From NCBI GenBank assembly GCA_016177735.1, contig JACOUS010000024.1, forward strand, positions 1 through 35,473: 35,473 bases of DNA, given 5' to 3'. This document shows positions 1-35,473 of this stretch, piece after piece; position 1 is the stretch's first letter, and each line of letters begins with the position of its first letter. The notes beneath the pieces are model-generated. The model did no database searches. It was not told the origin of the DNA and saw only the letters and a list, made by a program, of their open reading frames with translations. Source of the DNA: Ignavibacteriales bacterium. GTDB lineage: Bacteria; Bacteroidota; Ignavibacteria; Ignavibacteriales; Melioribacteraceae. A program made the translations under genes and the position numbers.

Positions 1-106
1 AATAACCTACATATTCTTTCATGTACATTAGGTAACATTGTATTGTCTTGCGGCTGAAGTTTTTTAACTCCATTAATCTCAGCATTTGATTCTTTAGTTC
101 GCCCAT
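1..106 (-). CDS. Tyrosine recombinase, N-terminal fragment (runs off the window)
   Basis: A good ribosome-binding site (GGAG, six bases ahead) precedes an ATG at 106, and 35 codons stay open to the window edge. The peptide begins MGELKNQMLRLMELKNFSRK and continues with a TIQCYLMYMKEYV segment. This is the pattern of the SAM-like N-terminal DNA-binding domain of phage-integrase-type recombinases ('SxKTIxxYL'), especially the short recombinases that accompany IS91-like transposases. The catalytic domain lies outside the window, so activity and exact family cannot be judged. It has the same orientation as the IntI-like gene and lies downstream of it, suggesting a recombination-prone spot. It could instead be a stand-alone XerD-like protein. 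Confidence 0.7.
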   Translation of the reverse strand, partial: MGELKNQMLRLMELKNFSRKTIQCYLMYMKEYVGY

Positions 107-275
107 GGCTTTCTCCTTTTTTTTGTTATTCTTATTTTCTGTAAAAAGAGTTATGCCATTTTACTAATTATACTCTCAGAATCAACTGCTGATTTTTGAA
201 GTCTCCAATTTTTCAATGAACTTTCTTTGCTTGCTTTTCAACTGCCTTTGGCTTCGTTCAACTTATACTTATACT

Positions 276-331
276 GCACCGTGATATTGGTTAAAGAACA
301 TATATATGCACGGTGCTGCATATATACGTTC
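276..331. repeat. Two overlapping inverted repeats in the 107-423 intergenic gap
   Basis: Positions 296-310 and 317-331 form a 15-base inverted repeat with one mismatch around a six-base loop (CGGTGC). A second, perfect eight-base inverted repeat (GCACCGTG at 276-283, CACGGTGC at 309-316) uses that loop as its right arm, so the two hairpins exclude each other. The element lies between the 3' end of the IntI-like gene and the start of the partial recombinase. It could be a recombinase site, a terminator-like structure or remnant repeat. The rest of the gap (107-275 and 332-423) shows only A+T-rich sequence and a small TCCGCC/GGCGGA hairpin near 391-405; no gene is visible. Confidence 0.5.
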
Positions 332-423
332 CAATTATTCATATTTCAGTGTAATCTCAAAGTTTTTAAAAATAGGGTGTGCATACTTGTCCGCCTCCGG
401 CGGATCTATCATCCATAACTGTT

Positions 424-1428
424 TCAATCTAACGGACTCTTTACACCAAGTCCTCTATTTAATACATGGGTATAAATCATTGTCGTTTTAACCGAGCTAT
501 GACCAAGTAATTCTTGTATTGTCCTTATATCAGCACCATTTTCCAATAGGTGAGTAGCAAATGAATGTCTAAATGTATGCGGGCTGCCGGGCTTATTAAC
601 CCCTGCTTTTCGAATAGCTTCTTTAACTGCTCTTTGAATTGTACTCTCGTGAATATGGAAACGGAAAATTAAGCCGCTTTCTTTTTCCTTTATAAATTTA
701 TCTGCCGGAAAAACATATTGCCATCCGAATTCCCTACCCGCGTTTGGGTATTTTCTTTTTAGCGCATAAGGTAGAATGGTTTCTCCTTTTCCATTAGCCA
801 AATCTTTTTTGTGTTGCTTATATACTTCATTCAAGTGGTTTTTTAATTCTGGTATAATTGTAGTCGGAAGAACAGAATACCTGTCTTTCTCTCCTTTACC
901 ATCACGTACAATTATTTGTTTGTAATCAAAATCAATATCCTTAATTCTAAGGTTTAGGCATTCGGCTAAACGTAAACCGCTTCCATACAAAAGTGAAACA
1001 ACTAACTTCGAGACACCATCAAAGTGCTCAAATATTTTCATCGTCTCCCGTTTAGAAAATACCACTGGCAAATGTTTAACTCTTGCAGCATGTTTAATAT
1101 TTTCAATCCAACCAATTTCTTTTTTCAAAACATTTTTATAAAGATATAGTACTCCTTGCAATGCTTGGTTCTGTGTTGAAGCGGACACGTGTTTTTCTGC
1201 AGCTAAAAAATTTATAAACTTTTGAATTTCTTCCGGACCTAATACGAGAGGATGTTTTTTGCCATTGAAAAGAATAAACTGCTTTATCCAGGAGATATAA
1301 CTCTCTTCGGTTTTGGGGGAATAGTGATTTGTTCGGAGTGTAATTCTGACTTGATCTAATAGTTTTGGCTTCTGTGAATTTACGGAAGAAGAAATCATTA
1401 ATGCCCTCATCAATTTTTCTTCTGTCAT
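424..1428 (-). CDS. intI: Integron-integrase-family tyrosine recombinase (IntI-like)
   Basis: Site-specific tyrosine recombinase of 334 residues. The N-terminal core-binding domain spans about 20-105 and the catalytic domain about 120-325. All catalytic residues are visible: R153 (GSGLRLAE), K178, H284 and R287 (HTFRHSF), H310 (LLGHSS) and Y319 (TMIYTH). Residues about 210-265 carry the insertion that separates integron integrases from XerC/XerD, with LPYALKRKYPNAGREFGWQYVFP, and the protein ends in the family-typical GVKSPLD. IntI proteins recombine attI and attC sites to capture gene cassettes. The ATG at 1428 follows GAGGG at suitable spacing. No attC array was recognised upstream, so this may be a cassette-less integrase or one whose sites are diverged. 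The family call is firm; integron function is open. Confidence 0.9.
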   Translation of the reverse strand: MTEEKLMRALMISSSVNSQKPKLLDQVRITLRTNHYSPKTEESYISWIKQFILFNGKKHPLVLGPEEIQKFINFLAAEKHVSASTQNQALQGVLYLYKNVLKKEIGWIENIKHAARVKHLPVVFSKRETMKIFEHFDGVSKLVVSLLYGSGLRLAECLNLRIKDIDFDYKQIIVRDGKGEKDRYSVLPTTIIPELKNHLNEVYKQHKKDLANGKGETILPYALKRKYPNAGREFGWQYVFPADKFIKEKESGLIFRFHIHESTIQRAVKEAIRKAGVNKPGSPHTFRHSFATHLLENGADIRTIQELLGHSSVKTTMIYTHVLNRGLGVKSPLD

Positions 1429-1455
1429 GAAGCCCTCTTCATGGCAGCCGGAAAA

Positions 1456-1471
1456 AACTTGGCGGCAAGTT
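1456..1471. repeat. Short palindrome just upstream of the IntI-like gene
   Basis: AACTTG and CAAGTT form a perfect six-base inverted repeat around GCGG, 28-43 bases ahead of the integrase start codon. Integron attI sites lie at this place relative to intI and contain paired inverted integrase-binding boxes. However, the expected GTTRRRY core is not matched, so the link to attI is speculative. Confidence 0.25.
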
Positions 1472-1523
1472 AATTCAAGTTTGGTTTTTTGTCAATTATA
1501 TTATTAAACGAAAAATGCGGTGT

Positions 1524-1554
1524 GACCTTGAAGGTTTTTACAACCTTCAAGGTC
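1524..1554. repeat. Perfect 13-bp inverted repeat (GACCTTGAAGGTT type)
   Basis: GACCTTGAAGGTT at 1524-1536 and its exact complement at 1542-1554 flank a five-base loop (TTTAC). The stem is long and perfect. It lies between brnA (stop at 1645) and the IntI-like gene (start at 1428), both on the minus strand, so it could end brnA transcription. No clear T-run follows on the minus strand. From memory, palindromes built on CCTTGAAGG recur in Bacteroidota genomes, so a dispersed repeat is equally likely. Confidence 0.6.
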
Positions 1555-1644
1555 GGGTAACATGACATTTGTGAAAAGTTTTTTAAGCGAAGAGAAAATT
1601 TATTTATCTGCTGTGTGCCAATGGCTAAATCTTAGCCTGTAATG

Positions 1645-1878
1645 TTATTCCGAATAATGTGAAGTATAATTGTCGAGTAAACTTCTAATCACCTTTTGAT
1701 ACTGACTGCCGTGTTTCCGGGCAACCTCCTTAAAAAACTCAATACTGGCTCTGCTCAAATTAAGCGTGACTTTCACGGTATCTTCTTTGAATACCAAATC
1801 TTCAGGTTTGGGTAAGAAGTCTTTCACTACTTCTACTTTACCGATTTTTTCATCACTATATTTTATTTTCTTTTTCAT
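1645..1878 (-). CDS. brnA: BrnA-like antitoxin, ribbon-helix-helix
   Basis: Small protein of 77 residues. A charged N-terminal half is followed by VKVTLNLSRASIEFFKEVAR and a second helix (GSQYQKVIRSLLDNYTSHY). This is the ribbon-helix-helix fold of BrnA/CopG-type antitoxins, which bind the toxin with one part and repress the operon by binding a palindrome with the other. Its start codon lies inside the end of the brnT reading frame, the normal BrnTA overlap. The toxin copy upstream is broken, so this is an orphan antitoxin. It could still act as a repressor or neutralise a BrnT encoded elsewhere. The family call rests on the fold pattern plus the adjacent brnT remnant. Confidence 0.8.
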   Translation of the reverse strand: MKKKIKYSDEKIGKVEVVKDFLPKPEDLVFKEDTVKVTLNLSRASIEFFKEVARKHGSQYQKVIRSLLDNYTSHYSE

Positions 1879-2143
1879 ATATCTGTTTTCCTTTTCTCCA
1901 TCAGCAGGCTCCTATAATTCTAATTTTATTATTTCTGAACGTAAAACGAACCGTAACTATATTCCCGGCTATTTTCCCGATACAATAAAATCTTTCTTCG
2001 TTTTTACTGTGTTCTAAATCTTTCGCTATAATCCTCTTTGAATCTAAGAAAGCATATTGAGCTTCTTCAAAAGAAATATCGTGCTTCTTTTGATTAAGTC
2101 TGTTTTTATTTTCATCTCATTCAAACGAAGGAGTTTTAATCAA
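1856..2143 (-). pseudogene. brnT: brnT toxin pseudogene with two in-frame stops
   Basis: BrnT is a small RelE-like ribonuclease toxin. Reading the minus strand from about 2143 gives FE-stop-DENKNRLNQKKHDISFEEA, then QYAFLDSKRIIAKDLEHSKN, EERFYCIGKIAGNIVTVRFT, FRNNKIRIIGAC, a second stop, and WRKGKQIYEKENKI before a natural TAG at 1858-1856. The first TGA (2119-2117) falls where the family has Trp (FEWDENKN), one base change away. The second TGA (1903-1901) falls just before the conserved WRKGK tail. No ATG is usable; a TTG at 2143 would be the start. The frame is otherwise intact with no indel, so decay is recent. Recoding of TGA as Trp is unlikely because the other genes here read normally with the standard code. 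Confidence 0.8.
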
Positions 2144-2169
2144 GTATTAACTCATCTTTCGGCTCAAAT

Positions 2170-2185
2170 ATACATACTTATGTAT
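2170..2185. promoter_or_regulatory. Candidate BrnA operator palindrome
   Basis: ATACATA and TATGTAT flank a two-base centre, giving a perfect palindrome 26 bases upstream of the likely brnT start. Ribbon-helix-helix antitoxins such as BrnA repress their own operon by binding palindromes at this position. Assignment rests on place and symmetry only. Between this site and 2370 nothing gene-like is visible. Confidence 0.4.
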
Positions 2186-2370
2186 GGCTCATCAACCATA
2201 TTTGTAATGCAAGCCGGCTATACTGCCGATAACGACAGCCAATACTCCATCCGCTTTTTTACCCGCTTATGGTTTCACTTTCAAAAAAATAGTAACGCGA
2301 ACATGAGGTTGTAATTAGTTTAGTTCGGTTCTACTTTGTGTCAATTACTATTTGTGTGAGAAGTTTTGCG

Positions 2371-2393
2371 GAGAGAGAGAGAGTGTGTGTGTG
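2371..2393. repeat. (GA)n(GT)n dinucleotide tract
   Basis: A run of alternating GA dinucleotides passes directly into a run of GT dinucleotides. Such tracts can slip during replication. It lies in the gap between fucI and the brnTA remnant and has no obvious coding role. Confidence 0.8.
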
Positions 2394-2402
2394 ATTTAAT
2401 CT

Positions 2403-2464
2403 GCGCTCTCTGCGTCTGCGAGAAAATCCGTGCGGCGGAATCTCGCAGAGTTCGCAAAGAGCGC
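2403..2464. repeat. Long imperfect hairpin downstream of fucI
   Basis: Nested arms: outer GCGCTCTCTGCG (2403-2414) with CGCAAAGAGCGC (2453-2464), one mismatch; inner TCTGCGAGA (2415-2423) with TCTCGCAGA (2441-2449), perfect. The structure starts ten bases after the fucI stop and could stop or protect the transcript, but no T-run follows. The CTCTGCG wording resembles a repeat type scattered in many Bacteroidota-related genomes, and a related stretch lies at 27184-27223. Confidence 0.6.
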
Positions 2465-2474
2465 TGAGAAAAAA

Positions 2475-4283
2475 TTATTTACCGTAGAGTGGACCGAAAT
2501 TTTTACAGGCTCTGTAATCTGCACCTTCCAAATCATTCGTACCGAAAGCATTCCATGCACTCGGTCTGTAAATTTTTTCTTCCGGAACGTTGTGCATGTT
2601 AACCGGTATTCGCAGCAGCGATGCGAGCGTAATTAACTTATCGCCGATGTGTCCGTAACTAATTGCGCCGTGATTAGCGCCCCAGTTTGCCATCACCGAA
2701 TAAACATCTTTAAATGCACCTTTGCCGGTAAGCACCGGAACAAACCATGTTGTGGGCCATGTGGGACTCGTTCTTCTTTGTAAAATTTTATCGACATCTT
2801 CCGGCAGATCAACTGTAAATCCTTCCGCAATTTGAATAACCGGACCGAGTCCTTTCACCAAATTAATTCTGCTCATCGTTACGGGCATTCCGCCTTCGGT
2901 TAAAAATTGGGAAGAGAAACCGCCGCCTCTAAAATATTCTTTTTCAGCCGGGCACCATTTCGCTGCTTTCAAACAAGCTTCAGCTTCTTTTTGTGTTATC
3001 TCCCAAAACGGTTTCATTGCCGGTTTGCCGTTCAATCTTTGTTTGCCGGTTGCATCGAGTGTTGACGAACCGGAATTTATCAAATGAATAATTCCGTTTG
3101 CGGAAATTCCTTTTAATGATTTCCCGGTAACACGTTTTACCGCAGAAGGGCTCCAGTAAGTCCGCACATCCGAAAAAAGTTGTGAAGTGTTTGTAAGCAG
3201 ATGACCGAACAACATTGCCGCGCCGTTCAAACTGTCGTTTTCGGTTGCCATGATAAACGGCTGGCGTATTCCGTTCCAGTCAAATGATGAATTTAAAATC
3301 GCTTCGAGAAAATCTCCGTTCGGGAAATGATCCGTCCAGTGACGCTGACCTTGAAAACCAGCAGCGAGCGCATTGTGCCCGAGTGCTTCTTCGCCGTAGC
3401 CAAGTTCATAAAGTTTCGGGTTGCCGATCATTAAATCGCGGCTGATGATTGCAGTCTTTACAACTGTTTCCCATTCGTAATCTTTCCTTTGCCGCGATGA
3501 CTTATCTTTATTTACATCTTCACCTTCTTTGCAATATTTTTTTGTCCACTCCAATGCACGTTTGTATTCTTCTTCATCATAAATTTTTTCATCAATTCTT
3601 CGAACGAGTTCCGTCATATCAACAGATTCATTTCTCATTCCCAAATAATCTTTAAAGAAATGAGTATCAACAACTGAACCGGCAATTCCCATCGAGACCG
3701 ATCCAATTGAGAGATAAGATTTTCCTTTCATCTCGGCAACTGCTAATCCGGCTTTTGCGAAACGCAATAATTTTTCTTTCACGTCATCGGGAATTGCTTG
3801 ATCATTTTTATCCTGAACATCTCTGCCGTAAATTCCAAATGCGGGCAGACCGGTTTGAGTGTATCCGGCAAGTGCGGCGGCAAGATAAACAGCGCCGGGT
3901 CTTTCTGTTCCGTTAAATCCCCAAACTGCCTTCGGCATCAACGGATCGGAATCCATTACTTCGGTTCCGTAACACCAGCACGGAGTAACTGTTAATGAAA
4001 CTCCAACTCCGCTGCGCGCAAATTTTTCTGCACATTCTGCAGCTTCGGCAGCTCCTCCGATGCAAGTATCTGCAATTACGCATTCAACGTTCATTCCGTT
4101 CGGATACCGCAGATTTTCGCTCAAAAATTTTGCGGCGTTTTTTGCCATCTGCATTGTTTGATTTTCGAGTGACTCGCGCACGCCTTTTCTTCTTCCGTCA
4201 ATTACCGGACGAATTCCGATCTTCGGCAAGCTTCCTTTCAAACGATTGACTAACTGAGGTGTGTTACTTTTTTCTTTGCTCAC
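2475..4283 (-). CDS. fucI: L-fucose isomerase
   Basis: Converts L-fucose to L-fuculose (also D-arabinose to D-ribulose), the first cytoplasmic step of fucose catabolism. At 602 residues it matches the length of E. coli FucI (591) and aligns along its whole length as I recall it: [12 protein letters not shown] (21-32), VTPCWCYG (99-106), [19 protein letters not shown] (121-139), FQGQRHWTD (310-318) and the ending [11 protein letters not shown]. The manganese ligands are present: E348 (ATENDS), D372 (FSDVRTY) and the His of WGANHG at about 538. The start is GTG at 4283, preceded by a strong GAGGAGG, so the non-ATG start is credible. It is the last gene of the fucose group, 208 bp after the aldolase. 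Confidence 0.97.
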
Positions 4284-4399
4284 AATGCCTCCTCAACTTT
4301 ATTTTTTGAAAATCTGGTTGTAAAGTTTTACGAAGTTGTCTTGAAAGTAATTTTTTTATTGCATAGCCATCACCATGTGAAAAAGTAGAACGCCGATAA

Positions 4400-4418
4400 C
4401 CCGCCAACAAGCGGCGGG
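4400..4418. repeat. GC-rich hairpin between fucA and fucI
   Basis: CCCGCC and GGCGGG flank a seven-base loop in an otherwise A+T-rich 208-bp gap. In the transcribed (minus) direction it follows the aldolase stop by about 70 bases and is not followed by a clear T-run. It may attenuate or protect mRNA between the two genes, or be a dispersed palindrome. Confidence 0.45.
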
Positions 4419-4491
4419 CAAGCTCTGATTAAGCATATTTTCGCGGATTTTTTTATATAACTATTTTCGAGACTACCTCTTCAAAAATTTT

Positions 4492-5187
4492 TCAGGATTT
4501 TTTTCTTTTGGATTTTCTCACCGGCTTCAAACCGATATCCTTCCTGATTCCGAATTTTTCACGCAGATCAATCAATTGATCTGTCTGTTGTTTTGTAAGT
4601 GTGTTCACTTTGCCGAGCATCTGCGCAATAAATTGAATCATCGCCGCAAGATCGAGTGTTTCCATTTTGTGATATGCATTCAGAATACTGTTACCAACTG
4701 TAAGTGCGCCGTGATTTGCAAGCAGAAAAGCATCGTAATCTTTTATGTATTTCGAAATCATTCCGTAAAGTTCGTGCGTACCGGTTGTGCCGTATTCAAC
4801 TACCGGCACGGTTCCGAGTGCAATGATTACTTCGGGCAGAACCATTTTATCGAGCGGAATTCCGGCGACTGCAAATCCGGTTGCGTACGGCGGATGTGCA
4901 TGGCAAACACTCATCACATCGGGTCTGTCTTTGTAAATTTGCAAATGCATGTTTGCTTCGGATGACTGCTTCTTTTTTCCGCTAAAAACTTTTCCGTTCA
5001 GATCAAGAATTATCAAATCATCAACGGACATGAATCCTTTGCTAACGCCGGTCGGTGTGATTAAAATTCTATCGCCATCCAACCGTGCACTTATATTGCC
5101 GTCATTCGATGCAACGTATCCTCTTGCGTAAACTCTTCTGCCGACTTCAACGATTTCTTTTTTCAATGAATTTATATTCTGCTTCAA
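4492..5187 (-). CDS. fucA: Class II aldolase, probable L-fuculose-1-phosphate aldolase
   Basis: Cleaves L-fuculose-1-phosphate to dihydroxyacetone phosphate and L-lactaldehyde. The class II aldolase/adducin fold is clear: SNDGNISARL (27-36), E77 as general acid/base (SSEANMH), and zinc ligands H96 and H98 (CHAHPPYATG) and H159 (LLANHGALT). The start is TTG at 5187, two bases after the kinase stop, with AGGAG eight bases ahead, so the two genes are translationally linked. At 231 residues it is longer than E. coli FucA (about 215). The extra part is a C-terminal helix-like stretch (TKQQTDQLIDLREKFGI) and a very basic tail (KPVRKSKRKKS). A rhamnulose-1-phosphate role is possible from sequence alone; the neighbouring fucI favours fuculose-phosphate. 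Confidence 0.88.
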   Translation of the reverse strand: MKQNINSLKKEIVEVGRRVYARGYVASNDGNISARLDGDRILITPTGVSKGFMSVDDLIILDLNGKVFSGKKKQSSEANMHLQIYKDRPDVMSVCHAHPPYATGFAVAGIPLDKMVLPEVIIALGTVPVVEYGTTGTHELYGMISKYIKDYDAFLLANHGALTVGNSILNAYHKMETLDLAAMIQFIAQMLGKVNTLTKQQTDQLIDLREKFGIRKDIGLKPVRKSKRKKS

Positions 5188-5189
5188 TT

Positions 5190-6683
5190 TTATTTCTCCT
5201 TTTGTTTTAAAATTCTCTCGTATTTTTTTCCACTACTAACGAAGTAGCTTGTGTTAACCGGTTTATAAATTTTTGTGTTGAACGAAGCGCCGATAATTTT
5301 TCTCCATGATTTAAGATTCGGAACAACTCCGGCGGCAATTGCTTGAATACCAACGTTACCGGCGGCTGTTCCTTCTACCGGTCCGGCAATTACGGTTACG
5401 CCGCACGCATCCGCAGTGTACTGCATCAATAATTCATTTTGAGTTCCGCCGCCGACAACATGCAAAAATTCAATTTCCTTGCCGGTGATTTCTTCAATCT
5501 CTTTCAATGTTTTCCGGTAAGTAAATGCGAGGCTTTCAAATATTACTCCGGCGATAAATCCAATTTTATCTTTAACCGGTTGATTAGTTTCATACAAATA
5601 TGTTTTAATCTTTTCCGGCATGTTACCCGGTTTCAAAAATCTTTGATCGTTCAAATCTACCCAAGCACTCACATGATTTTCTTCGCGTGCCTTTTCCGCA
5701 ATCTGTACGTAATCAAAATCATTTCCGTTGTTTTGCCAGTAACGTTTGCACTCTTGGAGAGTCCACAGCCCGATTATGTTTTTCAGAAATCGTATCATGC
5801 CTTCTGCACCACCTTCGTTTGTAAAATTATATTCAAGCGATTGAGAATTGATCAGCGGCTCTTGCAATTCGATTCCCATTAACGACCACGTGCCCGAACT
5901 TAAAAATGCCCAATTACTTTCTTGCACCGGAATTGATGCAACAGCAGATGCGGTATCGTGCCCGGCAGATGCAAAAATTGGAATGTTCGAATCGAGCCCG
6001 GTTTTTTCTGCAAGATGCGGAAGCAATGTTCCGAGATTTGTACCGGGTTCAATCATTTCTGGAAAAATATTTTTCGGAAGCCCGAACGCATCAATTAATT
6101 CCCACGACCAGTTTCTCGTGTTTGGATCGGCAAGATTCGTAGTTGATGCAATTGTGTATTCGGCTTTCATTTTGCCGCAAAGCATGTAGTTAAAAAAATC
6201 CGGCATCATCAAAAATTTATCCGCGGCATCCAGCAAATTCAGTTTTCTTTTCTTCTCGGATAATAATTGAAACAATGTGTTGTACTGTGCAAACTGAATT
6301 CCGGTTTGTCTGTAAATTTTTTCTTTCGGAACAATTTTAAATGCTTCAACCATCATTCCGTCTGTGCGGTCGTCTCGGTAATGGTACGGATACCCGATAA
6401 TTCTTCCATCAGCATCGAGCAAAACATAGTCAACGCCCCACGTATCAACTGCAATTCCATCAAAATGTGAACCGAAATTTTTTTGAGCTTTTGATAATCC
6501 TTCCACTATTTCATTGAAAATTGCAAGCACATCCCAGTGAAATCCGTTTTCATATTTCACGTTACACGTGGTGAATCGGTGAACTTCATGCAAAGTAATT
6601 TTTTGATCATGCAAAAGAGCGGCAACACATCGCCCACTCTCAGCGCCAAGATCAATTGCAATAAACTGCTTTTTACTTTTCAT
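5190..6683 (-). CDS. FGGY sugar kinase of the rhamnulokinase type, probable L-fuculokinase here
   Basis: Phosphorylates a deoxyketose with ATP. The 497-residue protein has the two actin-like FGGY domains: DLGAESGR (11-18, phosphate loop), DTWGVDYVLLD (80-90), YRDDRTDGM (102-110), GIQFAQYNTLFQL (128-140), the catalytic base D243 in GHDTASAVAS, SSGTWSLMG (262-270), and the second-domain VVGGGTQNELL and GPVEGTAAGN motifs. These are the signatures of RhaB rather than of E. coli FucK. It nevertheless sits between fucI/fucA and no rhamnose isomerase is in the window, so the likely substrate is L-fuculose; rhamnulose cannot be excluded. Its 5' flank is a 359-bp block of repeats. The ribosome-binding site is weak (AGAAG). 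Confidence 0.88.
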   Translation of the reverse strand: MKSKKQFIAIDLGAESGRCVAALLHDQKITLHEVHRFTTCNVKYENGFHWDVLAIFNEIVEGLSKAQKNFGSHFDGIAVDTWGVDYVLLDADGRIIGYPYHYRDDRTDGMMVEAFKIVPKEKIYRQTGIQFAQYNTLFQLLSEKKRKLNLLDAADKFLMMPDFFNYMLCGKMKAEYTIASTTNLADPNTRNWSWELIDAFGLPKNIFPEMIEPGTNLGTLLPHLAEKTGLDSNIPIFASAGHDTASAVASIPVQESNWAFLSSGTWSLMGIELQEPLINSQSLEYNFTNEGGAEGMIRFLKNIIGLWTLQECKRYWQNNGNDFDYVQIAEKAREENHVSAWVDLNDQRFLKPGNMPEKIKTYLYETNQPVKDKIGFIAGVIFESLAFTYRKTLKEIEEITGKEIEFLHVVGGGTQNELLMQYTADACGVTVIAGPVEGTAAGNVGIQAIAAGVVPNLKSWRKIIGASFNTKIYKPVNTSYFVSSGKKYERILKQKEK

Positions 6684-7042
6684 CTATTCTTCTTGATACT
6701 TGATATTTCAACTGCGTACTACTAAGAAGATTCTGGATGCTCGATGCTGGATAATAATTGATTGAATCGATTCGTCAATTTTCAAATTCATAAATCGTAA
6801 CTCGTAAATCCAAAATCCATGCTTTAAATTCGTACTTCGTAAATCGTACTTCGTACTTTTTTCGTTCCTCGTACCTCGTCTTTCGTACTTTATCTTGTGC
6901 TTCCCAAATCATAATTCATAAATCCAAAATCTTACTTCGTACCTCATACCTCGTCTTTCGTACTTTATCGTGTTTTCCCAAATCGTAATTCATAAATCCA
7001 AAATCTTACTTCGTTCCTCGTACCTCGTCTTTCGTACTTTTC
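6684..7042. repeat. Repeat-filled intergenic region with about 2.4 tandem copies of a 75-bp unit
   Basis: Units start at 6861, 6936 and 7010, spaced 75 and 74 bp. Each begins TTCGT(T/A)CCTC and passes through CTCGTCTTTCGTACTTT and AATTCATAAATCCAAAATCT; the third copy stops at the 3' end of the neighbouring gene. The two full copies differ at only a few positions. Upstream, about 6785-6860, are shorter degenerate versions of the same wording (CGTAAATCGTACTTCGTAC), and 6729-6748 has TGGATGCTCGATGCTGGAT. No gene is visible. The promoter of the fucose genes must lie within or across this repeat block; I cannot place it. Confidence 0.8.
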
Positions 7043-9388
7043 CTATTCCGTCATCTTCTTCAATTCCATCGACTTGGTGTAAAATTCTTCGAGCGTTAAT
7101 TCTTTTAGATAAACCATTCCGTGCGCGGCTCTCACACGCGGCACCGGATGATTTAAGAAAAAGTCTTTGCCAAGACACCATCTTACAGTTTGATATTGAT
7201 CGACATGAACCTTTTGCGCCAAACGCGAGAACGGTCCGTCGTATTCGTAACTTGGAAAGCTTGCATCTTTCTGCGAGCCGTAACTGTTCATAAAAATGCT
7301 GTCGAGAATTGCGAACGAATTCAAACTAACCGGCACAAATAAATTTGCTTCTGCCGGATGGAACCGGTACCAAACATTTCTGTATCCCCAGATTTTCAGG
7401 TTGGAGAGATCGGCTTCTTTTTCATACAAACGAAGTGCTTCGGTAATTGCTTGCAAAACTTTATAATGCGTATCGGGTCCGCTTCCTTCGGGATCGAGTG
7501 CAACAGTAATGATTGACGGTTTTATTTTTCTAAGCAGATTCAATATCGGCAGAACATCACGGTTGATTTCAGGATTCTCCGTAAAAATTTCTCCTTGATA
7601 AAAACCGAGACGCAAGTGGGAAACGCTTTCACCGGTGAAACCGAAATAAGCCCACACAATTTCTTCTTCCCATTCGCGCAGCATTCCTTTTAATTTCTGA
7701 ACATGTGGAACATCTTTTTTGCCGGGGTATTGTGTTTTGAAATAGTTGATCAACTCATCGACTCTTGAAATCAAATAAGAAAGATTATCTTCTTCATAAA
7801 TCTCGGTTATGTTCCTCAATAAGCGGCGCGCAGATGCTTCTCTTTTTAGTGTCTTGCTGTTTGCCGCTAATCCATCGAGATACATATTTACGTCTTTATC
7901 TTTTTCATCTTTGAAAGCCGCGGCAAAATATTTATCGGTAAAACGCTCTTTAAAATCTTCTTTGTGCAAATGTTCTTTTAAGCTTTCGAGCAGATTGAGC
8001 ATGTGTGAATTTGTAACCGCAGTAAAACCGCTTGTCAGCGTAGTGAAATGATGTTTGTTCGAAGCGTTGCGCACAAGGTGAACAATGTACGGCAAGTAAC
8101 CGAGCATAATATCATCGTGGTGCGGCGCAGTGTGCAGAATTGTTTCATCCTCTTTGCCGGCAATTCCTTTGTTAAATTTTTGCAGTGTCGTTTCATAAAT
8201 AAATTTGTTAATTGAAGAAACTGATTTACCGGTTCTTTGCAAAATAAGTTTTCCAAATTTGTCAGAATTATAATCTTCCTCCGTTAAACTGGTTACTTCT
8301 TTTTGTTTATCTACTGCAAGATTTATAACCGCTCTTTCAATTGAAAAATCCGAAAGGTCTTCTTCTTTAAGCATATCATCATAACGGCGTTCTTTTAATC
8401 TGAGTGCGGCACCGTTTGTTAAATAGAAACGCGCATTCTTTAAATTCTGCAGTACTGTTGCCGGATATTTATTTGTAACCGGGTTCTCGATCGAATCGCG
8501 CACAATATTTGCTTTTGCTTCGCCGGCAGCAATGATGATTGTTGCAGCATCTTTATTATATGTAATCGTATCGAGACCAATTGTTATTACAAGTCTATTG
8601 CGCGCAATTTCAATTCCTCCCAAATCGGTAGAAGCCGCGGCTTGTGTTTCATAATTTGTTGCAATCAACCGCGTTGTAGAAAAGTGATCGCTTCCCTGAA
8701 TATTGAAACCGATGTGTCCATCGGGACCAATACCGCCGAGGAAAAACCCGATACCGCCGAGTTCTCTGATTTTCTTCTCATAGTTTGTGCAGTACTCATC
8801 AACAATTTCGAGTGTTCTTTTTTGCAATCGTTCTAAACGCGTACTTGGGTATCTAACACGCAGACTCAAATCAACAACTTTATCCGGAAAAATTTGATCG
8901 AGCGGAAGATCTTCTGCCGTTCCAATTTCGTTTACATTTATCAACAATGCTTTCTTCGGATCGAGTCCCAAATTGTGCATGTAATATTTCTGGATGTAGT
9001 AATAAAAACTATTGTGCTGGAAAGAATCGATTGGATAGAATTCGTCAATCTGAACAAAGTGAAGACTTTTCATATCGGGTTTAATTGAAACATCGATGCC
9101 AACTGATTCCAATTCATCAATTACATTCTGCTTATTCCAATTTTTCAAATAGTGACCGGTTCTTTTAATAAAATGTTCGGGCGTTTTTCCGGTAGGCAAA
9201 GAAATTACTCCGCCGGGATTATGCTGTACCCATTCGACAAATCTCAGCGCTGTTAATTTTCCCAGTTCCGGAAAATTCTGCACCTGAATAATCGGCATCT
9301 TTTCCGTGGGAGGATAAATCAATTCTTTATTTGATCGGTTAAGATAATGTTGTTCAACTGGCGTTAAGCTAAAACTATCCGTTTCCAT
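7043..9388 (-). CDS. NagB-like sugar-phosphate deaminase/isomerase fused to a PIG-L (LmbE-like) domain
   Basis: 781-residue two-domain protein. Residues about 30-335 are NagB-like (glucosamine-6-phosphate deaminase/isomerase fold): LPTGKTPEHF (64-73), IDEFYP with D115, and GGIGPDGHIGFN with D223 and H225. The glutamate that follows this motif in E. coli NagB (E148, GHIAFNEP) is Ile230 here, so deaminase chemistry is uncertain. Residues about 415-780 are a PIG-L/LmbE-like, zinc-dependent N-deacetylase domain with HTAPHHDDIMLGY (H423, D425, D426) and DPEGSGPDTHYKVLQA. Similar fusions, usually named glucosamine-6-phosphate deaminase-like, occur in Bacteroidota. A combined deacetylase-deaminase acting on N-acetylated amino sugars is attractive but inferred. 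ATG at 9388 has GGAG five bases ahead; long gaps on both sides suggest its own promoter. Confidence 0.85.
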   Translation of the reverse strand: METDSFSLTPVEQHYLNRSNKELIYPPTEKMPIIQVQNFPELGKLTALRFVEWVQHNPGGVISLPTGKTPEHFIKRTGHYLKNWNKQNVIDELESVGIDVSIKPDMKSLHFVQIDEFYPIDSFQHNSFYYYIQKYYMHNLGLDPKKALLINVNEIGTAEDLPLDQIFPDKVVDLSLRVRYPSTRLERLQKRTLEIVDEYCTNYEKKIRELGGIGFFLGGIGPDGHIGFNIQGSDHFSTTRLIATNYETQAAASTDLGGIEIARNRLVITIGLDTITYNKDAATIIIAAGEAKANIVRDSIENPVTNKYPATVLQNLKNARFYLTNGAALRLKERRYDDMLKEEDLSDFSIERAVINLAVDKQKEVTSLTEEDYNSDKFGKLILQRTGKSVSSINKFIYETTLQKFNKGIAGKEDETILHTAPHHDDIMLGYLPYIVHLVRNASNKHHFTTLTSGFTAVTNSHMLNLLESLKEHLHKEDFKERFTDKYFAAAFKDEKDKDVNMYLDGLAANSKTLKREASARRLLRNITEIYEEDNLSYLISRVDELINYFKTQYPGKKDVPHVQKLKGMLREWEEEIVWAYFGFTGESVSHLRLGFYQGEIFTENPEINRDVLPILNLLRKIKPSIITVALDPEGSGPDTHYKVLQAITEALRLYEKEADLSNLKIWGYRNVWYRFHPAEANLFVPVSLNSFAILDSIFMNSYGSQKDASFPSYEYDGPFSRLAQKVHVDQYQTVRWCLGKDFFLNHPVPRVRAAHGMVYLKELTLEEFYTKSMELKKMTE

Positions 9389-9672
9389 TTTTCTCCATTT
9401 CTATAAATAAAATAGTTGCTAATGTTTTTTATCTTATCAAAGAAGTTAAAAGCCGGATTAAAATTTTATGCCGCATCTTGAAATGCGAATAAGCAGGTGA
9501 TTTGTTTACACCGTTTTGGGGTGGATTTTCTGATTTAACTTTACTCTGCCGGTTGTACCGCAAATATTAATTCAGCTTACTTTTCTCAAAAGGCATCATT
9601 TTTTTTAAATTGAAATGCCTATCTATCCGCTTTTTACGAGACAAGAATAAAAGAATAGATGAAAAAAGTCAA

Positions 9673-9695
9673 GTTTATTTTTTGATAAAATAAAC
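9673..9695. terminator. A+T-rich perfect palindrome in the 9389-9803 gap; possible terminator of the large operon
   Basis: GTTTATTTT (9673-9681) and AAAATAAAC (9687-9695) form a perfect nine-base inverted repeat around TTGAT. Read in the transcribed direction it is followed by TTGACTTTTTTC, and it lies about 110 bases after the ATPase gene stop, so a weak intrinsic terminator is possible. The symmetry could equally make it an operator. The remaining gap (9389-9672 and 9696-9803) holds the ribosome-binding site and presumably the promoter of the NagB-like gene, plus A+T-rich sequence with no gene. Confidence 0.35.
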
Positions 9696-9803
9696 GTGGC
9701 AACGATTAGTTTTTTTTCTCTTAAATTAGAATAATGAGAGAGGTCAATGAAACTTCTGCTGTTTGTTAAAAAAATAATATTATAAAAGGAAAGACAAAAC
9801 TAA

Positions 9804-10889
9804 TTAGATGATCTTTTCATTTTCTTTATCAAAGAAATGAAGTTTGCCGCAATCCAAATAAACATCTATCTGCTCAGCGGCTCTCGGCAATTTTGTCGAA
9901 CCGGTTTTACACACAAACTGTGTCCCATCAATGTTGAAATAAATGTTGGCATCACTGCCCATAGGTTCAATCAGTTCAACCGGCACAGATAACTTTTGTG
10001 AAAATCCAGTCGCTATTAAACTGATATTTTCAGGGCGTATTCCGAGAAAAATATTTTTGCCGGCAACTGCCGAGAGTTTGGCTTTTTGATTTTCACCGGG
10101 TAAAATCCTCAATCCTCCTTTCAAGCTTCGGAATTCATAACCATCGTTAATATTTCCTTCTATAAAATTCATTGCCGGTGTTCCGATAAAAGACGCGACA
10201 AATTTATTCGTAGGATTATTATAAAGATTCATCGGCGTGTCAATTTGTTGAACATATCCGTCTTTCATAACAACAATTCTGTCGCCCATCGTCATTGCTT
10301 CGGTTTGATCGTGAGTTACATAAATCATTGTAGCGCCAAGTTGATGATGAAGTTTGGAAATTTCAGTTCTCATCTGCACACGTAGTTTTGCATCAAGATT
10401 GCTCAACGGTTCGTCAAACAAAAAAACTTTTGGTTTACGCACAATTGCTCTGCCGACAGCAACGCGCTGTCTTTGTCCCCCGGAAAGTTGTTTGGGTTTT
10501 CTATCGAGCAGATCTTTAATGCTGAGAATTTTGGCAGCATCGTCAACTCTCTCTTTGATTTCTGCTTTAGAATACTTTCTTAATTTTAATCCGAATGCCA
10601 TGTTTTCAAAAACCGTCATGTGCGGATAGAGAGCATAATTTTGGAACACCATTGCAATATCGCGCTGAGCCGGAGGTATATTATTAACCAATTTCCCGTC
10701 AATGAATAATTCACCCTCGCTTATTTCTTCGAGACCGGCAATCATTCTTAATGTAGTTGATTTGCCGCAGCCGGAAGGACCAACCAATACTACAAATTCT
10801 TTATCTCCAATTTCGAAACTAACATCATTAACAGCTCGGTTCTTTCCTTCATAAATTTTAGTAATGTTGAGCAATTTTACTTCAGCCAT
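9804..10889 (-). CDS. ABC sugar importer ATPase, MalK/MsmK/UgpC family
   Basis: Cytoplasmic ATPase that powers carbohydrate ABC importers. The 361-residue chain has Walker A GPSGCGKST (37-45), Q-loop VFQNYALYPH (81-90), signature LSGGQRQRV (135-143), Walker B VFLFDE (155-160) and the H-loop His193 (THDQTEAM). Beyond residue 235 it has the C-terminal OB-fold (TOBE-like) regulatory domain typical of MalK and UgpC, with GIRPENI. It starts 19 bp after the T9SS protein gene with AGAGG ahead of its ATG, and closes the large operon. The permeases (22695-24358) and binding protein (24367-25656) are about 12 kb upstream in the same unit without an ATPase of their own, so this is the probable partner. 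It may also serve other importers. Confidence 0.93.
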   Translation of the reverse strand: MAEVKLLNITKIYEGKNRAVNDVSFEIGDKEFVVLVGPSGCGKSTTLRMIAGLEEISEGELFIDGKLVNNIPPAQRDIAMVFQNYALYPHMTVFENMAFGLKLRKYSKAEIKERVDDAAKILSIKDLLDRKPKQLSGGQRQRVAVGRAIVRKPKVFLFDEPLSNLDAKLRVQMRTEISKLHHQLGATMIYVTHDQTEAMTMGDRIVVMKDGYVQQIDTPMNLYNNPTNKFVASFIGTPAMNFIEGNINDGYEFRSLKGGLRILPGENQKAKLSAVAGKNIFLGIRPENISLIATGFSQKLSVPVELIEPMGSDANIYFNIDGTQFVCKTGSTKLPRAAEQIDVYLDCGKLHFFDKENEKII

Positions 10890-10908
10890 ACTGTGCCTCT
10901 TTCAAAAA

Positions 10909-13900
10909 TTATTTGATTAACACCATTTTTCTAATCTGTAATTCTGAGGAGTCCCGATAAAATCGGGGCGACGAAGAATCTCCTACTCTTAACGTGTAAA
11001 AATATATGCCGGATGGTAGAGACGCGCCATGGCGCATCGCTACATTAAAATGTACAGAATATTTCCCCGGCGCTTGTTGTTCATTCACAAGCGTTGCAAT
11101 TTCTCTTCCAAGTATGTCGTACACTTTTAATGTAACATGTTGTAGAGACGGGATATATCCCGTCTCTACGTTGGGAATTGTGTATTCAATTGTTGTTGAC
11201 GGATTGAACGGATTCGGATAATTCTGTTCGAGAGAAAATCCTACCGGGATTTCATATTTATCTTCTTCAATTGATGTTTGAATATCATTTAGTTCTGCGA
11301 TTGTTAAAGGCAGTAACATGTAATCGTAGATTCTTAAATCATCGAGAACACCTTTGAAATTGTAATTCGCATCTGTTGGAAGCATCTGCGCAATTGTTAA
11401 ATCAACATCAGATGAAAGCAATTTACCCGACCATGATACAAACGAATCAAGCTCACCGTTGAGCCAAACTTCGGCATCAGTTCCATTATATGTTACCACG
11501 CAATGATAGAGTTTACCGGCATCAAGAATAGATTCGCTGTCGAGATCTAAAATTCCGCTGCCGGTTTTATTGGTTTTGATTGTCCATCTCAATTTTCTAT
11601 TCGTGATTGAAACTTTATATCTCTTATTCCAGCTTCCATGAGAAATGACATAAACTTCTTTGCTTGGAATTTGGTCGAGCGTCATCCAAAAAGAAATTGT
11701 AATTGCATTCTGAAAATTAAGCGATGAAGAATTGCTAACCTGAATTTTATCATCAACTCCGTCAAAACGCAGAGCGCGCGATGATTTGTTGAACCTATCG
11801 TTTGTAAAAACTGCGCCGGTAATAGTACCGTTGTTTCCGCTGCCGCTTTCATCGTTAGCATTTCCGTTGAACGGATAAAATGCAGTAAGATTGCCGCTTG
11901 TATATTTGCTGAAATCACGAACCATTAATTTGATGCTGTCCGCTGTTTCAGCGTCATGAATATCTTTAACGACAATTCTTACAACGTAATCACCTTCTTG
12001 CATCGGTGCTTGCCAAACAACTGAGTCGGCTGATACTTGTGTGATTGTACCAAATTCCGTTTGCCACAAAAAAGTAAGATTGTCATTATCGGCATCAACT
12101 GCACTGCAAAAAATTTTCGTTGATTCGCCAACATTAATTTTTCCCGGCTTCGCTTTAATAAAATTTATTTGCGGTGAATGATTTATGAACTCTACAATAT
12201 TAACATCAACAACGGCAGAATCTTTTTCCCCTTTTGAATCCTCAACAATAACTTCAATACTTGCAGTACCGGTATTGTTTTCTGCATGAAAATCTATCAC
12301 TGTGTTTTCACCTGAAAATTGTCCTTTTGTAGTTCGCCAAAAATATTTTAGAACATCGTTATCATTATCAACTGCAGTACAATAAATTTTTGTCGTTCCG
12401 TTTTGTGCCAAAGTAGCTGAACCGGCTGACAGACTTTTAATTCTCGGCGGATAATTTGCAACAGTTCTGCCGCAATCGTAATCAACAACAATTCCGTCCA
12501 CTAATAATTGCTTGAATTTATACACAACATTTCCGCCGGAAGGAATCAAAACAACGACAGCAGAAGAGGCAGCCGGAATTGTAATGCTGGCTTCTCCCGA
12601 AACATTATTTACTATAAATTTATTCGTGGTTGATTCATAAATATCAAACGAGCCTTCGAGTAAATTAATACCAGCAATTTTTTCTGTGTCGTACGGATTA
12701 AAAAGTAGAAAAGTGGTATAAGATTTTTTCTGGAAGAAATCTGTTTTGTTCAAGTCTAGTTTTAAAATCATCGGAATGTTGGTTGTATCGAGCAGACCGG
12801 CAAGATAACCAACCGACGAAGAAGTGTACAAAGATAAATTTGTCTGCGCCCATCCGCCGCTTTTTGCATCGCCGGTTGCAAATGGAAATCCCGTACCGGA
12901 TTTCAACAATGCTTCATATGCAATGTATGAATTGGGATCATACTGATACGACCAATTCTCACTGTCCTGATGAAAATCATCGAGATATTTCGAATAAAAT
13001 AACCGCAGCGAATTTGCCGCGTTCAAAACCCATTTGCCGATTGCATTTGCAAATCGTTCATCGTAACGAACAAGCGGAACGAGCGCACCAATTTGTTGAA
13101 ATGTGTTCATCGCAAATGCATATTGGCGGTCAAAGTCTTCGCCGATCAAACCGTTAATATCATAAACTCCCCATCTGCCGAGCAGTGCATTCCACTTGCG
13201 CAGATTTGTAAAACTAAAACACCAGTTCAACATTTTGCCGATATCATAATTTGTTCCTATCTCTGCATTCATCCGTGCAGCAGTGAAAACTCCGTATGGA
13301 AGTTGAATTTCATAAGCGGGGTTCGTTGTCAAAGAATTTAAATATTCGAAACACCATTCGGCACCGACCAAATATTTTTTCTCACCGGTTTCGATGTAGG
13401 CATTGTAAAGAATCCATCCAACTGCCCCGGCGGCTTCCGGTTCTTCAACATCAAGTTCGTACGGCACTTTGTTAATAAAGTCCCATCCGCGATAGGAAAA
13501 ATTACTTTCCTTCCACGGTGTAGTTGAGCCGCCGTTCAATTCGGCAGTTTCAAGAAAGCGGTCGGCAACTAAACGAAATTGGAAATCGTAATCTTCAACA
13601 TCCGGATATAATGAATACAACTGGTAGAAAAAAAGATTCGGCATCGATTCGTACCACCAATCATCAAACGAATTATCATTGGGCGAATTTTTATACACAT
13701 TCATTTCCGGGCGTTTGTTGAAATATTCTCTACTCATCTTCACCCAATCATATCCGTTCTGATTTCTTTTGTCAATTCCTACTAACGATGCGCCCACTAT
13801 TGATGGAAGCACATTTATCGCTTCGCCGTTGTTTGGCGAATTCGTACCAACATAAGAATGCAAACCAAAACTTTGCTCATCCGCATAATTAATCGTACTG

Positions 13901-14118
13901 TTATTAAAAAATATTAACGGAAGAAAATCTCCTTGCATGTTGAAATTATATACCAGCGAATCATAACCTTTTGCAATTGTTTTCCAATCACGCATAATGT
14001 ACGGTGAAGGAATATTCGGCATCTGGTCAATACGTGCAATATTAATTTGCTGAGCGGATAAATCAAAAAAACTAAAAATGAGTACTCCTATATAAAGTAT
14101 CCTCAGTAACTTTTTCAT
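10909..14118 (-). CDS. T9SS-exported multidomain protein: (alpha/alpha)-barrel-like enzyme, two PKD-like domains, LamG-like domain, sorting domain
   Basis: Start placed at ATG 14118, where the signal peptide begins (MKKLLRILYIGVLIFSFFDLSAQ); an upstream ATG at 14139 would overlap the mannosidase gene. Using this start (1069 residues), about 25-450 is helical and Trp/Tyr-rich, like (alpha/alpha) toroid enzymes of glycan breakdown, followed by a beta domain (TTFLLFNPYDTEKIAG). Two PKD/Ig-like repeats (about 555-745, each with a CxAVDxDND motif) follow. Then come a concanavalin/LamG-like domain (about 755-940, LTAFYPFNGNANDESG and LRFDGVDD) and the T9SS sorting domain with EQNYPNPFNP, ending KMVLIK. 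The likely role is surface-bound binding and cleavage of the locus glycan. I do not recognise the enzyme family. Three palindromic repeats are inserted in the sorting domain. Confidence 0.85.
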   Translation of the reverse strand: MKKLLRILYIGVLIFSFFDLSAQQINIARIDQMPNIPSPYIMRDWKTIAKGYDSLVYNFNMQGDFLPLIFFNNSTINYADEQSFGLHSYVGTNSPNNGEAINVLPSIVGASLVGIDKRNQNGYDWVKMSREYFNKRPEMNVYKNSPNDNSFDDWWYESMPNLFFYQLYSLYPDVEDYDFQFRLVADRFLETAELNGGSTTPWKESNFSYRGWDFINKVPYELDVEEPEAAGAVGWILYNAYIETGEKKYLVGAEWCFEYLNSLTTNPAYEIQLPYGVFTAARMNAEIGTNYDIGKMLNWCFSFTNLRKWNALLGRWGVYDINGLIGEDFDRQYAFAMNTFQQIGALVPLVRYDERFANAIGKWVLNAANSLRLFYSKYLDDFHQDSENWSYQYDPNSYIAYEALLKSGTGFPFATGDAKSGGWAQTNLSLYTSSSVGYLAGLLDTTNIPMILKLDLNKTDFFQKKSYTTFLLFNPYDTEKIAGINLLEGSFDIYESTTNKFIVNNVSGEASITIPAASSAVVVLIPSGGNVVYKFKQLLVDGIVVDYDCGRTVANYPPRIKSLSAGSATLAQNGTTKIYCTAVDNDNDVLKYFWRTTKGQFSGENTVIDFHAENNTGTASIEVIVEDSKGEKDSAVVDVNIVEFINHSPQINFIKAKPGKINVGESTKIFCSAVDADNDNLTFLWQTEFGTITQVSADSVVWQAPMQEGDYVVRIVVKDIHDAETADSIKLMVRDFSKYTSGNLTAFYPFNGNANDESGSGNNGTITGAVFTNDRFNKSSRALRFDGVDDKIQVSNSSSLNFQNAITISFWMTLDQIPSKEVYVISHGSWNKRYKVSITNRKLRWTIKTNKTGSGILDLDSESILDAGKLYHCVVTYNGTDAEVWLNGELDSFVSWSGKLLSSDVDLTIAQMLPTDANYNFKGVLDDLRIYDYMLLPLTIAELNDIQTSIEEDKYEIPVGFSLEQNYPNPFNPSTTIEYTIPNVETGYIPSLQHVTLKVYDILGREIATLVNEQQAPGKYSVHFNVAMRHGASLPSGIYFYTLRVGDSSSPRFYRDSSELQIRKMVLIK
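10935..10983. repeat. Palindromic repeat C inside the T9SS sorting-domain coding sequence
   Basis: CCCGAT (10953-10958) and ATCGGG (10962-10967) form the core, flanked by TCTGAGGAGT and GCGACGAAGAATCT wording that I associate with dispersed repeats in Ignavibacteria-like genomes. It is translated in frame as a polar insert (about DSSSPRFYRDSSELQI) before the final KMVLIK. Confidence 0.65.
11016..11043. repeat. 28-bp palindromic repeat A inside coding sequence (GTAGAGACGCGCC type)
   Basis: A nearly perfect 28-bp palindrome centred on CCATGG, beginning GTAGAGACGCGCC. Translated in the gene's frame it gives VAMRHGASLP, a stretch foreign to the sorting domain, between HFN and SGIYFYTLRVG. It shares its ends (GTAGAGAC and GTCTCTAC, with two base differences at one end) and its exact length with the second copy at 11142-11169. 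Confidence 0.8.
11142..11169. repeat. 28-bp palindromic repeat B inside coding sequence (GTAGAGACGGG type)
   Basis: GTAGAGACGGG (11142-11152) and CCCGTCTCTAC (11159-11169) form a perfect 11-bp inverted repeat around ATATAT. In the gene's frame it encodes VETGYIPSLQ, inserted between the TIPN and HVTLKVYD strands of the sorting domain. Same ends and length as the element at 11016-11043 but a different centre. Confidence 0.85.
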
Positions 14119-14129
14119 TATGCCTACTT

Positions 14130-16568
14130 TCATTTGCATAGAAATTCATTCAATGAATAGATTTCAATATCGTTCATCTTGAGTTTTTTATTTTTCACGG
14201 ATTTGATTTTCAATTCACATTTTTCGCCGGGCAGAATAATCATTCCCCTATCGGAAAAATCTGCAGAGGAAGAAATTATATCAACAAAGAATGCCGGCTT
14301 ATCGGTTGTTATTTGCGCAAACTGATTTCCGTCTTTTTTCGATAAACCCATTTTAATTTTTGCTTTGGGAAGTTTGAGATGTTTCCACTCTTTGAAACAG
14401 AAATAATTTCTTGCAGTCAAATTTCTTTCTGCATCGTACAGTGATGCAACACAAATAGAATTCGTATTGAACTGCTCATCAATTGAAACAAGATTTGAAA
14501 TCGAGCCGGGAGAAAGATTTACTGCATATTTCTTTTTGAATGATGTTTTGCCGGATGCGGATTTGACAACAATGAATTCAAGCTTGCCCGAAAAATTTCT
14601 TTCTGATTGATTGAGTCCTTCAATTTCAATCCCGCTATTATTTTTTTTGATCCTGATTGACTGCGGTGCAAAAGAATTTTTGACAAAGTGATAAGATAAT
14701 TTCGGCTGCAATTCGCTGTCGATCAAAGCCCAGCTTGTAACGGGCCACGTATCGTTAATCTGCCAAATGATTGTACCGTTCGTTACCGGCTGATTGAAAC
14801 GCCAGTGTTCGAGACATGTTTTGAGCGCAAAACCTTGATTCAATTGTGCGAGATAAATGTAATCATTCCACTTTGTGTTGAGCGGAAGATGTGCACTTAA
14901 GAACCTCGTTACTCTTTCGGGTCCTTCCACTTGTTTGTTGTGGAATTCAAAAATCTCTCCGTGAATTTTTCTTTCTTCTTTCGGAATATATTTTTCAAAA
15001 GTAGATTTGTTTGCCGGTCCCTGAAAACCGAATTCCGTAACGAACAAACTGTTATCATTTACAACTTCGGTGTAATCGATCCAACGGCTCCAAATATTCC
15101 ATTGATGACGGTTGCCGCTTGTTTCTGAATTCGGATCCTCATCGAAGCCAAACGGCGATGACTCCCAATACGGGCGGTGCGGATCAATTTCTTTTAGCAA
15201 CGCCGGAATAACCTCGCTGTAAATTTTATAACCGGGCATCAGCTTGTAACTTGTTTTCTGTTCTTGGTGCCAAATCCATTCGTTCTCATTATTGCCGCAC
15301 CAAATTGCAATCGAGGGATGATGTTGAAGCCGTTTTACGTTGTACAAAATTTCTTCTTTCACATTTTCGATAAACTCTTCATGTTCGGGATATGCGCCGC
15401 ACGCAAACATGAAATCGTGCCACACAAGCAGCCCGGCTTGATCACACAGTTCATAAAAAATATCGTTCTCGTAAATTCCTCCGCCCCACACGCGGATAAA
15501 ATTCATGTTTGCTTCTTTTGCATAATTTATGAGTGTGCGGTATTTATCATCAGCTACTCTTGTTAAAAATGCATCGCCCGGAATCCAGTTTACTCCTTTT
15601 GCAAAAATATTTTTGCCGTTGACGATAAACCGAAATGTGCGTTCCCCATTCTCTTCAAGCTGCAATTCAATTTTTCTGATACCGATTTTTTTCTTGATTG
15701 AATCAATTTCATTGTTAAACTCATCTTTCAATTTTATTTCTACATCGTACTGATTTTGTTCTCCGTATCCGTTCGGCATCCAGAGCAAAGGATTTTTTAT
15801 TTCCAATCTGATTTTATTTGTACCGGAGTTAATTTCTATATTTTTTTTCGGAAGAGAATTAAAATTGATTTCTGCGTTTAACTTTTCATTGAAATTGTTT
15901 GCAACATCGAAACGGATTTCTACTTCAGCCAAATCATTATTAACACTAACCGTATCAAAACAAAATTTTTCGATGGATGCTTTCTTAACTTTTTCAAGAT
16001 AAACATTCCGCCATATTCCGATTGTAGGAAACGACGGACCCCAATCCCAGCCGAATGAGTATTGAGCTTTTCTGATATGCACGCGATACGAATTCAATGC
16101 AACCGGAAGCTTGCCGCGTTTTTTTTCTTCTTCAATACCATAATTAACCGGCGATTCAAAGTGTATTTCCAGTTCATTTCTTTTTTCCTTCAAAAATTTT
16201 GCAACATCATATTCATATTTCATGAACATATTTTTTGAATTACCGATCATAACATTGTTGAGATATATTTTAGCAATTGTGTCGAGCCCTTCAAAAATTA
16301 TTTTTACGGCTGAGTCATTTCTTTCAAACGGCATATCAAAAACAGTTTTGTAAATCCAATCCGATTCAGCAATCCAACCGAGTTTAAGTTCGTTGTTCGA
16401 GTAGAACGGATCATCGATCAATTTATTTTTAAGAAGATCGGTATGAACGGTACCCGGTACTTCTGCGTCAATCCATTTCTTTTTTCTAATCTCCTTTGGA
16501 ATTGACGAAGAAAATTTTTCTCCGATTTTTAATTTCCACTTTCCGTTGATATAAAATTTTTCAGACAT
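14130..16568 (-). CDS. GH2 beta-mannosidase, cytoplasmic
   Basis: Removes non-reducing beta-D-mannose from short oligosaccharides. Start placed at ATG 16568 (MSEKFYINGKWKLKI, 812 residues), where homologous sequence begins; an upstream ATG at 16637 would overlap the preceding gene by 44 bp. Domains: N-terminal sugar-binding jelly roll with VPGTVHTDLL and FEGLDTIAKIYLN, then SFGWDWGPSFPTIGIWR typical of beta-mannosidases, a beta-sandwich, and the TIM barrel. By the GH2 pattern the acid/base is E428 (WCGNNENEW) and the nucleophile E512 (FVTEFGFQG). No signal peptide is present, so substrates must be imported, fitting the ABC importer and two GH130 enzymes in the same operon. It ends 11 bp before the T9SS protein gene. 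Confidence 0.93.
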   Translation of the reverse strand: MSEKFYINGKWKLKIGEKFSSSIPKEIRKKKWIDAEVPGTVHTDLLKNKLIDDPFYSNNELKLGWIAESDWIYKTVFDMPFERNDSAVKIIFEGLDTIAKIYLNNVMIGNSKNMFMKYEYDVAKFLKEKRNELEIHFESPVNYGIEEEKKRGKLPVALNSYRVHIRKAQYSFGWDWGPSFPTIGIWRNVYLEKVKKASIEKFCFDTVSVNNDLAEVEIRFDVANNFNEKLNAEINFNSLPKKNIEINSGTNKIRLEIKNPLLWMPNGYGEQNQYDVEIKLKDEFNNEIDSIKKKIGIRKIELQLEENGERTFRFIVNGKNIFAKGVNWIPGDAFLTRVADDKYRTLINYAKEANMNFIRVWGGGIYENDIFYELCDQAGLLVWHDFMFACGAYPEHEEFIENVKEEILYNVKRLQHHPSIAIWCGNNENEWIWHQEQKTSYKLMPGYKIYSEVIPALLKEIDPHRPYWESSPFGFDEDPNSETSGNRHQWNIWSRWIDYTEVVNDNSLFVTEFGFQGPANKSTFEKYIPKEERKIHGEIFEFHNKQVEGPERVTRFLSAHLPLNTKWNDYIYLAQLNQGFALKTCLEHWRFNQPVTNGTIIWQINDTWPVTSWALIDSELQPKLSYHFVKNSFAPQSIRIKKNNSGIEIEGLNQSERNFSGKLEFIVVKSASGKTSFKKKYAVNLSPGSISNLVSIDEQFNTNSICVASLYDAERNLTARNYFCFKEWKHLKLPKAKIKMGLSKKDGNQFAQITTDKPAFFVDIISSSADFSDRGMIILPGEKCELKIKSVKNKKLKMNDIEIYSLNEFLCK

Positions 16569-16593
16569 ATCTCTTAATGTTTCTCCTCCCATT

Positions 16594-19083
16594 TCAAAAT
16601 TTAATTTCCAGTAAATCGATTTTGTTTTCATGCGCAAAGTTTATTGTTACGGAATAACCGCCGTCAATTTTTTCGATGACCGCATCGTTATAATTTGCTC
16701 TGTTGTGCAAAATGATTTTGGGTTCACTCTTCACATGAATAACTGTTTTGTTCTGATGATTCTTAAATGCTTCTATCTCTATTTTCATCGTGTTGAGTCT
16801 GCTATCATAAAAACATGATTTCAAAATTGAATTTGTCGTTTTCAAAACCGGTTCGTTCAATCTACCGGCGTGCAATTGAATATTTTTCGCGGCGGCGTTT
16901 TCATCCGGCAGCACAAATGAATTAATTTTCACTCCGTCAATTTCTGTCCTCTGGTTTGCGTTCTTTTCTATTCGCACATTAACCAATTTATTTTTTACTG
17001 TGAGATCAAAAGAACAATTCTTTTCTCCTTCAATCAGATAAGGATCAAACTCGATATTCCATTCATTGTTGTTCAATCCGAACAAATAATAGAGCGAATA
17101 AAGATACCATCCCGCCGACCACATAAATTGCGGCTTATCGATTGTACCGTAAACTTTTGCATCGTTAAAATTTCCGTTCCGCACTTCGTACATAGCCGGT
17201 TGTCCGTTCGGTCCGTTCATAATTCCGTCAACAGTCATAACATTTTTAATGAACTCGGCAGCATTTTCTTTTTTGCCGTCTGCAATTAATGCAAGCGAAT
17301 ACCAAGCATTTGAATGCGACCATATTCCGCCGTTGAGATAATAAAATTTTCCGCCGGCTTCGTTATTTACCAGATGCCAATAATCCTGAAGTTCATCAAA
17401 ATCCATCGGGTAAACAGTGTACACGCCGGCTTTCTCATCAACAATTTTTTCCTCTGCCGTATTAATCATTTTTGAAATTTTTTCTTGTTCGAGTAATCCG
17501 TAATGAGCCGCAAGAAGAGAACCACTGTAAAAATGTTCATCAATTACATCCGGGTCGGAATAATTCATCAAGTAACCGAATTTATCAAACCACAATTTTT
17601 CGTTCAGATTTTTCTGCATCCGTTCAGATAACTTTTCAAGTTCATTTAAATATTTTTCGTCTTTATCGAGAACGGACGAGAAGTAGAGGAAAGATCGGAT
17701 AGCTTTAATCGCAAGAGTTGTCATGTAACTTCGCTGCCCAAATCTTTTTCCGATATCCCACCAATCGGGACGGTACGACCACATTAAATCATCATCGCCT
17801 TTTGTCTTCAATGCTTGCGTCAAAGATTTTTCAACGAACGGATAAATCTCTTTCGAAAAATTTTCATCGCCGGAATGTTTTAGATACTCCGCAGACACAA
17901 TGATGAACCAGAAATTATTCCAGTTATCATGACCGGCAAACTCGGTTACAAACAAAGAGTCTTTCCAGTAATAGGCATGAGGAATAATTTTATCTTTGTC
18001 CGCATGTTTAACAATAAAGTCGAGATCGTTTTTAACTCTTTCAAGATCGAAATTAACTGCGGCGAGATCAGTAAGCAGAACATCGTGTGTAAAATAAAAA
18101 TTGTATTCTGCCGGGCACGGCATCGGCACAATTGTCCCGTCAATAAAATGTTTATTCACTTCAAGAATTGCTTTTGACCAAAGAACTGTGCGGTCAAACT
18201 CTTTTATGCCGGTTGTAAATGTTGAACCCGCGCCGATTTTATCTAAAATCGTTTGTTCAAATTCTTCAACTTCTTTCTCGTAATTATTTTTTAAGTAGCC
18301 GGCAGTTTCATTTTTTTCACTTTGTCTGCATGTACCGATAATTTGAGTGACAATAAGTTTTTCACCTGGTGCTAATTTTTTCCGATAAACAAAATTCGCA
18401 AGAGGTATGCCGGGATTTTTCTTCGAAGTATAATTACAACTATACGGTTCTTCTTTCCCATTTACGATAAACAATACAGTGTTCTGCGTTTTATTGTCGT
18501 TATGATTTGCAAAAAAAATTCCGCCGTTATTCAAAACTTCATCGTTGATGTTACTGCTTTGCTTGTAAGTGTGACTCGTACGAAACGCCAAAGGATGTTC
18601 CGTGTGAAGCTCAACTTGTTCGGTGCGATTTGTTTTGTTGGCAATCGAATAACTAACTACAAATGCCGGTTTGTTTTTGGTAAATGAGTATGAAAGCTCA
18701 ATTGTCTTTTCGCTATCCTCCCTAAAAAAATCAACAGCGAAAGGAGTGAGATCAAATTCATACTGCTTTGTATTCAACCATTCAATTTCAGCATCACCAA
18801 ATTTAACGCCGGCATTCATTGCAAATGTTGTATCGCGCCGCCAATAATCGGTGCTTAAGTCGATGCTGTTTGCAGCCGGGTAGTAAAAACTAAAACGCTG
18901 CGGCAGCGGATGGCTGTGATGGAATTCAATTCCGGCATAGTAACTGCCAACTTCAATTTGCGCATCGCCGTTGTAACGGATTATCAAATTCTTTCTTGCG
19001 GCAGAGCTGGAATTTGCAGACAACGATCCGCCGTAAAAATTCAAAGCGAGCAATAAAAAAATCGCAGCAAATTTTGTTTTCAT
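16594..19083 (-). CDS. Secreted (alpha/alpha)6-barrel glycosidase-like protein
   Basis: 829 residues with a cleavable signal peptide (MKTKFAAIFLLLALNFYGG), so periplasmic or exported; there is no T9SS sorting tail. The first 270 residues look like a beta-sandwich. The middle is a helical toroid with FTHDVLLTDLAAV, HDNWNNFWFIIVSAEY, RPDWWDIGKRFGQRSYMTTLA, GGIWSHSNAWYSLAL and KPQFMWSAGWYLYSLYYLF. The last group recalls GH94-, GH63- and debranching-type (alpha/alpha)6 enzymes, but I cannot assign a family or point to certain catalytic acids. A short beta domain closes it. It lies eight bp after the larger GH130 gene and upstream of the mannosidase, suggesting a trimming step on the same glycan before import. 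Confidence 0.7.
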   Translation of the reverse strand: MKTKFAAIFLLLALNFYGGSLSANSSSAARKNLIIRYNGDAQIEVGSYYAGIEFHHSHPLPQRFSFYYPAANSIDLSTDYWRRDTTFAMNAGVKFGDAEIEWLNTKQYEFDLTPFAVDFFREDSEKTIELSYSFTKNKPAFVVSYSIANKTNRTEQVELHTEHPLAFRTSHTYKQSSNINDEVLNNGGIFFANHNDNKTQNTVLFIVNGKEEPYSCNYTSKKNPGIPLANFVYRKKLAPGEKLIVTQIIGTCRQSEKNETAGYLKNNYEKEVEEFEQTILDKIGAGSTFTTGIKEFDRTVLWSKAILEVNKHFIDGTIVPMPCPAEYNFYFTHDVLLTDLAAVNFDLERVKNDLDFIVKHADKDKIIPHAYYWKDSLFVTEFAGHDNWNNFWFIIVSAEYLKHSGDENFSKEIYPFVEKSLTQALKTKGDDDLMWSYRPDWWDIGKRFGQRSYMTTLAIKAIRSFLYFSSVLDKDEKYLNELEKLSERMQKNLNEKLWFDKFGYLMNYSDPDVIDEHFYSGSLLAAHYGLLEQEKISKMINTAEEKIVDEKAGVYTVYPMDFDELQDYWHLVNNEAGGKFYYLNGGIWSHSNAWYSLALIADGKKENAAEFIKNVMTVDGIMNGPNGQPAMYEVRNGNFNDAKVYGTIDKPQFMWSAGWYLYSLYYLFGLNNNEWNIEFDPYLIEGEKNCSFDLTVKNKLVNVRIEKNANQRTEIDGVKINSFVLPDENAAAKNIQLHAGRLNEPVLKTTNSILKSCFYDSRLNTMKIEIEAFKNHQNKTVIHVKSEPKIILHNRANYNDAVIEKIDGGYSVTINFAHENKIDLLEIKF

Positions 19084-19091
19084 CTTTTTAA

Positions 19092-20342
19092 TTACTTAAT
19101 CATTTTATCGAGTAATTCATTTAGACCAACCACCGCAAAACTGCTTGCGTAGTCAGACATCGCGTATGGAAAGACAACATCGCTTCCGTTTATTACTCCA
19201 CCGCAAGTGTAAACGACATTCGGCACGTAACCGTTGCGTTCATCTTCGTTTGATTCAAGCAGAGGCTCGCTCAATCTGCCGATTAATTTTGCCGGATCAT
19301 TTTTATCAAGCAAGAAAGCACCGATAGAATATTTTCTTGCTGCACCCACTCCGTGACTAAAACAGAGCCATCCTTTTTCCGTTTCAATCGGCGAGCCGCA
19401 GTTCCCGATCTGAAAAAATTCCCACGGATATTCCGGTTCCATCAATAGTTGTTTTGATTCCCATTTATACACGTCATCGGAGAACATGATGAAATTGTTC
19501 TCGTTGTCTTGCCGCGAAAGCATTACAAATTTTCCGTTAATCTTCCGGGGAAACAGTGCCATCCCTTTATTTTGAATTTCCGCGCCGCTCATTTTGCCGA
19601 TTGTGAAATTCAAAAAATCTTTAGTCTGCAAAAGTTGTGTGGAAATATTGTGACCGTCATACGCACAGTAGGTTGCATAATATGTCTCGGCATTTTTTTC
19701 ATCAACAAAGCGGACGAACCTCGCATCTTCAATTCCGTTTGATTCGGATGGCAATTGTGGAAAGAGTGTGCGTTCGGAGATTTCATCTTCGGGATTAAAC
19801 TTTGCTTCGTAAAGTTCATCGGCAAAAATTTTTATCTGCGGCATTTCGGCAAAGTGCGAAAAATTATCAAGCTCAATATTATTGTTGGAATCAATTGTAC
19901 CGCTTCTGAAAACGAGCGAAGAAATATGTCCCTCGCCGGTTGCGCGCAGACTTATTATAAAACGTTTTTTGTCCGCCGGAAGATTTGTTTGATCGGGATG
20001 CCACACCATCGAAGGATTGAACAACGCCGAATGTTCGAGCGAATATTCATTTGAGAAGTATGCACCTACTAACAGTTTCTTTTCATTCGAGATTTTTTCC
20101 AGACCTTCACGATATTTTTTTACTTCGTCGAATCTTTTTTGAAAAAATTGTTCCATTCTTTTGTGGCGCGGTGAAAAAAGTTTTTTTACTTGTTCATATT
20201 CTCGGCTCACTGAAGCGTCTGATAATTTCACTACCCGGTCAATGATTTTTTTTATTCTTGATTTATTCCCCGGTTCAAACGGTCTCATAATTACTTTTGT
20301 TTGATCGGGCTTAAGAATTATCCCGGTTCTTCTCACATTCAT
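19092..20342 (-). CDS. GH130 mannoside phosphorylase/hydrolase, longer form
   Basis: 416 residues, no signal peptide, five-bladed beta-propeller enzyme of family GH130, whose members phosphorolyse (some hydrolyse) beta-mannosides. Motifs: ISLRATGEGHISSLVFRSG (about 130-148), SNGIEDARFV with D206 matching the family's general acid, NKGMALFPRKINGKF, NCGSPIETEKGWLCFSHGVG and GYVPNVVYTCG. It has about 90 extra N-terminal residues, helical and charged, compared with the short GH130 at 21744-22646. GH130 enzymes of this longer type are less well characterised, so specificity (including hydrolysis instead of phosphorolysis) is open. A GGGGG ribosome-binding site precedes the ATG at 20342. Confidence 0.88.
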   Translation of the reverse strand: MNVRRTGIILKPDQTKVIMRPFEPGNKSRIKKIIDRVVKLSDASVSREYEQVKKLFSPRHKRMEQFFQKRFDEVKKYREGLEKISNEKKLLVGAYFSNEYSLEHSALFNPSMVWHPDQTNLPADKKRFIISLRATGEGHISSLVFRSGTIDSNNNIELDNFSHFAEMPQIKIFADELYEAKFNPEDEISERTLFPQLPSESNGIEDARFVRFVDEKNAETYYATYCAYDGHNISTQLLQTKDFLNFTIGKMSGAEIQNKGMALFPRKINGKFVMLSRQDNENNFIMFSDDVYKWESKQLLMEPEYPWEFFQIGNCGSPIETEKGWLCFSHGVGAARKYSIGAFLLDKNDPAKLIGRLSEPLLESNEDERNGYVPNVVYTCGGVINGSDVVFPYAMSDYASSFAVVGLNELLDKMIK

Positions 20343-20392
20343 TTTTATTAACCCCCTTTAATATCGGAATTTTGAATTGCACTTTGTGTAGA

Positions 20393-20433
20393 ACGAAGTC
20401 TGCCCGGCATCAGTCAGACGGGCGCCACTTCGT
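20393..20433. repeat. Imperfect palindrome between two operon genes
   Basis: ACGAAGT (20393-20399) and GCCCG (20402-20406) pair with CGGGC (20419-20423) and ACTTCGT (20427-20433). It fills much of the 97-bp gap between the secreted protein gene and the longer GH130 gene. It looks like a dispersed repeat with hairpin potential and could modulate downstream expression. Confidence 0.6.
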
Positions 20434-20439
20434 CAATTT

Positions 20440-21729
20440 TTATTTTTTCCCCTCTATAATTTTCTTTAACGTACAAGAAGCCTCTACGTTTCCTTCAATT
20501 GCCAAAAGTGAAAGAAGCGCTTCAATTGTTGATTCCGCGCCGGAATTTTTATTGATCTCTTTTTCATTTATGATACCGTCGTAACAAATTCCGGTTTGTT
20601 CAAAATAAATTTTTGCGTCCGCCGGATTTTTACCGAAGAACCATTCTGCAATCTCTGCCGCAAACAGCGGATACTTTTTATCTTTCGTTAGTTCAGCGGC
20701 TTTTAACACTGCATAAATCATCGGAGTGATACCGTATGCGATCTGTGCAAATTTCTTTTCGGAATCCAAAACTGTTTTTCCGATTTCCTTTTTAACGGCA
20801 AACTCATTCAAGAATTTTTCTTTAAGAAGATATTTGTAGAAATAGTTTATTTCGTTTAATGCGGAAGCCAAATATTTTTTATTTCCGGTAATTTCATAAG
20901 CACACAGAAGAGAATACGACTGCGAATTTCCCCACGCATGCCAGCTATTTTCCCAGCTCATGAAAGCATAAAAAGGGAATTCGTTATCGTTCCCTTCTTG
21001 CATTAATAGAATACCTTCGCAAAAATCATTTATCAGATTCAATACGGAATTATCTTCAAACAAAAAATTATACTTGCACAATGCAGTAACAATAAGCGCC
21101 GCTTGGTCGGATGCATACTGAAACGGAAGCCAAGCCGGGCGGTTGAAACCGTTCAGATCAACAATTCTTTTTTCATATAGAAAATGTTTTTTTGCTGCTG
21201 CGATTGTTTTTCTAATTGCAGATTCAACCCGCGCAGAAAATTCTTTATCTGCATCTTTGAAATGTGCATACGCTTCCGTTAAAGAAAGCAGTGCGCGCCA
21301 AGACCACCAGTTCGGTTCTGCAATACTGTTTTGATGAGTTTTATTTATTGAAAAATCCGGGAAAATAAAATTGTAAAAGAATCCGTTTTCTGATTGCATG
21401 TGCAAAACAAACTCGATCAGTTTTTTCGCTTTCTCATTTGAAGCAGCATCATTAACACGGCTCGAATAATTCATATAAAAAATTGCTGCGCGCGATACAT
21501 CATCAACACATGCAATTCCTTCATCGCTGTCGTCAACCCAGTTGTAATCCGGATATTCGCAGTAGATATGAACAATGCCGAGTTTATTTCCGTCAATGTT
21601 TATCTCTTCGTAAAGATGATCTAAGTGTTTTGTGTTGACCAATGTTTGTTGTGCATTTACGTTTTTAAAAAGAAACGTGAAAGCTAAAATGCACGAAACA
21701 ACAAGAAAAAAATTCGAATGGTTTTTCAT
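20440..21729 (-). CDS. Secreted helical-barrel protein, putative glycan-active enzyme
   Basis: 429 residues starting with a signal peptide (MKNHSNFFLVVSCILAFTFL, cleavage likely after VNA), with no lipobox placed for lipidation and no T9SS tail. The rest is almost entirely helical with regularly spaced motifs: GIACVDDVSRAAIFYM, NWWSWRALLSLTEAY, PFQYASDQAALIVTAL, SWENSWHAWGNSQSYSLL, and near the end INKNSGAESTIEALLSLLA. This is the layout of an (alpha/alpha)6 toroid seen in many glycosidases and lyases. I do not recognise a family; D/E residues in CVDDVSRA and NSGAEST are candidates for function. It is flanked by the two GH130 genes (14 bp after one), so a role in trimming the imported glycan is inferred. 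Confidence 0.65.
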   Translation of the reverse strand: MKNHSNFFLVVSCILAFTFLFKNVNAQQTLVNTKHLDHLYEEINIDGNKLGIVHIYCEYPDYNWVDDSDEGIACVDDVSRAAIFYMNYSSRVNDAASNEKAKKLIEFVLHMQSENGFFYNFIFPDFSINKTHQNSIAEPNWWSWRALLSLTEAYAHFKDADKEFSARVESAIRKTIAAAKKHFLYEKRIVDLNGFNRPAWLPFQYASDQAALIVTALCKYNFLFEDNSVLNLINDFCEGILLMQEGNDNEFPFYAFMSWENSWHAWGNSQSYSLLCAYEITGNKKYLASALNEINYFYKYLLKEKFLNEFAVKKEIGKTVLDSEKKFAQIAYGITPMIYAVLKAAELTKDKKYPLFAAEIAEWFFGKNPADAKIYFEQTGICYDGIINEKEINKNSGAESTIEALLSLLAIEGNVEASCTLKKIIEGKK

Positions 21730-21743
21730 TGTTTGTCTATTTT

Positions 21744-22646
21744 TTATTTACAAACAGAGAGCAAATAATCAATTGAAGTTTCAGCGAGACAAATGTTTGT
21801 ATCGGCACCCGAGTAATAAATTTTTACTCTGCCGTCCGGCTCGTCAATCCATCCGCACGAAAAGACAACATTCGGCACATCGCCAATTCTCTCGTAATCG
21901 AGTTCGGATGAAAGGATCGGTCCTTTCGTTCTACCTTTTACAATCCACGGTTTTTCGAGATCGAGCAGAACAACACCGAGTTTGTACAATGTAGAAATTC
22001 CAAATCCGCGTACACCATGGTAAAGCATCAGCCATCCTTCTTTTGTTTTTATCGGTGTGCTCGATGAACCGATTTTATCGTTCTCCCACGTTCCCGGCAA
22101 AGGTTCCATCACAACCTTGTTATTGCCCCAATGCAAAAGATCGGGACTGCTGTTGATCCAAATATCACGACGGCTTTCAGCAGACGGGCGGTCGATTCTC
22201 CAATAACTATTCTGAATCTTTTCGGGAAAGAGTGCACAGTCTTTGTTCGAAGGCTCGCTGATTGGTCCGTGTATTTTAAACGTGTTAAAATCTTTCGTCT
22301 CTGCAAGAATAACAAGCGGCATATATTTCGAGTAGCCTGTGTATGTAAGATAATAAGTGCCGCCAATTTGTGTTATTCGTGCGTCTTCAATTCCCCATTC
22401 AACATATTTATAAAATTCTTTATGACCTTCGGGAGTAAGTGTAGGTTTTGAATCAACTACAAATTTATATCCGTCACTTCCGGTTGCTTTAACCAATGAA
22501 GACCTTCCGTCAGGCATTTCAACACGGCACATCAACAAATATTTATTTTGAAATTTCACCGCGCCCGGATTAAAAATGCTGTTCACTTTAAATGGAACAT
22601 CTTCTTTTGTAATAATTGGATTCTTCGAGTACTTCACTATTTCCAT
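21744..22646 (-). CDS. GH130 beta-mannoside phosphorylase, short form
   Basis: 300-residue beta-propeller enzyme without signal peptide. It probably splits beta-1,4-mannosides with phosphate to give alpha-mannose-1-phosphate, saving ATP. Motifs in order: FNPGAVKFQNKYLLMCRVE (25-43), WGIEDARIT with general acid D88, NKDCALFPEKI (134-144), RIDRPSAESRRDIW (150-163), KIGSSSTPIKTKEGWLMLYHGV (191-212) and GDVPNVVFSCG. The Arg- and His-rich segments agree with a phosphate-binding site. The length matches the compact GH130 enzymes acting on mannosyl-N-acetylglucosamine or mannooligosaccharides. Which of these it uses is not decided by sequence. It starts 48 bp after the second permease, placing import and phosphorolysis next to each other. 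Confidence 0.92.
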   Translation of the reverse strand: MEIVKYSKNPIITKEDVPFKVNSIFNPGAVKFQNKYLLMCRVEMPDGRSSLVKATGSDGYKFVVDSKPTLTPEGHKEFYKYVEWGIEDARITQIGGTYYLTYTGYSKYMPLVILAETKDFNTFKIHGPISEPSNKDCALFPEKIQNSYWRIDRPSAESRRDIWINSSPDLLHWGNNKVVMEPLPGTWENDKIGSSSTPIKTKEGWLMLYHGVRGFGISTLYKLGVVLLDLEKPWIVKGRTKGPILSSELDYERIGDVPNVVFSCGWIDEPDGRVKIYYSGADTNICLAETSIDYLLSVCK

Positions 22647-22694
22647 GATTTGAGTACCTTCTGTTTAATTATAAAATCTATGTCGTTTATTATT

Positions 22695-23504
22695 CTATTC
22701 CTTCATTCCTGACGAAGCCATACTTTGTATGAAATATTTTTGGAAGAAGACGTACGCCGCAACAATCGGCAATGCAAGTATTACAGCCGCGGCAAGTTTA
22801 ACTCCGAGTTGTGATTCTGCTCTTCCACCGACTGCAAACAAAGTAACAAGCTGCGGCATCGTCATTAAATTTTCATCGCGAATTACAATAAGGGGCCACA
22901 ACACTTCATTCCACGATGCCATGAATGTAATTATCCCGACAGTAACCAGTGCCGGAATTGAGTTGGGCCATAAAATTCTAAAAATAATTTTGAGTTCTCC
23001 GCAGCCGTCGATTCGTGCGGCATCAATTAAATCTTGCGGTATCGTTTTGAAATACTGCCGGAACATAATTATCGCGAGTGCATTCATCAGATACGGCAAA
23101 ATTAATCCGGTGTATGAATCAATCCATCCGAACTTTACGATCAAAATGTATTGCGGAATTAACGTAATCTGAAAAGGAAGTGTCATCGTAAAAATGATAA
23201 TATAGAAAATCAAGCTGCGTCCTTTGAATTCCAAACGCGATAATGCATAACCCACCATCGAACCGAAAACCAAAACACCGAACGTGATTGTGCTCGCAAC
23301 AATCATACTATTTATAAACGCTTTTCCTATCGGAATCTTTTCAAACATTTGAAGATAACTGCCGAATGTAAAACTTGACGGAAGAAAAACGAGATTGCTT
23401 ATTTCATTTTCCGGAGCGAACGATGCACCGAGCATCCAGACAAACGGATACAGAAACGTGATAGAACCGATTAGAAGCACACTGTAAAGGATAATTTTTT
23501 TCAT
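22695..23504 (-). CDS. ABC sugar importer permease, MalG/UgpE type
   Basis: Inner-membrane permease of about 269 residues with six predicted hydrophobic segments and the cytoplasmic EAA-type loop DAARIDGCGELKIIFRILWP, which docks on the ATPase. The N-terminal YPFVWMLGASFAPENEI segment is typical of the MalG/UgpE partner. The ATG at 23504 overlaps the stop of the first permease by one base (TGATG) and has AAGGA ahead; a GTG three bases earlier is the alternative. Works with the MalF-type permease, the lipoprotein at 24367-25656 and the ATPase at 9804-10889. Confidence 0.93.
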   Translation of the reverse strand: MKKIILYSVLLIGSITFLYPFVWMLGASFAPENEISNLVFLPSSFTFGSYLQMFEKIPIGKAFINSMIVASTITFGVLVFGSMVGYALSRLEFKGRSLIFYIIIFTMTLPFQITLIPQYILIVKFGWIDSYTGLILPYLMNALAIIMFRQYFKTIPQDLIDAARIDGCGELKIIFRILWPNSIPALVTVGIITFMASWNEVLWPLIVIRDENLMTMPQLVTLFAVGGRAESQLGVKLAAAVILALPIVAAYVFFQKYFIQSMASSGMKE

Positions 23505-24358
23505 CACTTATCCTTCTCCACAAATTTTTTCTGAATCATAACAACGGATAAAATTAAAAGCGCAAAGAAAAATCCGAGCGTTGCGGCATACCCCATGTGA
23601 TGATAAAAGAAACCTTGTTTATATATATAGAGCACGGCAGAAACAGTGCTGTTCAATGGTCCGCCGCCGGTCATTACGTACGGCTCGATGAATAAAGAGA
23701 AACCGCCGATTGTTGAAAGTACAATCACCATAAAAATGGTCGGATTGATAATCGGCAGAGTGATTCTGAAAAATTTTTGTAGATGAGTTGCACCTTCAAG
23801 TTCGGCGGCTTCGTAGTACTGTGGAGGCACAGTCTGCAAACCAACAAGAAAAAGAATTACATACAAACCGACATTTTTCCAAGTTGCCATCACTGCAATA
23901 GAAGGCATCGCCCAATTCGGATCGGTGAGCCATCCGATTTTTGCAAATCCGATTTTAACAAGCACACGGTTGAGCAGCCCGGTATCAAAACCGTAAAGCT
24001 GCTGCCAAAGAATTGTAACAACTACTCCCGATACAATGACGGGAAGAAAAAATGCCGCTCTAAAAAATCCGCGGAATTTTATTTTCTGATTTAACAGCTC
24101 TGCGAGAAACAAAGCAATTACAATTTGAAACGGAATATGTATCACAAGAAAGATCAATGTATTGACCACAGCTTTCCGGAAAAGAGCATCGTTAAATAAT
24201 CTTTTGTAGTTGCTCAATCCGGCAAATTCCATCGGCGAGATTATATTCCAATTATTAAAAGTAAGATAGACCGAAAAGCCGACGGGGAAAGCGACGAACA
24301 CCAAAAAATAAATTATGTACGGCGATACGAGCAGATATGGAATTAATTTTTTCCGCAT
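23504..24358 (-). CDS. ABC sugar importer permease, MalF/UgpA type
   Basis: Inner-membrane permease. Start placed at ATG 24358 (MRKKLIPYLLVSPYIIYFLV, 284 residues) because AGGAA lies five bases ahead and this is eight bp after the binding-protein stop. A longer frame from 24448 would overlap that gene by 82 bp and add a non-membrane, Arg-rich leader. It has six hydrophobic segments and the EAA loop EAAELEGATHLQKFFRITLP before the last two. The GGGPLNSTVSAVLYIYKQGF stretch is typical of sugar-family MalF/UgpA proteins. It forms the heterodimeric channel with the next gene. Confidence 0.92.
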   Translation of the reverse strand: MRKKLIPYLLVSPYIIYFLVFVAFPVGFSVYLTFNNWNIISPMEFAGLSNYKRLFNDALFRKAVVNTLIFLVIHIPFQIVIALFLAELLNQKIKFRGFFRAAFFLPVIVSGVVVTILWQQLYGFDTGLLNRVLVKIGFAKIGWLTDPNWAMPSIAVMATWKNVGLYVILFLVGLQTVPPQYYEAAELEGATHLQKFFRITLPIINPTIFMVIVLSTIGGFSLFIEPYVMTGGGPLNSTVSAVLYIYKQGFFYHHMGYAATLGFFFALLILSVVMIQKKFVEKDK

Positions 24359-24366
24359 CACTTTTC

Positions 24367-25656
24367 CTATTTCAGAAATAAAAGATTTACAGCTTTCTCG
24401 GCGTCGTTCAAAGCTTCGCGCGGAGTTTTCTTTCCGTAGATCACGCAAGCTTCATACTCTTGAGATATCAAATCGAAAACTTCTTTCAGCACCGGCGATT
24501 GGTCCGTGCCCTTCACATATTTTGCTTGTTCTGCAAAAACTTTCATCTTCGAATTTTTCGCAAAGTATCCGGCATATTTCGGATTGGTATCCAAATTTTT
24601 TCTATGCGGAAGCTGGTTTGTAATTTCAAGAAATTTCAGATCGTTCTCTTCGCTCAACGCATATTTCAGAAATTTCCATGCGAGCGGCGGATCGAGACAC
24701 GTTTTAAAGATCACAATATTTTTTGGATCGCCGTACGTGTACACATTGCCGGAATGATTATCGGGAACGGGCATCGGATGAAAATCATATTTGAAGCGTG
24801 CCGGCTTAAATTTTTCCGTGTGCGAAATTTCCCACGGTCCGGTAAATCTCGTTGCAATCACTCCGTCCAAAAAAACATCTTGCCGCGCGGATAATCTTTC
24901 TTTCGGGAAATAATTTCGTTTGTACATCACGCGCAGAAATTCAAAAACTTTCACGCCGGCTTCATTATTAAAAACTGCTTTGTTGTTCTTTACAAGCGGC
25001 GCACCGTTGGAAGCGGCGAGATACAAAGGATAGAAATCGAAAAATCTCTGCCACCACGTAACCAAAACTTCCGCGTAACCGAACCAGCGGTCAACGTAAC
25101 CGTCGCCGTCGTTATCTCTCTGAAATTTTTTCGATGCGTTGAAAAAATCCGAATATGTTTTCGGCGGCTCTGCAAATCCAATTTCTTTGATCGCGTTGGA
25201 ATTGTACAGTAACATTATCGGATTTATTTTCCAGGGGATTTGATAAATATGTCCGTCCGGTGAAGTGACATCTGCAATCACAGCGCTGTCACAACGCTCA
25301 TGTAAAAAATCCATGAAGCCGTCAAGAGTATCGAGCGCAACAAGAACGCCGGCTCGCGCATAAGATTCAACATCGCCTTCCCACATATTCGAATAAATAT
25401 CCGGTGTTGTTTTGCCGACAACTGCCGCGAGAATTACTTCTTCGCTCGACTGCCCTTCGGGCACCGGCTGAAACATTATTTTTTCTTCGGGATTTTTTTG
25501 ATTCCACTTTTCAACTATGTACCGTGCGAATTCAATTTCTTCTGTATTGTTGGACGACCAATAAATAATTTTTGCATCACGCGTCTGTGAATCAGAACTG
25601 CACGAAACAACAAGTGCAAAAACAAACAACGGCAATATTTTTTTGATTGATTTCAT
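24367..25656 (-). CDS. ABC sugar-binding lipoprotein (extracellular solute-binding family 1)
   Basis: Captures the transported oligosaccharide in the periplasm. The 429-residue precursor has a lipoprotein signal with the acylated Cys19 (LFVFALVVSCSSDS). The mature part has the two-lobe family 1 layout: YWSSNNTEEIEFARYIVEKW near the start, KTTPDIYSNMWEGDVESYARAG, QIPWKINPIMLLYNSNAIKEIG, a WF-rich ligand region (WWQRFFDFYPLYLAASNG), and a C-terminal AWKFLKYALSE segment. Aromatic residues in the cleft fit a carbohydrate ligand. Its ATG directly follows the stop of the chaperone gene, and it precedes both permeases, so it is co-translated with them. The ligand is unknown. Confidence 0.93.
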   Translation of the reverse strand: MKSIKKILPLFVFALVVSCSSDSQTRDAKIIYWSSNNTEEIEFARYIVEKWNQKNPEEKIMFQPVPEGQSSEEVILAAVVGKTTPDIYSNMWEGDVESYARAGVLVALDTLDGFMDFLHERCDSAVIADVTSPDGHIYQIPWKINPIMLLYNSNAIKEIGFAEPPKTYSDFFNASKKFQRDNDGDGYVDRWFGYAEVLVTWWQRFFDFYPLYLAASNGAPLVKNNKAVFNNEAGVKVFEFLRVMYKRNYFPKERLSARQDVFLDGVIATRFTGPWEISHTEKFKPARFKYDFHPMPVPDNHSGNVYTYGDPKNIVIFKTCLDPPLAWKFLKYALSEENDLKFLEITNQLPHRKNLDTNPKYAGYFAKNSKMKVFAEQAKYVKGTDQSPVLKEVFDLISQEYEACVIYGKKTPREALNDAEKAVNLLFLK

Positions 25657-27162
25657 TTACTGCCAGCGCGCCCAATAGTTATCTATCGTTGGATACGGAG
25701 TTCGCGGAATTAATCCGCCTCGTTTGACAGTGTAAAAATCTACGGACTGAACATCTTCTTCTCCGCTTACTTTTATTCCGTTCAAAAGTTTTTCGTTAAT
25801 CTTCACCGGATATTTCTTTTTCAATTCGTTGATTTTACGAAAAAGTTTTTTCGTCAATTCTGCTTCTATAAATTCATTCTGCGACTGATTATTTGTGCTG
25901 CCCGAATTTACTTCTTTGTTCTCAACAACGATTAAGTTAATCATTTCATTCTTGACTGAAGCATAAAGAATTTTATCGAGCCACCATTTTGACTGCTCAA
26001 CAACATTTTTCCTATCGTAATAACCTTTTGATTTTGCAGTTGATGTTAGCAATTTATCGCGAATCATCCGCCAAATCATTTCTTCAAGCGAACGTGAAAA
26101 TTGTGCGAAACTTCTTTGATCGAACTTAGCATATTGACCGCGCGTTCTGTACCAAACCACAAAATCGTTCAGCGTGATTTTAAAGTCTTTCAGCTCGGCA
26201 AGAATAATTTGCGAGTAATCGTTCGTATCAAATTCCTTTTTAGCCTCTTCAAGTTTTCCATCGAGTTCCCATTCGAGGTATTTTTCTTTGGTCAGTTCGT
26301 AAGCGGCAAGATACGACCGCAAAATCTGGAACGGTTTCCTTTTTATTACGGGATTTTGCGCCGTCAACAATTCATTAACATATTTATCGCTCAACCGGTC
26401 AATCTTCATTTTCATAACTGCCGTTCGTGCTTCGCTCAGAATTTTATTTTGTTCTGTTTCCGAAGGAATTATGTTGTATGAAAAATTTTTTAGCCGCACT
26501 ATGTACCAGCCGTCATTTGTTTTTACCGGTGCTGAAACGGTTCCGATTTCAAGTTTATCAATAATTTTGCCGAGTTCCGGATTTTTCATTTCAAGCTGAT
26601 ACCGTGATGATTTCAAGGAGCGGTCATCGATGCTCACCGTGTCGTTCAATTCTCTTTCGAACAACTTTTGGAAATCAACCCCGTTTTTCAGCGAATCATT
26701 AACTTTTATTATCCCATCTTTCCGTACTGTGTAAAGCCACTGCAGCTCAACATCAATCAATTTTTGTTTTGCTGTTGTATCAATTTCTTCTTGCGTGATT
26801 GTTATTTTACTTTGTATCTCATCTTTGAAAAGTTCTTCGGTCGCGAGATCATCACAAAAAGCATTGTAATATTCTTGAACATTTTGCGTTGTATCGAGTC
26901 TTCGCGAAATGCCGTCGAGCGCCAAAAGTTTTTCACGAACCAGATTATCGAGGAAAACTTTTTTTGAATTTCTAATTCGTTTATAAAAAGCCGGTCCGTA
27001 TTCGTATCCGTTTACAAATTCATTAATTGTAATTTTGATATCGCCAACTACCGCTACAACCGAATCATTGTTACTCGAATTATTTCTCTTCGACTGCGAT
27101 GATACATTCACAACACAAATAACATTCATCAAAAAAATTATGGCGATAAATAGCTTTCTCAT
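25657..27162 (-). CDS. SurA/PrsA-like periplasmic chaperone with parvulin-type segment
   Basis: 501-residue exported protein (signal MRKLFIAIIFLMNVICVVNV). The N-terminal region resembles the SurA N-domain (VVAVVGDIKITINEFVNGYE, then FLDNLVREKLLALDGISRR). About 130-235 is like a parvulin peptidyl-prolyl isomerase domain (VELQWLYTVR, PELGKIIDKLEIGTVSAPVK, NDGWYIVRLKNFSY). The remainder is charged and helical. Such chaperones escort outer-membrane proteins and exported substrates. Inclusion between the outer-membrane genes and the ABC importer suggests it folds the receptor, the barrel or the T9SS proteins of this locus. Isomerase activity is uncertain; the family call is moderate. Confidence 0.75.
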   Translation of the reverse strand: MRKLFIAIIFLMNVICVVNVSSQSKRNNSSNNDSVVAVVGDIKITINEFVNGYEYGPAFYKRIRNSKKVFLDNLVREKLLALDGISRRLDTTQNVQEYYNAFCDDLATEELFKDEIQSKITITQEEIDTTAKQKLIDVELQWLYTVRKDGIIKVNDSLKNGVDFQKLFERELNDTVSIDDRSLKSSRYQLEMKNPELGKIIDKLEIGTVSAPVKTNDGWYIVRLKNFSYNIIPSETEQNKILSEARTAVMKMKIDRLSDKYVNELLTAQNPVIKRKPFQILRSYLAAYELTKEKYLEWELDGKLEEAKKEFDTNDYSQIILAELKDFKITLNDFVVWYRTRGQYAKFDQRSFAQFSRSLEEMIWRMIRDKLLTSTAKSKGYYDRKNVVEQSKWWLDKILYASVKNEMINLIVVENKEVNSGSTNNQSQNEFIEAELTKKLFRKINELKKKYPVKINEKLLNGIKVSGEEDVQSVDFYTVKRGGLIPRTPYPTIDNYWARWQ

Positions 27163-27183
27163 TCATCATCTCTTGTGGTTGTT

Positions 27184-27223
27184 TCTCTGTGTTCTCTGTA
27201 CCTCCATGGTGAAAAATCTTTTA
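27184..27223. repeat. CTCTGTG-type repeat in the gap before the chaperone gene
   Basis: TCTCTGTGTTCTCTGTACC followed by TCCATGGTGAAAAATC fills half of the 79-bp gap between the PorV-like and chaperone genes. The wording resembles the repeat at 2403-2464 and a scattered repeat type of related bacteria. No coding role is seen; it is transcribed as part of the operon. Confidence 0.45.
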
Positions 27224-27241
27224 CCGCGGGGGTACGGAGTT

Positions 27242-28273
27242 TTAAAAAACAATTCCGAGTGAAAAAGTATGTACGTTTTGCAGTCTGCCAAAATCTCTGT
27301 AAGCGTAATCAAATTTAACCGAAGCGCTTGTGAGAATTAATTTGGAATTCACGCCAACTCCAAACGACAGACCGCCTTCTGCATCTTTCATAAAAGCATT
27401 TTGCCAGCCGCCGCGCAGAAAAATAAAATCTTTGAACGCTGCTTCAAATCCGAAATTCATGCTCTCGTATTCATTGTTCGGATGAATTGCATCGGCGGCA
27501 ATTGTTAATCTGTAATCTTCAGTATTAACTGCATTGGTTGAAACACCGATTTGAAAAGTAAGCGGCAAATCCCACGAATCGGTTTCAATGTCTGCCGGTA
27601 TCTGATCATTCGAACCTTCTTTTGTCGGGTCAACACTAATGAAGTAGCGTGTGTCTCTTCCTTCCATTTGCATCGGTGTTCCAAAATTTAATATCGATGC
27701 GCCGATAACCATTCCGCCGAAAAGATCGGTTCGGAATTCCGTACCGGCATCAATTGCAAATGCAGATGCGGTCATGTGCCAGATTGTTTGCTGAATATAT
27801 TTTCCGGTGAAGCCGATTGAAAAGCGGTCGCTCAAATTCCGCGAGTATGAAATTCCGATTGCAATATCGGCAGCACTGAAATACTCGCCGGTGCCTTCCG
27901 GTTTTTCTACAGTGCGGACTTTCATATCATCCATCGAAAAAGATGTGAAGCTAAATCCAATATTCCCAAAACCGCCAAACGGAATTACGAGTCCGGCAAA
28001 ATCAAAACTTGTTTCGGCTATCCAGTTCGTATGAGACAGAACTGCTTCGTAATTTTCAATCGATGCAATGCCGGACGGATTCCAAAATAATGATGAGGCA
28101 TCATTTGCAGCACTCACAAAAGCGCCGCCCATTCCGATTGCCTTTGCCCCGACCGGAATTTCCAAAAACGATGCGGCGGTGGTGCCGGTCTTCGAAACAT
28201 TTTGTGCAAAATAATTTTCCGCTGTTATCAAAAAAATTATCAGAATAAATCTTGCGAAATATCTGATCTTCAT
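27242..28273 (-). CDS. PorV/PorQ-family outer-membrane barrel protein
   Basis: 343 residues: signal peptide (MKIRYFARFILIIFLITAEN, then YFAQ), then an N-terminal PorV hallmark TAASFLEIPVGAKAIGMGGA and ANDASSLFWNPSGIA, followed by repeated amphipathic strands and the barrel-closing C-terminus (FAYRDFGRL-like segment ending FSLGIVF). In T9SS, PorV carries sorting-domain proteins from the translocon to the surface attachment machinery; other members are fatty-acid-transporter-like barrels. It lies directly downstream of a gene for a sorting-domain protein and the receptor, so a dedicated cargo or channel role is plausible but inferred. A GGGG ribosome-binding site precedes the ATG. Confidence 0.85.
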   Translation of the reverse strand: MKIRYFARFILIIFLITAENYFAQNVSKTGTTAASFLEIPVGAKAIGMGGAFVSAANDASSLFWNPSGIASIENYEAVLSHTNWIAETSFDFAGLVIPFGGFGNIGFSFTSFSMDDMKVRTVEKPEGTGEYFSAADIAIGISYSRNLSDRFSIGFTGKYIQQTIWHMTASAFAIDAGTEFRTDLFGGMVIGASILNFGTPMQMEGRDTRYFISVDPTKEGSNDQIPADIETDSWDLPLTFQIGVSTNAVNTEDYRLTIAADAIHPNNEYESMNFGFEAAFKDFIFLRGGWQNAFMKDAEGGLSFGVGVNSKLILTSASVKFDYAYRDFGRLQNVHTFSLGIVF

Positions 28274-28307
28274 AAAAACCCCGTGTAAATTTTTAAACTT
28301 TTTTCTT

Positions 28308-31300
28308 CTATTTAATTATTGCAAACTTGTCGATCTTCTCGCCTATACCGGGCGCATCAACGTGATAAACATAAATTCCATATGCGATGTCCATTCCGTC
28401 TTTCGATATAAGATTCCACGGCTCCTGACCGTTATCAACAGTGGTGTTGTGCTCAATTGTTTTCACAAGTTTACCGCTAACCGTATAAATTCTGATTGTG
28501 CACTGCTGCGGAAGATTTATAAAATAAATTCTTCTTTCGCCGCGTCCGACATTTGTTGTTGAAGGTTCCCACGAAGCAGCGCCTACATAAGGATTTGGAA
28601 CTACAGCAACATCATCAAGTTCTGCAGCGGCTTTTTGCTTATCGAACTGCGGCGCTTGCGAAGTAAATTCAAAATACTCTCCGTTTCGGAACGGCTTTTT
28701 AGTAACAAGTTTGAACACATCACCGAACTGCGGGTGTTTTTGATTTTCTTCTGCTATCGTTGTGTCTTTCACCAAAGTTACAGACCAACTTACTTTTAGA
28801 TTTGCAAATGATGTTGCCTGCTTTCCGGCTGAATCACCCATTACAATAAAAATTGCATCGCCGTCGTTGAAAAGTTTATCGTTGTTAGCATCTCTAAAGA
28901 TGAATTGATAGTTTTTATTTTCGGTAACATTTTTTACGATAACATTGGATTGAACCGGCTGGCTGAAACTTGTAGCCGGAAACGATAGATATCCCAAACC
29001 CGGTTCGGTTAATTCAATTTCGAAATCCGCCGGATAATCTATTCGTTTGCTATTGTACGCTGCGGCAAAGCGAGAATCGAATCCAAGCTGTACAATGTAA
29101 TTACTGTTCCCTTCTTTCCAGCCGCTTTTGTTGTAATCTACTTTAACAACATTATCGTTAGTTAAAGTGGCTGCAAATCCGTCAATTACTTTCGAGGTAA
29201 ATGAAGTTCCTTCAAATGCTGTTGAGTTGATGAGTGTGTCGCCGGCTGTATAATCAACTATTTTGAATTTCGGTTTCGATTCGTTATTGAATTTTGTGCT
29301 CTCAAAAAATTCAACACGGTAGAGATGATTATCTTTTATCGAATCGGGATCGAGAACTTCCACGGAAAGCTTTCCGGTGCCGGGACCGCTTGTAAAGAAA
29401 TTTTTTATTTCCGGTGCAATGTAACCGGCGGCGGGTGCACGGGGTGTTACAACCGCGGTGTTAATATCCGTTGTAATTTTCCCGTTGATATCCTGCTTGA
29501 TAATTGTGGTGGTTTCCGACGGCGGTATTCCTTCGAATTCTCCTTCAACCGTTGTTGTAGTAAATCCCTGATCGTAAGCGGCTACGGCATAATAATAAGT
29601 CTGCCCGTTTTGAACAGTTGAATCGATGTAAGAATGTTTTAATCCGGTATCACTGCCAAGATTGAAGAGCGCGCCGTTTACATCAATAGGATGAAGCCCT
29701 TTAACATTATCAGCAAGATCGAATTGTGCAAGCGGTTTTCTGAAAGTCGCCTTGCCGTATGCATCGGTGATAATTTTGTTTTCAAGAAAATTTGGTTCTG
29801 TCGAACGATAAATTCTGTATCCTTCAAAATTATACCGCTGGTAAAAAGCATCGAACGTTTTTTCAGCTCTGTCATCCCAATAGAGTGTAACTTTTTTATC
29901 GCCGGCAATTGTTTTCACAATCGGTTTTTCCGGCGGTTTGGCAAAACGATAATTTGCGTTATAAATCTGCTGAACAGTTTTTTTCCTTCTGAATAAATCA
30001 TCTTCATCGATTCCAAAAATTAGAGACATAGAAAATCTTTCAGTTTCGCCGGTCTCTTCAAGTTCGCCTGTAATAGTGGAATATTTATTTCTTCCCCACA
30101 TATGAAACAGATAACTTGAAAAATAATTTGCGAGATTAACACCAACGAGCGATTGACCGTGCGGTGCCGGAAGTCCCGAAAGCACAGTCCAATTTTCTTC
30201 ATCGTTATCAAGTTCGTATTGATGAACCGGATAAATTGCAAAACCGGTTAAACCAAGCTGGTCGGATTCGTCTTTATCAAGTATTCCAAAATTCGGCTCG
30301 CCCTGATCGGGTTTCCCGTTTCCTTCGGTTCCATCGAGATCAGATTGAGTGTAACCTTCATCGAACGGACCAATGCCGTCTGTACCGACATCATCATTCA
30401 AAGGTTCACCGTTATCCCAAATTCCGTTTCCGTCATCATCGGTGAAAGCACGCCAATTTCCGTTTTCATCCGCATCCCAATGTGGTTTCCATGAATAACC
30501 GTAAAAATTTTTGAAGTTGGTTGTGTCTCTTCCAGCATCAAGCAAATACGGATCTTGCAATGGTGAAGAAATAAATCTGTTTACCTTGTTGTCTCTCCGC
30601 TCATCTGTCAACCCGTCTTTGTCGTTATCTTTTCTATCATCCGGAACTCCAGGACTTTCAAGGAATGCATAACCGGCAAGACCGACCGGACTCCAATTGC
30701 CGGGGCTTCCGGTTGGAACTGTTGACCACGCATATGAAATATCGAGAACATCATCGTAGTCTCCGGCATTGTTGGATGAGTTATCGTGTCCGCCGATTCC
30801 CCAATCAATATATTGTGCGAAAAGAGTTTTATCGTAATCTGCCGTACCCATATTTGTAATTTCGTAATACCAGAAGATTACATCTTCTGCAAGAACTTGC
30901 GACCACTGAAAGCCGCGAGTTTTCACTTGCATTCCGAGTCCGCCGCGAGTAGGATCTTCTTCATCGGGTGTGAAATTATTTTTGATCAGATATTCTCTGT
31001 CTTCGTTGTCATCAAAAACAAAATATGTTTCCACATCGGCATTTTTAATTCCTTTGCCGAAGAAACCGTTCCATGCACCATTCCAATCCGAAGGTCTATC
31101 GGGCCAGTTGAGTGGCCAGCTCGATGTTTCATCACTGCGAGCCGGAATACTTGAATACGGCGCCGCATAACCGGGAAGCGACCACCATCCGTAAGTAACC
31201 CCGGTTGCCGGATCGTAGCGCGTGAACTCGTAATAATTAGATTCGAGCGGATGAATTAATCTACCGAGCGGATCTTTTGCTTCGGCTTGAACCATCACCG

Positions 31301-31547
31301 CAACGCCATCAACGTAAGTGTGATTTGTTCCTTTGGGCCACACGCCGCTTCTGCTCGGCTCGTTGAGCCAATCGGCAACTTCGCCAAAATTGTAATAAAC
31401 AGTTGCGGCAAGATTGCCGTCCATGTATCCTTTTCTTGTTTGATTATGATCGCCTTTGTTTTTATCAACGATACTTTGCGCAAAAAAATCAGCGTAACAA
31501 AAGATGATCAGAAATAAAATTAAACCGTGAAAAATTTTTTTATTCAT
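28308..31547 (-). CDS. Large T9SS-exported surface protein with Asp-rich repeats and FN3-like domain
   Basis: Start placed at ATG 31547 (MNKKIFHGLILFLIIFCYAD, signal peptide; GGAGG ahead); an upstream ATG at 31586 would overlap the receptor gene. The 1079-residue product has a Trp/Tyr-rich N-terminal half and a run of calcium-binding-like Asp motifs (DNDKDGLTDERRDN, DDDGNGIWDNGEP, DLDGTEGNGKPDQGEP). An FN3-like domain (KPIVKTIAGDKKVTLYWDD, GYRIYRST) follows, then beta-rich regions with another DANNDKLFNDGD motif, and a T9SS-type tail (VVPNPYVGAASWEP to AYGIYVYHVDA, ending KFAIIK). It is 19 bp after the receptor gene and before the PorV-like gene. It occupies the place of SusD in classic loci, so a surface glycan-binding or receptor-partner role is inferred; no enzyme motif is seen. 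Confidence 0.8.
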   Translation of the reverse strand: MNKKIFHGLILFLIIFCYADFFAQSIVDKNKGDHNQTRKGYMDGNLAATVYYNFGEVADWLNEPSRSGVWPKGTNHTYVDGVAVMVQAEAKDPLGRLIHPLESNYYEFTRYDPATGVTYGWWSLPGYAAPYSSIPARSDETSSWPLNWPDRPSDWNGAWNGFFGKGIKNADVETYFVFDDNEDREYLIKNNFTPDEEDPTRGGLGMQVKTRGFQWSQVLAEDVIFWYYEITNMGTADYDKTLFAQYIDWGIGGHDNSSNNAGDYDDVLDISYAWSTVPTGSPGNWSPVGLAGYAFLESPGVPDDRKDNDKDGLTDERRDNKVNRFISSPLQDPYLLDAGRDTTNFKNFYGYSWKPHWDADENGNWRAFTDDDGNGIWDNGEPLNDDVGTDGIGPFDEGYTQSDLDGTEGNGKPDQGEPNFGILDKDESDQLGLTGFAIYPVHQYELDNDEENWTVLSGLPAPHGQSLVGVNLANYFSSYLFHMWGRNKYSTITGELEETGETERFSMSLIFGIDEDDLFRRKKTVQQIYNANYRFAKPPEKPIVKTIAGDKKVTLYWDDRAEKTFDAFYQRYNFEGYRIYRSTEPNFLENKIITDAYGKATFRKPLAQFDLADNVKGLHPIDVNGALFNLGSDTGLKHSYIDSTVQNGQTYYYAVAAYDQGFTTTTVEGEFEGIPPSETTTIIKQDINGKITTDINTAVVTPRAPAAGYIAPEIKNFFTSGPGTGKLSVEVLDPDSIKDNHLYRVEFFESTKFNNESKPKFKIVDYTAGDTLINSTAFEGTSFTSKVIDGFAATLTNDNVVKVDYNKSGWKEGNSNYIVQLGFDSRFAAAYNSKRIDYPADFEIELTEPGLGYLSFPATSFSQPVQSNVIVKNVTENKNYQFIFRDANNDKLFNDGDAIFIVMGDSAGKQATSFANLKVSWSVTLVKDTTIAEENQKHPQFGDVFKLVTKKPFRNGEYFEFTSQAPQFDKQKAAAELDDVAVVPNPYVGAASWEPSTTNVGRGERRIYFINLPQQCTIRIYTVSGKLVKTIEHNTTVDNGQEPWNLISKDGMDIAYGIYVYHVDAPGIGEKIDKFAIIK

Positions 31548-31566
31548 TTGAATAAAATCCTCCGGA

Positions 31567-34272
31567 TTAAAAACTAAAAGATGCACCGACTACAATTTGC
31601 CGCGGTGCAGAATAGAAATCGGGTCTCGTGAAATATTCTTCCAAAGTATTAACACCGCGCGGAGCTTCTTGTGCGCGTGTCAATTCAAGCGAATAACCCG
31701 CTCTGCCGGTATCTCCAAATACATCGATTTCATTTTCAGTATCGAACAGATTATAAATTTTTGCGAACACCGAAACCTGATTTCCGAACAAGCTGAAATA
31801 TTTTGTTAAGTACAAATCAACATTAAAATATGCGGGGCGGTTCTCGCTGTTTTCCAAACCGGTTCTTTGATTTTGCAAAGAAGGAGTGTATGGCAGACCC
31901 GAGCCAAGTTTTCCAATTGTACTCGCAATAAAATCTCCGGGCATGCCGGCTGTTACTGTAAAGTTGAGCGAGTGCCTTCTATCCCAGTTGAGCGGTACAA
32001 GTTGTTTGTTCGATTCAATCGGCGGATTGGCTTGTGCTTTGTTGAATGCATCGTTCGGATCGGATGCGTTTCCTTTTGCAACCTGGAAAGTGTAATCGAG
32101 ACTCGCACCTATTCCGTCACTGAATCTCTTCTCAAAAGAAATTGTAAATCCTTTTACGGAGCCATAATCTCTGTTGATAAGCTTGCTGAATTTTTTAAAC
32201 TCATTTTTTATATGAATCTCCGAGCCGAGCAAATTTCTGATATCTTTGTAATAACCCGTGATCGTAATTCCAAAATTTGTTACGAGTTCTTGCTGAAGAC
32301 CAATCTCATACATAATTGTTTGCTGTGCATCGAGATCAGCATTGCCGATTGTACTGCCGATGTTTTCAGGGTAATCGCCCGTTAACGGAATTCTAAAATT
32401 CGGATTGCGGTACAAATATTCGAAAGGCGGAATCTGAAAAAAGTGTCCGTACGAAATATGGAGTGCACCCTTATCGGTAATCGGATACGATAAACCGATG
32501 CGCGGACTAAATTGATATTTCGATTTTGCTTTCGCCATCAGCGAATCCGGGAAAGGAGGTTCTAAATTATCGAGCAAAGCAATTTTATTCGGGTCTTTCA
32601 AAAAATAGCCGTCGGGTTCAAAATAATCGAAGCGCAGACCGAAGTTGACAACCAAATAATCGAGTTCAATTTTATCCTGAAAATATGCGGCGATCTGAAA
32701 CGGGTTTGCATTGTACTCGTTGAAATTGAATGCGCCCGGCATCGGCAGAGAAGGTTTGTAATTCGTAGAAGCATCGATCACAATTTGAAAATCTTTGTAA
32801 TCGATGTTGTTGTACTTGTATTCAAAACCGGTTTTGAGCTGGTGAATATTGTTTATCTGCCATGTTAAATCTGCTTTGCCGGTGTAAGTGCTTGTAGTAT
32901 GATTAAAATGCCAGTTCTGTGTACCGCCGGTTAAAAAAGCATTTCCGCTTACGTCTCTCATTCGTTCCGGTTTTACATAACGAGGGTCCAGCGGATCTTC
33001 GTAAACATACTGCTTGTATTCTGTTGTAAATGCCGAACCAACCAGATCAATAAATGCGGCACCGCTTAAAACATAAGTGTAGCTCAAACTTGTTAAATAA
33101 CTTTTCTGAAATTTTTTGTAATCGCCGTCGGGATTGAGTTTAAATCTGTGATCATAATTTCTGTACTGTTGATCTTGATACATGCCGCTCAAAACAATTC
33201 CTCTGCCGCCGTCACCTACATTCAAAGATAATTTTCCTTGCAAAGTGTACCGCTTGTTATCATTCATCGGAACATATTTATTATCTCCGGCAGCACCGAT
33301 ATACCAATCTTCGGAATTATTCGCAGAAAAGTTTGATGAATCGGAAGGATTGAACATCCTTCTTCCGTAAATTGCACCGGCATCATAAATGTAGCGACCG
33401 GAGATGAAAAATTTTAATAAGTTTTCCAAACCCGGTATTGGTCCGCTTAAACTTCCCTGAAAATTGTAAACATCCTCCGGAGAAATAGAATTTATGTTTT
33501 GATACAAACTTTTTCTATTTGTTAAATAATCGCCGGTATAAAAAGAAATGTCTCCTTCGATAGAACTGCCGGCAATTTTTGTTATTTGATTAACAACGCC
33601 CGAAAGTGCTTCTCCGTATTCGGCATTAAATGTTCCGGTAAGAACTTGCAATTCTTCGATGCTGTTTACTTCTGCTTCGAGCGCGGAAGAACCTGAATAA
33701 GCATCGTTAACTGCAACGCCGTCAATCAAATATTTTACTTCGCTGCTTCTGCCGCCCCGGAAGTGTCCATCCACAACTCCGGCTTGAAGATTAACGACCG
33801 ACTGCACATCTTCGAGCGGAAGCATCGCAATTTGCGAACCGCTTACTTTCGATTCGGTTGACGTCAAATCTTTTTGCACGATTGGTTTTTGTGCGGTGAT
33901 AACAACGTCTTTCATCTCAACCGCTTCTTCCGAAAGAGATAGATCAATTTTAGTTGTTTGATCAACCGATACTCTGATATTCTGCGCAGTAACCGAAGCA
34001 TAGCCGATCAAAGAAACTTTTATTTCATAAACGCCTGGCGGAATATTAATTATGAAAAAGTCGCCGTCAATATCGGAAGCGCTTCCCATCGTAGTTCCAA
34101 CAAGAAGAACATTGGCTCCGATGAGAGGCTCACCGGTTTTTGCATCGGTAATTTTGCCGGCTATTTTCCCGGTTGTGCCGGCAAAAATATTCGATACCAA
34201 AAAGAAGAATAAAAATATTCCGCCAAAATATTCTCTGCGTATTCTTTCTGTGAACATGTAATTCATCCGCAT
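31567..34272 (-). CDS. TonB-dependent outer-membrane receptor
   Basis: 901 residues. After the signal peptide comes a carboxypeptidase-regulatory-like (CarboxypepD_reg) domain (about 36-110, GKIAGKITDAKTGEPLIGAN, DGDFFIINIPPGVYEIKVS). The plug domain follows (about 120-235; LPLEDVQSVVNLQAGVVDGH, RGGRSSEVKYLIDGVAVNDA), then a 22-strand-type barrel with conserved FSPRIGLSYPI, and a C-terminal strand ending FSF. It would import oligosaccharides or another large ligand using TonB energy. No SusD gene is adjacent; the next genes encode a T9SS surface protein and a PorV-like barrel. It opens the thirteen-gene unit; the 139-bp gap upstream holds a palindrome and presumably the promoter. The start could also be the ATG five codons later. 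Confidence 0.93.
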   Translation of the reverse strand: MRMNYMFTERIRREYFGGIFLFFFLVSNIFAGTTGKIAGKITDAKTGEPLIGANVLLVGTTMGSASDIDGDFFIINIPPGVYEIKVSLIGYASVTAQNIRVSVDQTTKIDLSLSEEAVEMKDVVITAQKPIVQKDLTSTESKVSGSQIAMLPLEDVQSVVNLQAGVVDGHFRGGRSSEVKYLIDGVAVNDAYSGSSALEAEVNSIEELQVLTGTFNAEYGEALSGVVNQITKIAGSSIEGDISFYTGDYLTNRKSLYQNINSISPEDVYNFQGSLSGPIPGLENLLKFFISGRYIYDAGAIYGRRMFNPSDSSNFSANNSEDWYIGAAGDNKYVPMNDNKRYTLQGKLSLNVGDGGRGIVLSGMYQDQQYRNYDHRFKLNPDGDYKKFQKSYLTSLSYTYVLSGAAFIDLVGSAFTTEYKQYVYEDPLDPRYVKPERMRDVSGNAFLTGGTQNWHFNHTTSTYTGKADLTWQINNIHQLKTGFEYKYNNIDYKDFQIVIDASTNYKPSLPMPGAFNFNEYNANPFQIAAYFQDKIELDYLVVNFGLRFDYFEPDGYFLKDPNKIALLDNLEPPFPDSLMAKAKSKYQFSPRIGLSYPITDKGALHISYGHFFQIPPFEYLYRNPNFRIPLTGDYPENIGSTIGNADLDAQQTIMYEIGLQQELVTNFGITITGYYKDIRNLLGSEIHIKNEFKKFSKLINRDYGSVKGFTISFEKRFSDGIGASLDYTFQVAKGNASDPNDAFNKAQANPPIESNKQLVPLNWDRRHSLNFTVTAGMPGDFIASTIGKLGSGLPYTPSLQNQRTGLENSENRPAYFNVDLYLTKYFSLFGNQVSVFAKIYNLFDTENEIDVFGDTGRAGYSLELTRAQEAPRGVNTLEEYFTRPDFYSAPRQIVVGASFSF

Positions 34273-34306
34273 GGTTTTTAATAGTCTATCTAATTGATAA
34301 GAAAGA

Positions 34307-34379
34307 GAGGCTGCCTCAAAACTTTACCGCAACTTTTTGTTCAAACGGATTTCGAAAAATTCCGGTTTGAGGCAACCTC
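34307..34379. repeat. Large imperfect palindrome ahead of the receptor gene
   Basis: GAGGCTGCCTCAAA (34307-34320) and TTTGAGGCAACCTC (34366-34379) pair with one mismatch; the 45-base interior has further partial symmetry (CAAACGG / CCGGTTTG). In the transcribed direction it follows the partial T9SS gene and is followed by TCTTTCTT, so it may end that transcript or modulate readthrough into the receptor operon. It may also be a dispersed repeat. Confidence 0.6.
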
Positions 34380-34411
34380 GTAAAAATTATTTTATTGCTG
34401 TATCACTGATG

Positions 34412-35473
34412 CTATTTCAGAAGAATCATTTTCTTTGACTGAACAAACTCTCCGGTCGAAATTGTGTATATGTAAGTTCCGGTAGCTACTTTTTTACCGA
34501 AATCATTTTTGCCGTCCCATTCAACTTTATACATACCCGGTGCTTGTTCGGAATTGAGTAAGCTTCTTACTTCCCTTCCGAGTATATCATAAATCTTGAG
34601 CGATACATTGCTCTGTTTCGGCAAAGCATAACTAATCACAGTTGCTGGGTTAAACGGGTTCGGATAATTTTGGAACAGAGTATATTGAACCGGGATTGCT
34701 TCTTCAGTTTCCACATCAACAAGATCGAGTTTACGAACTTCGAGAAGATCGCAATAAATTGTTCCTTTAAATCTTCCGAGAGGATGTAATCTTACCGATA
34801 TCGATTTCGCTCCTTCTTGTACCGGTACATCTACATAAAATTGCATCCAGTCAAATGATGTTACTGACGGGAATTTCAACGGAATATCTCTCGACCAAAA
34901 TTCTCCCCAGCCTTCGTTGTTACCTGATGTATTATGAAAAATAGGTGTTATTCCAAAACTTGCTTGGTCGCCAATCTGCGACATTTCAACCGGATCGAGA
35001 TTTTGTGCTTTCAACCAAACAGAAACTCGAAGAACATCTCCCGGTTTTGCATCTTTCAATGCAGTGATATCATAACTATTCGAAGTTACTCTACCGGATG
35101 GAGTTGATGCATCAAGCAAATATTTTTTCGTGCCGACAAATCCGTCATGCGTACCCGGTAAGTTCTCGAACTTCAAACTGTACTTTCCTTGATATGATTC
35201 TTCATCGGTTATCTTCGTGTTTTCGTAGCCGTCACTCAATCTTCCGTCATTGCCTCCGCCCGGCGGCAACCAGTAGAACCAGCCGGTCGGAACGCCTACC
35301 TGGGTGTTCCAGTCTTGACCCGCCCACGATCCGTTGCGTCCGTACAACATAAAATCATCTGCCCATACCGTGCCCGTTGCATTCTTGCCGGCTACGAACT
35401 TTATTATTGTCGTGTAGGAGTCTTCAGGTAATATTGCACTGCCTACTGCATTTGTATCGGCTATCCAGCCGCT
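34412..35473 (-). CDS. T9SS-exported surface protein, C-terminal part (gene continues beyond the window)
   Basis: The frame is open to the right edge (residues SGWIADTNAVGSAILPEDSY precede an internal Met at 35350), so the start lies outside. What is visible is a beta-rich region like the end of a carbohydrate-binding module (TVWADDFMLYG), a second jelly-roll-like domain (WFYWLPPGGGNDGRLSDG, SYQGKYSLKFENLPG, WMQFYVDVPVQEGAKSISVR, GTIYCDLLEVRKL), and a canonical T9SS sorting domain (LFQNYPNPFNPATVISYALP, VSLKIYDILGREVRSLLN, ending KKMILLK). The role is probably a surface-anchored glycan-binding protein or enzyme of the same locus. The catalytic part, if any, is missing. It is 140 bp upstream of the receptor gene. 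Confidence 0.85.
   Translation of the reverse strand, partial: SGWIADTNAVGSAILPEDSYTTIIKFVAGKNATGTVWADDFMLYGRNGSWAGQDWNTQVGVPTGWFYWLPPGGGNDGRLSDGYENTKITDEESYQGKYSLKFENLPGTHDGFVGTKKYLLDASTPSGRVTSNSYDITALKDAKPGDVLRVSVWLKAQNLDPVEMSQIGDQASFGITPIFHNTSGNNEGWGEFWSRDIPLKFPSVTSFDWMQFYVDVPVQEGAKSISVRLHPLGRFKGTIYCDLLEVRKLDLVDVETEEAIPVQYTLFQNYPNPFNPATVISYALPKQSNVSLKIYDILGREVRSLLNSEQAPGMYKVEWDGKNDFGKKVATGTYIYTISTGEFVQSKKMILLK

Follow-up and report, generated by a model that had tools for sequence, protein, structure and literature searches.

The closest described relatives of the DNA considered here are the double-foot REPs of subclass 2.4, which combine a GT[AG]G foot, a complementary C[TC]AC foot and a long hairpin with a flanking transposase gene, and in the tnpA_REP genes of that subclass frame-keeping REP insertions are found between HUH and Y, according to the sections of Quentin et al. 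(2018; PMC6006769) that treat them. The same sections place subclass 2.4 in Cyanobacteria, Bacteroidetes and various phyla, and equate the class with RAYT group 4 of Bertels et al. GTAG-tagged REPs, as presented in the main text of Di Nocera et al. (2013; PMC3733652), are RAYT-associated palindromes of 20-40 bp, some of which lie inside genes in several species. Nunvar et al. (2010; PMC2817692) also belongs to the REP literature considered here.

The C-terminal sorting domain (CTD) of T9SS cargo is a seven-stranded sandwich in which the strand 3-4 loop and the C-terminus are functionally important and the other loops are variable, and export of RgpB was undisturbed when loop 5-6 of its CTD received an 11-residue replacement (PMC11285876, in the passages on these points). 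In Porphyromonas the sorting domain is removed by cutting after export, as stated in the corresponding part of PMC4804311.

Here we analyze a stretch of 35,473 nucleotides from an Ignavibacteriales bacterium (contig JACOUS010000024.1), referred to below as the window. A preliminary description of it had proposed that three small palindromes, presumed to be mobile, are inserted in frame into one T9SS sorting domain, and this picture largely holds for the two elements of 28 bp.

Results

A secreted protein with inserts in its sorting domain

The gene that carries the inserts encodes a protein with Laminin_G_3 and Ig-like domains and a C-terminal T9SS sorting domain (Pfam/NCBIfam). The features used throughout are as follows, with the basis of each in brackets.

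10909..14139, minus strand: 1076-aa secreted protein, carrier of the inserts (ORF list, translation, Pfam/NCBIfam)
10912..11223, minus strand: T9SS type A sorting domain (CTD), starting at NYPNPFNPST and running to the C-terminal end (TIGR04183 match at 10972-11220, residue mapping)
11142..11169, no strand assigned: loop-A element, perfect 28-bp double-foot palindrome with core GGGATATATCCC, read VETGYIPSLQ (pattern and pairing)
11101..11118, minus strand: DILGRE turn, free of inserts, taken as the conserved strand 3-4 loop (spacing from the DxLG turn to the next conserved Gly)
11016..11043, no strand assigned: loop-B element, 28-bp palindrome with core GCGCCATGGCGC, read VAMRHGASLP (pattern and pairing)
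10936..10983, minus strand: loop-C element, dispersed repeat GATTCTTC...CAGAATT that contains a short inverted repeat, read GDSSSPRFYRDSSELQ (genome matches, contexts, weak fold)

The window CTD passes the TIGR04183 cut-off of 23 bits with 29.4 bits in the genome search and 27 bits in hmmscan, and its score against Pfam PF18962 is 24.8 bits, below that model's cut-off of 27. A solved-structure search returned related domains, the best being 8glj at E 1e-4, and yielded no loop map; we equate loops A, B and C with loops 2-3, 5-6 and 6-7 on our own reading of the alignment. By eye, genes for sugar use and transport (isomerase, kinase, aldolase, glycosidases and transporter parts) surround the secreted-protein gene, at 2475-9388 and 14130-25656 of the window. 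An ORF at 424-1428 on the minus strand presumably encodes a tyrosine recombinase, with motifs that by eye look like those of integron integrases.

Two double-foot palindromes and a dispersed repeat

At up to three mismatches, the pattern GTAGAGAC-N12-GTCTCTAC matches only two 28-mers in the window (0.01 expected, and two matches in none of 100 shuffles), which share the ends that it defines. The loop-A element at 11142-11169, GTAGAGACGGGATATATCCCGTCTCTAC, forms 14 of 14 base pairs, and the loop-B element at 11016-11043, GTAGAGACGCGCCATGGCGCATCGCTAC, forms 12 of 14 with GTAG and CTAC both intact, so that the claim of two 28-bp palindromes with near-identical ends is borne out. The DNA fold of the less perfect of the two is modestly better than that of shuffles (z −1.62, with 11 of 200 as good). 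Both lie inside the ORF at 10909-14139 and, as the translation confirms, keep its frame while adding VETGYIPSLQ (11140-11169) and VAMRHGASLP (11014-11043), each stretch beginning with the codon GTA, and their placement between conserved strands of the sorting domain is likewise supported. It is also true that the two copies enter in the same reading frame. The TAG within GTAG, however, shuts one of the three frames on both strands, and hence only two frames per strand are ever open to a 28-bp element.

Each 28-mer has the GT[AG]G foot, the long stem and the complementary C[TC]AC foot of a double-foot REP. A GTAG that is unpaired at one end only, as in REPs of the Di Nocera type, was not found in them, since their GTAG pairs with CTAC. 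We therefore assign the two elements with high confidence to double-foot REPs of the TnpA_REP/RAYT subclass 2.4 kind.

The third element had also been described as palindromic, and here the description failed: 10935-10983 pairs at 6 of 24 positions over its length, its fold (z −0.96) is equaled by 30 of 200 shuffles, and the inverted repeat inside it is short (CCCGAT/ATCGGG). It is in frame within the sorting domain, as had been stated, and has nine matches in the genome including itself, three in loop C of sorting domains and six elsewhere. The element is a dispersed repeat and hardly a palindrome.

Spread and structure of the 28-bp family

Searches of the host genome and its relatives, which the preliminary description had suggested, found other copies in both, in and out of genes. 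The own genome contains 16 exact copies of GTAGAGAC-N12-GTCTCTAC and, at up to three mismatches, 52 matches compared with 11 for a reversed control, and at least one exact copy is present in 54 of 296 genomes of the phylum (own genome included), compared with one genome for the reversed pattern. Ends and length are constant and the 12-bp core varies, mostly in both arms. In the species collection the exact 28-mer of the window is found in 10 stretches, among them records of Ignavibacteriales, Melioribacter, two cyanobacteria, one Falkowbacteria and one Sulfurimonadaceae.

Two sets of copies are counted below. The 44 own-genome copies, drawn from stretches around whole-genome hits and around sorting domains, comprise the 43 of the 52 matches (at most three mismatches) that pass a pairing filter of 10/14 and one site with four mismatches. 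The 85 exact copies from elsewhere (other genomes and one plasmid) come from listed places and loci at hand and are a non-random sample, of which 13 are in RAYT-like ORFs, 8 in sorting domains, 5 within 900 bp of a RAYT and 59 in other places. Outside these two kinds of host, 26 of 29 copies in the own genome and 52 of 59 elsewhere have no open frame of at least 150 aa across the element. Exact 28-mers are also seen in long open frames that are neither RAYT-like nor sorting domains, at position 1501 of L158 (899 aa) and at position 1501 of L137 (327 aa).

Covariation between the arms was evaluated in 17 of 20 loop-B rows from the window and the sister species, the rows omitted being two of family ii and one that is degenerate. 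Pairing was seen in 92.0% of cells compared with 81.1% after shuffling, and the covariation score was 0.356 compared with 0.175, neither being reached in 500 shuffles, although the loose pairing filter by which the copies were picked (at least 8/14) somewhat favors covariation and relatedness alone can beat such shuffles. When the partner column was slid by 1 to 3 positions, 30-45% of cells were paired. Two measures were weaker, with pairs changed on both sides matched by 33 of 500 shuffles and pair types by 59 of 500.

Copies in and next to RAYT-like genes

Copies of the 28-bp family recur within or adjoining ORFs that bear the HUH motif of Y1 transposases, and RAYT transposase genes are, besides sorting domains, the other recurrent in-frame host found for the element. 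Two RAYT-like ORFs in the own genome (200 and 175 aa) have an in-frame internal copy together with flanking copies; the flanking core of the 175-aa gene is nearly identical to its inner core, whereas those of the 200-aa gene differ from the inner one. A third own in-frame copy (C32:19252) is in a RAYT fragment judged by eye. The NCBIfam model REP_Tyr_transpos matches the two own ORFs at E 4e-15 and 2e-14, the 56 and 54 bits being below the equivalog cut-off of 80, and it matches the five RAYT-like ORFs with internal elements that were scanned at E 1e-17 to 2e-14, all of them below its cut-off. The 200-aa ORF matches E. coli TnpA_REP (4ER8) at E 0.008.

In-frame copies between HUH and Y of a tnpA_REP gene thus account for 2 of the 44 own copies, plus the fragment recognized by eye, and for 13 of the 85 elsewhere. 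The latter are in RAYT-like ORFs that are open across the element, nine in one frame and four in the other, and include three ORFs that look damaged or cut: L170 stops three residues past the element, L159 diverges from the family downstream and L169 runs off the end of its stretch. A further copy outside the ORF, within 800 bp, accompanies the internal one in 6 of 12 RAYT-like ORFs (L018, L056, L146, L160, L170 and L171), some of the loci being incomplete. Where subclass 2.4 has the motifs NH[IFV]H, WQ and YIxNNP, L018 has PNHFH, WQ and YIEQNP, which match two of them and nearly the third. No RAYT bearing the exact core of the window, GGGATATATCCC, is present in the own-genome stretches that were read; RAYT-like ORFs with this core come from other genomes (L168-L171), and there the core also flanks RAYTs (L170 and L171).

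Two other loop-B families have neighbors of the same type. The first, GCGCAGATT-N3-AATCTGCGC, has 24 own-genome sites compared with none for its control, 7 of them in sorting domains, and is found on both sides of one own-genome RAYT (98 bits, over the cut-off). The second, GGGCGAATC-N3-GATTCGCCC, has 8 own-genome sites, again with none for the control and with 4 in sorting domains, and lies about 300 bp upstream of an own-genome Y1 transposase. We have moderate confidence that RAYTs have a role in moving the 28-bp elements, for which movement itself is deduced.

PF01797 was rejected as a RAYT probe: it found four own Y1 genes and missed both that have internal palindromes (19.6 bits in one case and no match in the other), and the latter two were located from the palindrome positions instead. 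The loci returned by a PF01797 survey of 57 genomes were scanned by motif only and are kept out of the counts. All RAYTs with internal copies were found via the palindrome, so that no rate among RAYTs follows, and a plasmid search for RAYTs without an internal palindrome returned 3 and 4 records, which does not suffice to estimate a rate. A Spirosoma plasmid RAYT (L330) without a full internal palindrome has a perfect 28-bp palindrome directly after its end, at 1535-1562. At L175 (G000 C38) a Y1 transposase is flanked on both sides by the same two hairpins, CCACGAGCTAAAGCTCGTGG and CCACGATGTTTACATCGTGG, and has the look of a complete element.

Occupied loops in the sorting domains of two species

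The own genome gave 108 TIGR04183 matches at E ≤0.1, of which 94 could be parsed into loops and 14 could not. In a sister species 74 of 79 domains were parsed; the set combines 30 top loci with 40 stretches selected mainly because they scored low, and is biased toward filled domains. Inserts are found in loop A after the TTIEYTIP strand, in loop B before SGIYFY and in loop C after YFYTLRV, and in the plain form of the domain these loops are short. At least one identified insert type is present in 35 of the 94 parsed CTDs of the own genome, with all three loops filled in five including that of the window, and in 31 of the 74 in the biased sample from the sister species, where 12 have three inserts; domains whose long loop C is of no recognized type (five own, one sister) are excluded from the 35 and the 31.

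Loop A of the own genome contains the window element or a near variant in 11 CTDs (the window's included) and other inserts in 6. In loop B there are 8 inserts of family iii, 4 of family ii, 6 of the ARQGG type and one of the 28-bp family, that of the window, and in loop C 9 of the window's third element, 6 of the TCGCC type and 8 of the CAAGCTC type. The sister species has 16 copies of the 28-bp family in loop B, with 12 different cores, and mostly CCCCTCTC-type repeats in loop A, and in another genus one domain (L365) resembles that of the window in that its loops A and B contain 28-bp family members with two different cores. At least seven types of repeat-like insert are distributed over the three loops, and four types have been shown to be dispersed outside sorting domains. 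Whole-genome searches covered the 28-bp family, families ii and iii and the third element, and the ARQGG, TCGCC, CAAGCTC, CCCCTCTC and CGAGAC types are defined by their recurrence among sorting domains. In 74 of 78 pattern-parsed CTDs (16 of the 94 being unparsed by this pattern), the DxLG turn and the conserved Gly that follows it are spaced by 13, and no large insert in that segment was seen in the remaining 4 and the 16 unparsed rows when these were printed.

Several variants were observed in passing. The sister CTDs L299, L308, L313 and L290 have a larger 28-bp element with a second stretch nested in the core and the frame kept, a different nested form is found in loop A of three own domains, and in L329 and L317 of the sister species runs of N in the assembly are at or within repeats of sorting domains. 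Copies of 28-29 bp are found shortly downstream of sorting-domain matches at G000 C15:133130, C16:135266, C31:26641 and C34:62265.

Enrichment of the palindromes in T9SS domains and a fixed reading frame were two further points that the preliminary description had put forward for checking. Sorting domains make up 23,547 bp, or 0.61%, of the own genome and contain 12 of the 44 own 28-bp copies (P 5e-17 if these are independent); the figure falls to 2 of 34 (P 0.018) if the 11 loop-A copies are counted once as a single insertion, and is 4 of 57 (P 4e-4) if the other two families are likewise collapsed. Elsewhere, 8 of the 85 exact copies have sorting-domain hosts. The frame is indeed fixed, with one frame in 12 of 12 copies in sorting domains of the own genome, in 16 of 16 loop-B copies of the sister species and in 8 of 8 from other genomes.

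Orthologs and plain domains

The ortholog in the sister species (same genus, 69% identical) has inserts in the same three loops, all of which differ from those of the window gene: loop A contains another repeat, loop B a member of the 28-bp family with another core (GTAGAGACGTTGCATGCAACGTCTCTAC) and loop C yet another repeat. Five out-of-genus orthologs with a readable domain have none of these inserts, and a sixth (G322, L234) has no readable domain. The five are of a different domain subtype with a WDGKN-type loop B, and because of this they show that the inserts are not conserved, yet they do not represent exact empty sites; plain paralogs are the closer comparison. The proposed comparison with empty sites was thus realized in part, by insert-free orthologs of another subtype and by plain paralogs. 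A filled loop does not equal its plain counterpart with 28 bp added, the difference being 24 bp in loop A and 15 or 9 bp in loop B. Neither of the two outcomes named beforehand as speaking against the original idea turned up, as copies exist elsewhere in the genome and the residues are not conserved in the out-of-genus orthologs.

Discussion

We propose, as the probable explanation, that the 28-mers of the window are double-foot REPs that are linked to RAYTs, held in frame in tolerated loops of the CTD and spread further by copying of the domain. The proposal builds on the dispersal and structure of the 28-bp family, its presence in and around RAYT genes, the in-frame occupancy of three loops, the differing occupants in the sister species and the insert-free domains. 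The 28-bp element is a hairpin with a GTAG foot and a complementary CTAC foot, of the kind associated with Y1/HUH transposases (TnpA_REP/RAYT, subclass 2.4), and its copies would be moved as single-stranded hairpins by a RAYT-type enzyme. Most copies lie outside long open frames, and two kinds of coding host repeatedly contain them in frame, the variable loop of the RAYT gene and the loops of T9SS sorting domains. The latter would be tolerant in that they are divergent beta-sandwiches that are cut off after export in type A cargo, such that a peptide in a loop would cost little, and selection would remove insertions that break the frame or that fall in a strand or in the essential 3-4 loop. 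Once in place, an element could spread to other genes with copying of the domain, and other repeat types, GTAG-tagged or not, occupy the same loops. The earlier idea of small mobile palindromes that use loops of secretion domains as tolerated targets survives in this form, as copies occur elsewhere and loops are filled in frame; the elements are not specific to sorting domains, and their mobility is read from their distribution.

A more restricted role for insertion must be considered, in which a sorting domain received a single insertion or a few at an ancestral stage and the domain then spread among genes through duplication, exchange and gene conversion, and we regard this as quite possible, if a little short of probable. 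At the DNA level the seven best paralog matches are 82-89% identical along 117-141 bp that extend across the loop-A element, the 11 loop-A copies all occupy one position with an identical or slightly varied core, and the other domain subtype of the out-of-genus orthologs suggests that whole domains are exchanged, as may happen with the sorting domain in this genus to judge from these comparisons. However, the same loop-A element occurs with five loop-B states (ii28 in three domains, iii27 in three, ARQGG in one, i28 in one and none in three), and on a weak tree of 168 domains, based on 52 columns and read with no shuffled-label comparison, its 11 copies need at least six changes, which together speak against a single insertion followed by plain duplication. 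In addition, most members of the 28-bp family in the sister species sit in loop B, its loop A holding other repeats, and loop-A copies of other genomes carry other cores. Short-tract gene conversion could give the same picture as the varied loop-B states and the changes on the tree. Many copies may have spread by copying of the domain, and independent insertion is a possible main source of those in sorting domains.

It is unlikely that position rather than the domain is decisive, with REPs settling near the 3′ ends of genes where sorting domains happen to be. REPs are reported to be mostly downstream of genes in the main text of Di Nocera et al. (PMC3733652), and four own copies are found shortly after sorting-domain matches, but three defined loops are filled while the spacing from strand 3 to strand 5 is kept, as is expected of tolerance and not of position alone. 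An origin of the palindromes on the spot by template switching at hairpins seems very improbable: such correction could maintain good pairing inside coding DNA, and could explain part of the covariation, but the same ends and the same 28-bp length in unrelated genes and genomes need a common source. Lastly, that the peptides are ordinary, selected parts of the domain in which palindromes are incidental would agree with the single frame of all 28-bp copies in CTDs and with the recurrence of inserts in related genes, but is scarcely credible in view of exact copies that lie outside sorting domains or belong to distant phyla, compensating changes in both arms, plain domains without inserts and several unlike peptides in one loop.

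With RAYT-linked insertion into tolerated loops, together with domain copying, as the preferred reading, a wider one can be put forward tentatively. The T9SS sorting domain might be a recurrent harbor of mobile palindromic DNA, its three outer loops being slots that are filled and exchanged across lineages by at least seven repeat types, several of them dissimilar in sequence, so that the secretion signal would be continually rewritten by REP-like elements, and one family would have its own transposase gene and a secretion signal as its two in-frame homes. What makes the system attractive is that several repeat types gather in defined loops of a single domain family, that this is seen in two sister species, and that plain domains can serve as a reference. 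It amounts to a natural insertion scan of the T9SS signal, indicating where extra residues are tolerated, and makes it possible to test how REPs come to lie in coding DNA, whether through targeting, through the purging of bad hits or through domain copying.

Comparison with known systems

The small dispersed repeats of cyanobacteria that Elhai and colleagues are said to have described in 2008 are reportedly about 20-30 bp long and thought to be mobile. By that description they resemble the present elements in size, and the window 28-mer occurs in two cyanobacterial records. Rickettsia palindromic elements (RPE), as characterized in the main text of PMC3733652, are likewise palindromic repeats in frame within genes; their host is another one, and the label is not adopted here for elements with which RPE are compared by description only. 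What is already known therefore includes the double-foot REP kind, in-frame REPs in RAYT genes and REPs within scattered genes. The sorting domain as a REP host is what we could not find in print, our searches of the main texts in an open-licence library having turned up no report of REPs in T9SS sorting domains.

The REPs of Di Nocera et al. (PMC3733652) share with the present elements the GTAG tag, the palindrome, the association with RAYTs and the intragenic location. They differ in that their tag is unpaired at one end, whereas here both feet pair, and in that the gene targets stressed in the main text of that paper, in which the string GTAGAGAC is absent, are replication and repair genes. 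The double-foot REPs in the relevant sections of Quentin et al. (PMC6006769) are closer, as they have the same feet, the long hairpin, the flanking RAYT and the in-frame copy within the RAYT. In those sections the insertions are in a variety of unrelated genes, whereas here T9SS sorting domains are among the hosts.
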